From: Zygnema cylindricum
Taxonomy: Eukaryota > Streptophyta > Zygnematophyceae > Zygnematales > Zygnemataceae
Direction of reading: 5' to 3'
Assembly: GCA_037447655.1 (NCBI GenBank)
Contig: JBBHKE010002797.1
Location: 1-64,000, forward strand
Length of the DNA: 64,000 nt
Under the pieces are notes generated by a model. The model was given only the letters and a program-made list of their open reading frames with translations, was not told the DNA's origin and did no database searches. Numbering within the stretch: position 1 is the stretch's first letter; each line of letters opens with the position of its first letter. This document shows positions 1 to 64,000 of the stretch, piece after piece. A program made the position numbers and the translations under genes.

Positions 1-33
1 CAAACTATTTTCTAGCTTTCGATTGAGGGGGGG

Positions 34-454
34 TGTTAAGGGTCATTTAGCGTCAGTTCACTCATCCGTACTTTTCATTTTCCTACGTCAGTCAAGTCTT
101 GCCGTCATATCCGGATGACTTACTTTTGGTCCTGTCTGAACTTCTTTACGTCGGTCCAGGCTTTTGTACTTTTTGTTACATACGTCGGTCTAGTCTTTTC
201 TACGTAAAAAGTCCTTTGACGGTGGGTCCAATCTTTTGACCGACGGTCCAGTCTTTCTTTTGTTTGACATACATTTACTAAAATCTAGACTAGGACCCTT
301 TGTTACTACGTACCGTAAACCGTTTAGACAACTCCACAGTAACTAGCACTGTATATTTTGTATATAAGTGACTCTTCTCACTTAATGAAATTATCCCAAA
401 TACAAATCAATATCTCTTTCAAATGTATTGATCTTTCTCTTGTGTAAAATTTCA
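34..454 (+). repeat. Probable 3' LTR of an otherwise missing LTR retroelement
   Basis: A purine tract (TTGAGGGGGGG, about 23-33) is followed by TGTTAAGG, the usual polypurine-tract/LTR junction of a plus-strand element whose body lies left of the window. A TATATAAG box is at 361-368, and the LTR could end at TTCA (454). Between 85 and 270 a degenerate motif like ACGTCGGTCCAGTCTTTT recurs about every 30-40 bases. I see no partner LTR, so the right end is a guess. Family unknown. Confidence 0.5.
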
Positions 455-700
455 TGGCATACGCCAATCCACCTCCAATAGCTGCATCAACATGTCCACT
501 GAATGTGGCGCGAACTTGATTATGCCCAACCATTAACATTCATGCATTTAGGCGATGATGAAGGGATAATTTTTGTCCAGGCGTTTTAGAAACGGTTTTC
601 CAAACCTATAAATGCATATGTTGTTTTTGTTTCGCACAATTTCATAAAATCAAGCCTAGGAGTTTTATTGTTTTTGGAAAACTATGGACTCTCACTGAGC
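455..700. other. Unassigned sequence
   Basis: No coding frame, repeat or RNA gene recognised. It lies between the probable LTR on the left and the first bases alignable with the copia B LTR on the right, so it may be flanking DNA or a rearranged LTR piece. Confidence 0.3.
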
Positions 701-1381
701 CATCTGTGAGAGAGGGAGAAAGTGAGTCGACTTAGAATTATTTCATGATAGGAATAAGAGTCAATTGAAATGCGCTCACAATTACACGTCTATCTAGTAC
801 TAATCCCTAGTCTAATAGGAACATTGTATAGTACAAAAAGGTACATTGGCCGATGTACTTTTTGTACGAATATTGTACGATATGGCCTTCAAGGTGACGC
901 CTATCAAATCAGGAGCCATGGTTCTCCTCCCATCTTCCCCGATATCTAATAGTTTAGCGCCACGTAGCATCGCATGACGCTATCTCCAAAGGTCGCCAAA
1001 AATCTCATTGCGGGTGGCGGCTGCAACGACGGCCGTCCGATCAATTAAATTTACATGGTTCGGATTCGCGTCTGTGCATTAATTGTTTCACATACGCATT
1101 TTCATCAGATTGTTATGCTTTTAGGCGACGTGTTAAATAGGAAGTACTCACAGGAGTATCGTTTCATCAATGCCTTAATGGTTAAGGCGCACGGCTTTAG
1201 TGAGCCTGCTGGTCCCGGGTTCAAATCTTGTTTGGGACACCTATTTTGCTAAAATGCTCTCAACTCCAATCGACTACATTCTAAATAAGGCGACAACCAT
1301 GGCGTGTCTTTGATCCTCTCTCCCTCTCTTTAGAATCTAACTAGAATAGAGAAGTGAACTATTAATTTGCACTTTTCAACA
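700..1381 (-). repeat. 3' LTR remnant of copia B (left end lost)
   Basis: From about 780 onward this aligns with 17500-18106, the second part of the other B LTR: shared landmarks are AGTCTAATAGGAACA, the GTACAAAAAGGTA box, the CCATGG block, the tRNA-like module and the end TTTTCAACA. After the end comes CTCCCCTTA, which on the minus strand is the polypurine tract next to the 3' LTR. The part matching 1911-2095 is missing here, so this copy is truncated. The boundary at 700 is approximate. Confidence 0.7.
1162..1247 (+). other. tRNA-like module inside the copia B 3' LTR
   Basis: A D-arm-like hairpin (GCCTTAATGGTTAAGGC, 1172-1188), an anticodon-stem remnant (GGCT/AGCC) and a B box (GGTTCAAATCT, 1218-1228) come in tRNA order, followed by GTTTGGGACA and a TTTT run at 1244-1247. 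The 5' acceptor strand no longer pairs. The same module is at 17885-17974 in the other B LTR. It is antisense to the element. It looks like an internal Pol III promoter derived from a tRNA, not a decoding tRNA. Confidence 0.6.
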
Positions 1382-1910
1382 CTCCCCTTAATTCCTTGTC
1401 ACTTTTCAATTTTAATCCGCAATTTTTCTTGCAATTAATCAACTTAGGGGAAGGCACTAGTTATGTCATCATGTCCGCAATCATTTCTTTATCAGTTTTA
1501 TGAACCAGTTTAATGATTTTGTTTTCAGCCTTCTCTCTGGCAAAGCTTAATCTAATATCCATATGCTTAGCTTTGAAGTGATGTTTCGGATTACCTGCAA
1601 CAGAGATAACAACTTCATTATCACAAAATACATTTTGAGTTCCAAACTTCATGAACCCAAGTTCCTTACCTGTCAAGGAACCCCTTCCTTGTCATCGTTA
1701 TTGGAGATGGCGGTAGCTATTCTAGCTGCTGAGGTGGTGGAGATGCCACAGAAACGTGTTCCTCTAAGCCCAGGTGGAGGTGGACAACGAATTTGTAAAG
1801 ACACTATGACCCGTAGATGCTTCTCAAAAAACTCCCCCTCCGTCATCATTTCCCTATAAAGAAAGTCCGATACATCTAATATGGGCACCCTAGAGGGTGG
1901 GACCATAACC
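1382..1910 (-). pseudogene. Copia B internal region: gag start fused to RNase H end
   Basis: On the minus strand, 1930-1673 reads as the gag N-terminus (LQVMVPPSRVPI, compare LQVMGPPSRVPI of A1) and 1676-1461 as the extreme RNase H C-terminus (CDNEVVIS, then HHFKAKHMDIRLSF, ending IADMMT). Everything between, over a thousand codons of capsid, protease, integrase and RT, is gone. A polypurine tract at 1382-1390 and a primer site (GGTTATGGTC, minus) at 1901-1910 remain. The element is an internal-deletion derivative and cannot encode its own enzymes. It could only have moved in trans, or it decayed in place. Confidence 0.75.
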
Positions 1911-2095
1911 TGCAAGTCTGTGGTCTCCATTGACCCAAACCCTAAAAACCCTATGTAAAGCCTCTAGGATAATAATTGCCCCTTTCACTTTCCCGCTGAA
2001 CAAGTGCCACCCAGGCACACAAATATTCTAACCACCCTCACCCCTATGAGGAACCGACTCCCCTGAGCCAAACGCAAAAAAAATCATTGAATTTG
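1911..2095 (-). repeat. 5' LTR of copia B, first segment
   Basis: The LTR begins TGCAAGTCTG directly beside the primer site. It aligns with the A1 LTR (CCTCTAGGATAAT, ACTCCCCTGAG, a run of A, TTTGAATTTG equivalents). It stops at 2095 where copia C starts and resumes at 17411. Joined, the two segments give an LTR of about 880 bp. Confidence 0.75.
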
Positions 2096-2897
2096 TGTTG
2101 TTTTTTAATCTTTATCCTCAGTAGATAGAGCTGTGAGAGGAGACTTATAACTTAGAATTTTTTTGGTGAAGTTGGGTGTAATACTCACCTCAAATAGTGT
2201 GAGAGTGAACTACTACCCCAAAGTATTTTTTACGGTCTTTTAAGACACGCGTCGGCATTTTAGATAACTCAAAAAGTGCGGAATGGATCTGGAAACATGT
2301 CGCCTATCGAATGAATGACTTTGCTAGATCATACGTATGGGAAATGAATCAGACATCTGGGAATGCAATTGTGAAGGGCAATTACCTGACGCCGGTTTTT
2401 ATTAGGTTAACGGTTGGGATTCGAGTGGGGGTCACAGGTGACGAGATGCTCCGTAAGCACCCCAAATATCCGTACGAAATCACCATCGCAGATTCGACAC
2501 ACTAGACGGATGGTGACTAAGCAAACAACATTTTGAGCATGGAGTCAGATTGTAAATACCTGAAGAAATAGTTTTTGTTGCTTAGTGCTTTATCAAATAG
2601 TGTTTAACTATTTAGTTTTTAGGGTAGTTGCAATTAGGTTTTTGGAAGTATATTAGAGTACCTTGTCGTAATACAGTATAGTACTACTATTCAGAGTATT
2701 ATCACTTGATTGGCTAATGAGAAGTAGGAGCTCACTCAGAGTATAAAGTTTAGGATTTAGAATTTTTTTGGTATCCAGTTTTGGGAATATGGGAAATTAA
2801 AAGGAAATTTTTGGGAAACTTGTAGGTCTCATATCTTATGGTTTACAAGGTCATTTATGTTGTAATTTTGGGAATTAACAGTGTGTATGCTAGTTAG
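2096..2897 (+). repeat. 5' LTR of copia C, first segment
   Basis: Aligns with 16449-17250 (shared CCTCAGTAGATAGAGC, GACACGCGTCGGCAT, TAGGGTAGTTGCAATTAGG). It is interrupted at 2897 by D1, with duplication GTTAG (2893-2897 and 10726-10730), and resumes at 10731-10891. A weak tRNA-like stretch lies antisense around 2400-2470 (TCGAATCCC on the minus strand) but lacks a downstream T-run. Confidence 0.8.
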
Positions 2898-4242
2898 TGT
2901 TGTTCTTTGGTCTAAAATAGACCGCAGAAGCGACCCAAACTATCATGCAAGAAGCTAAGCAAAAATAGGTCGACGAACAATCATTTGAAATGCATCCTCC
3001 ATATGCGTACACAGACGCAACAAACAACATTTAGGGTTTCATGGAATAATCAACATAAATAAACCCTATGACAACATCTAAGGTTTGATGGAATAATCGA
3101 CATAAACAAACCCTAGGACAAATGCATAAACAGTGCATATCAAACATATATAAAATAACATAAATAAATAATAACAAACAAATGCATCACACATAAACAA
3201 AAATTACAATCAAAGTATAATCAAATAATCATTATATCATTCAAAGTGCATGACCTAATCGACAACCCTAAAATACTACATCTTTGGTCCCCACTTTACT
3301 AACCAGCATTGATGATTAATTCCTAACAAAGCTCATTCCTATATATACACTTGTGAGCTGTCAAAGAATTACTAAGTGTCAAAATAACCAACGTAATTTA
3401 GGCAACTGTCACTAAATCCTATTTACGCATAATAACCTGTTAGTAAGAGTAAACTAATCGTAAGCGTACACCTGAGAGTCAAGCAATCGTAAGCGTACAC
3501 TTGTCTACAAGTATGACATTGTACACACACAAATTAAACTATCGAAACCCTAATTGATCACTTGAATATAAACATCATAATAAACTCTAATTTATTAATA
3601 CACATACGACAAGAAAATGTTTCTTCAAATATTTACACCGACGCGTCCGCAAAATACGCGTCATAAGCGACAACTCGCTTAGTCACTTGCAGATAAATCC
3701 ACGTAGTGAACCGACATCGCATATGTACAGTCCACTTAATAACACGTCATCAAACAATACAATCCCTTGGAAATATCGGCGGACGTCGTCCGCCGTCCAC
3801 GTGTAACTCGAATCACTTGCCAAAATAACCCGTACCATCCAAATCTTGTCCGTACCGAAATCGCGTACTTCGTCATAAATATCGCACGTCGAAATTAGAA
3901 TACACCTGTCAAATAAGACGAACCGTATCGGCGATGTCCCTTTTAATAAATGCGGTCTGTCGCATTATGTTTCGTATGGTCGGCGTACTTTTCAAATCCT
4001 TCGAATATTTCAAATCGAATCGCGAAGAGATCCGCCGTCCATTTCTATTTCGCATTCCTTATTTTTCGTACGCTTCTTTGCGTCACTCAATTTGTACTTT
4101 ACGTCACTTTAAATTCATTTTGCTTCTACTCCCCCAATCCGCAAATCCTTTCGAACCTCCACAATATATCACGTAAATGCGTACGCACGCGAACACACGC
4201 ACGCACGAAACATCGCGTACGCACGAAACGCCGCGTACGCAC

Positions 4243-5284
4243 TGTAACTCTGAGACCTCCATAAGTCCTCAGAGTGGACAGCTTCCAAGAAGCCTCTAGG
4301 ATAATCCTGACCCCTTTGTGTTTAAGCAAAGATAACTGCCACCCTGGTAGACAAAAACGCTGACCAACTTCACCCCTGTGAAGACAAGACTCCCCTGAGT
4401 CGATAGCAAAAAGAATCTTTGAATTTGCTCCCCTGAGCAGTAAGTTATGGGGGGTCAAAGTTGACCTTTTGTACAGAAGCTCTCTGGGAGAGGGGGTCCT
4501 ATCTTCTAATTTTTCTAAGTCCTATCTCTCTCACAGACTCTATCTACTGATGTACGGAACCAATCAGAATTGAGTTCCGTACGTAAAAGTACAACCGCCG
4601 GTGTACTTTATGTACGGACATTGTACGACATGGCCAAAATGTCGACACATGTCAAATCCGGATTCGGTGCCATGATCTCCGGAGATTCTACGATCCAACG
4701 GAATTTCGCCACGCGTCATCCGATGTGGCGATGGCCACAAACCGCCGAAATCTTCCTCCGTGATCTCGGCGCTAATCCCGGCCGTCCGATTAAATTCAGA
4801 TTTAATCGTGGCCGTAATAAATACATGCGCGGTATTTATTTCACTTCCGAAACAAATGCGCGGTATTGATTCGTAATCCGTACTATCATTCATATCGGAT
4901 CTATGCATCCCGTAAATCGTAACAGTTAAATGAATTATCGTACGTATTCTAATTTATATAATTATCAAACTACATATCACGTAATACTACTGCTAGATCT
5001 AACGGCTAAGGCTACCGGCTATTTCCTGTCTGCCGGCCGGTAGGTACAAGGATCAAATTCTGCCGCCGGCACATTCCTTTTAAATAAATAAATAAACCCT
5101 AGTATAAAATTCCCGTAAACCTCAGGATAGCCAAGGTAGCCATGGCTCTAGCTTCCTCTCCAATTTCTCAGTGACTGCGACAAGTTTGAGATTTGGAGAG
5201 AGAAGTTAGAGGTAGACTGCCTCGGCTTCTTTCTATATTTCTATTTAGACCTAGAAAATACTAATAAAACCATTAGTTTCTACA
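4243..5284 (-). repeat. 3' LTR of copia A1
   Basis: Plus-strand ends TGTAACTC...TTTCTACA; 1042 bp, the same length as the other three A LTRs. On the element's sense strand a TATA-like CATAAAG lies near 4605. An antisense tRNA-like module occupies about 4991-5081. Antisense 99-codon frames inside it are open in every A copy simply because the copies are near-identical. Confidence 0.93.
4991..5081 (+). other. tRNA-like module in the A1 3' LTR
   Basis: Order of parts: D-arm-like AACGGCTAAGGCT, a 6-bp anticodon-type stem ACCGGC/GCCGGT enclosing an enlarged loop of about 16 nt, a T-arm-like segment with B box related to GGATCAAATCC, a GCCGGCA 3' strand, then TTTT at 5078-5081. Found at the same place in all A LTRs (10385-10475, 25318-25406, 30713-30800). 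The large anticodon loop could be an intron remnant. Antisense to the element's coding strand. Confidence 0.55.
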
Positions 5285-5297
5285 CTCCCCTTATTTT

Positions 5298-8200
5298 CTA
5301 GTCAATCTTTAATTTCAGACCACACTTCTCCCTGCAAAAAATTAGCTTAGGGGAAGGCACAGGTTTGGTCATCATATCTGCTACCATCTCACTATCTGGT
5401 CTGTACTCTAAACTGATTATTTTGTTTTCTACTTTCTCTCTAACAAAACTGAGTCTGATGTCCATGTGTTTGGCTTTAAAATGGTGTTTAGGATTGGCAG
5501 AGATAGCGATTGCTGCCTGATTATCACAAAATATTTTCTGCACACCACTCTTAAGGTGACCAAGCTCACCAAGCAAAGACTTGACCCACATCAATTCTTT
5601 TATAGCAGAGCAAGAGGCCATATACTCAGCCTCCATGGTGGACTGAGCAATAACCTTTTGCTGTTTGCTACTCCAACAGCAAGCCCCATCACCCACATAT
5701 AATACATATCCAGAAGTACATCTCCTCATCGGAGCATCACCATAACTGGCATCACTCCAAGTAGTGATGTCAGTATTCTCCCCACCCAAATGCAACCATA
5801 GATCTCTAGTTCCTACCAAGTATCTAAGGACTCTCTTAGCTGCCTCCCAATCCTTCTTAGTGGGAGCATTTAGACTTCTACTCAGCACTCCTACAGCTGC
5901 AGCTAAATCCGGCCGGGTACAATTCATAAAATAGATTAGACTTCCCACTACTTGCCTGTAAGGAATAGTCTGCATGAACTTCTGTTCATCATGAGATAAT
6001 TCCTCGTCTAAGACTATGACTCCTTCTTCCTCACTCCCCTCACTTCCCTTCTTCAACTCCATTGGAGTTGTACAACTATTAGCTTTATCCATTTGAAATT
6101 TTTCAAGCATGTTCCCTATTGCTTCTTTTTGAGTCAATCTTATAATTTTCCTTTTTCGGTCTCTCTCTACTTGAATTCCCAAAATATATCTTGCTTCTCC
6201 CATATCCTTCATTTCAAATCTCCCCTTAAGATCGGTTTTCAGTTTGTTAATTTTTTCCATTGATTTACTTAATACAAGCAAATCATCAACATAAATTGCA
6301 ATAAATATCAAACCTTCCTCATCTTCGAAAACATAGATTGAGTGATCTGAGCTGATCCGAATATATCCCAGACCGGTAAGAAACTCATCAAGCTTCTTAT
6401 TCCATTGTCGAGGTGCCTGTTTCAAACCATAAAGAGATTTAATCAGCCGGCATACCTTACTCTCCTCTCCTTCTTCCACAAACCCTTCGGGTTGTCGCAT
6501 GAAGATCTCCTCTTCCAATTCTCCATGCAAAAAGGCTGTTTTTATGTCCATCTGGTGCACTTCCATGTCTTCCGCCGCCGCTAAACTGAGAAGTATGCGG
6601 ACGGAGGGAAATCTGACCACCGGAGCAAAGGTTTCCTCGTAGTCAATTCCTTCCTTTTGTGTAAATCCCTTTGCCACTAATCTGGCCTTGTAGCGCTCGA
6701 TTGTGTTATCTGGGTTCAGTTTTAGTTTGAAAACCCACTTACAACCGATTGGTTTTCGGTTAGGTGGACAGTCCACCAGCTCCCAAGTATCGGCTGCCAT
6801 GATTGAAGCCATCTCCTCATTGATGGCTGTCTTCCATCGGTTTCTTTCTGGACAAGTCATCGCCTCTCCATAAGTTTGAGGTTCATCTTGATGAGATAGT
6901 TTAGTTACCTTGTTAATAACCTGTTTTTCTTGCAGTCTTTTGCTACTTCTCCTCCCCCCCTCAAAATCTGAGGCCGGAATAGATGGTTCTCGTGGATTCT
7001 TTCGAACAAACTCGGCTTCTCCCCTATCCCTTGATTCCGAATCAATTTCCACCACGTCTTCCGCTTCGAGTAGAGTTGTCACTGGAGTTTCCACAGCCGA
7101 GTCCTTTTCGGTCTGATTTGTTCCTGCAAGAATGTCATCTTCTCTAAAACCTGGATAGTTAGGAAGCTCAAAGTCATCGGAATTTTCTGACTCAAATCTG
7201 ATTTTTACTGACTTCGTATATTTGAAGGGATCTACAGACTTTCCTTCATCCATAACTACTAGATGCTTTACTAAGATTATATCTTCCCTTTTTAGATCAT
7301 AAACTCTATATCCTTTAACATCTTCATCATATCCTAATAAGTATCCTGGTTTTCCTTTAGGATCTAGCTTCCAATTGGACCGATCAGTATCTAGACTGAA
7401 CACTTGACTGCCGAAAACCTTTAAGTGAGATATGTCTGGTTTCCGGCCTGTCCATCTCTCATAAGGTGTTTGATCTTTTATAGCTGAAGTAAGAACTCTA
7501 TTCTTGAGGTAATTAGCACAGTTCATTGCTTCTGCCCAAAACCTTTTCCCTATCCTTTTATCTGACAACATACTTCTAGCACTATCACTTAGTGTTCTAT
7601 TTAACCTCTCAGCTACCCCATTCTGTTCAGGATTTTCTGGAACTGTCTTTTGGTGTTGAACCCCATCTTCCCTCAGAAAATCCTCAAACTGGTTAGAAGT
7701 ATACTCTCCACCATTGTCACTCCTTACTCTCTTGATTGGAGTTTCATGGAGTTTTTCGCTCCATGCTTTATATTGTCTAAAACAATTCTCAGCTTCGGAC
7801 TTGTTTTTCAAAAAATATACCCGGGAATACCGAGACCAATCATCAGTTATAGTCATCATAAATCTCTTCCCCCCCGGTGAGGGCACTTTAGCCGGTCCCC
7901 AAATATCTGTGTGTACTAGATCTAGAATTTTTTCTCCCTTATAGGTGGCTGACTTAGGAAAGGGTAATCTGTGTGCTTTACCTTGAGCACATCCACTACA
8001 ATCACTTATATCATCACTCTCACTGAACTGAATCCCTTCCACCACTCCCATCTTTTTCATCTCTCTTAACTTATCTAGATTCACATGCCCAAGCCTCTTA
8101 TGCCACATCATAATATCATGAACACCAGCATAATAAAGTTTCTTCTTTTCATTACTTAAGATCAGCCTAAACATCCCATGGCTACCTTTCTCAGCAATGA

Positions 8201-9656
8201 AATAGACATCATCCTCAAAACTAGCAGTAAAGACTCCTTCCCTAGTGCTAGTAAAAAAACCCTTATCATCTAATACTGATGTAGAGATAAGATTTTTAAT
8301 CAGCTCCGGAATAAACAATACATCGGAGAATGTTAATATGGATGTCTTTCCTTCCACTAACACTTTTAGATCTACCGATCCTACAAGAGTAGTGGTGACT
8401 ATCCTCCCATCCCCGTACTCTATCTCTACGGTGGGAATCTTTCTTATCTTAGTGAACAGGTGTCTATCCTTACACATGTGCATGGAGGCACCTGAATCTA
8501 CAATCCAGCCTGCTTCACCTTTCAATCCACCGTACGCACATTTCTGCCTCCGTGGAATTTCGACCTCATTTTTCGCCTCCAACTCCTCATCCAAAAGGAG
8601 CTCATCGTCCTCGTCCTCGGATTCAGCCTCAAGTACCTGTGTGACAAGGGCCTTTTTCTTTCCTCTCGAGGTACCACCGGTCTGCCCCTCCTTTAACCGA
8701 AGCTCGGTTAGCTTAGTGCACTCTGCCATATAGTGCCCCGGTTTCTTACAAAAATGACATAGTCCTTTGGGAGCCCTTGGTTCGAACTCATCGGCCGGTT
8801 TTTTCTGCTCCCTACCCCCATAGTTTCCGACCGGTTTTCGGGAATCCCTGTTCCTCCAATCAGTCGCTGTTGCCAAGGCTTGGCCACTCTTTCCTCCCCT
8901 TCGGATCTCAATTGTATTCTCTTGAACGAGAATCATTCCTACCACTGAGTTCCATATCCACCTTGAGTCAGGCAAGTCCTGCACACGGTAAACTATGTTC
9001 ACGAACTCATCAGGTAACTTCATCAGTAAACAGTTAACCTTTTCTTTTTCACTCAAATCTTTTCCCGCACTCTGTAGCTCCATGAAGAGTGTAGCAAGCT
9101 CATTGCAAAAATCCAACATATTTCCCCCTTTGTATACATACTCCTTAACTTTCTGATCAGCCAACTGTTGTTGCTGAATCGTACCACTTCGGTACATCTC
9201 TATAAGAGCCATCCAAAGATCGGATGCCCTTTCTACCTGCAAATGAGGACATGCAAGTCCTTGAGTGAGATGGCGTAGGATGAAGTGCTTTGCCGCCATA
9301 TTGTTGAAGTCCCAGGTTTCAGTATCATTCTCCTCGTTCCTCGGAATAGGTGACATGAATGCTAAACCAGTTGCTATTGGTGTGGTCGCCTCCTTCTCCT
9401 TTCCTTTGTCCACCACCTCTCCTTCCTTTGTTTCCTCCGTTGAAGGTGAATCCTCTTTCCTGGTGAATCTGCTTCCTCCAAACCCTGGAGGAATTCCAAG
9501 ACTTGATGGACGCCCCAATCGTCCACTCACTATCCCCCAAAACCTTTTTTCGCATAGAGCTCCTATCATCATACTTTCCCAGTATATGAAGCCAGTTCCA
9601 TTAAAGATTGGTACCCTAGAGGGTGGGCCCATAACCTGTAACTCTGAGACCTCCAT
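5298..9656 (-). CDS. Copia A1 gag-pol polyprotein (1452 codons)
   Basis: A single frame encodes all activities of a Ty1/copia element. Capsid comes first; a zinc knuckle CHFCKKPGHYMAEC is near residue 299, the aspartic protease (WIVDSGAS) near 383, and the integrase zinc domain (HKRLGHV...CSGC) near 517-555. The integrase catalytic D, D and E are in VHTDIWGP (about 577), RSDNGGEY (about 643) and NGVAERLNR (about 679). RT follows with YVDD near 1122, and RNase H with WSDASYGD (about 1304), MEAEYMA (about 1344) and CDNQAA (about 1379). The ATG at 9656 lies inside the LTR, and the frame passes through the primer site. A second in-frame ATG lies in the primer site itself (MGPPSR). It is probably made as one polyprotein cut by its protease. 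No stop or frameshift seen. Confidence 0.95.
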   Translation of the reverse strand: MEVSELQVMGPPSRVPIFNGTGFIYWESMMIGALCEKRFWGIVSGRLGRPSSLGIPPGFGGSRFTRKEDSPSTEETKEGEVVDKGKEKEATTPIATGLAFMSPIPRNEENDTETWDFNNMAAKHFILRHLTQGLACPHLQVERASDLWMALIEMYRSGTIQQQQLADQKVKEYVYKGGNMLDFCNELATLFMELQSAGKDLSEKEKVNCLLMKLPDEFVNIVYRVQDLPDSRWIWNSVVGMILVQENTIEIRRGGKSGQALATATDWRNRDSRKPVGNYGGREQKKPADEFEPRAPKGLCHFCKKPGHYMAECTKLTELRLKEGQTGGTSRGKKKALVTQVLEAESEDEDDELLLDEELEAKNEVEIPRRQKCAYGGLKGEAGWIVDSGASMHMCKDRHLFTKIRKIPTVEIEYGDGRIVTTTLVGSVDLKVLVEGKTSILTFSDVLFIPELIKNLISTSVLDDKGFFTSTREGVFTASFEDDVYFIAEKGSHGMFRLILSNEKKKLYYAGVHDIMMWHKRLGHVNLDKLREMKKMGVVEGIQFSESDDISDCSGCAQGKAHRLPFPKSATYKGEKILDLVHTDIWGPAKVPSPGGKRFMMTITDDWSRYSRVYFLKNKSEAENCFRQYKAWSEKLHETPIKRVRSDNGGEYTSNQFEDFLREDGVQHQKTVPENPEQNGVAERLNRTLSDSARSMLSDKRIGKRFWAEAMNCANYLKNRVLTSAIKDQTPYERWTGRKPDISHLKVFGSQVFSLDTDRSNWKLDPKGKPGYLLGYDEDVKGYRVYDLKREDIILVKHLVVMDEGKSVDPFKYTKSVKIRFESENSDDFELPNYPGFREDDILAGTNQTEKDSAVETPVTTLLEAEDVVEIDSESRDRGEAEFVRKNPREPSIPASDFEGGRRSSKRLQEKQVINKVTKLSHQDEPQTYGEAMTCPERNRWKTAINEEMASIMAADTWELVDCPPNRKPIGCKWVFKLKLNPDNTIERYKARLVAKGFTQKEGIDYEETFAPVVRFPSVRILLSLAAAEDMEVHQMDIKTAFLHGELEEEIFMRQPEGFVEEGEESKVCRLIKSLYGLKQAPRQWNKKLDEFLTGLGYIRISSDHSIYVFEDEEGLIFIAIYVDDLLVLSKSMEKINKLKTDLKGRFEMKDMGEARYILGIQVERDRKRKIIRLTQKEAIGNMLEKFQMDKANSCTTPMELKKGSEGSEEEGVIVLDEELSHDEQKFMQTIPYRQVVGSLIYFMNCTRPDLAAAVGVLSRSLNAPTKKDWEAAKRVLRYLVGTRDLWLHLGGENTDITTWSDASYGDAPMRRCTSGYVLYVGDGACCWSSKQQKVIAQSTMEAEYMASCSAIKELMWVKSLLGELGHLKSGVQKIFCDNQAAIAISANPKHHFKAKHMDIRLSFVREKVENKIISLEYRPDSEMVADMMTKPVPSPKLIFCREKCGLKLKID
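9622..9636 (-). promoter_or_regulatory. Primer-binding site of A1, half-tRNA type
   Basis: The plus strand next to the LTR reads GGTGGGCCCATAACC, which equals the anticodon arm of plant initiator tRNA-Met as I recall it. The element RNA is therefore complementary to that arm over 15 nt, not to the tRNA 3' end. Internal (half-tRNA-iMet) priming is established for Drosophila copia. The ATG in this site is complementary to the CAU anticodon and is in frame with gag. Confidence 0.8.
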
Positions 9657-10678
9657 AAGTCCTCAGAGTGGACAGCTTCCAAGAAGCCTCTAGGATAATC
9701 CTGACCCCTTTGTGTTTAAGCAAAGATAACTGCCACCCTGGCAGACAAAAACGCTGACCAACTTCACCCCTGTGAAGACAAGACTCCCCTGAGTCGATAG
9801 CAAAAAGAATCTTTGAATTTGCTCCCCTGAGCAGTAAGTTATGGGGGGTCAAAGTTGACCTTTTGTACAGAAGCTCTCTGGGAGAGGGGGTCCTATCTTC
9901 TAGTTTTTCTAAGTCCTATCTCTCTCACAGACTCTATCTACTGATGTACGGAACCAATCAGAATTGAGTTACGTACGTAAAAGTACAGCCGCCGGTGTAC
10001 TTTATGTACGGACATTGTACGACATGGCCAAAATGTCGACACATGTCAAATCCGGATTCGGTGCCATGATCTCCGGAGATTCTACGATCCAACGGAATTT
10101 CGCCACGCGTCATCCGATGTGGCGATGGCCACAAACCGCCGAAATCTTCCTCCGTGATCTCGGCGCTAATCCCGGCCGTCCGATTAAATTCAGATTTAAT
10201 CGTGGCCGTAATAAATACATGCGCGGTATTTATTTCACTTCCGAAACAAATGCGCGGTATTGATTCGTAATCCGTACTATCATTCGTACCGGATCTATGC
10301 ATCCCGTAAATCGTAACAGTTAAATGAATTATCGTACGTATTCTAATTTATATAATTATCAAACTACATATCACGTAATACTACTGCTAGATCTAACGGC
10401 TAAGGCTACCGGCTATTTCCTGTCTGCCGGCCGGTAGGTACAAGGATCAAATCCTGCCGCCGGCACATTCCTTTTAAATAAATAAATAAACCCTAGTATA
10501 AAATTCCCGTAAACCTCAGGATAGCCAAGGTAGCCATGGCTCTAGCTTCCTCTCCAATTTCTCAGTGACTGCGACAAGTTTGAGATTTGGAGAGAGAAGT
10601 TAGAGGTAGACTGCCTCGGCTTCTTTCTATGTTTCTATTTAGACCTAGAAAATACTAATAAAACCATTAGTTTCTACA
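9637..10678 (-). repeat. 5' LTR of copia A1
   Basis: 1042 bp with the same ends as the left copy. Visible differences from it include ACGTACG versus CCGTACG near 9971, CAGCC versus CAACC near 9987, and AAATCC versus AAATTC in the tRNA-like module. The tRNA-like module is at about 10385-10475. The first seven codons of the gag frame (MEVSELQ) come from this LTR. Confidence 0.93.
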
Positions 10679-10730
10679 CGCACGCAACGCCGCGTTCGCA
10701 CGAAACTAACTTTTCAAAAACAACAGTTAG

Positions 10731-10891
10731 TTTATGTGCCAATTATATGGGTAATTGGATATGTGAGTCACGTTTTGTAGTGTGTCAAAACGTGGTGTTT
10801 GTGAGGAATTTTTGTGAAGCTTGTGCTTAAGTATGTCTACTTCTATTATTACTGCTGCAGCTCCACCTGCACCAGTTGTCATAGAACAACA
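10731..10891 (+). repeat. 5' LTR of copia C, second segment
   Basis: Continues the C LTR after D1: matches 17250-17410 (GTGCCAATT, GTGTCAAAA, GTGTTTGTGAGGAATT, AAGTATGTCTACTT) and ends ATAGAACAACA just before the primer site GGTTATGGGC (10892-10901). The gag start codon at 10833 is inside this LTR. Confidence 0.8.
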
Positions 10892-11675
10892 GGTTATGGG
10901 CATGTCTTCTAGAATTGGTGTGTTTAATGGACATAAATATGCTTACTGGGTAGACATGGTTGAGTCTTATTTTGAAACTGCAGGTTTACTGAAAGTTTTG
11001 GATGGATCACTTGATGAAGTAGATCCAACTTGGGCGAAAAGAATTCGCAAGCTCGGAATGCTCTCAAACTATGTCTTTTGGAGAACATGGTTACGTCACG
11101 TATCAAGATGAAGAAGGCAATTAACATCTGGAAATCACTCAAGGCCTCTTATGAGAAGGCAAATGTTCAAGAGGAACTTCTGTTGGCAGGAAAAAATTGA
11201 ACTACAAATACTCGGGGGAACAATGACCGAGAATACAGATAACTTCAGGGCTCTTATTGATGCTCATGCTTGTGCTGCTGGCTCTTTCCCTGAGTTCTAC
11301 CAGGCTGCTTTGATCATTAAAGGTCTTTCTATCAATATGAAAGATACGACTGCTGAACTGAAAAAGCATGATAAAGCTAGCTGGACACTTCAGTTAGCTA
11401 TTAATATTATTATAGAGGAGGATCTTACGTCGAGGATACTTAATGGAGAGAAACAAGTAGAGGCATTTATCACAGATTTTGACATAAAAAGATAGTTTAA
11501 TCAGGCAAGAAATCAGTTATATCAGCATAGGAATCAGTTTAACCCAAATCAGGGTCAGTTTAAACAGTTTAATCAAAGGCAGAATAGATAATCTTTTACT
11601 GCTTGTTTTTATTGTTTCGAGAGAGGTCATGGATATAGATACTGTCCTAAACTCAAAAAGGCAAATGAGACAGGA
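10833..11675 (+). pseudogene. Copia C gag (broken)
   Basis: The frame opens in the LTR (MSTSIITAAAPP...) and crosses the primer site into VMGMSSRIGVFNG, matching the A and F gag starts. It continues with a capsid-like part (MVESYFETAGLL; later DNFRALIDAHACAAGSFPEFYQAALIIKGL in frame pieces) and a zinc knuckle CFYCFERGHGYRYC near 11606-11647. Several frameshifts and stops (after 11108, at 11493, near 11589) separate the pieces. Best relative in the window is F. Confidence 0.8.
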
Positions 11676-12948
11676 TTGTATAGGCCAAGTTGGCAGCAAA
11701 GTCAGTTTAACCAGGGCTTTTGTGGTCATCATTTACAAAACAACTCATTGTTTTCTTCATCTGTCACTCACGAAGATGAGTCTTTGACCTTCAATGAGCA
11801 TGATGACTTGGAGTTATTTGCCATAGCGACAGCATTGGAGGGCTCAAAAGACGTCGGATGGATCATGGACATAGGGGTATCGGCCAACATGTGTTGGAAC
11901 AAAGGACTTTTTACAAATGTGCAGACAACACCTGCAAAGAATATCTACTATGATTGTGGCATGAGTGTCCAGACTTGTGCTCTGGGTGATGTTTCATTGC
12001 TGGGTGATGTTGGAGGAAAGTCTGTAGAAAGAACATTTTATAATGTCTTATATGGTCCGGACTTCAAAAAGAATCTGTTTTCCACTTCTTTGGTTAAAAG
12101 CAAAGGATTTGAAGTCACCCTTAAAGAGGGTAGGCAGATCGTAAGCAAGCTAGGAAAATGGCAGTGATAGGAACTAGAGATGCAAGCAAAATGCATCGCA
12201 TGACATGGCTGATTCTAAGGAAAATGATGTTCTCTACTCTTGTGTAATATCTGAAAATGAATTATGGCATAAGAGGTTAGGACATGTTCACTATGACAAC
12301 TTAACAAAAATGGTGAAAGTTGGGAAAGTAGAGGGTGTTTCTCTCATAGATCAGCCAGTCAAAAATTGTGATGGTTGCTCTTTAGGAAAGATACATAAAC
12401 TGCCTTTTCCACAGGAATCGGATCATAGATTTACAAAAGTCTTGGAGCTAATTCACTCGGATGTTTTGGGACATGCTCACGTGCCCTCTGCTAAGGGGGC
12501 TCGTTTTATGGTAACGTTTATTGACGACATCTCCAAATTCACTAAAGTTTACTTCATGAAAAAAAGAGTGAAGTGTTCGGACACTTCAAACACTACAAAG
12601 TTTGGGCGGGAAAATTGCATGGTGTTGCAATTTTGGAACTCAGATCAGACAATGGAGGAGAGTATATGTCAAAAGAATTCCAAAATTATCTGCACGATGA
12701 GGGTATAAGTCGCCAGCTCACTGTTCCTTACACTCGTGAACAAAATGGTGTTTCGGAAAGATTAAACAGAACCATTACAGAATGTTCCTTACACTCCTCA
12801 ACAGAATGGTGTTTCGGAAAGATTAAACAGAACCATTACAGAATGTGCTAGATCTATGCTAGCAGATAAAAACATAGATTTGAAATTCTGTTGAGGCCTT
12901 TAACTGTGTAGTTTATATCAAAAATAGAATTGGTTCTAGGTCGGTAAG
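11676..12948 (+). pseudogene. Copia C protease and integrase, first part
   Basis: The protease motif GWIMDIGVSANMC at about 11857 has Asp-Ile-Gly instead of Asp-Ser/Thr-Gly, so it is probably inactive. The integrase zinc domain (ELWHKRLGHVHYDNL...CDGCSLGK) is at 12261-12390 and the core begins ELIHSDVLG (about 12447) with RSDNGGEYMS near 12640. A 61-bp direct tandem duplication (from 12722 and 12783) repeats the region of the third catalytic residue and shifts the frame. Solo LTR D2 interrupts at 12949. Confidence 0.8.
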
Positions 12949-14258
12949 TGTTGTCCATAGCCATTTATAGCCATGGATTCACCCTCGGAAGCACCACGGA
13001 CTACCCAAAAACAGCCTACTTTGAATCAACACAGAATTCTAGAGAAATAACAAAACAAGCTGAAACTACATCAACAGATAGTATCTAAGCTTTGGAATAA
13101 CCTCAAAATGTTTCAGACAAATATAATAAACAGAGCGATCACATCATCTAGTCAAAGTTGCAGAAAAACAGTATGCCAGAACTTTGATAAAACAGACTAG
13201 CTTCACAATGAAGTAAAACACAGACAAGGCACACAATAGGCCTGAAAATCTGTGAAAATAGTAACAATATAAATAGGAACACACATGCAGAATTTCAGAT
13301 AATTCTGCCAACAGATCTGAGAGTTATCCTCAGGTAAAATTACCAAAAACCACCATAAACAGTTTTTGGTCCAAAAGTTCCTATGACTAAAAATGACAAG
13401 TCCTACAAATATACACGAGCTCATTACTGAGTGTACGGAGGCATACCAGCCGCACGCAATCTACTAGCTACCTCTATTAATGTTAATAAACCCGAATACT
13501 TCGAGGTATGTCAAAAAGAGTAAATCTACACTAATAACTAATACACATAAAGACAAACCATTGTTGTAAATATTTACAAAGTACACACAATCTTACAAAA
13601 TCGTATGCTCAGTCATGCTGAGTCACTCAATGGAACTCCTCGAATTTCGTCAAACAATCTGGGACGTCCAAAATTAACATCGTGTGATTGACGCGATTTC
13701 GCGTCTCTACTACTTGAAAAATATCCACGGCCTATATCCGCCGTCCGTCGATCTAATTCGGCACCCTTGATGTCGCGCCACGTGGTCATAAAAATCCAAA
13801 CAAAATCCATGCGAGTCGTCAAATATCCCACGACGTCGCGAAGATAATTTAGTCATTCATGTCCACTTGTTAAAATAATAATCGTACAACCGAAATCATT
13901 TCAGTACCGCAACCGCGTCCTTTGCAATAAATGCAGCAAATAAAGTACACGTCATTTTTCATAAACGTCGCTTGTCGCATATAAATTACATTTGTTCAAA
14001 TTATATGTTCCGCACCGGCGACGTACATTTCGTAAACTTCACATCGGATCGCGTCGCGATCCGCTGTCCATTTCTTAACGCATTCTGCGCCACTGAATTA
14101 CTACATCACGTCCCTTTAATTTTACTCGTACATTTACTCCCCCAATCCGCAAATCCATTCGAACCACCACATTACTTTCGATAATATATTACGCACGCGA
14201 AACGTCGCGTGCGCACAAAATGTCGAGTACGCACGAAACCAACTTTTCAAAAACAACA
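12949..14258. repeat. Solo LTR D2
   Basis: 1310 bp from TGTTGTCC to TCAAAAACAACA, flanked by perfect GTAAG duplications (12944-12948 and 14259-14263). It lies in the copia C integrase; protein similarity resumes right after it (TTPFELWTGRKPDVSHFRVYG). Same family as D1. No open frame that looks real. Contains pyrimidine-rich CTCCCCCAATCCGCAAATCC near 14130. Confidence 0.9.
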
Positions 14259-14263
14259 GTAAG

Positions 14264-16440
14264 CACTACACCATTTGAACTTTGGACAGGTAGAAAACCT
14301 GATGTTAGTCATTTCAGGGTTTATGGAAGTAAATGCTTTGTTTTGAACACTTCACCAAATACTTGGAAAATAGAATCCAAAGGTTTACCGGGTATTCTTA
14401 TCGGGTATGATGATAATTCAAAGGGCTACTGAGTATATGTTTTTTATAAGCAAAAAGTAATTGTGTCTAGAAACATTATTATAAAGGATGAGGAAGTTTC
14501 AGCATATCTATTTACCATGACATAAAAACATTTACCATGACAGAAAGCAGGCTGAGGAAAAATCACAAGAATATGTTATGTTTGATCCACAGAGGACAAT
14601 TTATTTTCCAGCTGTTCAGCAACCTCTCGCACATCCAGTGTCTTCAGAACCTCACGTTCCTCTTCAGACTCACGCGAAGCAAGCTGAACCGGTCCAAGAG
14701 TAACAGCAACAAGTCACAAGATCAACAAGGAACACAAGGCATCCATCGGTCTCCGCCTCAGAATTTCCGGGGGGAAGGAGATCTAGCAGCCGTCTACAAT
14801 TTGGATCACACTTTGCTAACTCTGCTAACCAAGGAGAACCTCAGACTATCAACGAAGCCTTCTCTTCACCCGAAAGAAACCATTGGATTGAGGTGGAAAA
14901 CGCTGAAATGAAGTCCATAATGGAAGCTCAAACGTGGGATTTGGTTGATCTTCCTCCGGATCGGAAAGCCATCAGCAGTAAATGGGTATTCAAACTGAAA
15001 CTAAATACGGATGGCACCATTGAAAGATACCATTGAAAGATACAAAGCGAGACTTGTAGCAAAAGGCTACAATCAGAAAGAATGAATTGACTTTGAGGAG
15101 ACTTTCTCTCCGGTGGTAAGGTTTCCAACAACCAGAATTCTATTAAGTCTAGCTGTAATTGAAAACATGGAAGTGCATGAAATGGATGTTAAATGACCTT
15201 TCCTTCATGGAGAGCTTTGAGAAACTATTTATATGCAACAACCAAAAATGTATATAGAGAAAAGAAAAGAAAAACTAGTGTGTAAACTGATGAAATCTTT
15301 CTATGGGCTGAAACAAGCCCCTAGACAGTGGAACCTGAAGTTAGATGAATTCCTCACTAAATTAGGCTTTAAAAGAATCAGTTCAGATCATTCTGTGTAT
15401 GTTCTGCAAAGGGATGATGGTGTACTTTATATTGTTGTTTATGTAGATGATCTGCTGCTTAATAGCAAATCCATAGATGAAATAAATCGCATCAAGAGAG
15501 CCTTAAGGTCAGATTTGAGATGAAGGACCTCGGTGAGGCCAAAAACATTTTGGGGATACAAGTAGAGAGAGATAGAAATAAAAGACAGATCATGTTAACT
15601 CAATAGGAGGGTATTAGTTCCATGGTTGAAGATTTTGATATGAAAGAGGCAAAAGGATGTGTCACTCTTATGGAGTACAGACATAAATTAGAAGGAGTTG
15701 ATTCTAATTATGGTATTCTAGTTGATGAGAGCTTAGAATCAGGGGAGGAGGATTTCATGGCCTCAAAACCGTACAGACAGGTAGTTGGTAGTGTGATCTT
15801 CTTTATTAAGTGCACGAGGCCAGATGTAGCACGTGTCGTGGGAACCTTAAGTAGAATTCTGCAAAATCCAAAGAGGGCAGACTGGGAAGCTGCAAAAAAG
15901 AGTTATGAGGTATCTAGCAGGGACCCAGAATCTTAAACTTGTCCTTGGAGGAGGGGAAGTAAAGCTATAAACCTGGAGCGATGCGAGTTATGGCGACATG
16001 CCCAGCAAGAAATCAACTATTGGTTTTGTCTTGCAGATTGGAAACATAACCTGTTGTTGGAGCAGCAAACTTCAAAAAGTCACCGCCCAATCAACTATGG
16101 AGTCAGAATATATGGCAGCAAGTTCTACCCTCAAGGAACTCCTATGGGTAAAAGCTCTTTTGCAGGAATTGGGACATATGCAAATTGGTCCTCAAGTCAT
16201 CTAGTGTGACAACCAGGCAACCATTACCATCGCCTCCAATCCAGCCACCACTTTAAGAGTAAGCACATCGATGTCAGACTGCATTTTGTCCGAGAAAAAG
16301 TGCTTGCCAAAGTCATTAAATTGTGCTATTTACCTGATGAAAACATGGTTGCAGCTATGTCAACAAAAGCTTTACTTGCACCTAAACTACAATTTTGCAG
16401 AAAGGCTATTGGGCTGAGTGAATAATTGAGTCTAAAGCTT
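14264..16440 (+). pseudogene. Copia C integrase end, RT and RNase H (broken)
   Basis: Pieces in order: integrase tail (FELWTGRKPDVSHF), linker, RT start (WIEVENAEMKSIMEAQTWDLVDLP, about 14890), KSFYGLKQAPRQWN (15294), active-site VYVDDLLL (about 15440), LGIQVERDR (15550), then RNase H with WSDASYGDMPSKKSTIG (15974), MESEYMA (16100) and the KHIDVRLHFVREK region (16263). Many in-frame stops and small duplications (a 13-base repeat near 15020-15045). Non-functional. Confidence 0.85.
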
Positions 16441-16448
16441 TAGGGGAG

Positions 16449-17410
16449 TGTTGCTTTAAAAGCTTTGTCCTCAGTAGATAGAGCTGTGAGAGGAGACTTA
16501 TAACTTAGAATAGTTTTGGTGAAGTTGGGTGTAATACTTATCTCAAATAGTGTGAGAGTGAAGTACTACTCCAGAGTATTTTGTACGGTCTTATAAGACA
16601 CGCGTCGGCATTTTAGATAACTCAGAAAGTGCGGAATGGACCTGGACACATGTCGCCTATCGAACGAATGACTTCGGTAGATCGGGCAAACGCGAAATGA
16701 ACCGGACATCCGGGAACATAATTGTGAAGGGCAATTATCTTACGTCAGTTTTTATCAGGTTTACGGTTGAGATTTGAGTGGGGACCACAAGTGACGAGAT
16801 GCTCCATAAGCACCCCTTATATCCTTACGAAATCACCACAGCAGATTGGACACACTAGACAGATGGTGACTAAGCAAACAACATTTTGAGTTCGGAGTCA
16901 GATTGTAAATACATGAAGAAGTAGTTTTTGTTGCTTAGTGCTTTATCAAATAGTGTTTCACTATTTAGTTTTTAGGGTATTTGCAATTAGGTTTTTGGAA
17001 ATACATTAGAGTACCTTGTCGTACTACAGTATAGTACTAGTATTCAGAGTACCATCACTTGATTGGCTATTGAGCAGTAGGAGCTCACTCAGAGTATAAA
17101 GTTTAGAACTTAGAATTATTTTGGTATCCAGTTTTGGGAATATGGGAAATTAAAAGAAAGTTTTTGGGAAACTTGCAGGTCTCATATCTTTTGGTTTACT
17201 AAGTCATTTATGTTGTAATTTTGGGAATTAACAGTGTGTGTGCTAGTCAGTTTTTGTGCCAATTCTTGGGGTAATTGGATATATGAGTCAGGTTTTATAA
17301 TGTGTCAAAAGATGGTGTTTGTGAGGAATTCTTCTGAAGCTTCTACTTAAGTATGTCTACTTTTACTACTGCTGCTGTAGCTCCACCTGCACAGTTTTCA
17401 TAAAACAACA
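16449..17410 (+). repeat. 3' LTR of copia C
   Basis: 962 bp from TGTTGCTTTAAAAGC to CATAAAACAACA, directly after purine tract TAGGGGAG (16441-16448). Complete, unlike the split 5' LTR, so it provides the uninterrupted reference for the D1 target site (AGTCAGTTTTTGTGCC near 17250). Confidence 0.85.
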
Positions 17411-18106
17411 ATTTTCTCCCCAAAGCACTAAGTTATGCATGGTCAAAGATGACCTTTATAGTTACAAGCTCTCTTAGAGAGAGGTACCTAAATTTCACTA
17501 AGTCCTAGTCTATCTACTCATGTTTACCTACTAGTAAACCCTAATCCAATAGGAACACTGTATAGTACAAAAAGGTATAGTGGTCGATTTACTTTTTGTA
17601 CGACTATTGTACGACATGGCTTTCAAGGTGACGCCTATCAAATTGGAGCCATGGCTCCTCCTCCCATCTTCCCCGATATATAATAATCTACCGCCACGTG
17701 GCATCGCGTGACGCTATCTCCAAAGGTCACCAAAAATCTCATTCCACGTGGCGGCTGCAAAGATGGCTGTCCAATCAATTGGATTTACATGGTTGGAATT
17801 CGCGTCTGTTCATTAATGTACATGCGCCTCTTCATCAAATTGATATGTTTCAACCGACGTGTTAAACTGTAAGTACATAGGTGTATCGTTTGATTAATGC
17901 TTTAATGGTTAAGGCGCACGGCTTTATTGAGCTTGCAAGTCGCAGGTTCAAATCTTGTTTGGGACACCCATTTTGGTAAAATGCTCTCTACTCCAATCTA
18001 CCACTTTCTAAATAAGGTGACAGCCATGGCGTGTTTTTGATCCTCTCTCCCTCTCTTTAGACTAACTAAAATAGAGAAGTGAAATATTAATTACCTCTTT
18101 TCAACA
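17411..18106 (-). repeat. 5' LTR of copia B, second segment
   Basis: Resumes the LTR cut at 2095 (TTCTCCCCAAAGCACTAAGTTATG, compare TTGCTCCCCTGAGCAGTAAGTTATG in A) and ends TTTTCAACA (18106). It contains the second tRNA-like module of this family at 17885-17974, with B box GGTTCAAATCT at 17945-17955 and TTTT at 17971-17974. Strongly similar to 780-1381. Confidence 0.75.
17885..17974 (+). other. tRNA-like module in the copia B 5' LTR
   Basis: Same parts as at 1162-1247: GCTTTAATGGTTAAGGC D-arm, GCACGGCT, B box GGTTCAAATCT, GGGACA and TTTT. Substitutions outside the A- and B-box-like parts are more frequent than inside, but two copies are too few to prove selection. Confidence 0.55.
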
Positions 18107-20580
18107 CAATGTAACATTTGTAAAAAATGGGGACACACTAGGAACGGTTATTATCAAAACAAGGGAAACAATCACGTAGGGGGATGATTTGCTCTCAACT
18201 CCAATCTGCCACCTTCTAAACAAGGCGACAGCCATGGCCGGTCTTTGATCCTCTCTCCCTCTCTTTAGAGTCTAACTAAAATAGAGAAGTGAACTATTGA
18301 TTACCTGTTTTCAACACAGAGGTTTTAAAAAACGGATGACTGTCGTTTTTTTCAAAACAAGGGAAAAAATCGCGGAGGGGAACAATTTAGAGGCGGAAGA
18401 AGTAGAGGAATTAGTTCATCAATTAGAGGAGATTTTGTTGGGGATGGGGCAATGGGACAGGATCAAGAATTCTTTGTTTCACTCATGGAAGAATCACACG
18501 AAAAAGAGGATATCTTATTTCACACACAAGGCAAAGAGAGTAAAGGAAAATTTAATAATTGGATCATACACTTAGGTGCTGCACATCACATGTGTTTTCA
18601 GATCTTGGACTATTCAGTGACATTAGAAAAATCACTATACAAAAATCCATCATAGTGGCTAATGGTTCAATGATGGTTATTAATAAAGTGGGAACAGTAC
18701 GATTGGATCTACCGACAAAAGATAAGGAAGGGAAAACTAGAGTCAATAGAGTACGTTTTAATAATGTGCTTTATAATCAGGGGGGTGCATCAATCTCTTA
18801 AGTGTCCCACAACTTCAAAAAAATGGTGGAAGAGCCACATGCATGGAAGGGGGTAGAATCATTTTGAGTAGTAAAACATGACCATTTGCAGAGGGGGTTG
18901 TAACAGAAAATATGCAAAGTAGGTTGATTTGGAGAAAACCGAAAAATAGGACGGTAGACGAAGAAGGGCACCTCCCTTTGGTAGAGGTCAACAAGGAGGA
19001 CCTCACGTTGTGGCATCATCGTATGTGTCACATTTCATAGAGTAACATCAAAGAGATGATTCGTCATGGTGTTGTTCGAGGATTAGACGTGACAACAGGA
19101 GAAAAGGTTATCAGATGTATAGGATGCACAAAAAGAAGCATAAAAGGAGGCCTCATCCGGTGAAAGATCTTAAATTGAAGGTGAATGCCCCTTTACACCT
19201 AGTTCATGTAGATCTTTGTGATGACATACATCTAGAAACCATTGGAAAAAAAATACATTATGGTGATAGTTGATGATTTCAGCAGGGAGACTTGGGTGTA
19301 TCTTTTAAAGGCAAAGTCAAAAGCATACGAGACATATAAATGTTTTTTGGTTATGGCTGAAAGGGAAAGTGGGAGGCAGGTAAAAGCATTACGATCGGAC
19401 AGTGGAGGTGAATTTCTTGCCTTCGGTGAATATTGTAAGGAGACGGGGATTAAGCAGCAATTCATGGCTCTTTATTCCCAACAATCTAATGGAATAGCAA
19501 AGAGAAAAAATCGGACGTTGAAAGAGATGGATGGTGAAAGGAGCTAATGAGTCTAAACGAGCCCAAGATTACGAAGAAGAGAGTTATTATGAGAAAATCA
19601 CAGGGGAGGAGGAGGAAGAAGAAGAAGCCTTGATGGAGGTAGGGACAAAAAAAAGGTGCGATTTGTAGAGGGAACTCTGAAGAAAGTTCCGACATCTAAG
19701 ATCACTAGCAACGAATCACAAGGGGACAAGGTCATTACAGAATCATATACTCACAATAACATTGTGAGATCACAAGAAAAACCTTTAAAGAACGACGCGA
19801 TGACAAGATTGAGAGCAGTGACTCGGATAAGGAATTTGTAGAGGACGTACGGAGAAGTAAGAGATCAACGAAAAAGAAGGCACCGGAACAATTCTCACTA
19901 GGACTAATATATAAAAAGTAAACTAGTTACCAGAGGGCAATCTCCGAACTTAGAGAAGGAATCGCAGAATCCTTCCTCTTATGAAAGGCGATTACATAAA
20001 ATTGTCCAACCGATCCTCAATCATATCGAGAGGCTAGAGACTCGGACGCATGAGAGGAGAAGTGGAAACCGACGTTTATAAAGAAGTTTAATTCTGTAAA
20101 AGCAAATGGGTGTTTTGAAGAAGTAGACTTACCAGTTGATAAGAAGGTGATCGATTCACGGTGGGATTTTAAGACAAAGACGAAGCCTCGAGAGAAATTA
20201 TTAAGTATAAGGCACGGTTCGTATGTAAAGGCTTTCAGCAAAAAAAGGGCATTCACTGTTCAAAAACTTTTGCTTCTGTGGTGAAGTTCGATTCTTTGCG
20301 AGCAATTATTGCAATGGCGGCAACGGATGGAATGCATATCTAACAGATAGAGGTAGAGACAACTTTCTTAGATAGAGAATTAGAGGAGGAGGTGAATATG
20401 AAAATTCCAAAAGGAGTTGCTGGAAAAAATGGTAAAGTATGGAGGTTTTGGAAGGCTTTATATGGTTTAAAACACGCACCAAGAACTTGGAACCATAAAC
20501 TTCACAAGGTTTTACTAATTTTAAGATTTAGGAGGCTTACCGTCGATTATGGAGTGTATATTCGAGAATAAGGTTGGGAC
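18107..20580 (+). pseudogene. Copia E gag end to RT, first part (broken)
   Basis: Parts in order: a damaged zinc knuckle CNICKKWGHTRNGYY (18112, last Cys replaced by Tyr), a protease-like NWIIHLGAAHHMC (about 18556), an integrase zinc-domain piece TLWHHRMCHIS...IGCTK (19005-19135), integrase core IVDDFSRETWVY and LRSDSGGEF (19250-19410) with QQSNGIAKRKNR, an acidic linker (EEEEEEEALM near 19610), and RT pieces up to the point where copia F entered after GGGAC (20576-20580). The integrase C-terminal part is missing between about 19540 and 19560. Stops and shifts throughout. Different lineage from A, B, C, F and G. Confidence 0.8.
18190..18316. repeat. Tandem duplicate of the B LTR end plus E sequence
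   Basis: About 17982-18189 (LTR end followed by a copia E zinc-knuckle coding piece) is repeated from 18190 with a period near 208 bp: TGCTCTC.ACTCCAATCT, the CCATGG block and the TTTTCAACACA end recur, followed by AAAACAAGGGAAA. A local duplication spanning the B/E junction. Confidence 0.7.
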
Positions 20581-20583
20581 GGT

Positions 20584-21568
20584 TGTTCTACGACCGCTGA
20601 GCACGTGGAGCAGCAGCATTAGTAGTAGAAGAAGACATAATTCACCACAGAAGCTTACCAATAATCCTATCAAACAGTTGCTTTCTATAGCTCAATAAAG
20701 TTCACACAAAGGTCCAAACTGCTTCAAACTATATCGCAGTATAGTGTATCACAAAGTCCGACAACTCCCAAAGTTTTGGCACAATTAATCGAACATACAC
20801 CAAGATATGCAACCCAGAAGTTCCCCAAAAACAGTCTGCAGATTACACAGTCTGGGAGTCTAGATACATAAAGTTTTCCACGTCCTAAGTCTTATACTCT
20901 TCACTCAGTTGTCCTACTACATAGTGTTGTACTACCAATACAAGTGTTCCGAAAGGATACGTCCAAAAGAACTAAACTGCCACTAAGGTCTGAGCCCTCC
21001 TAATCACGCTAAAACTAATCTATCACTGTACAATCAATATTACTGAGAATCCTATACAGATGATTTGTTCAAATACTTGTCGCCTGACTTAGTTACAATT
21101 GTCTGGGTACGTCCATCCGCCTGTTAGAGAACATCTGTAAGCAAGTCACTTAATTATTCTCTTATGAATCTCGTCCGTTGACTTGATTCATATCAACCCT
21201 AGCAGCGCAGTCCAATTCCTGATCACATTCAAATATTTGCAGCTTTGTAGCAGCTGCGTTGTCCCATACCAAAAATAGCCGGAGCTGCGTTTGTCTTATT
21301 GCGTAGCAATTGCGTTGTCCTGTACCAAAATATCTGCAGTTGTGTTTATCCCGTTGTGTCGCCGGCTGCGTTCGTCTGTACGGACCATATAAAAAATAAC
21401 CGCAGATGCGCTTGTTCCATCTGCGTCGCAGCTGCGTTCTTATAATGCTGATGTCGGTACCATTCAAAAAGCCTGCACTGTGCTTCAAGAGACGACGCGT
21501 GTCCCTATAGATGTATTTTTTCGCCGTCTTATAAATTTGCTGAGACTTATAGCTTTCTAAAAACAACA
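20584..21568 (-). repeat. 3' LTR of copia F
   Basis: Begins TGTTCTACGACC and ends TAAAAACAACA beside CTCCCCTAAAG (minus-strand purine tract). At about 21225-21440 a GC-rich unit built on GCAGCTGCGTTGTCC...TACCAAAAATA repeats about three times with a 55-67 bp period; the other LTR has the same array near 35500-35720. Confidence 0.85.
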
Positions 21569-23490
21569 CTCCCCTAAAGTTTTAGACTCAGTATGCCTGG
21601 GCAGCTACGATGTCGAACTAGCGCAGCATCGCAGCATAGCAACGTAGCAACGTAGCGACTTAGCAAGTCACCTAGTCCCACTACATCCACGTTGTTGGAC
21701 TAGCGACGCATGGCAATATAGCAGTGCACCAACTCAACTATTCACTTAATCCCACTGCATCCCTACAATACTTCAACTTTGGAGCAAGAAGAGCTTTAGT
21801 GAGCATATCTGCAATAATTTTAGCATTTGGCAAATAACATAATTTAATCACTCTAGAGAATACTTTTTCTCTTACAAAGTGTAATCTTACATCCATGTGC
21901 TTGCTTTTGAAGTGGTGACTCGGGTTAGAAGCAATGGCAATGGCAGCCTAGTTATCACACCAAATCACCTATGGACCAACCTACATGTATCCCAATTATT
22001 GCAACATTGATTTCACCCATACGAGTTCTTTGAGGGCCGAGCTCGCTGCCATATATTTTGACTTCTTCGTCGATTGTGCAGTGATCTTTTGAAGTTTGGT
22101 GCTCTAAAAGCAAGTCCCGTTCCCAATTTGCAGAACGAATCCCGTGGTGGATTTTCGGCTTGGCATGTCGCCATAGCTTGCATCACTCCACGTTTGCAAT
22201 TTTACTTCTCCTCCACCTAATGTGGGTTTGAGGTCTTTGGTTCATGCCAAGTATCTTAAGACTCTTCTTGCTGCATCACGGTTAGATTTCCTTAGATTCT
22301 TTAGACTTCTACGCTCAGTACCTCAATAGCTGCAGCAATATCCGGACGGGTACAGTTCATGATATATATTAAGCTTCCCACTATCTGTTTATAAGGTATC
22401 AGTGAGATAAGATCATCCACCTTTGACTCAAAAATTTCACTAACAATAACACCCGATTCTGTTTCTTCCCCTTTTAACTTATGCTGAAACTCCATTGGTG
22501 TTACACATCCTTTTGCCCCCTGCATTCCATATTCATCAAACATATTTCCAATAGCCTCATTTTGAATCAATTTAATTAATTTATTTTTTTTGGCCCTCTC
22601 TACTTGGACACCCAAAATATATTTTGCCTCATCGAGGTCTTTCATCTCGAACCGTGAGTTTAAAGCATTTTTTATTTTGTTAATTTCAACCATTGATTTG
22701 CTAACTAATAGTAAATCATCTACATGCACCGCTATGTACACTATTCTATCCTCACCTTTGAAATTATAGACAGAGTGATCAGAACTTATCTTTTTAAATC
22801 CTAGGCCATTTAAGAATTCATCAAGTTTTAGATTTCATTGCCTAGAGGCCTGTTTTAGGCCGTACTAAGATTTTAGCAGTTTGCATACCTAGTGCTCTTT
22901 TCCTAGTTCTGGATACATTTTCGGTTGCTGCATGTAAATAGTCTCTTCTAGTTCTCCATGCAAAAAGGTCGTCTTTACATCCATCTGATGTATTTCTATA
23001 TCTTCTATAGCAGGTAGAGATAGCAAAATCCTAGCTGTTGGAAATCTTACAACAGGAAAAAATGTTTTTTCAAAATCCGTTCCTTCCTTTTGATTATACC
23101 CCTTTGCGACAAGTCTAGCCTTATATTGTTCACTGGTATTATCTGGATTTAACTTCACCTTGAATACCCATTTGGTGCCGATCGCTTTTCGATCCGGAGG
23201 AATGTTTAGAAGCTCTCATGTTTGAGCCTCAATGATCGACTTCATTTCATCGTTTGCCGCCTCGATCCAATGATTTCGCTCCGGTGATGAGAAGGCTTCC
23301 CGGATGGTTAGAGGCTCCCCTAAGGCTGCCGAGTAGGCAAAGTGAGAACTTGCTTGTAAGGCGGCTACTGGATCTTCTTCCCCCCAGAAATTTTGAGGCT
23401 GAAATTGTCGGATCCCGTGCATTCCGTTTGTTGCGCTGGTTGCGATTGAAACTCTGGGATCTCCATTGGCCCTCAGGGTAAGCAGATCCA
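21569..23490 (-). pseudogene. Copia F RT and RNase H (broken)
   Basis: On the minus strand: linker ending KFLGGRRSSSR (about 23380), RT start (WIEAANDEMKSIIEAQT, 23270-23216), KLNPDNTSEQYKARLVAKGYNQKEG and [22 protein letters not shown] (23158-22920), RT active-site HVDDLLLVSKS (Tyr replaced by His, about 22720) and YILGVQVERAKK. RNase H pieces run to about 21800 (KHMDVRLHF near 21885). Stops and a frameshift near 22870 make it non-functional. Confidence 0.82.
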
Positions 23491-24568
23491 AAAGAAGCTT
23501 AACTAGATAGTGCCAAATCCAAGTTGATATAAACCTAAATAACTGACCCCTTAACAATCACAGACCTATTATAGTTTCACCCATGTGAAATAAGACTTTA
23601 TGTGTGCTCGGTTCCATCACAGAATGCAAAGTTAGAATATGAGATTTCGACACATTCACCCACTTTGACTTTCCCTTAGAAATGCAGCCACCCTGGCAGG
23701 CAAAATCTCTGACCGACTACACCCCTGTGTAGCTTGGACTCCCCTGAGTCCGCAGCAAAAAGAATCACTGAAAATGGTCAAGTAAATTAATTGTTATGGC
23801 TGGCCAAAGTTTGCCATTTATACAAGGTGTTCTCTGAAGAGGCAGCTACCTACCCAAAATTTTCTAAGTCCTATTCCCCCTCTAAAATTCTATCTACTGA
23901 AGTACGTCACCAATCAAATTATTGTGTCGTACAGAAAGTACAGGTGCCAATGTACTTTGTGTACGACCATTGTACAACATGGCCAAAATGTTGACACGTG
24001 TCAAATCGGGATTTGTTCCCGTAATCTCCGAAGTTCCCGTAATCCAATGTTATCACGCCACGTGTCATTTGATGTGGCAACGACAGTAAAACGCCAAAAG
24101 TACCTCTTTCGTGATCTCGGCGCCTATCGCGGTCGTCCGATCAAAACCGGTTGTAATCCTAGCCGCTGAAATTAGACGCGGTATTTGTTTCGCTATCGAA
24201 ACAAATGCGCGGTATCCGTTCCGTCCCCATATCGTACTCCGTACAAAATCAAACTATATCTATGCACTAAGTATCTATTCCTTGTTAAACGAATTAGTCT
24301 ACGTGTAACAGTTTATATATTTATCAAACCCTATATATCGTAACATTAGTCCTTGACTTAACGGTCAGAGTAGACGGCTACGGTAACTTGACGGACGGCA
24401 GGTACCAGGATCAATTCTTGGGTCCGTCAAGTACCTTTTGGTAAATCTACCTAATCTACCCCCTGTCTTCTCTAGTGAGCTTAGGCAGCCATGGTTCTAG
24501 CTCCCTATCTAGCCTTCAGTGACTACAACAAGTGTGGGGACTTGGAGAAGGGAGTCAGGGACAGACTG
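23490..24568 (-). repeat. 3' LTR of copia G, main segment
   Basis: Aligns in order with the A LTR (GCCACCCTGGCAGGCAAAA, ACTCCCCTGAGTCCGCAGC, GTTATGGCTGGCCAAAG, TTGTACAACATGGCCAAAATGT, CCATGG block) but is clearly diverged. Also matches 44275-44953. The last 48 bp were displaced to 31006-31053 by A2. Start approximate. Confidence 0.75.
24350..24438 (+). other. tRNA-like module in the copia G LTR
   Basis: D-arm-like TTAACGGTCAGAGTAG, then CTTGACGGAC pairing perfectly over 10 bp with GTCCGTCAAG, enclosing a T-arm like CCAGG-ATCAATT-C(T)TGG, followed by TTTT at 24435-24438. In the sister LTR (44690-44776) the T-stem CCAGG/CCTGG is perfect. The long closing stem plus T-arm resembles the acceptor/T-arm half of a tRNA. 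Confidence 0.55.
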
Positions 24569-25610
24569 TGTAACTCTGAGACCTCCATAAGTCCTCAGAG
24601 TGGACAGCTTCCAAGAAGCCTCTAGGATAATCCTGACCCCTTTGTGTTTAAGCAAAAATAACTGCCACCCTGGCAGACAAAAACGCTGACCAACTTCACC
24701 CCTGTGAAGACAAGACTCCCCTGAGTCGATAGCAAAAAAAATCTTTGAATTTGCTCCCCTGAGCAGTAAGTTATGGGGGGTCAAAGTTGACCTTTTGTAC
24801 AGAAGCTCTCTGGGAGAGGGGGTCCTATCTTCTAATTTTTCTAAGTCCTATCTCTCTCACAGACTCTATCTACTGATGTACGGAACCAATCAGAATTGAG
24901 TTCCGTACGTAAAAGTACAGCCGTCGGTGTACTTTATGTACGGACATTGTACGACATGCCCTTAATGTCGACACATGTCAAATCCGGATTCAGTGCCATG
25001 ATCTCCGGAGATTCTACGATCCAACGGAATTTCGCCACGCGTCATCTGATGTGGCGATGGCCACAAACCGCCGAAATCTTCCTCCGTGATCTCGGCGCTA
25101 ATCCCGGCCGTCCGATTAAATTCAGATTTAATCGTGGCCGTAATAAATACATGCGCGGTATTTATTTCACTTCCGAAACAAATGCGCGGTATTGATTCGT
25201 AATCCGTACTGTCATTCGTACCGGATCTATGCATCCCGTAAATCGTAACAGTTAAATGAATTATCGTACGTATTGTAATTTATATAATTATCAAACTATA
25301 TATCACGTAATACTACTGCTAGATCTAACGGCTAAGGCTACCGGCTATTTCCTGTCTGCCGGCCGGTAGGTACAAGGATCAAATCCTGCCGCCGGCACAT
25401 TCCTTTTAAATAAATAAATAAACCCTAGTATAAAATTCCCGTAAACCTCAGGATAGCCAAGGTAGCCATGGCTCTAGCTTCCTCTCCAATTTCTCAGTGA
25501 CTGCGACAAGTTTGAGATTTGGAGAGAGAAGTTAGAGGTAGACTGCCTCGGCTTCTTTCTATATTTCTATTTAGACCTAGAAAATACTAATAAAACCATT
25601 AGTTTCTACA
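24569..25610 (-). repeat. 3' LTR of copia A2
   Basis: TGTAACTC...TTTCTACA, 1042 bp. Differs from its partner at few sites (for example GTCGGTG versus GCCGGTG near 24923, CATCTGATG versus CATCCGATG near 25044). Carries the tRNA-like module at 25318-25406. Confidence 0.93.
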
Positions 25611-25627
25611 CTCCCCTTATTTTCTAG

Positions 25628-28600
25628 TCAATCTTTAATTTCAGACCACACTTCTCCCTGCAAAAAAATTAGCTTAGGGGAAGGCACAGGTTTGGTCATC
25701 ATATCTGCTACCATCTCACTATCTGGTCTGTACTCTAAACTGATTATTTTGTTTTCTACTTTCTCTCTAACAAAACTGAGTCTGATGTCCATGTGTTTGG
25801 CTTTAAAATGGTGTTTAGGATTGGCAGAGATAGCGATTGCTGCCTGATTATCACAAAATATTTTCTGCACACCACTCTTAAGGTGACCAAGCTCACCAAG
25901 CAAAGACTTGACCCACATCAATTCTTTTACAGCAGAGCAAGAGGCCATATACTCAGCCTCCATGGTGGACTGAGCAATAACCTTTTGCTGTTTGCTACTC
26001 CAACAGCAAGCCCCATCACCCACATATAATACATATCCAGAAGTACATCTCCTCATCGGAGCATCACCATAACTGGCATCACTCCAAGTAGTGATGTCAG
26101 TATTCTCCCCACCCAAATGCAACCATAGATCTCTAGTTCCTACCAAGTATCTAAGGACTCTCTTAGCTGCCTCCCAATCCTTCTTAGTGGGAGCATTTAG
26201 ACTTCTACTCAGCACTCCTACAGCTGCAGCTAAATCCGGCCGGGTACAATTCATAAAATAGATTAGACTTCCCACTACTTGCCTGTAAGGAATAGTCTGC
26301 ATGAACTTCTGTTCATCATGAGATAATTCCTCGTCTAAGACTATGACTCCTTCTTCCTCACTCCCCTCACTTCCCTTCTTCAACTCCATTGGAGTTGTAC
26401 AACTATTAGCTTTATCCATTTGAAATTTTTCAAGCATGTTCCCTATTGCTTCTTTTTGAGTCAATCTTATAATTTTCCTTTTTCGGTCTCTCTCTACTTG
26501 AATTCCCAAAATATATCTTGCTTCTCCCATATCCTTCATTTCAAATCTCCCCTTAAGATCGGTTTTCAGTTTGTTAATTTTTTCCATTGATTTACTTAAT
26601 ACAAGCAAATCATCAACATAAATTGCAATAAATATCAAACCTTCCTCATCTTCGAAAACATAGATTGAGTGATCTGAGCTGATCTGAATATATCCCAGAC
26701 CGGTAAGAAACTCATCAAGCTTCTTATTCCATTGTCGAGGTGCCTGTTTCAAACCATAAAGAGATTTAATCAGCCGGCATACCTTACTCTCCTCTCCTTC
26801 TTCCACAAACCCTTCGGGTTGTCGCATGAAGATCTCCTCTTCCAATTCTCCATGCAAAAAGGCTGTTTTTATGTCCATCTGGTGCACTTCCATGTCTTCC
26901 GCCGCCGCTAAACTGAGAAGTATGCGGACGGAGGGAAATCTGACCACCGGAGCAAAGGTTTCCTCGTAGTCAATTCCTTCCTTTTGTGTAAATCCTTTTG
27001 CCACTAATCTGGCCTTGTAGCGCTCGATTGTGTTATCTGGGTTCAGTTTTAGTTTGAAAACCCACTTACAACCGATTGGTTTTCGGTTAGGTGGACAGTC
27101 CACCAGCTCCCAAGTATCGGCTGCCATGATTGAAGCCATCTCCTCATTGATGGCTGTCTTCCACCGGTTTCTTTCTGGACAAGTCATCGCCTCTCCATAA
27201 GTTTGAGGTTCATCTTGATGAGATAGTTTAGTTACCTTGTTATTAACTTGTTTTTCTTGCAGTCTTTTGCTACTTCTCCTCCCCCCCTCAAAATCTGAGG
27301 CCGGAATAGATGGTTCTCGTGGATTCTTTCGAACAAACTCGACTTCTCCCCTATCCCTTGATTCCGAATCAATTTCCACCACGTCTTCCGCTTCGAGTAG
27401 AGTTGTCACTGGAGTTTCCACAGCCGGGTCCTTTTCGGTCTGATTTGTACCTGCAAGAATGTCATCTTCTCTAAAACCTGGATAGTTAGGAAGCTCAAAG
27501 TCATCGGAATTTTCTGACTCAAATCTGATTTTTACTGACTTCGTATATTTGAAGGGATCTACAGACTTTCCTTCATCCATAACTACTAGATGCTTTACTA
27601 AGATTATATCTTCCCTTTTTAGATCATAAACTCTATATCCTTTAACATCTTCATCATATCCTAATAAGTATCCTGGTTTTCCTTTAGGATCTAGCTTCCA
27701 ATTTGACCGATCAGTATCTAGACTGAACACTTGACTGCCGAAAACCTTTAAGTGAGATATGTCTGGTTTCCGGCCTGTCCATCTCTCATAAGGTGTTTGA
27801 TCTTTTATAGCTGAAGTAAGAACTCTATTCTTGAGGTAATTAGCACAGTTCATTGCTTCTGCCCAAAACCTTTTCCCTATCCTTTTATCCGACAACATAC
27901 TTCTAGCACTATCACTTAGTGTTCTATTTAACCTCTCGGCTACCCCATTCTGTTCAGGATTTTCTGGAACTGTCTTTTGGTGTTGAACCCCATCTTCCCT
28001 CAGAAAATCCTCAAACTGGTTAGAAGTATACTCTCCACCATTGTCACTCCTTACTCTCTTGATTGGAGTTTCATGGAGTTTTTCGCTCCATGCTTTATAT
28101 TGTCTAAAACAATCCTCAGCTTCGGACTTGTTTTTCAAAAAATATACCCGGGAATACCGAGACCAATCATCAGTTATAGTCATCATAAATCTCTTCCCCC
28201 CCGGTGAGGGCACTTTAGCCGGTCCCCAAATATCTGTGTGTACTAGATCTAGAATTTTTTCTCCCTTATAGGTGGCTGACTTAGGAAAGGGTAATCTGTG
28301 TGCTTTACCTTGAGCACATCCACTACAATCACTTATATCATCACTCTCACTGAACTGAATCCCTTCCACCACTCCCATCTTTTTCATCTCTCTTAACTTA
28401 TCTAGATTCACATGCCCAAGCCTCTTATGCCACATCATAATATCATGAACACCAGCATAATAAAGTTTCTTCTTTTCATTACTTAAGATCAGCCTAAACA
28501 TCCCATGGCTACCTTTCTCAGCAATGAAATAGACATCATCCTCAAAACTAGCAGTAAAGACTCCTTCCCTAGTGCTAGAAAAAAAACCCTTATCATCTAA

Positions 28601-29983
28601 TACTGATGTAGAGATAAGATTTTTGTTCAGCTCCGGAATAAACAATACATCGGAGAATGTTAATATGGATGTCTTTCCTTCTACTAACACTTTTATATCT
28701 ACCGATCCTACAAGAGTAGTGGTGACTATCCTCCCATCCCCGTACTCTATCTCTACGGTGGGAATCTTTCTTATCTTAGTGAACAGGTGTCTATCCTTAC
28801 ACATGTGCATGGAGGCACCTGAATCTACAATCCAGCCTGCTTCACCTTTCAATCCACCGTAAGCACATTTCTGCCTCCGTGGAATTTCGACCTCATTTTT
28901 CGCCTCCAACTCCTCATCCAAAAGGAGCTCATCGTCCTCGTCCTCGGATTCAGCCTCAAGTACCTGTGTGACAAGGGCCTTTTTCTTTCCTCTCGAGGTA
29001 CCACCGGTCTGCCCCTCCTTTAACCGAAGCTCGGTTAGCTTAGTGCACTCTGCCATATAGTGCCCCGGTTTCTTACAAAAATGACATAGTCCTTTGGGAG
29101 CCCTTGGTTCGAACTCATCGGCCGGTTTTTTCTGCTCCCTACCCCCATAGTTTCCGACCGGTTTTCGGGAATCCCTGTTCCTCCAATCAGTCGCTGTTGC
29201 CAAGGCTTGGCCACTCTTTCCTCCCCTTCGGATCTCAATTGTATTCTCTTGAACGAGAATCATTCCTACCACTGAGTTCCATATCCACCTTGAGTCAGGC
29301 AAGTCCTGCACACGGTAAACTATGTTCACGAACTCATCAGGTAACTTCATCAGTAAACAGTTAACCTTTTCTTTTTCACTCAAATCTTTTCCCGCACTCT
29401 GTAGCTCCATGAAGAGTGTAGCAAGCTCATTGCAAAAATCCAACATATTTCCCCCTTTGTATACATACTCCTTAACTTTCTGATCAGCCAACTGTTGTTG
29501 CTGAATCGTACCACTTCGGTACATCTCTATAAGAGCCATCCAAAGATCGGATGCCCTTTCTACCTGCAAATGAGGACATGCAAGTCCTTGAGTGAGATGG
29601 CGTAGGATGAAGTGCTTTGCCGCCATATTGTTGAAGTCCCAGGTTTCAGTATCATTCTCCTCGTTCCTCGGAATAGGTGACATGAATGCTAAACCAGTTG
29701 CTATTGGTGTGGTCGCCTCCTTCTCCTTTCCTTTGTCCACCACCTCTCCTTCCTTTGTTTCCTCCGTTGAAGGTGAATCCTCTTTCTTGGTGAATCTGCT
29801 TCCTCCAAACCCTGGAGGAATTCCAAGACTTGATGGACGCCCCAATCGTCCACTCACTATCCCCCAAAACCTTTTTTCGCATAGAGCTCCTATCATCATA
29901 CTTTCCCAGTATATGAAGCCAGTTCCATTAAAGATTGGTACCCTAGAGGGTGGGCCCATAACCTGTAACTCTGAGACCTCCAT
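25628..29983 (-). CDS. Copia A2 gag-pol polyprotein (1451 codons)
   Basis: Same domain order as the A1 polyprotein: capsid, CHFCKKPGHYMAEC knuckle, WIVDSGAS protease, integrase with all three catalytic acidic residues, YVDD reverse transcriptase, RNase H. Only scattered substitutions separate the two (for example KNLISTS preceded by PELN here and PELI in A1; YIQISSD here, YIRISSD in A1). One extra A in an A-run near 25662-25668 shifts the last dozen codons, so the C-terminus reads LIFLQGEVWSEIKD. This is beyond RNase H and probably harmless. The ATG at 29983 lies in the LTR, and the frame crosses the primer site. Confidence 0.95.
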   Translation of the reverse strand: MEVSELQVMGPPSRVPIFNGTGFIYWESMMIGALCEKRFWGIVSGRLGRPSSLGIPPGFGGSRFTKKEDSPSTEETKEGEVVDKGKEKEATTPIATGLAFMSPIPRNEENDTETWDFNNMAAKHFILRHLTQGLACPHLQVERASDLWMALIEMYRSGTIQQQQLADQKVKEYVYKGGNMLDFCNELATLFMELQSAGKDLSEKEKVNCLLMKLPDEFVNIVYRVQDLPDSRWIWNSVVGMILVQENTIEIRRGGKSGQALATATDWRNRDSRKPVGNYGGREQKKPADEFEPRAPKGLCHFCKKPGHYMAECTKLTELRLKEGQTGGTSRGKKKALVTQVLEAESEDEDDELLLDEELEAKNEVEIPRRQKCAYGGLKGEAGWIVDSGASMHMCKDRHLFTKIRKIPTVEIEYGDGRIVTTTLVGSVDIKVLVEGKTSILTFSDVLFIPELNKNLISTSVLDDKGFFSSTREGVFTASFEDDVYFIAEKGSHGMFRLILSNEKKKLYYAGVHDIMMWHKRLGHVNLDKLREMKKMGVVEGIQFSESDDISDCSGCAQGKAHRLPFPKSATYKGEKILDLVHTDIWGPAKVPSPGGKRFMMTITDDWSRYSRVYFLKNKSEAEDCFRQYKAWSEKLHETPIKRVRSDNGGEYTSNQFEDFLREDGVQHQKTVPENPEQNGVAERLNRTLSDSARSMLSDKRIGKRFWAEAMNCANYLKNRVLTSAIKDQTPYERWTGRKPDISHLKVFGSQVFSLDTDRSNWKLDPKGKPGYLLGYDEDVKGYRVYDLKREDIILVKHLVVMDEGKSVDPFKYTKSVKIRFESENSDDFELPNYPGFREDDILAGTNQTEKDPAVETPVTTLLEAEDVVEIDSESRDRGEVEFVRKNPREPSIPASDFEGGRRSSKRLQEKQVNNKVTKLSHQDEPQTYGEAMTCPERNRWKTAINEEMASIMAADTWELVDCPPNRKPIGCKWVFKLKLNPDNTIERYKARLVAKGFTQKEGIDYEETFAPVVRFPSVRILLSLAAAEDMEVHQMDIKTAFLHGELEEEIFMRQPEGFVEEGEESKVCRLIKSLYGLKQAPRQWNKKLDEFLTGLGYIQISSDHSIYVFEDEEGLIFIAIYVDDLLVLSKSMEKINKLKTDLKGRFEMKDMGEARYILGIQVERDRKRKIIRLTQKEAIGNMLEKFQMDKANSCTTPMELKKGSEGSEEEGVIVLDEELSHDEQKFMQTIPYRQVVGSLIYFMNCTRPDLAAAVGVLSRSLNAPTKKDWEAAKRVLRYLVGTRDLWLHLGGENTDITTWSDASYGDAPMRRCTSGYVLYVGDGACCWSSKQQKVIAQSTMEAEYMASCSAVKELMWVKSLLGELGHLKSGVQKIFCDNQAAIAISANPKHHFKAKHMDIRLSFVREKVENKIISLEYRPDSEMVADMMTKPVPSPKLIFLQGEVWSEIKD

Positions 29984-31005
29984 AAGTCCTCAGAGTGGAC
30001 AGCTTCCAAGAAGCCTCTAGGATAATCCTGACCCCTTTGTGTTTAAGCAAAAATAACTGCCACCCTGGCAGACAAAAACGCTGACCAACTTCACCCCTGT
30101 GAAGACAAGACTCCCCTGAGTCGATAGCAAAAAGAATCTTTGAATTTGCTCCCCTGAGCAGTAAGTTATGGGGGGTCAAAGTTGACCTTTTGTACAGAAG
30201 CTCTCTGGGAGAGGGGGTCCTATCTTCTAATTTTTCTAAGTCCTATCTCTCTCACAGACTCTATCTACTGATGTACGGAACCAATCAGAATTGAGTTCCG
30301 TACGTAAAAGTACAGCCGCCGGTGTACTTTATGTACGGACATTGTACGACATGCCCTTAATGTCGACACATGTCAAATCCGGATTCGGTGCCATGATCTC
30401 CGGAGATTCTACGATCCAACGGAATTTCGCCACGCGTCATCCGATGTGGCGATGGCCACAAACCGCCGAAATCTTCCTCCGTGATCTCGGCGCTAATCCC
30501 GGCCGTCCGATTAAATTCAGATTTAATCGTGGCCGTAATAAATACATGCGCGGTATTTATTTCACTTCCGAAACAAATGCGCGGTATTGATTCGTAATCC
30601 GTACTGTCATTCGTACCGGATCTATGCATCCCGTAAATCGTAACAGTTAAATGAATTATCGTACGTATTGTAATTTATATAATTATCAAACTATATATCA
30701 CGTAATACTACTGCTAGATCTAACGGCTAAGGCTACCGGCTATTTCCTGTCTGCCGGCCGGTAGGTACAAGGATCAAATCCTGCCGCCGGCACATTCCTT
30801 TTAAATAAATAAATAAACCCTAGTATAAAATTCCCGTAAACCTCAGGATAGCCAAGGTAGCCATGGCTCTAGCTTCCTCTCCAATTTCTCAGTGACTGCG
30901 ACAAGTTTGAGATTTGGAGAGAGAAGTTAGAGGTAGACTGCCTCGGCTTCTTTCTATATTTCTATTTAGACCTAGAAAATACTAATAAAACCATTAGTTT
31001 CTACA
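29964..31005 (-). repeat. 5' LTR of copia A2
   Basis: 1042 bp, same ends as the left copy. The primer site GGTGGGCCCATAACC is at 29949-29963. tRNA-like module at about 30713-30800. After its end, G LTR sequence (CCTTTGCTCTTTTTCTATAAAG) continues. Confidence 0.93.
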
Positions 31006-31053
31006 CCTTTGCTCTTTTTCTATAAAGACCTAGAAAATACTCAAATATCAACA
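31006..31053 (-). repeat. 3' LTR of copia G, last 48 bp
   Basis: CCTTTGCTCTTTTTCTATAAAG...ATATCAACA is identical in structure to the ends at 32350-32396 and 44905-44953, and is followed by CTCCCCTTATTTTC, the minus-strand purine tract of G. Confidence 0.85.
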
Positions 31054-31156
31054 CTCCCCTTATTTTCTTGTCTACTTCCTTTCAACTCTTACAAACAAAT
31101 AAATAAACACTCCTTCCCCTATTTCCTTTTTTTTTTTTTTTTCCTTTTATAAAACT

Positions 31157-32260
31157 TTAGAGAAATACTCTCGTATTTAAACAATGCATTAGATGAACTG
31201 AAATAATAATTGCATCACACATTTCATTTAGCACCCCACTTATCATAAATCCGATCAAAGATTTTATCCACCTCCTCCCCTTTTCATCCAACCAGAATCT
31301 ACTTTCCCTTTTGCATTTCCAACAGTCAGCCCCATCCCCAACCTGCAACACATACCCGGATGATAACCCTTTTACATGCACATCTTCACAAGCGATATCA
31401 CACCAAGTAGTGATGTCAAATCCATCCACCCCCAAATATTTTAAAAAAACACTAATCCCCACTAAGTTCCTCATAAGATCTACATCTTCCGTACTCACAT
31501 TTTTATCCATGATAATTACCCCATTTTCTGAACTTCCCTCACTCTCTCCCATGGAATTCTTTCCACTATCACTTTCTATTTTAATTCCCAATAAACATTT
31601 CTTCTCCCCTAAACCTTTAATCAAATATTTCACTTCTCCCCTTTCCTCGGATTCCGTTGAAGTCTCCCTTTCTGACCAATTTTCTGTTTCCCTATTATCT
31701 ATAAAATTATCCTTATTAATTGTATCTTTCCTGTTTTCACTTATGGATCCTAGATCTGACTTTCTCATTTCCAAGTCATACACTCTACACTCCTCGACAT
31801 GCTCAAGTACCTCCTCTCTCTTTACTTCCCTTATACCTCCAAAAGTACATTGTTGCTTTGGTGGAATTTCTGTGTACTTTTCTCTCTTCCCCATACTACT
31901 AATCCGGAGAAGCTCTAAAATATCTTCATCCTCTTTCTCCTCTTCCCCTTCTTCCTCCTCATCCACATTCCAACTTCTACGTTTTTCCAAACAAGGACAT
32001 TCCTCCATATAATGACCCGGTTCCCTACAAAAGAAGCAAACCCCCTTTTTCAAAGCTCCCCTTTCTTTTCCTCTCCCTCCTTTTCCACTAAAGTTCCGAT
32101 AAGGTTTACCTTTGTCTTTCTTCCTCTCATCACGCTTCCTCTCGTCATCACCGTTTCTCTCATCACGCTTCCGCCAATCACCACTAGTTGTAAATTCATT
32201 CACCTTGTCACTTCCCCTACGAAGCTCCAAAGTGCTTTTCCTCACAAGAATTATCCTCAT
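31157..32260 (-). CDS. Copia G mosaic polyprotein (367 codons, internally deleted)
   Basis: One open frame stitches short pieces of a copia polyprotein in the right order. It starts at ILVRKSTLELRRG (capsid end), then a zinc knuckle CFFCREPGHYMEEC, an acidic stretch, KQQCTFGGI (just before the protease), YDLEMRKSDLG (integrase end), a linker, KCLLGIKIESD (RT end), SEGSSENGVIIMDKNVS, and RNase H pieces DITTWCDIACEDV and SGYVLQVGDGADCWKCKRE. The protease, integrase and RT catalytic cores are absent. Most or all deletions preserved the frame. The 5' end of gag and nearly all of the 5' LTR are missing. It may be a non-autonomous derivative whose knuckle-bearing protein still binds RNA, or chance survival of an open frame. 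Start codon uncertain. Confidence 0.6.
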   Translation of the reverse strand: MRIILVRKSTLELRRGSDKVNEFTTSGDWRKRDERNGDDERKRDERKKDKGKPYRNFSGKGGRGKERGALKKGVCFFCREPGHYMEECPCLEKRRSWNVDEEEEGEEEKEDEDILELLRISSMGKREKYTEIPPKQQCTFGGIREVKREEVLEHVEECRVYDLEMRKSDLGSISENRKDTINKDNFIDNRETENWSERETSTESEERGEVKYLIKGLGEKKCLLGIKIESDSGKNSMGESEGSSENGVIIMDKNVSTEDVDLMRNLVGISVFLKYLGVDGFDITTWCDIACEDVHVKGLSSGYVLQVGDGADCWKCKRESRFWLDEKGRRWIKSLIGFMISGVLNEMCDAIIISVHLMHCLNTRVFL

Positions 32261-32309
32261 GGTAAAGCTCTAAGTCCATGAGGAGCCATCCATTGCCTGC
32301 ATACTTGTC

Positions 32310-32396
32310 AATATTATCTGGCTTGGAGAAGGGAGTTGGGACAGAATGCCTTTGCTCTTTTTCTATAAAGACCTAGAAAATACTCAAATATCAACA
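32310..32396 (-). repeat. 5' LTR remnant of copia G
   Basis: GCTTGGAGAAGGGAGTTGGGACAGAATGCC, then the shared TTTGCTCTTTTTCTATAAAG to ATCAACA end (described in pieces). Matches the last part of the G LTR at 24540-24568 plus 31006-31053 without A2. The rest of this LTR is deleted. Left edge approximate. Confidence 0.7.
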
Positions 32397-34847
32397 ACGA
32401 TCCGTAGGCAGTGACTGCTGTTGGTCCACTTCGAATTGAATTTAGTTGGGGAACCCGATTATGTTTGGACTCCTGTGTTACCATTGGTGAATTTTGCATC
32501 TGTGGGACAATGTTATGGATGCTATTTAAAATGACATATTCTTGTACTTTTTGTTGCTTCTGCTACTCTGCCATTTTAAACAAGTCTATCGAGTATAGTT
32601 CATCTTTGACAACAATGTTCCTTGCTACAATAATGTTTTGCTTCTCAAAAACAAAGACTCTATAACCTTTAGAGTGATCATCATATCCTAACAAAATGCT
32701 CGGCAATCCCTTAGGTTCCATTTTCTGTTTATCATTAGACGTATCCAAATAAAGCATTTATTTCCAAAGACTTTGACATATATGGTTACATTTACATCCG
32801 ATTTTCTACCCGTCAAGATCTCGTAAGGAGTGGTTTCTACCGATCTTGAACCTATCCTATTTTTGATATTAACCGCACAATTCAATCCTTCAGCCCAAAT
32901 TTTAGATCCACGTCCTTCTCCGCAAGCATGGACCTAGAGCTTTCTGTGATAGTTCTATTTAGTCTTTCTGAGACCCCATTTTGTTTCGGAGAGTATGGAA
33001 CAGTTAATTTGTGACTTATACCTTCTTTGAGTAAGAAGTTTTCAAACTCTTTTGACGTATATTCCCAGTCATTTTCTGGTCTGAGCTCCAAAATTGGCAA
33101 ACCGTGTAGTTTCTCCGCCCACGCTTTGTAGTCTTGAAAATGAGTAAAGACTTCAATTTTAGCCTTCATGAAGTAGACTTTGATAAACCTCAAAAATTCA
33201 TCTGTAAATGTAACCATATATGTCACCCCCCCCTGCAGATGGTGCAAAGATATGTCACCCCCCCCAGCAGATGGTACCTTTGCAGGGCCGAAAACATCAG
33301 AATGAATGAGTTGCAAAAGTTTAGTAGATTTATGTTAAGACTCTTGAGGAAATGGTAATCTGTGTATTTTTCCTAATGCACAACCATCACACGTTTTAGG
33401 TGACTGATTTGACAGTGTGACTCCTTCTATTTTACCAGCATTGACCATCTTTTTCATACTGTCATAGTTCACATGACCAAATCTTTTATGCCACAGCTCA
33501 TCTGAGGATAATGCTCCGGAATACAAAACATAATTTTCTTTATTATCGGGCATATCCATTCGATACATTTTGTTGGCATCTCTAGTTCCCGTAACTGCAT
33601 TTTTTACATTTTTGCTAACAACATGCCCGTCATGTTTCAGATTAACCTCAAACCCTTTACTTTCTACCAAAGAAGTTTAAAACAAGTTTTTCTTAAAATC
33701 TGGTACATAGAGAACATTATGAAGAGTTCTCTCAGCTGCCTTGCCTTCTACATCAACTAGCAAAGTGACATCACCTACGACCCGCGTTTGCACACTCATT
33801 CCACATGCATAGTAGATATTTTCCTCCGGAGTTGATTTCAAATTTTTGAAAACTGCCTTGTTCCAGTATATGTGTGCCGACGCTCCCGTGTCCATTATCC
33901 ATCCATTGTCTTTCCCGCCCTCCATTGCTGCCGCCATAGCAAATATATCATCATCCTCTTTGTCAAAGAGTGAAAGAGACTCGTCCGATGAGATGAAGAC
34001 GCCGAGAATAGTGCATTTTCTCGTTGTGATGATCTCATGAAGCCTTGATGAAATTGGCTCTGCCATCTAGGCCTGTACAAACCTCTTTCATTAGCTTTCT
34101 TAAGTTTAGGACGGAATTTATATCCATGGCCTTTTTCATTACAATAAAAATAAGCATTGAAAGATTGTCTATTTCCTTTCTGATTAAACTGTCTAAACTG
34201 ATAATGATTGTGATTAAATTGATTTCCCTGCTGAATAAACTTAGGTTATTTGTCAAATTCTGTGCTAAAAGCCTCTACATGTTTTTAACCATTAAGAATT
34301 TTAGAATCTGCTTCCTCTTCTAATATCAAATTAATAGCTAACTGTAGTGTCTAGCTATCTTTATCTTTCTGTTTCAGCCTATCAGACGCTGCTTTCATAG
34401 CAGTAGGAAGACCTCTCATTAGCAAAGTAGCCTGTTGAAATTGAGGAAAAGATCCACGTGCACAAGCATGAGAATCTATTAGTATTCAAAATTTGTTACA
34501 ATGTTATGCCATTGTGCCACTCGTGTATTTGTTCTCCCAAATTCGTCCAGCCAAAAAATAGTTCTCCCTGAACATTGGCCTTTTCAAAATAATCCTTGAG
34601 AGATTTCTAGATATAGATCACCTTTTTCATTTTTATCCGTGACATAGCAAATTTTTATGAGATACATAATTTCAAAAGCGACCGAGCTTGCGAATTTTTC
34701 TTTGACCAAAACGGATCCGTTTCAGCTTGTGAACCATCCAAAATATCCAAAAAGTTAACATTTTCGAAGTGTGTCTCCACCATATCCGCCCAATAAGCGT
34801 ATTTTTCCCCCAAGAAGATAAGAATTCTTGATGGCAGACCCATAACC
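32397..34847 (-). pseudogene. Copia F gag, protease and integrase (broken)
   Basis: Minus-strand pieces: the gag start MSTSTTIAVASPAP in the LTR runs into VMGLPSRILIF and MVETHFENVNFL (34906-34690), broken capsid, knuckle region near 34130, protease GWIMDTGASAHIY (about 33880, Asp-Thr-Gly intact), integrase zinc domain ELWHKRFGHVNYDSM...CDGCALGK (33530-33390), core LIHSDVFGP, LRPENDWEY (second Asp-Asn-Gly damaged) and NGVSERLNRT (33316-32900), tail LLGYDDHSKGYRV. A tandem duplication at about 33222-33277 inserts an extra in-frame segment in the integrase core. The primer site CCCATAACC (34839-34847) is retained. Confidence 0.82.
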
Positions 34848-35836
34848 TGTTCTACTACGACCACGGGAGCAGGTGAAGCAACAGCAATAGTAGTAGAAGT
34901 AGACATAATTCACCACAGAAGCTTACCAAGAATCCTATCAAACAGTTGCTTTCTACAGCTCAATAAAGTTGACACAAAGGTCCAAACAGCTTCAAACTAT
35001 ATTGCAGTATAGTGTATCACAAAGTCTGACAACTTCCAAAGTTTTAGCACAATTCATCCAACATACACCAAGATATGCAACTCAGATGTTTCCCAGAAAC
35101 ATTGTGCAGATTACACAGTCTAGGAGTCTGGATACATAAAATGTTCTACGTCCTAAGTCCTATACTCTTCACTCACTTGTCCTACTGCATAGTGCTGTAC
35201 CGCCAATGCAAGTGCTCCTAAAGGATTCGTCCAAAAGAACTAAACTGCAACTAAGGTCTTAGTGCTCCTAATCATACTAAAACTAATCTATCACTGTACA
35301 ATCAATATTACTGAGAATCCTATACAGGTGATTTGTTCAAATACTTGTCGCCTGGCTTAGTGACAATTGTCTGGGTACGTCCATCCAGATGTTGGAGAAC
35401 ATCTGTCAGCAAGTCACTTAATTAGTCTCTTATGAATCTCGTCCGTTGACTTGATTTATATCAACTGTAGCAGCGCAGTCCAATTCCTCATCACATTCAA
35501 ATATCCGCAGCCTTGTAGCAGCTGCGTTGTCCCATACCAAAAATAGCCGCAGCTGCGTTTGTCTTGTTGCGTAGCAACTGCGTTGTCCTGTACCAAAATA
35601 TATGCAGTTGCATTTGTCTAGTTGTGTCGCAGACTTCGTTCGTCTGTACGGACCATATCAAAAATAATCGAAGCTGCGCTTGTTCCATCTGCGCCGCAGC
35701 TCCGTTGTTCCAATGTTGATGTCGGTACCGTTCAAAAAACTTGCACTGTGCTTCAAGTGACGACGCGTGTCCCTATAGATCTAATTTTTCCCTGTCTTAT
35801 TAATTTGTTGAGTTTTAAAGCTTTCCAAAAACAACA
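34848..35836 (-). repeat. 5' LTR of copia F
   Basis: 989 bp from TGTTCTACTACG to TCCAAAAACAACA, followed by GGGAC and resumed copia E RT. It contains the GCAGCTGCG tandem array near 35500-35720 and encodes the first codons of F gag. Confidence 0.88.
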
Positions 35837-36843
35837 GGGACATGGTTATTTTCGGTGTATGCGTAGATGATTTTATTTCCATCTCTCACAACTTATATTT
35901 ACTTGGAAAATTAAGGATTGAATTTCAGAAGCATTTTAGAATTACAGACTTAGGTGATGCACAATACATTGTTGGAATTCAGATTCAGAGGAGGAGGAAC
36001 GGAGACATTAAGCTAAGTCAAGAACAATATGCAAAAGAGGTTCTGGAAAGATTTGGGTTCCTAGATTGTAAACCACTTGAAACTCCCCTTGATCCTCTTG
36101 ACAAACATTCTATCTTTGTTAATAGTCTTAAGGTTGATGTTTCGTATAGGGAGGGCGTCGATGTTTCGTATAGGGAGGGCGTCGGTAACTTGATGTTTAA
36201 ACGTCGGTACTAGGCCTGACATTAGTGCCGCAGTGAGTGTGGTTAGTCGGCATTGTGGTAACACGAAAAAAGTACATTGGGAGGCGGTGAAAAGAATATT
36301 TAGGTATTTGGCGGGAACACTTAGTCTTGGAATAGTCTATGAAAAAGATGTTGTTATCGATATTGTGATGCCGACTATGGAGGGGACCATGATACAGGAA
36401 GGTCTACGTCACGATATGTGTTTTTACTTGCAGGAGGAGCCATCTCGTGGAATTCCTGTTTGCAACCTAGTATGGTGCTCTCATCTACCGAGGCGGAGTA
36501 TATGGTTGCATGTCATGCTGCAAAAATGCTATGTGGATTAAAGAATTTCTATCGGAGGTTGGAGTGAAAAAGGGAGGCATGCAAATATTAAGTGATAACA
36601 TGTCTTCCATTGCACTTAGTAAAAATCCTAGTTTGCACAAGTGCACAAAGCACATTAAAATTCAGTGGCATTTTGTTTGAGATTTAGTTTCGGAAAAAGA
36701 GGTTGAATTCGTGTTTATACCTACAGAAGAGCAAGTTGTTGATATGTTAACCAAAACAACATTAAAAGAAGTATATGAAATGGGAAAGAAGTAAGTGGGC
36801 ATGGAGTAAGAGGGGGCTTTGAGTATCTCAGTAAGAGGGGGAA
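35837..36843 (+). pseudogene. Copia E RT end and RNase H (broken)
   Basis: Continues the RT interrupted at 20580: MVIFGVCVDDFISIS (active site CVDD in place of YVDD, about 35860), FRITDLGDAQYIVGIQIQRRRNG, LSQEQYAKEVLERFG, then RNase H pieces ([23 protein letters not shown] in another frame near 36480, HIKIQWHF near 36655). A 24-bp unit is duplicated in frame at 36136-36183 (DVSYREGV twice). Ends in purine tract GTAAGAGGGGGAA (36831-36843). Confidence 0.85.
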
Positions 36844-37172
36844 TGTTAGGATTTAGTACTCATAACTCATTTTGCGACGAGACATTCTTGTAGCTAAAGC
36901 ATCGACGACCAGCGGCGAAGTAGTTTCGTCGCTGGATACTTGAAGTGACGAGGAAAGTGATTGTTTGTTGTGTTTCGTTTCACGTAAGTTTGAGTAGTAC
37001 TACAAAAGTGCCGTGGAAATTGTTTGGTCGTTTTCGGTTCACGTAAGTTCTAGTCGTACCTTGTGGTTCAAGTTGGTTCTTCGTTGACTTTTCTAGTAGT
37101 ACCGTGTAGTTCAAGACGGTTAGCACTTGTCGATCGTTTATTCAACGCGTTGACTCTTTCACATTTCTAGTC

Positions 37173-37241
<69 letters not shown>

Positions 37242-37400
37242 AGTCTTTATAGTTCAGTTATCTTTTTGGAGGCGTAGATCATTATGGAGGCGTAGAAAGA
37301 TCAGCAGTTAAAGGATTTTTGTACTTTGGTTGTATTTAATATATTGAAATTTGGAGGAACACTTTCTTTGTTTTGTATACATTGTTTGGTTTGTTTTCTT
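36844..37400 (+). repeat. 3' LTR of copia E (right end uncertain)
   Basis: Begins TGTTAGGATTTAGTAC directly after the purine tract, the usual start for plant and algal copia LTRs. No partner LTR is in the window because the E 5' end is lost, so the end (about 37400 or later) is not defined. It includes an (AT)30 tract. Confidence 0.55.
37179..37238. repeat. (AT)30 microsatellite
   Basis: Sixty bases of perfect AT alternation within the presumed E LTR. Its length in the assembly may not be reliable. Confidence 0.97.
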
Positions 37401-38857
37401 TTAGATATATCGGCTAGATATCATAATGTTGAGCTTTTCGATATATCGAAGCCATATGTCGATTATCGGGTACCCATGAATATGTTCATATGAAATACTA
37501 GGAAGGGGCTTAGGATGCACCACACTACATACACAGCAACCCACTTGACATATCATTACCGCGACTTTTGAGGTTTAGAAATCATACCTTGTAAAATAAA
37601 AGCCATAGTGAGCAGGATTAATATTCTACCACGCCTAAAAAAAATAGTTTTTTTTGCAAAAAATGCGAAGGTAAATGTAACAAGATTCCTTACCTCTTAG
37701 AAATCCCATTACTACAACTATTCTCAACCACACATTCGAACCATTGGAAAATACACATTCATATTGGAAAGCACTCACATAAAGGATCAACTTTTAATTA
37801 GAATAAGCTTTTGTCCACATAACATTCAGTTTGGTCTTTTGCCCTCTTGGCTCAATCTTTTCTTAAAGTATTTTTCCAGTGCCCTCTACTCTTAAATAAT
37901 TGTATCTCTTAACTACTAAAATACTAATAGTTAGTGAGAAATTTGGTGCAAAAATACCATTGCTCCAATTTGTTATTATGCGCTCACGACCAAGATCTGT
38001 CCAAAATTTCCACAAATTTTTCCAAAGGAAAAGATGCCTACTGTTCTTTTAGACTTCACTATTTGTCCATCATCGCCTTGGACCAGTAAGGCTAGAGTCA
38101 ACGCTCCGTTGAACATGTTTTTACCTTGGCCAATCACTGACCAACTAAGACTCAAACTGACTATTGCAAAAACGTGCAAAATCTCTGACTAACTACGTAG
38201 AATTTTTAAATGTTACCTTTCACTACGTAACATTTACGTGCAAAAGTGCGCACAGATCGAAACGCGACTTTACACGGACGCGCGTCACAATTTTCACGCG
38301 CGAAATTACCGACAAAATTCCATATAGTGAATATGACGTTTCGTACTAAAATTGTATGAAACGAACCATCGTGCGTACCAAACAACATATTGATTCATTT
38401 AGTACTTTATGAAACGTACTCCTGAAATTCCGCCTCTAATTTGACCCTAAACCCGCTACAATGAACACTCACTCGTTAGATTGACCTCGAGCTGTCACCT
38501 AAATACACCAATCGGTATAACTTTAAAATTCAACTCCAAACGGTGCGATTCTTTTGCGGAAGTCTCCCAAATTCATAACTTTATATCCTAAACACTTAAA
38601 TACCCATTTATAAACAAGTTTGATCCTTTTTAACTGTTACAGTAAAACCATATGTGTACAAAAAGGGTAAAAAATAAAAAACATATGGAGACAACAAGAG
38701 TCACAAGAAACTAAGTTACGACTAAAAATGAAACGAAACATAAAACTACTAACAAGAGCAAAGAACCAAAAAAAAAAATCAGAGTTAGACCGCGTAAAAA
38801 AAGAAAAAACCTACACGAGTCTATCTATAAACAACTTAAGTTCCACAACCACAGAGA
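37400..38857. other. Unassigned intergenic sequence
   Basis: About 1.45 kb without a credible coding frame, RNA gene or match to other repeats in the window. AT-rich, with a CG-rich patch near 38225-38345 (GCGCACAG, CGGACGCGCG, CACGCGCG). It could be host intergenic DNA or an old, unrecognised repeat. Confidence 0.3.
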
Positions 38858-39369
38858 TCATGGTTGTGGACTGGTCCCTTGGTGGACGTTCTTGAAGACC
38901 CCGACGTCACTCATCGGCCATAGTGCTTCGGCGAATGAGGGTTGCACCTTACGCTTGATGAAATGGAATCGACACATGTTGACGATAAAACGCAGCAAAA
39001 TACTTGGACTCCCTAGACTCACAGATTCAAACGTTTTTTGCACACCGTGGCGAAAGAAGTCGTCAACGAACTTTTCCAAAGATCCAAAAAATTCCACTAC
39101 AAATGGGACAAACTAGTCCGACAAGTTTCATAAAGCGTAGTCTCTTTCCTTTGTAGCCGTTGCGTCTTAAGCAACCACACCTGTATGCGAAGCCGCGCGA
39201 GATGAAATGTATGCGCCAGTTGGATTAGTGAGGACCACATCGCCAAGCCTCCTCCCAACGCCATGGAAAACAACCAAGTAAACCCGGGGGCTCCGAGAAC
39301 CTTTAGATTTGGGTCAGGCGGTAGTATATTAGATACCTCTCGTTTGACATGTCTTCGCCTCGGCGCCAA
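38858..39369 (-). pseudogene. Unidentified protein-like segment with one frameshift
   Basis: Two minus-strand frames abut at 39097: the upstream one (39369-39097) ends SHL-stop; the other (to 38858) begins near VEFFGSLEKFVDDFFRHG and contains RFIVNMCRFHFIKRKVQPSFAEALWPMSDVG in pieces, with protein-like composition. No family recognised. It may be a decayed host gene or the internal part of the small LTR element that ends at 39854. No catalytic motif seen. Confidence 0.2.
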
Positions 39370-39478
39370 TGGCTACAATGCCATCTTGCACCGAATCATG
39401 CCTGAGAGTAAGTTCTACACCATGCGAGCAGCGAAGTAAATGGTTTCCCTTACCATCAATAGGTTGGTTGCGAACACA

Positions 39479-39511
39479 CCCCCCCCCCCCCCAGGGTAAA
39501 CNNNNNNNNNN
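39479..39511. other. Poly-C tract and assembly gap
   Basis: Fourteen C (39479-39492) followed nine bases later by ten N (39502-39511). The gap lies inside the small LTR element, and its true size is unknown, so sequence on either side may not be truly adjacent. Confidence 0.98.
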
Positions 39512-39854
39512 GGCCAGTGTGGTAGGCGTTAGGGCGACCGAGGCTATGGTACAACTAAAGGCACTTTAGGCCCTAGGAGCCAGCGGGATTGCGGATGGTG
39601 TGACCGGCCTTCCCGTGAGGGGGGGTGTTGGATTGGCACGTGAATGCCGGTTCAATACGGGGTAGAATGTGATACGTCACACTTGAACCCGCCTAAAAGA
39701 AATAGGTACGGACCCGCCAGGCTCTACATCGAGCTGGTGGCACAGTGGTTAGTGCGCTGACAGCTCAAGTCAGAGGTCCCAGGTTCGAGCCCTGGCCGGC
39801 TCACTTTTCCCTAGTATGGGACATACCGAATCCCGGATTTCACGGAAATCAACA
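39512..39854 (+). mobile_element. 3' end of a small LTR element with a tRNA-bearing LTR
   Basis: A purine tract GTGAGGGGGGG (about 39615-39625) precedes a 229-bp LTR, TGTTGGATTGG...AAATCAACA (39626-39854). It interrupts copia A3, whose RT reading resumes at about 39855 (CTTTCTCATCTTCGAAAAC). The 5' LTR and most of the interior are lost in or beyond the gap. Such a short LTR suggests a TRIM-like or other miniature element, but the interior is not available. Confidence 0.65.
39731..39803 (+). tRNA. tRNA-like gene, complete cloverleaf, anticodon position CUC, inside an LTR
   Basis: Seventy-three nucleotides fold canonically: acceptor GAGCTGG/CCGGCTC (one G-U), D-arm GCAC/GTGC, anticodon arm CTGAC/GTCAG with a 7-nt loop AGCTCAA, variable AGGTC, T-arm CCAGG/CCTGG with loop TTCGAGC, discriminator A. 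The A box (TGGCACAGTGG) and B box (GGTTCGAGCCC) are intact, and TTTT follows at 39805-39808. Position 33, almost always U, is G. The anticodon at 34-36 would be CUC (Glu). It is either a Pol III unit captured by the LTR or a tRNA pseudogene that no longer decodes. Confidence 0.75.
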
Positions 39855-42800
39855 GAACCTTTCTCATCTTCGAAAACAAAGATTGAGTGATCTGAGCCGA
39901 TCCGGATATATCCCAGACAGGTAAGAAACTCATCAAGCTTCTTATTCCACTGTCAAGGCGCCTGTCTCAAACCATAAAGAGATTAAATCAGCAGCCATAC
40001 CTTACTCTCCTCTCCTTCCTCCACAAACCCTTCGGGTTGTCGCATGAAGATCTCCTCTTCTAATTCTCCATGCAAAAAGGATGTCTTGATGTCTATCTGG
40101 TGCACTATCATATCTTCCGCTGCTGCCAGACAGAGAAGTATGCGGACGGAGGGAAAATCTGACGACCGGGGCAAAGGTTTCCTCGTAGTCAATTCCCTCC
40201 TTTTGTGTAAATCCCTTTCCCACTAATCTGGCCTTGTAGCGCTCGATTGTGTTATCTGGGTTTAGTTTTAATTTGAAAACCCACTTACAACCGATTGGTT
40301 TTCGGTTAGGTGGAGAATCCACCAGCTCCTACGTATCGGCTGCCATAATTGAGGCAATCTCCTCATTGATGGTTGTCTTCCACTGGTTTCTTTCTAGACA
40401 CGTCATCGCCTCTCCATAAGTTTGAGGTTCATCTTGATGAGATAGTTTTGTTACCTTGTTATTAACCTTTTTTCTTGCAATCTTTTGCTACTTCTCCTCC
40501 CCCCCTCAAAATCTGAGGCCGGAATAGATGGTTCTCGTGGATTCTTTCGAAAAATCTCGGCTTCTCTCCTATCCCTTGATTCCGAATCAATTTCCACCAC
40601 GTCTTTCGCTTCGGGTAGAGTTGTCACTAGAGTTTCCACAGCCGAGTCCTTTTCGGTCTAATTTGTACCTGCAATAATGTCATCTTCTCTTAAACCTGGA
40701 AAGTTAGGAAGCTCAAAGTCATCGAAATTTTCTGACTCAAATCTGATTTTTACTGACTTTATATATTTGAAGGGATCCACAGACTTTCTTTCATCCATAA
40801 CTACTAGATGCTTTACTAAGATTATATCTTCCCTTTTTAGATCATAAACTCTATATCCTTTAACATCCTTATCATATCCTAATAAGTTTCCCGGTTTTCC
40901 TTTAGGATCTAGCTTCCTATTAGACCGATCTGTATCTAGACTGAATACTTGACTGTCGAAAACCTTTAAGTGAGATATGTCTGATATCCGGCCTGTCTAT
41001 CTCTCATAAGGTGTTTGATCTTTTATAGCTGAAGTAAAAACTCTATTTTTGAGGTAATTAGCACACTTCATTGCTTCTGCCCAAAACCTTTTTCCTATTT
41101 TCTTATCTGTCAACATACTTGTAGCACTATCACTTAGTGTTCTATTTAACCTTTCAGCTACCCCATTCTGTTCCGGGTTTTTTGGAACTGTCTTTTGGTG
41201 TTGGACTCCATCTTCCCTCAGAAAATCCTCAAACTGGTTAGTAGTTTACTCTCCACCATTCTCACTCCTTATTCTCTTGATTGGAGTTTGATGGAGTTTT
41301 TCGCTCTATCCTTTATATTGTCTAAAACAATCTAGAGCTTCGGACTTGTTTTTCAAGAATTACACTCGGGAATACCGAGACCAATCATCACTGATAGTCA
41401 TCATAAATCTCTTCCCCCCCGGTGAGGGCACTTTAGTCGGTCCCCAAATATCTGTGTGTACTAGATCTAGAATTTTTTCTCCATTATAGGTGGCTCTTTT
41501 AGGAAAGGGTAATCTGTGTGCTTTACCTTGAGCACATCCACTACAATCACTTATATTATCACTCTCACTGAACTGAATCCCTTCCACCATTCCCATCTTT
41601 TTCATCTCTCTTAACTTATCTAGATTCACATGCCCAAGCCTCTTATGCCACATCATAATATCATGAACACCAGCATAATAAAGTTTTTTCGTTTCATTAC
41701 TTAAAATCAGCCTAAACATCCCATGGCTACCTTTCTCAGCAATGAAATAGACATCCTCCTCAAAACTAGCAGTAAAGACTCCTTCCCTAGTGCTAGTAAA
41801 AAAACCCTTATCATGTAATACAGATGTAGAGATGAGGTTTTTGTTCAGCTCCGGAATAAACAATACATCGGAGAATGTTACTATGGATGTCTTTCCTTCT
41901 ACTAACACTTTCAGATATACCGATCCTACAAGAGTAGTGGTGACTATCCTCCCATCCCCATACTCTATCTCTACGGTGGGAATCTTTCTTATCTTAGTGA
42001 ACAGTTGCCTATCCTTACATATGTGCATGGAGGCAGCTGAATATATAATTCAGTCAACTTCACCTTTGAATCCACCGTAAGCACATTTCTGCCTTCGTGG
42101 AATTTCGACCTCGTTTTTCGCCTCCAACTCCTCATCCAAAAGGAGCTCATCGTCCTCGTCCTCGGATTCCGCCTCATGTACCTGTGTCACAAGGGCCTTT
42201 TTTTTTCTTCTCGAGGTACCACCGGTCTGCCCCTCCTTTAACCGAAGCTCGGTTAGCTTAGTGCACTCTGCCATATAGTGCCCCTGTTTCTTACAAAAAT
42301 GACATAAACCTTTGGGAGCCATTGGCCTGAACTCGTAGGCCTGATTTTTCTGCTCCCTTCCCCCATAGTTTCCGACCGGTTTCTGGGAATCCTTGTTCCT
42401 CCAATCGGTCGAAGTTGCCAAGGCTTGGCCACTGTTTCCTCCCCTTCGGATCTCAATCGTATTCTCCCGAACGAGAATCATCCCTACCACTGAGTTCCAT
42501 ATCCACCTTGTTTTTGGCAAGTCCTGCACACGGTTGACTATGTTCTCGAACTCATCGGGAAACTTCATCAGTAAACAGTTAACCTTTTCTTTTTCACCAA
42601 AATCTTTTCCCGCACTCTCTAGCTCCATGAAGAGTGTAGCAAGCTCATTGCAAAAATCCATTATTTCCCCCCCTTTGTAGACATATTCATTAACTTTCTG
42701 ATCAGCTAGCTGTTGTTGCTGAATCGTACCACTTCGATACATCTCTATGAGAGCCATCCACAGATCGGATGCCCTTTCTACTTGCAAATGAGGACATGCA

Positions 42801-43181
42801 AGTCTTTGAGTAAGATGGCGTAGGATGAAGTGCTTTGCCGCCATATTGTTGAAATCCCAGGTTTGAGTATCATTCTCCTCGTTCCTCAGAATAGGTGACA
42901 TGAATGTTAAACCAGTTCCTATTGGTGTGGTCGTCTCCTTCTCCGCTCCTTTGTCCACCACCTCTCCTTCCTTTGTCTCCTCCGTTGAAGATGGACATGC
43001 TTTCTTTGTGAATCTGCTTCCTTTAAACCCTCGAGGAATTCTAAGACTTGATGGACCCCCCAATCCTCCACTAACTATCCCCCAAAACCTTTTTTCGCAT
43101 AGAGCTCCTATCATCATACTTTCCCAGTATATGAAGCCAGTTCCATTAAAGATTGGTACTCTAGAGGGTGGGCCCATAACC
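39855..43181 (-). pseudogene. Copia A3 gag-pol (degenerate, C-terminal part missing)
   Basis: A diverged relative of A1. A long gag piece (43177-42050, 375 codons) starts at the primer-site ATG (MGPPSRVPIF) and keeps the knuckle CHFCKKQGHYMAEC. The LTR-encoded upstream codons contain a stop (MEVLES-stop). The protease/integrase piece 42028-41360 has lost the Asp of the active site (stop and changes near 42045). Integrase and linker pieces follow to 40451, then RT pieces to 39860 (KSLYGL region near 39970). The RT active site and RNase H are absent because the small LTR element and the gap intervene. Many stops; dead copy. Confidence 0.85.
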
Positions 43182-44274
43182 TAAGACTCTAAGACCTCCA
43201 TAAGTCCTCAGAGTGGACAGCTTAAGAAGCCTCTAGGATAACCCTGACCCCTTTGTGTTTCAGCAAGAACAACTGCCACCCTAGCAGACAAAAACTCTGA
43301 CCAACTTTACCCCTGCGAAGGCAAGACTCCCTTGAGTCGATAGCAAAAAGAATGTCTGAATTTGCTCCCTTGAGCAGTAGGTTATGGAGGGTCAAAGTTG
43401 ACCTTTTGTATAGAAGCTCTTTGGGAGAGAGTGTCCTATCTCCTAATTTTTGTAAGTCCTATCTCTCTCACAGACTCTATCTACTGATGTACGGAGCCAA
43501 TCAGATTACTCATCAATACACAAAAGTACAACTGCCGGTGTATTTTCTGTAGGAACATTGTACGACATGGCCTAAATGTCGACACGTGGTATATCCGGAT
43601 TCGCTCCCTTAATCCTTGGAGATGCTGCGATCCAATGTCATTCCGCCACGTGTCATCCGATGTGGCGATGCTCAAAACCATCGAAATTCTCTTCCGCGAT
43701 CTCGGCGTTTAATTTCGGCCGTCCGATTAAATTTACATTTAATCGTAGCCATAATAAATACATGCGCGGTTTTCGTTTCGGTAAGGAAATAAATGCGCGG
43801 TATTCATTTCTGTAAAGAAATAAATGCGCGGTATTCGTTTCTTATCCGTAACGTAATCCGTACTTTTGCATTACTGGATCTATGTCTCCCGTAAAACTAT
43901 TTCAGTTAAATGAACTATCCTATGTATAAGTGTTTTAATAAATTATCAAACCCTACATTACGTAACACTATCTCTAGAGTTAACGGTTAGAGCTACCGGC
44001 TACAAGATAATCGGCCGGCAGGTTCCAAGTTCAAATCCTGGAGATGGCACATATATTTTAGTAAATATATCCTTAATTATAAATAAACTAATATTTATAT
44101 CCCGTAAACCTCAAGATAGCCTAGGTAGCCATGGCTTTAGCTTCCTCTCCAATTTCTCAGTGACTGCCACAAGTTTGAGAGTTGAAGAGAGAAGTCAGAG
44201 GTAGACTGCCTTGGCTTTTTTCTATATTTCTATTCAGACCTAGAAAATACTTTAAAAGACCATTAATTTCTACA
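43182..44274 (-). repeat. 5' LTR of copia A3
   Basis: About 1093 bp from TAAGACTC (mutated from TGTAACTC) to TTTCTACA, alignable with the A1 LTR along its length with many differences. Its tRNA-like module is at 43968-44059 (TTAACGGTTAGAGCTACCGGCTAC, described in pieces; B box AGTTCAAATCC; T-stem CCAAG/CCTGG; TTTT at 44056-44059). Confidence 0.85.
43968..44059 (+). other. tRNA-like module in the A3 LTR
   Basis: The most tRNA-like of the degenerate copies. A 5' strand ACTATCT can pair imperfectly with AGATGGC, D-arm GAGTTAACGGTTAGAGC, anticodon-type stem CCGGC/GCCGG with a 13-nt loop, T-arm CCAAG-TTCAAAT-CCTGG, then A and TTTT twelve bases later. The enlarged anticodon loop could be an intron remnant. 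Confidence 0.6.
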
Positions 44275-44953
44275 AGAAGATGCTGGTGTACTTTATGTAC
44301 GGCCATTGTACAACATGGCCAAAATGTCGACACGTGTCAAATCAAGATTTGTTCACGTAGTCTCCGGAGTTCTCGTAATCCAATGTTTTCACGCCACGTG
44401 TCATTTGACGTGGCAAAGACCGTAAAACGCCAAAAGTACCTCTTCCGTGATCGCGGCGCCTATCGGGGCCGTCCGATCAAAAACCGGCTATAATCCTAGC
44501 CGCTAAATTCGACGCGTGGTATTTGTTTCGCTATCGAAACAAATGCGCGGTATTCGTTTCGTCCCCATACCGTACTCCGTACTAAACAAACTGTATCTAT
44601 GCACTAAGTTTCTATTTTCCGTTAAACGAATTAATCTACGTGTGATAATTTACATATTTATCAAACACTATATATCGTAATATTATTCCTAGACTTAACG
44701 GTTAAAGCTAACGGCTACGGTAACTTGACGGACGGCAGGTACCAGGATCAATTCCTGGGTCCGTCAAGTACCTTTTGGTAAATCTACCTAATCCACCTCT
44801 TGTCTTTTCTAGTGAGCTTAGGCAGCCATGGCTCTATCTCCCTATCAAGCCTTCAGTGACTACAACAAGAGTGGGGGCTTGGAAAAGGGAGTCAGGGATT
44901 GACTGCCTTTGCTCTTTTTCTATAAAGACCTAGAAAATACTCAAACATCAACA
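44275..44953 (-). repeat. G-type copia LTR, partial
   Basis: Matches 23935-24568 plus 31006-31053: TTGTACAACATGGCCAAAATGTCGACACGTGTCAAAT (in pieces), the tRNA-like module at 44690-44776 and the end CATCAACA. The left part is missing where A3 ends. It supplies the uninterrupted reference for the A2 target site (GATTGACTGCCTTTGCTC near 44896). Confidence 0.8.
44690..44776 (+). other. tRNA-like module in the partial G LTR
   Basis: D-arm-like TTAACGGTTAAAGCTAACGG; CTTGACGGAC/GTCCGTCAAG 10-bp stem; perfect T-arm CCAGG-ATCAATT-CCTGG; TTTT at 44773-44776. Together with 24350-24438 it shows a compensated or better-preserved T-stem in this copy. Confidence 0.6.
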
Positions 44954-45040
44954 TATGTGTCATTAAAAGCACCTCTTTACTAAGCTAAGAAAGATCCCTA
45001 CTGTAGAGATAGAATATGGGGATGGGAGAATGGTTACAAG
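44954..45040 (+). pseudogene. Copia H protease-region fragment
   Basis: Reads KHLFTKLRKIPTVEIEYGDG then RMVT on the plus strand, matching the post-protease part of A1. It is separated from its continuation at 51936 (RDLVGSVDLKVLV) by the family I LTRs, with CAAG duplicated at 45037-45040 and 51936-51939. Confidence 0.85.
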
Positions 45041-46600
45041 TGTCGTGCATGTGTATTATTGAACCAAAATAACATGCAACCTAACCAGCTAGCGAGTAGA
45101 AAACGTGGAATAAACAACAGCAAAGCAGATTCTAAAGGAAAAGAATTATAATACAAAGCTAAAATGAATATGACAATGTGAAAAGGATGGAAAGGATAAA
45201 AGGTGGAAGGTGAGTGGGAAGCCGAGAGAGAGATCCATTTATTACTAAGCCGATGGGTAGCCACTAGGCTCCACGGTCTGGGCGTATTCTTTACAGGAGT
45301 TAGGTCTAGGATTTCGAATAAAGAAAACAAAACCAGAAAAATGCAAGAAAACAACAATAAAAATCTGCAGAGAATTCGAGATAACTAGATCCGGGCACGC
45401 CGATTGCAAAAAATTACAACAAGAAAACAAGCAAGGAAAATATGTAGAAAATCCAAAATAACCGAATTCTAACAAACAAGTAAAAATAGCAACAAGGAAA
45501 TACAAGAAAGCAACGTTAAATATCTGCACAGAATCCGAGATAACCGGATTCCATCACACTAATAACGAATCGCAGAAAATAATAATAGAAAATCAAGCAA
45601 TGGAAACGAGGGAAATATGTAGAGAGTTCGAGATAACCGGATTCTAACAAACCACAAATAAACTTCAACAAAGGCAACGGAAATTACACAATAACAAATC
45701 AAACCCTAATTCACAAATGGCATCCACAAAGGTTCAGAAACAGCCTGAGAAAGTAGGCAGAATCCACACTAAAAGAGGTTGTTGAAGGGAAACCGTGCGG
45801 ACTCCGGCCAAAACCGAGTGAACTAACTTGTAGGGCTTACAATCGAAGTATAATGAGTAAAGAGAAAAGCTAAGCGCTAAACAAACTAAGGAAAAAAAAG
45901 CCTTGCAGGGAAAAAACTGACAATTTAACTAAGGAAAAAGACAAGGGAAAAGACAGAAAGATCTAAGTCCTCTTCCACCAATTCCTGTACTCTCAAATTA
46001 CGAGAGTAAAAAACCTAAAGCAATAACCTAAGTACCAACGAAAAAGCCAAAGTAATAATTTCTAACATTTGACAACTAACAAATTATGTGAGAGTATTTC
46101 ACTGTACAATTTGTGACTAGATTGGGTTCTGGTCAATAAGCGACCAGAACCATATGCCTACGTTATAAAATTCACAATCTGCGGATTAAAACCCTTCCTA
46201 CCTACATGGAAATGCGTGAACCTACTTAGGTTCACGACTTAAAATACAACCAATCAGAGTGCGTCGCCAACACTTTGAAATCGCACGTCGCATCACCAAT
46301 GTTCCAAAATCGTACGTCGCATCACTAATGTTTTGAAACCGTACGTCGCGGAGTTAATGTCTTGAAATTGTACGTCACTTCACTCCAAAATCTGCGACAA
46401 AAACAAAAGTACGAACGCCGTCGCTCACGCAAATATGTATCTCCGTGTCACCCGCGGAATTCTCGGTGTTTTTCGAAGTAAGTACACAATAATTCTGCAT
46501 TCAAACATGATTTTAACACAAACCGGAATTAGAGTAGCCGCAGCCCGTATCATTCCTATAAATAAACAAAATTCATGTCCCGACACCATGCGGCATGACA
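45041..46600 (-). repeat. Family I LTR, complete copy
   Basis: 1560 bp with inverted ends TGTCGTGC...GCATGACA. Contains four spaced copies of a palindromic motif of type GAATCC-N9-GGATTC (near 45371, 45450, 45531, 45629) and a 29-bp tandem repeat of four units at about 46272-46388 (CGTACGTCGC core). No coding sequence. The same sequence recurs, split, in 46605-51935. The strand is inferred from the K segment. Confidence 0.8.
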
Positions 46601-47274
46601 GCTCTCGTGCATGTGTATTATCGAACAAAAGAAACATGCAATCTAACCAGCTGGCGAGTAGAAAACGTGGAATACACAACAGCAAAGCAGATTCCGAAAG
46701 AAAAGAATTATAATACAAAGCTAAAATGAATATGACAATGTGAAAAGGAAATAACAGGTGGAAAGGATAAAAGGTGGAAGGTGAGTGGGAAGCCGAGAGA
46801 GAGATCCATTTATCCCCCCCCCCCAACTCCTTAGCCTGCGGTGGAGCTGGCCAACAAAATCTGAAGACCGCGAAGACGCCCATCAAAAGTCTCCTCACTA
46901 GTGAGTATCCTTGTGGAATCCAAATCCAGTGAAAAATCTTGCACATAACGTGAAACACCAAGCTTGGCATGCTCCCTCATAGGCATGTAATCTGCACCTT
47001 GGGAAAGCAACGTCCTATTAGAAGTTTTCTTGTTGATCGAAAGAATTCATGGAGAGATTCATGGAGAGATGTCAATATCTAATGTGTCAATACCAGCATA
47101 AGCAGGAAGTGTTGTTGCTGAATGAGCCATAATAAGTAAGGGCTTCCGTGCCGAAATAAGTGGAAGGCAAATCTTCCGCTCAGGAAAGTGATTGGGTTTG
47201 TAAGAGAATGTCTGGTCATGCATATCTACACCGCCACCAACCCAAAATATAACGTCTTGGGCAACCAAACATTC

Positions 47275-48018
47275 TTAATCGCTACACTTAGTAACGAGCG
47301 CATGTGAAGAAATTTCAGAAATTTCAGTTTCTGTTTCTATTTGAAACCGAAACACGAGGGGGTCTTTGGTGATTCTAAGGACCGACTCCGTGGTACCAGC
47401 TGAAGTTAGTAACCATGTGGTTGTGGGTTGCAGATTGTCTACCGTGAGGCCAAACTTCAATGCAAATCCGGATCCCAGGATCACGAGTTTGGCTCCGGTG
47501 TCCATGAGAGGGAGAGAAGGGGCGACACCATTCACTGTGAATGAGTTATGAGTGTTATCAAGAAAGCTAATGTGAGGATCTATCGTGCTACGTTCGTCCG
47601 CTGAAATTGGCTGAACTGCTGACAGATTGCGATTTAGCTGCAACACGCGTAAAGTGGCGACTGCAACGACCTCACTCAAAATAGGAGAGGCCTTAGGCAC
47701 ATCCTCAATCATAGATGATAAGATGCTCAAACGTTCTTTGACGCGATGAGCATCTTGGATTCTACTATCCAAGATTGTTAGTGCTTCAGCTATAATAGTT
47801 GAAGCTGTCTTTGGAAGAGGAGAGAGAGGTTCTTTCTCAAAAGATAGTGGAATACGAGAGTTTGTTAGTTTCCCGAATCGATTATGGTCTGGCGAGCCCT
47901 TGTCAAACGCGGCTACTCGTTGTTGGACGGTGGAATCCCGAAGGCTTCGACCGGCCAACGTTGGCATGTGAACGACCGTGCGGGCCATTCCGATAAACTG
48001 TGGCTTGATCTCCGCCAT
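47275..48018 (-). CDS. K protease region (247 codons)
   Basis: Open frame with retropepsin-like active site LPLMDTGAKLVILGSGFA in its C-terminal half (about residue 170), preceded by a helical-looking segment. This fits a gypsy aspartic protease that cuts the gag-pol polyprotein. The following frame (47268-47059) reads VAQDVIFWVGGGVDMHDQTFSY, probably the continuation after a stop. Remaining pol domains are missing, so it is a fragment. Confidence 0.6.
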   Translation of the reverse strand: MAEIKPQFIGMARTVVHMPTLAGRSLRDSTVQQRVAAFDKGSPDHNRFGKLTNSRIPLSFEKEPLSPLPKTASTIIAEALTILDSRIQDAHRVKERLSILSSMIEDVPKASPILSEVVAVATLRVLQLNRNLSAVQPISADERSTIDPHISFLDNTHNSFTVNGVAPSLPLMDTGAKLVILGSGFALKFGLTVDNLQPTTTWLLTSAGTTESVLRITKDPLVFRFQIETETEISEISSHALVTKCSD

Positions 48019-48218
48019 GAAAGCTGCAAAATATTTTTCATCATAGCTGCCATAGTAGCTTGCAGCTCTATCTTTTCTCTCTCTCTACCGAAAATTCTGG
48101 GAGGAGTAGATTCTTTCTAGATCTCATTAGGCGGGTTGACCGTCTTGGCGGAATGGGAGGGAATACCCCCATTCTTGATTTGATTCTGATATGAAAACTG
48201 TAGGTTTTTAATATGGCA

Positions 48219-49589
48219 TCAAAGGGCATTATGTCCCATCTGCTGACAGTGAGTGCATGTGGCCGTCTTATCTGGACACATGCGAGCCTCATGCCTTGTT
48301 TCCCCGCAACGAAAACATAATCTGTTTCCACGGTTAAACGGTGGAGCTCCCATGGCAGGCACCTTCTGAGGCCTATTGTTGGGCCATGGGTTGCTTGGTG
48401 GGGGAAGTGGGGAAACAACTTCCGCTCGATCACGAGCTTCCCACCAACACGACTGCATCTCATATTCAACTGCATATTGGGCCGCCTGGTTAAAGGAAAA
48501 TTTCAAGTCGTATGTCTGCGTAAGATAACTTTGGATAAATCGTTTTGAGTGATCAGGAAACTGTCCAACAAATTTTTGGACAGCTTCTACATCAGACATT
48601 AAGTCTGGTAAGGCTTCTCGTAGTGTCTCGATACGGGCACGTAAAGCGGGGGCGGTTTCACCCGGTTTACGTTGGAAGTTCATCAGTTCTTTCACTTGAT
48701 CTGGATTTTGCATTCGATACTTCGCTTCTAGGAGATCGAACATGACAGAAAGAGGATCTCGCAACGGAATCGTCATCCCTAATCGTGCTGGGACAGCAGC
48801 ACGTGTAGCCACAGTATATTGCCGAGGAATTTTCGGGACAGCGAGAACTAGGACATTAACTTGGGCATCTAGGACCTCGGGAAAAGCGGCCTAAAACGGG
48901 ATATCAACTAGTCCTATGACCTCTGGTGTGCCAACGAAAGGAAGTGAAAATTCTGTCATCGAGAGTATACTATTATACTTTCGGGAATATAGGGTGAGAG
49001 CCGAACCTCTAAGGTACCGACCAAGGAGAGAGAATGCTACACCAAGATCAAATCAATCTTGATAGCGAAATGCTAAATCGCGCATTTCGCTAGCATACAA
49101 CATACGAAAATGAGATAAGGACATTTTATCCTTCATCCATGAAAAGCAGAATTCCATTTTGCTCATGGTGCCTTCCGAGGAGGAAGCCATGTCAGTGACC
49201 GGCGTGTATGGAGGTGGGACAAAAAATAGACCAGGAGAAGACCAAAAGGAGAGGGAACTTGAGTAGAATCCCTCGAGACTCTCGTCTCTGGTTTCCTCCA
49301 TAGATAGCGTAGAGGAGACAGAGGACAAAGAAGAGATTGACGTGAGTCTGGAACGAACAGAGGATGTTCTCGATACCGGAACCAAAGTTATAGGAAAATT
49401 AGATATACTTGCTAGATCGATTTGGTCTACAGGTGATGGGCGAAAAGCTACACCACTACGAGTTGACCTGGAACGGAAATTATTTTTTTTCCAATCGGTG
49501 GGCATAAAACGAAGAGGGAAACAACGACGAGATAATGAACACGATCTATACGAAATGCAACAAGTGAGCAACCAAGCCACACATATCAA
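48219..49589 (-). pseudogene. K gag with two zinc knuckles (two or three stops)
   Basis: The N-terminal part (49589-49053) is Ser/Thr-rich with a PPPY motif (VPPPYTPV) of the type used as late domains. The capsid part reads SLSHFRMLYASEMRDLAFRYQ-stop, then LTLYSRKYNSILSMTEF and DPLSVMFDLLEAKYRM. The C-terminal part (48812-48219) has knuckles CFRCGETRHEARMC and CTHCQQMGHNAL-stop-C, the stop falling inside the second knuckle. Binds genomic RNA and forms particles in the family. In-frame stops near 49055, 48893 and 48219 disable it. Confidence 0.7.
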
Positions 49590-49835
49590 TCAATCCAATA
49601 AATCACTATCAAGGCCACGATGACCAGATCTACCAAAAAGTGGTGTTACCGAAACCTTCTACCTTGCAAACAAGTGGGCAAGGCCGGAGGGCCAGATCTA
49701 TCAAGGCAAAAAAGTTGTTGTCCAAGCACCCACAGGTGCAGATCTACTGCAACACAAACAGAGAGACAACTATCCAAGGCCACCAACGGCCAGAACTAAG
49801 TTGTAAAATCCACTCCAGGCAATCACGAAAAACGT

Positions 49836-50112
49836 AAGGCCACTCACGGCCAGATTACAAACAAAAAAACCTGGGAAATGCAAGTGCTCAATACAATTGG
49901 GTCCAATGAAACCCAATCCACGCACGAACACTCTAAACGGTCAACCTACTATCTTAACACGCTCCTGTGTACATAAGGCCACTCACGGCCAGATTACAAA
50001 CAAAAAAACCTGGGAAATGCAAGTGCTCAATACAATTGGGTCCAATGAAACCCAATCCATGCACGAACCCTCTAAACGGTCAACCTACTATCTTAACACG
50101 CTCCTGCGCCCA
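49836..50112. repeat. 139-bp tandem duplication in the K leader
   Basis: The block beginning AAGGCCACTCACGGCCAGATT recurs 139 bases later (starts 49836 and 49975; quoted partly) with few differences. The leader also has many GGCC-centred inverted motifs (AAGGCCGGAGGGCCAGATCT near 49680; AAGGCCACCAACGGCC near 49773), also seen near 62400-62590 in the second K fragment. Confidence 0.85.
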
Positions 50113-51935
50113 TAGGGCATCGTAATACTTACTGGTAATTATCAAAGGTGAGCCGCAGCTGGGCTTTGCAGAGCGCCAAAGTGTGAATCCGCTCCACAAT
50201 CCGCTCCCAAAGTTTCCTCCAAAAGGAGTCTCCTCCGAATGTCCTCAGGTGCGTGTACGACTCCACCTAGTGAATGTCCACACCCCAAGAAAGAGGGAAA
50301 GAAAAATACGAGAACAAAGAAACGAAAGGAAAATAAACTTGGAAGTGAGATAGGGTTAGGGAAAATGAGTTGCCCAAACCCTAGGTTTTCGGCCAACCTT
50401 AGGCTTGAAGCAACCCTGATTCTGGAGGAAACCCTAATTCGGCAGAAAATCCTAATTTGCAAAAAACCCTAATTCGGCAAAAAAAATTGTAACCGAAAAT
50501 GAAATATTACAATTTTTTTGATTTTTTTAAACACAAAACAAGAGAGAGGAGAATGATAATTTGACAGTACAGGAAGACTAAGCCGATGGGTAGCCACTAA
50601 GCTCCACGGTCTGGGCGTATTCCTTACAGGAGTTAGGTCTAGGATTTTGAATAAAGAAAACAAAACCAGAAAAATGCAAGAAAACAACAATAAAAATCTG
50701 CAGGGAATCCGAGATAACTAGATCCGGGCACGCCGATTGCAAAAAATTACAACAAGAAAACAAGCAAGGAAAATATGTAGAAAATCCGAAATAACCGAAT
50801 TCTAACAAACAAGTAAAAGTAGCAACAAGGAAATACAAGAAAGCAACGTTAAATATTTGCACTGAATCCGAGATAACCGGATTCCATCACACTAATAACG
50901 AATCGCAGAAAATAATAATAGAAAATCAAGCAATGGAAACGAGGGAAATGTGTAGAGATTCCGAGATAACCGGATTCTAACAAACCACAAATAAACTTCA
51001 ACAAAGGCAACGGAAATTACACAATAACAAATCAAACCCTAATTCATAAAAGGCATCCACAAAGGTTTGAAAACAGCCTGAGAAAGTAGGCACAATCCAC
51101 ACTAAAAAAGGTTGTTGAAGGGAAACCGTGCGGACTCCGGCCAAAACCGAGTGAACTAACTTGTAGGGCTTTCAATCGAAGTATAATGAGTAAAGAGAAA
51201 AGCTAAGCGCTAAACAAACTAAGGAAAAAAAAGCCTTGCAGGGAAAAAACTGACAATTTAACTAAGGAAAAAGACAAGGGAAAAGACAGAAAGATCTAAG
51301 TCCTCTTCCACCAATTCCTGTACTCTCAAATTACGAGAGTAAAAAACCTAAAGCAATAACCTAAGTACCAACGAAAAAGCCAAAGTAATAATTTCTAACA
51401 TTTGCAAACTAACAAATTATGTGAGAGTATTTCACTGTACAATTTGTGACTAGTTTGGGTCCTGGTCAATAAGCGACCAGAACCATATGCCTACGTTATA
51501 AAATTCACAATCTGCGGATTAAAACCCTTCCTACCTACATGGAAATGAGTGAACCTACTTAGGTTCACGACTTAAAATACAACCAATCAGAGTGCGTCGC
51601 CAACACTTTGAAATCGCACGTCGCATCACCAATGTTCCAAAATCGTACGTTATATCACTAATGTTTTGAAACTGTACGTCGCGGAGTTAATGTCTTGAAA
51701 TTGTACGTCACGTCACTCCAAAATCTGCGACCAAAACAAAAGCACGAACGCCGTCGCTCACGCAAATATGTATCTCCGTGTCACCCGCGGAATTTTTGGC
51801 GTTTCTTCGAAGTAAGTACACAATAAATTCTGCATTCAAACATGATTTTAACACAAACCGGAATTAGAGTAGCCGCAGCCCGTATCATTCCTATAAATAA
51901 ACAAAATTCATGTTCCGACACCATGCGGCATGACA

Positions 51936-53940
51936 CAAGAGATCTAGTGGGGTCAGTAGATTTGAAAGTCTTAGTAAAGGGTAAGACTTCTATACTCACT
52001 TTCTGAGATGTACTCTACATTCCTCAGCTAAGTAAAAATCTTGTCTCTACGTCTGTGTTAGATGACAAAGAGTTTGATACCTTCACTAGAAAGGGGGTCT
52101 TTACAGCTAAGTATGGGGATGGAGTCTACTTCACGACATATAAAGGTAGCCAAGGAATTTGTGGGCTTAACGTGAGTAATGAATAGAATAATGCTTACTA
52201 TGTTGGTGTTCTAAAGTTGATGATTTGGCATAAGCGGTTGGGGCATGTGCATTTTGATAGGTTAAGGGAAATGAAAAAGCTTGGTGTAGTAGCTAGCATT
52301 CAGTTTGGAGATAGTGAAATGTTGGATGATTGTAGTGGTTGTGCTCAAGGTAAGGCTCACAGACTCCCTTTTCCCAAAGCTGCCACATATAAAGGTAAGA
52401 AAGTACTAGATTTGGTCCACGCAGATATCTAAGGACCTACAAAAGTACCTTCGGTTGGAGGAAAGAGGTTTATATTGACAATAAACAATGATTGGTCTAG
52501 ATACTCTAGAGTGTACTTCCTTAAAACAAAGTCTGAAACACCAACTTACTTTAAAGAATATAAAGTTCGGAGTGAGAAGTTGCATGGAACCCCCATTAAG
52601 AGAATAAGGAGTGATAATGGAGGAGAATATACCTCTAACCAGTTTGATAAATACTTGAGAGATGAGGGAGTTCAGCACCACAAAATTGGACCAAATAACC
52701 CATAAAAAAATGGGGTAGCTGAGAGGTTGAACCAAATATTAGGAGATAGTGTATGCAATATGTTGGCCGACAAGAAAATAGGAAAGAGATTTTGGGAAAA
52801 AGCCATCAACTGTGTTAACTACATTAAAAATAAAGTCCTATCCTCAGCCGTAAAAGGAATGACACCTTATGAGAGATGGGTTGGAAGGAAACCAGATGTC
52901 TCTCAACTTAAAGAATTCGGTATCAAGGTTTACAAGCTTGACACGGATAGGAAAAACTTGAAATTAGATGCTAAGGGAAAACCTGGATACATTGTAGGAT
53001 ATGATGAGATAATTAAGAGATATAGAGTCTATGACTTAGCAAAGTAAGATATCATTCTGGTCAAACACCTAGTTGTCATGGATGAAGGAAAGTCATTTGA
53101 CCCCTTCAAATATACCAAGAAGATAAGAATCAGATTTGAGTCCTAAAGTCAGGAGAACTCCGTCATTTCAAAAAGGGACATGAGTGAAACAGTGATTGCA
53201 TATTCAAGGGAGATCCAAGATACAAGAGATCCACCGGAAACCTCACATATTCCTTTGGACTTTGAGAAGACAGAATAGGAGGAACCTGAACCAGCTTCCA
53301 TGGATAGGGGAGCCGATGAGATAGTAAGGAGAAAACCAATACTTCCCTCTATCCAAGCTTCGGATTTTGAGGGAGGGAGAAGGAGCAGCAAAAGAATATA
53401 AGAGAAATAGGCCGCTCACAAGGTAGCTAAGCTATCTCACCCTGATGAGCCTCAGTCATACTCGGAGGTAGTAAACAATCCGAAGAATGACAGATGGATT
53501 AGAGCCATAAATGATGAGATGGCCTCCATCATGGAAGCAAATACTTGGGAACTAGAGGACTGTTCTCTGGATAGAAAACCGATTGGCTGTAAATGGGTGT
53601 TTGAGCAAATTCTGAACCCAGATAATACCATTGAAAGATACAAGGCCCGGTTGGTAGCGAAGGGGTTCACCCAAAAGTAGGGGATTGACTATGAGGAGAC
53701 TTTTGCTCCAGTTGTTTAATTCCCATCAGTAAGGGTTATCCTCAGTCTAGCGGCAGCAAAAGACATGGAAATACACCTGATGGATATTAAAACCGCCCTT
53801 TTCAATGGTGAGTTAGAGGAAGAAATTTTCATGCGACAACCAAAGGGGTTGGTGGTGGAAAGAGAAGAGAGCAAAGTCTACAAGCTTATAAAGTCCTAAT
53901 ATGGACTAAAGCAGGCTCCCCGCCAGTGGAATAAGAAACT
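51936..53940 (+). pseudogene. Copia H integrase and RT, first part (broken)
   Basis: Plus-strand pieces matching A1 at protein level: DLKVLVKGKTSILTF, integrase zinc domain IWHKRLGHVHFDRLREMKKLG...CSGCAQGK (52223-52355), core VHADI-stop-GPTKV, RSDNGGEYTSNQF (52608), NGVAERLNQ (52710), WVGRKPDVSQLKEFG, GYDEIIKRYRVYDL, linker GGRRSSKR, RT start RWIRAINDEMASIMEANTWEL and IGCKWVF (53500-53610), then QAPRQWNKK at 53920. The sequence then switches abruptly to gypsy J. Several stops. The RT active site and RNase H are not present. Confidence 0.85.
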
Positions 53941-53956
53941 ACAAAAGAGCACTCAA

Positions 53957-54634
53957 TTGGCCCCTTTCGCAGCAAAATTGGCTGCTATCCGCTTGGGATC
54001 AAATGCACGCACACCTCAACCTCTGACGGCGGCTCAAAAACTGCAGAAACAAAAACAAGAACTGCTACAAAGGTTGGCGGAGGTGGAGCACACCACAGTG
54101 GGTGGAGATGATGATGACCTAATGGGTTGGGATATAGAGCCTCCAAAGGCTCATCACGCTCGGACATTTCTGTCCGGAGCCTGGAACGTTGGAGTAGGGG
54201 ACAGTCGCAGACAACTACGCTCTACAACGTCCTCTCAGAGAAAGGACAAACAGCCGATGGAACAAAAGGACCACAGCCGCAACGCCACCGGTCCTTTATT
54301 ATTCACACACAGAGCAGTCCTTCTGAACAATGACATTAGGCTGGGCCTTAAACAGACTCATTCGCCTCCTCCGGCTCCATGGACACTTCCTCCCGGCTTC
54401 GAATGGTACAAGAAACCACAGCTAGAAAAGGATCCTTCAACCGCCGAAAAAGATCAAGAATGGTTCGACCGATACTTGGCTGAAAGACCACCGACAGACC
54501 CGCCAGTTACACCACTAACAGGAAACTTTGACGCAGAAAGTGAGGAAGCAGGGGGGGGGATACAGGTGAAATCGGAAGACGAGGACTCACCCATGTCATC
54601 GCCCAAAGCTCACCCTCCTTCCTCCAAACCCTAG
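53957..54634 (+). CDS. J gag-like C-terminal region (225 codons)
   Basis: Open frame rich in Pro, Glu, Asp and Lys with a coiled-coil-like stretch (QKLQKQKQELLQRLAEVE, about residues 28-45) and an acidic end (IQVKSEDEDSP). No zinc knuckle or known domain. It precedes the protease, so gag C-terminus is the natural reading. The 5' part is cut off at the H junction; the first Met is not necessarily a real start. The stop at 54632 may be a mutation. Confidence 0.5.
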   Translation: MAPFAAKLAAIRLGSNARTPQPLTAAQKLQKQKQELLQRLAEVEHTTVGGDDDDLMGWDIEPPKAHHARTFLSGAWNVGVGDSRRQLRSTTSSQRKDKQPMEQKDHSRNATGPLLFTHRAVLLNNDIRLGLKQTHSPPPAPWTLPPGFEWYKKPQLEKDPSTAEKDQEWFDRYLAERPPTDPPVTPLTGNFDAESEEAGGGIQVKSEDEDSPMSSPKAHPPSSKP

Positions 54635-54772
54635 CAGCCAGCTTAGTACCCCACTCGATGCCCTATCACAACTGAAGACCCTAAGACTGGAAGAGATTCA
54701 CACTAGGAGGGAAAGGGTCGCGTTGGCAGAACCACCAAAGACATCTTCATGTCGGCATAACCAAATACTTCT

Positions 54773-55250
54773 ATGACAGATAGAGATTTTAAGGCCCTGT
54801 CGGTGGCTCTTATTCTTAATAAGACCAGAAATTTTAAACTCAATGGATACGGTGAGTATCACGATGCAGTGGTGGATACTGGAGCACTCCCTAACCTCAT
54901 AACCTCAGCATTGCAACAAATGCCCGAGTTACTCCGGCCAAAAATCAGCCCTAGTGACATATGCCTGAGTCTGGTCAACAATGGTAGCCAACCAGTATAT
55001 GACATCATAAAAGCAATGGAAATCGTATGCGGATGACGCGAGACAACACGTACAAATTCAACTTCCCTTCCTTGTGGTGGAAGGTAAGCAATTTGAAATT
55101 TTGTTGGGTATGGCTACGTGGACAAGATTCAATATGAATTGAGCGTTTGGAAGGAACAATTTTCAATTTCAGACCCGGAGAATCCCGAGGGCACCAAAGT
55201 GGTGGTCCCCTTGAATTTATGGAACCGGGGAAGAACAACTGTCTGGTGTC
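54773..55250 (+). pseudogene. J aspartic protease (broken)
   Basis: YHDAVVDTGALPNLIT (about 54860-54905) carries the Asp-Thr-Gly active site of a retropepsin, followed by LCLSLVNNGS-like and, in another frame after a stop/frameshift at 55036, FEILLGMATWTRFN, the ILLG element that forms the second part of the fold. It would process the J polyprotein. Frame differs from the methyltransferase that follows. Confidence 0.7.
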
Positions 55251-55383
55251 TAGATGTTATCTTGTGTAGGCTGCATCCACCTCTTCGTAGTTGTTCGAAG
55301 GCTCTATCGATATCGCTGATTCCATCTAGCAATTCCCTATTTCTAAGCAGTGGGAAAGGAAGTATCAGAATAGATTAGTATAG

Positions 55384-56505
55384 ATGACCACACTTCGGCG
55401 AGAAGTGGACAGGAGCTTTGTCGCTATATTACCCGATACAGCAAAGGTTATCCGGTCAAAACTTTCAAAGGTTCCTAACAAAGGGAAGGATTTCAATCGA
55501 CAAGTGGTGTCACTAGAGATCCCGCCTTCAGGACTCAGAATTTTATCACTATTTTTTGACATTAGTTCCAACTTGGAAGCCGTTCTAATATCTGGATACC
55601 AAGTAGAAGCGTACTCGGCAGTCGAGATTGACTCGGACGCCCGTGCAGTCAATGAGTATCGACTGCAACAGCTGCACTAACTTTACCCACAGCAACTCTC
55701 GGTGTCTGCAATGTCTAACTCTCATAGCACTCTTCCCCAGAATGTGGACAACATCACGAATTCACATTTAGAGAAGCTTAGAAGGGTAGATTTGGTGGTT
55801 GCTGGATGGCTGTGCCAGGGGTATTCGTTAACAGGACAAGGAAGGGGACACTAGGATGTCTATAGAATAATATTTTTTCAGATGACACCACTAATAACAA
55901 AGTTAGAGGGACGCCAGGACACGCCTATGGGGTACGTCTTCGAAAATGTTCACCCCACAGATGATAAAAGGAAACAGGTGGTCAACAGTTAGAACCAAGT
56001 GACCAAGGTTGTGGGGACTCCCATAGTTTTTGATGCAGCAGAGATCACATCAAGAGCCCACAGAGTTCGAGCTTATTGAACCGACTTGGTCCCTCTTCCC
56101 ATCCTCCAACAGCTGTTGAAAACATAAGTTCCGGATCTCAGCATCACAGTTCAACAGATTCTCGGACCAAGGCGAATGGCCACCCCCGTGACCAAAGCCG
56201 ACCTAGCACCATTCTTCTGTTGCAATCATCTCGGAAAGTCACGGAGGGCACTACCAACCCTGGTATCATTTCCTAACAGCCATGCTTACCGAAAAGGCGC
56301 ACCAGGGATGATATTTAACAATAAAGCCGCTACGTGGACAGCACCAAGTATTGAGGAACGGGAGCAACCAATGGGATTTCGACAGGCAACCACAGCAGCC
56401 CCAAGGGTCTCACCTTCAAAAAGGTGCAGTTTAATGGGGCAAAGTATGGATTTGAATTTAATTTCCTGGGTGCTACAACATTCTCTATCATTCTCCAACC
56501 TCTAG
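55384..56505 (+). pseudogene. J DNMT3-like C5-cytosine DNA methyltransferase domain
   Basis: One frame, interrupted by five stops (55678, 55852, 55990, 56077, 56125), keeps the motif order of a C5 methyltransferase. Motif I LRILSLFFDISSNLEA (55534; AdoMet binding, altered from LFDGI). Motif II AVEIDSD (about 55615). Motif IV DLVVAGWLCQGYS with the catalytic Cys codon at 55813 (Pro-Cys is Leu-Cys here). Motif VI FENV (Glu at 55942). Motif VIII ITSRAHRVRAY (56044). A C-terminal EEREQPMGF and LMGQSMDLNLISWVL (56353, 56431) correspond to motifs IX-X. The SxAHRxR and ERxxGF pattern is closest to the DNMT3 group. In the family it transfers methyl groups to cytosine C5. It lies between protease and RT and shares the RT frame. 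The stop after AHRVRAY falls where Trp is expected. Confidence 0.85.
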
Positions 56506-56982
56506 TACCAAAAGTCACGCGATACATACCTTCAAGCTCCACATTTGTTGGCCATGCAAGCTACTCTACAACTTGAGGGGGGGAGAGAGGCAAAAAGGAA
56601 AAATTCACCAAATTACACCCTGGAGTTTCCTCAGTGGGGGGGAGCAGAGGCTCAAAACATAAAGTTGTCAGTAGCAGCGTTTTTGCAGCCGTGCAAGGGA
56701 CAAATCCACAGGTAGAGCATAAATTCGACATCTCCCTTTGGGGTCGACCACCAAAAGCATGGGCTGCACTGGAACCCGAAAAGATGGACTGGACACTAGG
56801 GGAACAGCTAAACCAATAGCAGAAGGCTCAGCTCTCCAATTTCTTAGAGGAGAACGGGCTGGTGTTCTCTTGGTCTGACACATATGTAGGGATCTATAAG
56901 GGGACCCCTTTTCGCATTGCCCTGACCGACGAGACGGCGACTGTTTAGAAAAAACCAGTACCCTCTTAGCTTAAAAGAGAAA
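56506..56982 (+). pseudogene. J tether between methyltransferase and RT (broken)
   Basis: No recognised domain until about 56840, where pieces resembling the stretch before a gypsy RT appear (LSNFLEENGLVFSWSD, then GTPFRIALTDETATV in the same frame). Stops at 56503, 56817 and 56946 and frame changes occur. Purine-rich GAGGGGGGGAGAGAG near 56575. Confidence 0.45.
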
Positions 56983-57744
56983 GTGTTCATCACTGCAAAG
57001 GTGGAGACTTTGGTGGACGCCGGGCTGGTGCAACAAAGTACAGGGCTACATGGGTTTGCCTCTCCAACAATGCTCTCGCCAAAGAAAGACTCATCCGAGA
57101 AAACGGTAGATTTTCGGATGTGTGGGGACTATCGGATGCTCAATGCGGCAACTGTCTCCGACCGTTATCTCATGCCCACCCTGGAAGAGATCTCTGACTC
57201 TCTGGCTGGGGCCACCATTTACTCCACGTTGGATATGAAGAATGGATTATATCAGATTGCAATAGAGCCAAAGCACCGCGAGAGGATAGCTTTTTGGGGA
57301 GGATCCAGGTTGTATGAGTGGTTTTTCATGCCATTAGGCCTCATAAAAGCACTTGCCAAATTCCAACGGGCTATGGAGGAGGCCCTCCAGAGAATTGATT
57401 CCGCACAGTGTTACATCGACGATGTGATCATTTTCTCCAAGACATTTGAAAAACACTTGGAGCATATACAGAACGTTCTTCGGGCTCTCCAATCGGCGGG
57501 CTTGAAGTGCCATCTGGGGAAAGGCATCTTTGGGGTGCACAAAATCATTTATCTGGGTTATGAGGTGACTCCTGGGATAGGGGGTCCCCACATGGTTAAG
57601 GTGGCAGCCCTTCACGCCCTTCCACCCCCGCAAGACACTTCGGCCCTTTGCACATTCCTAGGTCTGGCCAACTATTACCGAAGGTTTATTCCCGAATTCA
57701 GTAGCCACGGCCAACCATTGAATCAGTTATTGCGAAAAGACTAG
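56983..57744 (+). pseudogene. J Ty3/gypsy reverse transcriptase (253-codon open piece)
   Basis: All RT landmarks are present: LVDAGLVQQSTG, FRMCGDYRMLNAATV, LMPTLEEISDSLAGATIYSTLDMKNGLYQI (first catalytic Asp; quoted in parts), FFMPLGLIKALAKFQRAME, active-site YIDD (57412-57423), LGYEVTPGG-type stretch, and the connection FLGLANYYRRFIPEFS. Copies element RNA into DNA in the cytoplasmic particle. Ends with a TAG where Glu/Lys is likely, then RNase H continues. This is the best preserved part of J. Confidence 0.85.
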
Positions 57745-58240
57745 GAGTGGCAGTGGGAAGAAGAACAACAAACCGCTTTCCTGTTCCTGAAAGATTCCCT
57801 GAAGCAACATCTTGTGCTCCAGATGCCAGATCACCAACGACCTTTCCTCCTTTATACTAATTGGAGCAGGTTCGGATTGGGAGCAGTGTTGGCTCAATTA
57901 GACGATGCAAGGGCGAGTACGTAGTAGCATACGCAAGCCGGAGCAATAACAGGGCCGAGGAGAAATACAACAGTTATTACGGGGAATTACTCGCCGCAGT
58001 ATGGGCAATTGAGCATTTTAGGCCTTACCTCTATTGAGTACACTTCACCTTTATTACAGATCACCAGCCCCTAAAATGGATAATGGAGAACAGTAAGTTG
58101 ACCGACAAGCGGGCCAGATGGGTTCTCATCTTGGAGGAATACGATTTCAGCATCATCCACAGAGCAAGGGAGATTCATGGGAATGTAGACGGACTCATCA
58201 GGAATTCACACCCTTCCACCAAAGACTCTATCGAGGCTAT
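57745..58240 (+). pseudogene. J RNase H (one frameshift)
   Basis: [18 protein letters not shown] (57847; usual Asp of YTDAS replaced by Asn), a shift near 57910, then [38 protein letters not shown] (in parts; catalytic Glu in YGELLA), ITDHQPLKWIM (Asp at about 58060) and DFSIIHRAREIHGNVDGLIR. Removes RNA from the RNA-DNA hybrid. The tail HGNVDGLSR is typical before the integrase. Confidence 0.8.
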
Positions 58241-58439
58241 GAACGATGAAGACCCGGCGCTTAGCTTGGGACTTATCCGAGCTTCCTCTGCCTTTATTTG
58301 GCTGCCTCGTGCTGAAGGAGAACTGTCAACTTTTGCTGCAAATGTCGGGGGGCGGGCTCCCATTGGAGCCTACCGCAAGGATATTTGGAATGATATCGAT
58401 TCCCTTTAGTCCATCTAGAAAGGCTCCCCTCTTCCCCAC

Positions 58440-59235
58440 CTGACCGGAATTCACTTCTCTCGTGTTCAAACCCGAATGGCGGCGTATGAATGGGATCGAG
58501 GCATTCTTCTCCGGAAATAGGCTGATAGGACTAGGAAAGTTGTTCCTCCTCCGGCAGATCAAGAAACCCTCATTGTTTGTCTTCACCAGCAATGCGAGCA
58601 CTTCGGACAGAAACGGACCATCTCACTAGTCACAGGGTCGTACTGGTGGCATGGGTTGCGGGCCTAGGTCAACACTGTGTTGCAGACGTGCCCTTCGTGT
58701 GACTGAAAGAAAGGTGCCTTTGACAAAAAGGGTGGAACGGAACTTCACTCCCTCCCCATCCGGGGGATGTTTTACAAATGGTCACTAGATCTGTCGAGAC
58801 CACTTCCAACCAGACGGAGGGGAAATCGTTTTGTTCTAGTAATGATTGAACACTTCTCCAAATGGATAGAATTGGTGGTTTTGCCCTGAAAAGAGTCCAA
58901 AGCGATTGCGGACGCATTCTTGCAGATAGTACTGTCCCAATTTGGAGCACGGGCCGAAGTTTTGACGGATCAAGGGTCCGAGTTTGCCGAAGAATTTTCT
59001 AACCTTCTGGAGAAGTGCCTCATTGACCACCGGTTGACCAGCCGAGACCACCGCCAAGCCGACGGCTTGGCCGAGAGGTGCGTACAAACAGTGAAGCGAT
59101 CACTACGGAAATATGCAGTGGAAGAGGATTTGGTAGAATGGGACGAACGGGTGCCTTGGATTGCCATAGGATACAGGTTCAGCAGGCAGGCATCCCTCCA
59201 CTCCTATAGCCTTTACTTCATTCTCTTCGTCTGAC
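58440..59235 (+). pseudogene. J integrase (several stops)
   Basis: Zinc domain CLHQQCEHFGQKRT...CPSCD (58577-58704), core with D in SLDLSRPL (about 58788), D in VLTDQGSEF (58967) and E in ADGLAERCVQTVKRS (59072), then VPWIAIGYRFSRQASLHSY, the conserved end of the gypsy core. Stops at 58409, 58418, 58664, 58703, 58888 and 59234. Inserts the cDNA into the genome. No chromodomain follows; a PHD finger does. Confidence 0.82.
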
Positions 59236-59573
59236 ATCCCATCCTAGCTGGAGCTGCATCGGCTCAGGCGGTTGTGCTTCCACAGATGGCCAACCGGGGG
59301 ACTGTAGAGAAATTGATGCCTAAGCATGTTATTTCACCCAAATACCGGCTACGGGCAATTTACGTCGCTAACACAAAGATCGCTTTTATTCCTAACACCA
59401 ATGGCAATCATAACTCCTAAATCCATGCATTCGTGCTCGGGATTTCGTGTATCGTGACGGAAGCCAAGATATTTCGACATCTCGGTCGGATGGGTGATTT
59501 GAGCAGTGAGGTCTTTGGGGTTCTTACATTGGAAGGGAAAGATGGCTGCAAAATTAAAGAATAGCACATCAAT

Positions 59574-59807
59574 GTGGCCCTTTGCCATTTGCGAGGGCTA
59601 GAGGATAAACCCATTTTCCACCTCACTTACTTTGCAGACCCCCCCTCCTGTTCCTCTGCCTACAATGTGTCCTCCGTACCCGACCTCCTGTTGGTGTGTG
59701 AACACTGTCACCAGGGGTGGCATGACTGCTGCCTACCAGTGAATTGGGAGCCTCGCTCTCAACACTCAAATCTGTGGTTCTGTGGGGATTGCGAATTTGG
59801 AGGCTAA
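59574..59807 (+). pseudogene. J C-terminal PHD finger
   Basis: LLLVCEHCHQGWHDCCL and, after a spacer, WFCGDC give the last six ligands of a C4HC3 PHD zinc finger (C-x2-C-x4-H-x2-C, then C-x2-C) with the usual Trp before the final pair. The first ligand pair is partly lost: CSSAY has Tyr (TAC) where Cys (TGC) is likely. It is in the same frame as the integrase, about 110 codons downstream, and ends in a stop at 59805-59807. PHD fingers read histone H3 tails in known proteins. At an integrase C-terminus it may steer insertion, as chromodomains do in other gypsy elements. Confidence 0.75.
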
Positions 59808-61450
59808 TTTATCTCATCCTCTTAGTCAAACGAGACTAAAAGGGGGGGGAATCTCGGGGGGGTACAAGATACTTTTTCTTTTTCACTCAATTCCTCATGA
59901 TCTCCTATGCATTATTCGTTGGGGGGAAGGAACACAGAAGGGTATTGTCACAAATTCGGGGGAGCATCAACATTTGGGGTGGAGTGCAGGCTAGTTATGC
60001 ACACCTCCTCGGACCTCTTACCCAAACCTCACGGTTCCCAGTCAAGCTCGTGTGCATCTTCGGCACATTTGCACTCCCAGGAGTTTCGGGGCCTCATCCC
60101 ACCTTGTACGAACTCCAGCGTACGGAGAAGGAAAGGACAACCAGCCGGATCAAGTCTTTGTAATTTCACCTTGGAGCACTACGCACTTTAGTTCACCTTA
60201 AACGGAGGTCGAACGACGGAGTTAGTCCGGTGCAAAGGTGTCGGCTCCATTACATGGCATCCGTTCTATGTAGCTCTAGCAGAGGGGTACATTGTGGATT
60301 GGCATGCAATCTTTAGGATTGTCCCGTACCTCTTGCTATTAGCTGTCAGTAAGATTTTAGTTCAAGCCTAACGGACGGAGTTCAAGCCTAACAGACGGGC
60401 AGAGCATTTATGACGTAGGGTCAAAGTTAGGCGTTTCAAGTCAATTCAGAACTTTGTTGCCCACTAGTGTACAATAGGAGGACCTTTGGCTGCCAATCCA
60501 GCCGGAGCCAGTCGTGTAAATTTTTGCCTTGAGTGTACTACAGTTTGTTTTGTCTTATATCATTAGGATAACAACTGCTGGCCGTTGATATGCTATTGGC
60601 ATTGCTTTGAATTTGGCACCTGCAGTAGGACAAACTTTGGTTGTATAAAGCACTTGGGGCTGAAGAAGACAAGTCTCTTTTTTAGTACTCTCTCCTGAGA
60701 AAAACCCCAGAGAATTCAATTAATATTTTTATTGGAGAACTGTTGCATTGTGTCGTGGAATCTATTGCCATCATTGTTTTGGATTGTCTTTTGTGGAGAC
60801 CGTAGCTCGGGTGGTTAGTTGGCACTATCGTCTCTTTGGGCGGTTTGGACTTTCGCTCTTTGAAACTTAGAAGAGTCTAGTCGGATCTGTACGGCGGAAC
60901 TAACGGGTGAGGGAGACTGATACCTGTCTTCGGGGCCATTCGAAGAGTTCCTTTCTCTGAAGTTTGGTCATCTTTGTACTCCGGGGTAGGTGAGCTCGCT
61001 TCACCATCATTATTTATTTCCATCTTTATTTCCATTCTTTGGGGCAAGGTGATATTGTTTAATATGAAAATGCCGATATTTATTATTTCTATATTTCTGC
61101 GTGGGAGTTATTTGCACATTCTTGTGGTCCTCTTTGGTTTTTGTCCTGTTTTCTTGTGGGCTGGTCAGACGACTTGCATTTCCTTTCTATTCTTTGGAGA
61201 GTGGTCGGGGGTGTAGCATTTAGTGAGCTTCTGGTGGATAAGCACAATCTGGGGGGGTACAGGATACTTTTTATTTTTCACTCAATTCCTCATCATCACC
61301 TATGCATTATCTTTAGGGGGGGAAGGAACAGATAAGGGCATTGTCACAAATCCGAGGGAGCATCAGCATTTGAGAGAATGCAAGTTTTTTATGCACCTTC
61401 TCGGACCTCTTTCCCAAACCTCACTGTTCTCAGGCACGCTCAACAAGTAT
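59808..61450 (+). other. J 3' region with a pair of about 200-bp direct repeats
   Basis: After the PHD stop come G-rich tracts (AAAAGGGGGGGG, CGGGGGGG near 59830-59860) that could be the purine tract. A 200-bp block starting GGGGGGGTACAAGATAC (about 59855-60062) recurs at about 61249-61441. TATAAAG at 60643-60649 could be an LTR promoter. I could not fix LTR ends. Small open frames here look accidental. Confidence 0.5.
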
Positions 61451-61455
61451 TCCGC

Positions 61456-62182
61456 TTAGAACATTTCAAACATGACTGAGAGCGGATCCAGTATAGGGAT
61501 CGTCATCGCTGGTCGTGCCGAGATTCTAGCACGTGCGGCTATAGCAAACTGTTGCGGTATTTTCGCAACTGTTGCTGTAATAACATCGTTGTTGAGATCA
61601 AGGACTTCCGAGATAGCTAGTTGATAAGGAATTTTTGGTTGTCCTATGATAGCAGGACTCCAATCGAAAGCTGGAAAAAACTCTGTCATCGCAAATATTG
61701 AATTATACTTGCGGGAATAAAGAGTAAGGGCCGAACCGCAAAGGGAAGGGCCTAAAAGAGAGAAAGCAACTCGTAGGTCAAACAGGTATTGGTACCAAAA
61801 TGCAAGATCGCGCATTTCGGTATCTAATAACATACGAAAATGAGATAGGGTAATTGTTTCTTTCATTCTTGAAAAATAGAAATGAAGTCGACCCCCCCCC
61901 TTCAGATATAGAAGCCATTTTCAATAATGGAATGGTTGGGGCTAATAATGAATTTGTAATTTGTGGAAACCAAAAACATAATGAATTGGAATGCGACCCG
62001 TCAAGGGAATCGTGGTCAGATTCATCCTCGAAAAGTGTGGAAGAGACTGATGATAAAGAAGATACTGAGGTGAGAGATGATAGAACTGAAGGGGAAATTT
62101 GACCCGAGATATCCGAGGAAGGATGGTCCAAAAGACTAGGTAAGTCTAATGGTCCTAATTCTGTCGGCCTAAACAAGGCCAA
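61456..62182 (-). pseudogene. Second gypsy K gag fragment
   Basis: Minus-strand pieces SLSSVSSTLFEDES (62100), ETITLSHFRMLLDTEMRDLAFWYQYLFDL (61866, in parts), LTLYSRKYNSIFAMTEFFPAF and DPLSVMFEMF match the K gag at 48700-49350 in order. The C-terminal part, knuckles and protease are missing: the fragment starts right after the J 3' repeat. One frameshift near 61855. Confidence 0.75.
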
Positions 62183-62900
62183 CGATCGGGTAGTTGCGAA
62201 AAGATAATCGAGATTATCCCAATCAGTGGGAATAAAAATGATAAAACCAAATGACGACCAGATAGCAAAATCGATCTATACGAGATGCTTCAAATATCAG
62301 GCTACACTTCTCACTTGTCTAATCAGCCAATCAATCTCTAACACGACCTCGATGGCCAGATCTATTAGGAAGTCGTATTACCGAAACCTTCTACCTTGCA
62401 AACAAGGGGCAAGGCCGAAGGGCCAGATCTATAAAGGCAAATAACTTAGTATCCAAACACTCACAATTGTAGATCTAAAGCCGCACAATCCACAAAAAAG
62501 CTAACCAATGCCACCAACGGCAAGATCTAAGGAAGAAAGCCAACACCAAGCAAAGCAAACTCAGCCAAGGCCACTAAGGGCCAAATAGCAAGCATAGAAA
62601 GATGGAAAAATGGAATGCTCAATATGAGTGGATTCGAGCAAATCCACTCCAATCTCATTCCCTCTAACGATCACCCAACTATCCTAACACCCTCTAGCAC
62701 CCGCAAGGCATTGTCATACTTACAAAGCACTGTTAACAATCTTGTGATTGTCAACCGAGAACTGCGATTGTTCGCTACAACCCGGGTTTTTCCAAACTCT
62801 CAAATCAAATCCTCTCCAAGTCCAACCCTCTCCAAATGTGATAGTCCAACGGTCGATATGTGGGGTAAGATACAAGTGGGAAAGAAACACACCCACACGC
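62183..62900 (-). other. Leader of the second K fragment
   Basis: Alignable in patches with 49600-50200: CCGAAACCTTCTACCTTGCAAACAAG (in part), AAGGCCGAAGGGCCAGATCTAT, CCAACGGCAAGATCTAA, CAACTATC.TAACAC. Rich in GGCC-centred inverted motifs. No coding frame supported. Confidence 0.5.
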
Positions 62901-62989
62901 AAAAATAGTTAGAGTGGCAAATAGAGGCACTAGCACAGTAGAATATCAAAGAGATTTGCAACACGTTTAGGCAATGTGCAAATTGGTAA

Positions 62990-64000
62990 AAAATGTGCTG
63001 AAATTGAGAGAGATGTGCAAAAATTTGGACGAACAGAGATTCCGACTACATGTGCATATACTTCAAGCAATGTGTATAATGTTTAAAAGTGATATTATAT
63101 ATTCTACCTTATTTAGGATCCTGCAGCTCTCATACTTGTCGTAGTCACTGAGATTTGACAAGCAACCATGGTTGCCTCAGGCAGATGAGAAGATAGGCAG
63201 AAGACAAGGCTCCTGCAAAAGCAAGTTGCCCAGACAAGATTTGATCCTATAACCTCTGGATGAATGTCGTACGAAATTGGCATCCGCCTTATCCTCTAGG
63301 TCTTGATGAATCGATGCATACATTTTATTTGATAAGTATTTAAATAGGTACACAACGACAATTTGATTTAACAGCTACCAAAACTACACGGACATGGAAA
63401 ACACAATACAGTATGAAATACTATACTGCACAATATAGTGAAACAACATTTAATTTCAACAGGCGAAATTAAATGTCTTTCGCGATCGACGGTTCACCGC
63501 GGAGCCGAATTTTAATGGTCAACACGCAACGACAACCGTTGAAATTCAGCGGTCAAACACAAGAAGAATTTCCACGGTCAATGTTATTCAGCGCACCGTC
63601 AGGGTCGAACGGCCAACATCAATCACCGCAATACAAACGGACGGCACGCGCGAGTGTTGTTATGCCACGAGGAATTTTCTGGTCGTACATCGTCAAACAA
63701 CACGTGTCATTATTCTATTGGTTACCGGAAAAGGAAAAAGACAGAACGTCGACAACTTACCTGCCACATGGCAGACCGTGAGTGATGCCGTGTTTTTCCG
63801 TATATAAAGTACGACGGTTGCCGTACTTTCGATGTACATTATGTAATGTATTACATTTTTATTGGTCTAGAAGTTTTAGAGTAGTTCCTTAGAACTCAGA
63901 CATTTTTTTGAAAAGTCCTCTCTCTTCAGAGGCAGTCTATATAAATTTGTTGTCTTTGAACAACCATAACCTAATGCTCAAGTGAGTCTGAATGATCATA
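62990..64000 (+). repeat. Copia-type LTR in opposite orientation (runs off the window)
   Basis: The minus strand reads like the A/G LTRs: CAACCATGG block with CTCAGTGACTACGACAAG (63130-63180), tRNA-like module, and GTACAATGT/GTACGAC-type box near 63805-63860 followed by the TATTGGTCTAG equivalents. Sense-strand TATATAAAG lies at 63799-63807. The coding part would lie to the left or right on the plus strand and is not visible. Boundaries approximate. Confidence 0.55.
63213..63312 (-). other. tRNA-like module in the reversed LTR
   Basis: On the minus strand: CCTAGAGGATAAGGCG D-arm-like part, stem GGATG/CATCC enclosing an 18-nt loop, B box TAGGATCAAATCTT, GTCTGGGCAA, and TTTT (plus-strand AAAA 63217-63220). 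Again antisense to the presumed element. Confidence 0.5.

Follow-up and report, generated by a model that had tools for sequence, protein, structure and literature searches.

A broken Ty3/gypsy copy in Zygnema cylindricum from a large family with a DNMT3-type domain in Pol and, behind the integrase, a PHD finger

The window, namely the whole 64,000-nucleotide stretch of Zygnema cylindricum DNA that was analysed, contains what we read as a copy, dead and truncated at its 5' end, of a large and long-lived Ty3/gypsy family whose members carry a DNMT3-type cytosine methyltransferase within Pol and, behind the integrase, a PHD finger; we assign this reading, together with the inferred steps of the mechanism discussed below, a probability of about 0.8. 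Since host methylation normally silences transposons, it is a genuine puzzle why elements should carry and keep a de novo enzyme, and here one very large family would hold both the writer and a chromatin reader. The parts of the window copy are the following:

53941..54634, + strand: gag or gag-pol linker remnant (open frame 53900-54634; blastn 82% to the relative L039 from 53942)
54761..55036, + strand: aspartic protease remnant, recognised by eye from VVDTGALPN (the frame differs here from that of the DNMT)
55384..56505, + strand: DNMT3-type cytosine-5 methyltransferase domain (PF00145, PDB matches, alignment with protein P0001 and own-genome copies)
56926..57744, + strand: reverse transcriptase, RT (PF00078, 2.4e-21)
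58038..58409, + strand: RNase H remnant (PF17917, 2e-6)
58890..59234, + strand: DDE integrase core remnant (PF00665, 1.5e-4, under cut-off; above cut-off in the open relative L039)
59565..59807 (also given as 59565-59804), + strand: C-terminal PHD finger (PF00628, 2.4e-4, just below cut-off)
59836..59849, + strand: polypurine-tract-like run abutting repeat B (from the sequence)
59847..60041, + strand: repeat B, inner copy
60041..61246, + strand: right-hand repeat A of 1.2 kb (82% to its left counterpart in the relative C1374, locus L052)
61246..61445, + strand: repeat B, outer copy and right end of the element (84% to 59850-60049)

The assignment to Ty3/gypsy made by the sequence-only reading holds, on the basis of the RVT_1, RT_RNaseH and rve domains, the last under cut-off here and all above cut-off in open relatives. 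Its span, 53941..59807, had to be revised at both limits: the right end lies at about 61445, past the earlier boundary, because the split repeats B-A-B come after the coding part, and position 53941 is no true end but a truncation, at about 53937-53941, where the copy abuts a Copia RT fragment (the Copia repeat match ends at 53940; RVT_2 is above the Pfam cut-off at 53411-53680), which removed the left-hand repeat A. The gag or linker remnant has no significant Pfam match and the protease remnant none of its own; at the position matching the latter, Asp_protease_2 is found just below cut-off in the relatives L039 (2.1e-4) and L040 (6e-4). The copy is indeed dead, with five in-frame stops in the methyltransferase domain (55678, 55852, 55990, 56077 and 56125).

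The methyltransferase domain, searched in frame 1 from 55384 to 56505 with each stop read as X, matched Pfam PF00145 with an E-value of 3.3e-5 and 23.9 bits, against a curated cut-off of 22. The motifs follow one another as proposed from the letters alone: I at 55543, the Cys codon of IV at 55813, VI (FENV) at 55936, VIII (AHRVRAY) at 56056 and IX-X at 56359-56457. Compared with the PDB, the domain matched DNMT3A at 9.4e-7, and all 39 distinct PDB sequences among the matches listed at E ≤ 1 were DNMT3A/B/C or M.HhaI; its profile matched DNMT3A at 1.2e-20, the next family being HaeIII at 6.4e-8. The predicted fold of one relative was nearest to DNMT3A/B among the matches listed, and CMT and DRM were absent from the 50 best VIA-align entries for this fold, an absence that excludes neither. 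Sequence, profile and predicted fold thus support a putative methyltransferase of DNMT3 type, i.e., of the de novo class. In plant DRM methyltransferases the motif order is rearranged, with VI-X before I-V, whereas in the window the motifs run I, IV, VI, VIII, IX-X. In host DNMT3 genes the catalytic domain is accompanied by ADD and PWWP domains; by contrast, the open relative L040 has no PWWP match at E ≤ 0.01, and its sole PHD match comes after the integrase.

The order protease-DNMT-RT was also observed in relatives from the same genome, including the open copies L039 and L040. A listed DNMT was found upstream of at least 63 of 147 RT places, and at a distance of 1200-1800 bp in at least 57 of them, and the opposite strand had none up to 3 kb away; the DNMT list used for this spacing comprised 119 places plus 9 others chosen for their nearness to RT places. 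When five of the other 84 RT places were read, none was wholly devoid of the domain between protease and RT: in four the domain was complete but frameshifted, and in one its C-terminal end alone was present. Moreover, a tail of integrase and PHD finger (IN-PHD) lay 3.2-5.0 kb downstream of at least 39 of the 119 DNMT places, and of none in two controls. L040 has a frame of 2395 aa with a Pfam rve match and no tyrosine recombinase at E ≤ 0.01. The family is apparently very abundant in its own genome, all counts being lower bounds, and a protein from another source, P0001, shows the same domain order. Further putative relatives, recognised by sequence, occur in Closterium and among many mostly environmental proteins, and are an addition to the 2018 description of such elements discussed below. 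A viral origin was set aside: what six IMG/VR loci have in common with the family is limited to stretches of the DNMT, and searches of these loci at 1e-3 gave neither RT nor integrase nor PHD.

The window PHD finger keeps seven of its eight zinc ligands, leaving C4HC3 incomplete; the pattern is complete in nine of nine own-genome loci compared (L040 and L054 being one place). Pfam recognised a PHD in L039 (weakly) and in L040, and no chromodomain in either at E ≤ 0.01. Among the 120 IN-PHD matches listed, many of which are fragments, 57 have the strict C4HC3 pattern, and 85, by our own count, have a precomputed Pfam PF00628. The sequence-only reading had made no mention of the finger at 59565-59804. 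Chromoviruses are Ty3/gypsy elements with a C-terminal chromodomain; they share with the window family a chromatin-reader module after the integrase, which in the latter is instead a PHD finger, together with a DNMT in Pol and split repeats. The predicted finger is an addition to the 2018 picture of DNMT3-carrying gypsy elements, the term PHD being absent from the main text of PMC5890265 (figure image and supplements apart). In Ginger1-9_HM (PMC2836005), too, a PHD finger lies in the C-terminal part of a gypsy-like integrase, but this element is a DNA transposon and has a Ulp1 protease domain as well.

DNMT3-carrying gypsy elements have been known since 2018, when KnitGypsy-Dnmt3 of Klebsormidium nitens was described together with SymbioDIRS-Dnmt3 of Symbiodinium (de Mendoza et al., PMC5890265). 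The position of the domain within pol stands, but not its implied newness, since the same paper put the Klebsormidium DNMT in the Pol ORF. Compared by description, KnitGypsy-Dnmt3 shares with the window family the Ty3/gypsy enzymes, a Dnmt3-type domain in the Pol ORF, the DIRS-like repeat order A-coding-B-A-B and purifying selection; the window family differs by its PHD finger, an ECQ subfamily, its host and apparently very many copies, those of K. nitens being reported as fewer than Symbiodinium's (PMC5890265). The family's tail shares 45% identity with P0106 and 43% with P0112, both of them IN-PHD proteins from K. nitens, and no protein labelled K. nitens was present among the DNMT search matches listed. 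SymbioDIRS-Dnmt3 likewise has a Dnmt3 in Pol with RT, and split repeats, but its RT is of DIRS type and accompanied by a tyrosine recombinase, whereas the window family has a gypsy RT, a DDE integrase and target duplications. Among the retroelement DNMTs of that paper, it was the SymbioDIRS enzymes for which CG methylation in yeast was detected, a precedent for activity; for the Klebsormidium gypsy enzyme no methylation was detectable, a result that the authors call inconclusive (PMC5890265).

Three copies on different contigs have the order A-coding-B-A-B between exact 4-bp target duplications (C1344, TTGG; C2234, TAGA; C829, AAGG), share the junction GACAGCTGTC and, at the place of the polypurine-tract-like run, have a run of G no more than 2 bases from B. 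This arrangement with target duplications is an addition to the known picture, and suggests an integrase cutting at a circle-like B/A junction. From reverse transcription in the usual gypsy manner one would expect B-A at either end, which the observed order does not show; inspection by eye revealed no canonical tRNA primer site following repeat A. DIRS elements have a tyrosine recombinase and no target duplication, and the family differs in both respects (rve in L040, duplications in the three copies). An ordinary LTR element, with A-B-A-B produced by recombination or assembly of tandem copies and nothing unusual in its replication, appears quite improbable. It would fit C544, which has A-coding-B only and no target duplication, C2577 and C750, where A and B were looked for and not found, the right ends of C1234 and C1864, where B has no A following it (two of six tail loci), and C1374, which has complete repeats, 3.7 kb of extra sequence and no target duplication. 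Against it stand, besides the three copies, the recurrence of B-A-B in the window and in C1848, C2086 and C1407 (with part of A deleted), the last three without a matching left A at the expected position, and the same repeat order stated for KnitGypsy-Dnmt3 in PMC5890265. As for a chance juxtaposition at this locus alone, by which a retrocopy or another methyltransferase-bearing insertion entered an ordinary gypsy element, the broken state of the copy among nested Copia elements could evoke it; yet the same domain order recurs genome-wide and in P0001, and related copies with the domain at the same place rule out such an origin, whose likelihood is negligible.

The proline of motif IV is normally near-invariant. 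The window copy has LCQ; of the 37 rows of subfamily A, to which it belongs, 33 have PCQ, some of the rows being overlapping loci, while all five subfamily B rows have ECQ, so that the chemistry of this subfamily may be altered. In a tree of 70 rows (56 of 92 proteins aligned over at least 230 residues, plus 14 own-genome copies), Glu replaces Pro in 14 rows, with at least three changes; this Pro/Glu exchange is recurrent and new relative to the 2018 description. At least for the ECQ subfamily, the domain might have been kept for a non-catalytic or RNA-directed role, such as a cDNA/RNA clamp beside RT or RNA methylation. The repeated exchange would agree with this, as would the RNA methylation proposed for LINE-borne DNMTs and the lack of detectable activity of the Klebsormidium gypsy enzyme in yeast (PMC5890265). 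We consider it unlikely, however, because Cys and Gln are kept in every ECQ row, although these rows were selected by that string, the motif VI Glu is kept in the five subfamily B copies listed, and the window's own subfamily has mostly PCQ.

Returning to a family with DNMT3 and PHD finger in one Pol, the enzyme, made as part of Pol, would be present where cDNA is made, and could methylate the element cDNA or the new insertion site. By analogy with the chromodomain of chromoviruses, the PHD finger may tether the integrase to a histone mark; the cDNA would pass through a form with a joined B/A junction, which the integrase may cut at the palindrome GACA-GC-TGTC. More tentatively, a green-lineage gypsy group might exist in which linked writer and reader (DNMT3, PHD), circular B/A cDNA and DDE integrase serve self-marking and the choice of chromatin; if true, DIRS-like repeats would be combined with retroviral-type insertion in the same gypsy group. 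Some insertions have preserved their 4-bp duplications together with an order of repeats for which standard LTR replication gives no explanation. The family offers material for asking whether enzymes of this kind target cDNA or the insertion site, or do not act at all, and whether a circle junction serves as substrate for some integrases.

In the window copy decay was fastest at CG and CHG sites, the pattern expected of plant host methylation, so that nothing here requires the element's own enzyme. In the family, the DNMT is under purifying selection: dN/dS was 0.11-0.49 when related open copies were compared with one another, and 0.07-0.09 for those comparisons of deeper groups in which dS (2.1-3.0) was still computable. 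For these estimates only subfamily A copies without a stop in the DNMT were used; L001, L002, L006, L036-L038 and L041, being duplicate or overlapping entries, were left out, whereas L022 and L039, one and the same place, were both retained. In many copies, two groups are about 72-75% identical to each other in the DNMT, compared with about 91-97% in RT. Domain swapping between subfamilies, an idea raised by this gap, was rejected, since dS is high in both domains; the gap is thus read as faster protein evolution of the DNMT.

The sequence-only reading had claimed that a Ty3/gypsy retroelement in the window encodes a DNMT3-like cytosine-5 methyltransferase (DNMT), and this identification of the object was right. 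Searched with X in place of each stop, the domain passed the PF00145 check and matched DNMT3A in the PDB (9.4e-7), 39 of the 39 sequences listed there being DNMT3A/B/C or M.HhaI; the Cys codon at 55813 and the five in-frame stops within the domain were both as that reading had stated. On its 3' side, Pfam recognised remnants of RT (2.4e-21), RNase H (2e-6) and integrase (1.5e-4, below cut-off), followed by a PHD finger, a feature absent from the earlier reading:

55384-56505, + strand: cytosine-5 methyltransferase domain, frame 1 (Pfam PF00145, 3.3e-5, above cut-off)
59565-59804, + strand: PHD finger, after the integrase (Pfam, just under cut-off)

The window copy begins at 53941, where it is cut off against a Copia fragment with RVT_2 and rve above cut-off. 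It shares 81% identity in the DNMT and 83% in the RT with L039, a locus on contig C1374 of the same genome, and the tree placed it inside the subfamily of L039.

The genome of the window (352.8 Mb, 2689 contigs) was searched for further copies. PF00145 gave at least 123 matches, 123 of 123 over cut-off (123 of 782 first-look candidates scored), and the DNMT, RT and integrase-PHD tail of the locus L040 gave at least 119 (119 of 1873 candidates scored), 149 (147 of 3524) and 151 (150 of 1905), respectively; the first-look candidate numbers suggest hundreds of copies or more. L040, on C1344, has a single open frame of 2395 codons, whose DNMT, RT, RNase H, integrase zinc domain, integrase core and PHD all exceed their cut-offs, the PHD at 1.5e-9. 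Upstream, L040 has a zinc knuckle (7.8e-4) and an aspartic protease (6e-4), each falling slightly short of its cut-off in a separate scan. In L039 the pol frame, 1520 codons long, contains DNMT, RT, RNase H and integrase as well as a sub-threshold PHD, and a sub-threshold protease lies in the frame preceding it.

To see how regularly the DNMT accompanies the RT, 147 places from the RT search were typed (two second fragments omitted) against a list of the 119 DNMT places found with L040 plus 9 of the 123 PF00145 places, chosen for nearness to RT places. A listed DNMT lay 0.4-3 kb upstream in 63 of the 147, in 57 of these at 1200-1800 bp, and none of the 147 had one within 3 kb on the other strand. 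The remaining 84 RT places had no DNMT in the list, and the upstream DNA of five of them was read: four held a whole DNMT split by frameshifts and the fifth, L074, only its C-terminal end. No relative clearly lacking the DNMT, which the sequence-only reading had named as evidence against itself, was found among the 63 listed and five read places. In 39 of the 119 DNMT places an integrase-PHD tail followed on the same strand, 3.2-5.0 kb downstream; the two controls, the wrong side and the opposite strand, each gave 0. Of 150 tails, 48 had a listed DNMT upstream.

Within the window's subfamily, comparisons of related open copies gave a dN/dS of 0.11-0.49 for the DNMT and 0.03-0.30 for the RT; between deeper groups it was 0.07-0.09 for the DNMT where dS (2.1-3.0) was computable, many pairs being saturated. 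The window copy compared with L039 gave 0.17 (DNMT), 0.15 (RT), 0.18 (RNase H-integrase) and 0.32 (PHD). Judged from the DNMT and RT values, the DNMT is kept by selection, with a protein-level constraint looser than that on the RT. The proline of motif IV is normally near-invariant, so its exchange with glutamate in this family is a notable variation: PCQ occurs in 33 of 37 rows of subfamily A, the window's own, and ECQ in five of five rows of subfamily B (some loci overlap), the window copy itself reading LCQ. Of the tree rows, 49 carry P, 14 carry E and 7 are unassigned; a minimum of three changes between the two residues is required by the starred branches.

At sites where three relatives agree, the DNMT-RT stretch of the window copy showed transitions at 23/154 CG, 31/219 CHG, 48/625 CHH and 54/956 A/T sites, and transversions at the same sites numbered 9, 17, 30 and 48, respectively. 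The CG and CHG excess fits plant-type host methylation of a dead copy and is uninformative on the element's own enzyme.

In all nine of the compared loci from this genome the PHD finger has its full C4HC3 pattern, which is incomplete in the window copy; all eight ligand positions are kept in both subfamilies, which share 48% identity across integrase and tail. Outside proteins gave 588 matches to the tail at 1e-10 or better (7996 candidates scored), and PF00628 was present in 85 of the 120 listed (our own count of a precomputed column). Since these PF00628-bearing matches include Klebsormidium nitens, Gonium pectorale, probably Chromochloris (going by its eukprot name) and the liverwort Calypogeia fissa, the PHD-integrase lineage, as judged from tail matches, is widespread among green algae and extends to a liverwort. 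The C. fissa proteins P0094, P0095 and P0111 are integrase-PHD gypsy proteins with 49% identity to the family's tail.

The ends of the element consist of two split repeats, A and B. The copy on C1344 runs in the order A (931 bp), coding region, B (~243 bp), A, B, the copies of A being 100% and those of B 99.6% identical; it has TGTC and GACA at its two ends and a repeated TTGG in the flanks, and GACA-GC-TGTC stands at the inner B|A junction. The same order was found on C2234 (duplication TAGA) and C829 (duplication AAGG). Other copies depart from this picture: C1374 has the repeats and 3.7 kb extra, and C544 (L077-L078) has A-coding-B only, both without target duplication. The chance of three exact 4-bp matches among four complete-repeat copies is ~2e-7, or 6e-7 counting C544. 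The C544 form is that expected from a one-repeat circle or internal recombination. A right-end B-A-B, as in the window, occurs in four of six tail loci (C1344, C1848, C2086 and C1407, where A is partly deleted), the other two (C1234, C1864) having B without A after it. On C1848, C2086 and C1407 no matching left A turned up at the expected place, C1848 having only a divergent partial A; on C2577 and C750, A/B-type repeats were not found. B is preceded, with a gap of no more than 2 bases, by a G-rich, polypurine-like tract, so that reverse transcription by the standard scheme would yield B-A at either end. What is seen integrated is a permutation of this, and cutting of a joined B|A junction by integrase may be the simplest reading of the split repeats.

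Among outside proteins, a DNMT profile search found 90 at 1e-5 (7995 candidates scored), seven from Closterium NIES-53 or NIES-54; these 90 are mostly fragments, with PF00145 in 75 and RVT_1 in 3. P0001 (1458 aa, ENA) repeats the order of the window family, its sub-threshold protease being followed by a DNMT and an RT that exceed cut-off, and precomputed domains place an RT in P0060, P0061 and P0071. In P0033, and by eye in P0049, the DNMT directly precedes an integrase zinc-binding domain, which suggests a second DNMT position in Pol. In the Closterium NIES-53 protein model P0002, a Copia RT is followed by gag zinc knuckles, a protease below threshold and a partial DNMT recognised by alignment; retro-DNMTs are thus annotated as proteins in this alga.

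DNMT3-carrying gypsy elements have been known since 2018. The paper by de Mendoza et al. 2018 (PMC5890265) describes a Klebsormidium gypsy element with DNMT3 in Pol, DIRS-like repeats and purifying selection, whose enzyme had no activity in yeast, a result termed inconclusive there, and CG activity of Symbiodinium DIRS enzymes. One of the Ginger DNA transposons is described as having a gypsy-like transposase whose C-terminal part includes a PHD (PMC2836005). By title and abstract start, and mostly outside subscription journals, neither a DNMT-PHD gypsy element nor the window's family in Zygnematophyceae was found in the literature. The window's family is a new and abundant form of these elements, which has a PHD finger, varies in motif IV and shows target duplications of integrase type flanking its split repeats.

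For the Zygnema cf. cylindricum SAG 698-1a assembly (359.8 Mb, 3587 scaffolds), the published figures are 29.8% Copia and 5.9% Gypsy (PMC9915684). The window also contains two 6.4-kb elements (4243-10679 and 24569-31006) with 99.3% mutual identity and terminal repeats of ~1043 bp, likewise ~99% identical, which argues for recent activity; they would be of Copia type, given a 73% match to the 51943-53940 fragment bearing RVT_2. On its - strand, the element at 24569-31006 has a 1453-codon open frame, and a tRNA-Glu gene (CTC) at 39731-39804 lies ~40 bp upstream of a further copy of the 6.4-kb family, starting at 39846.
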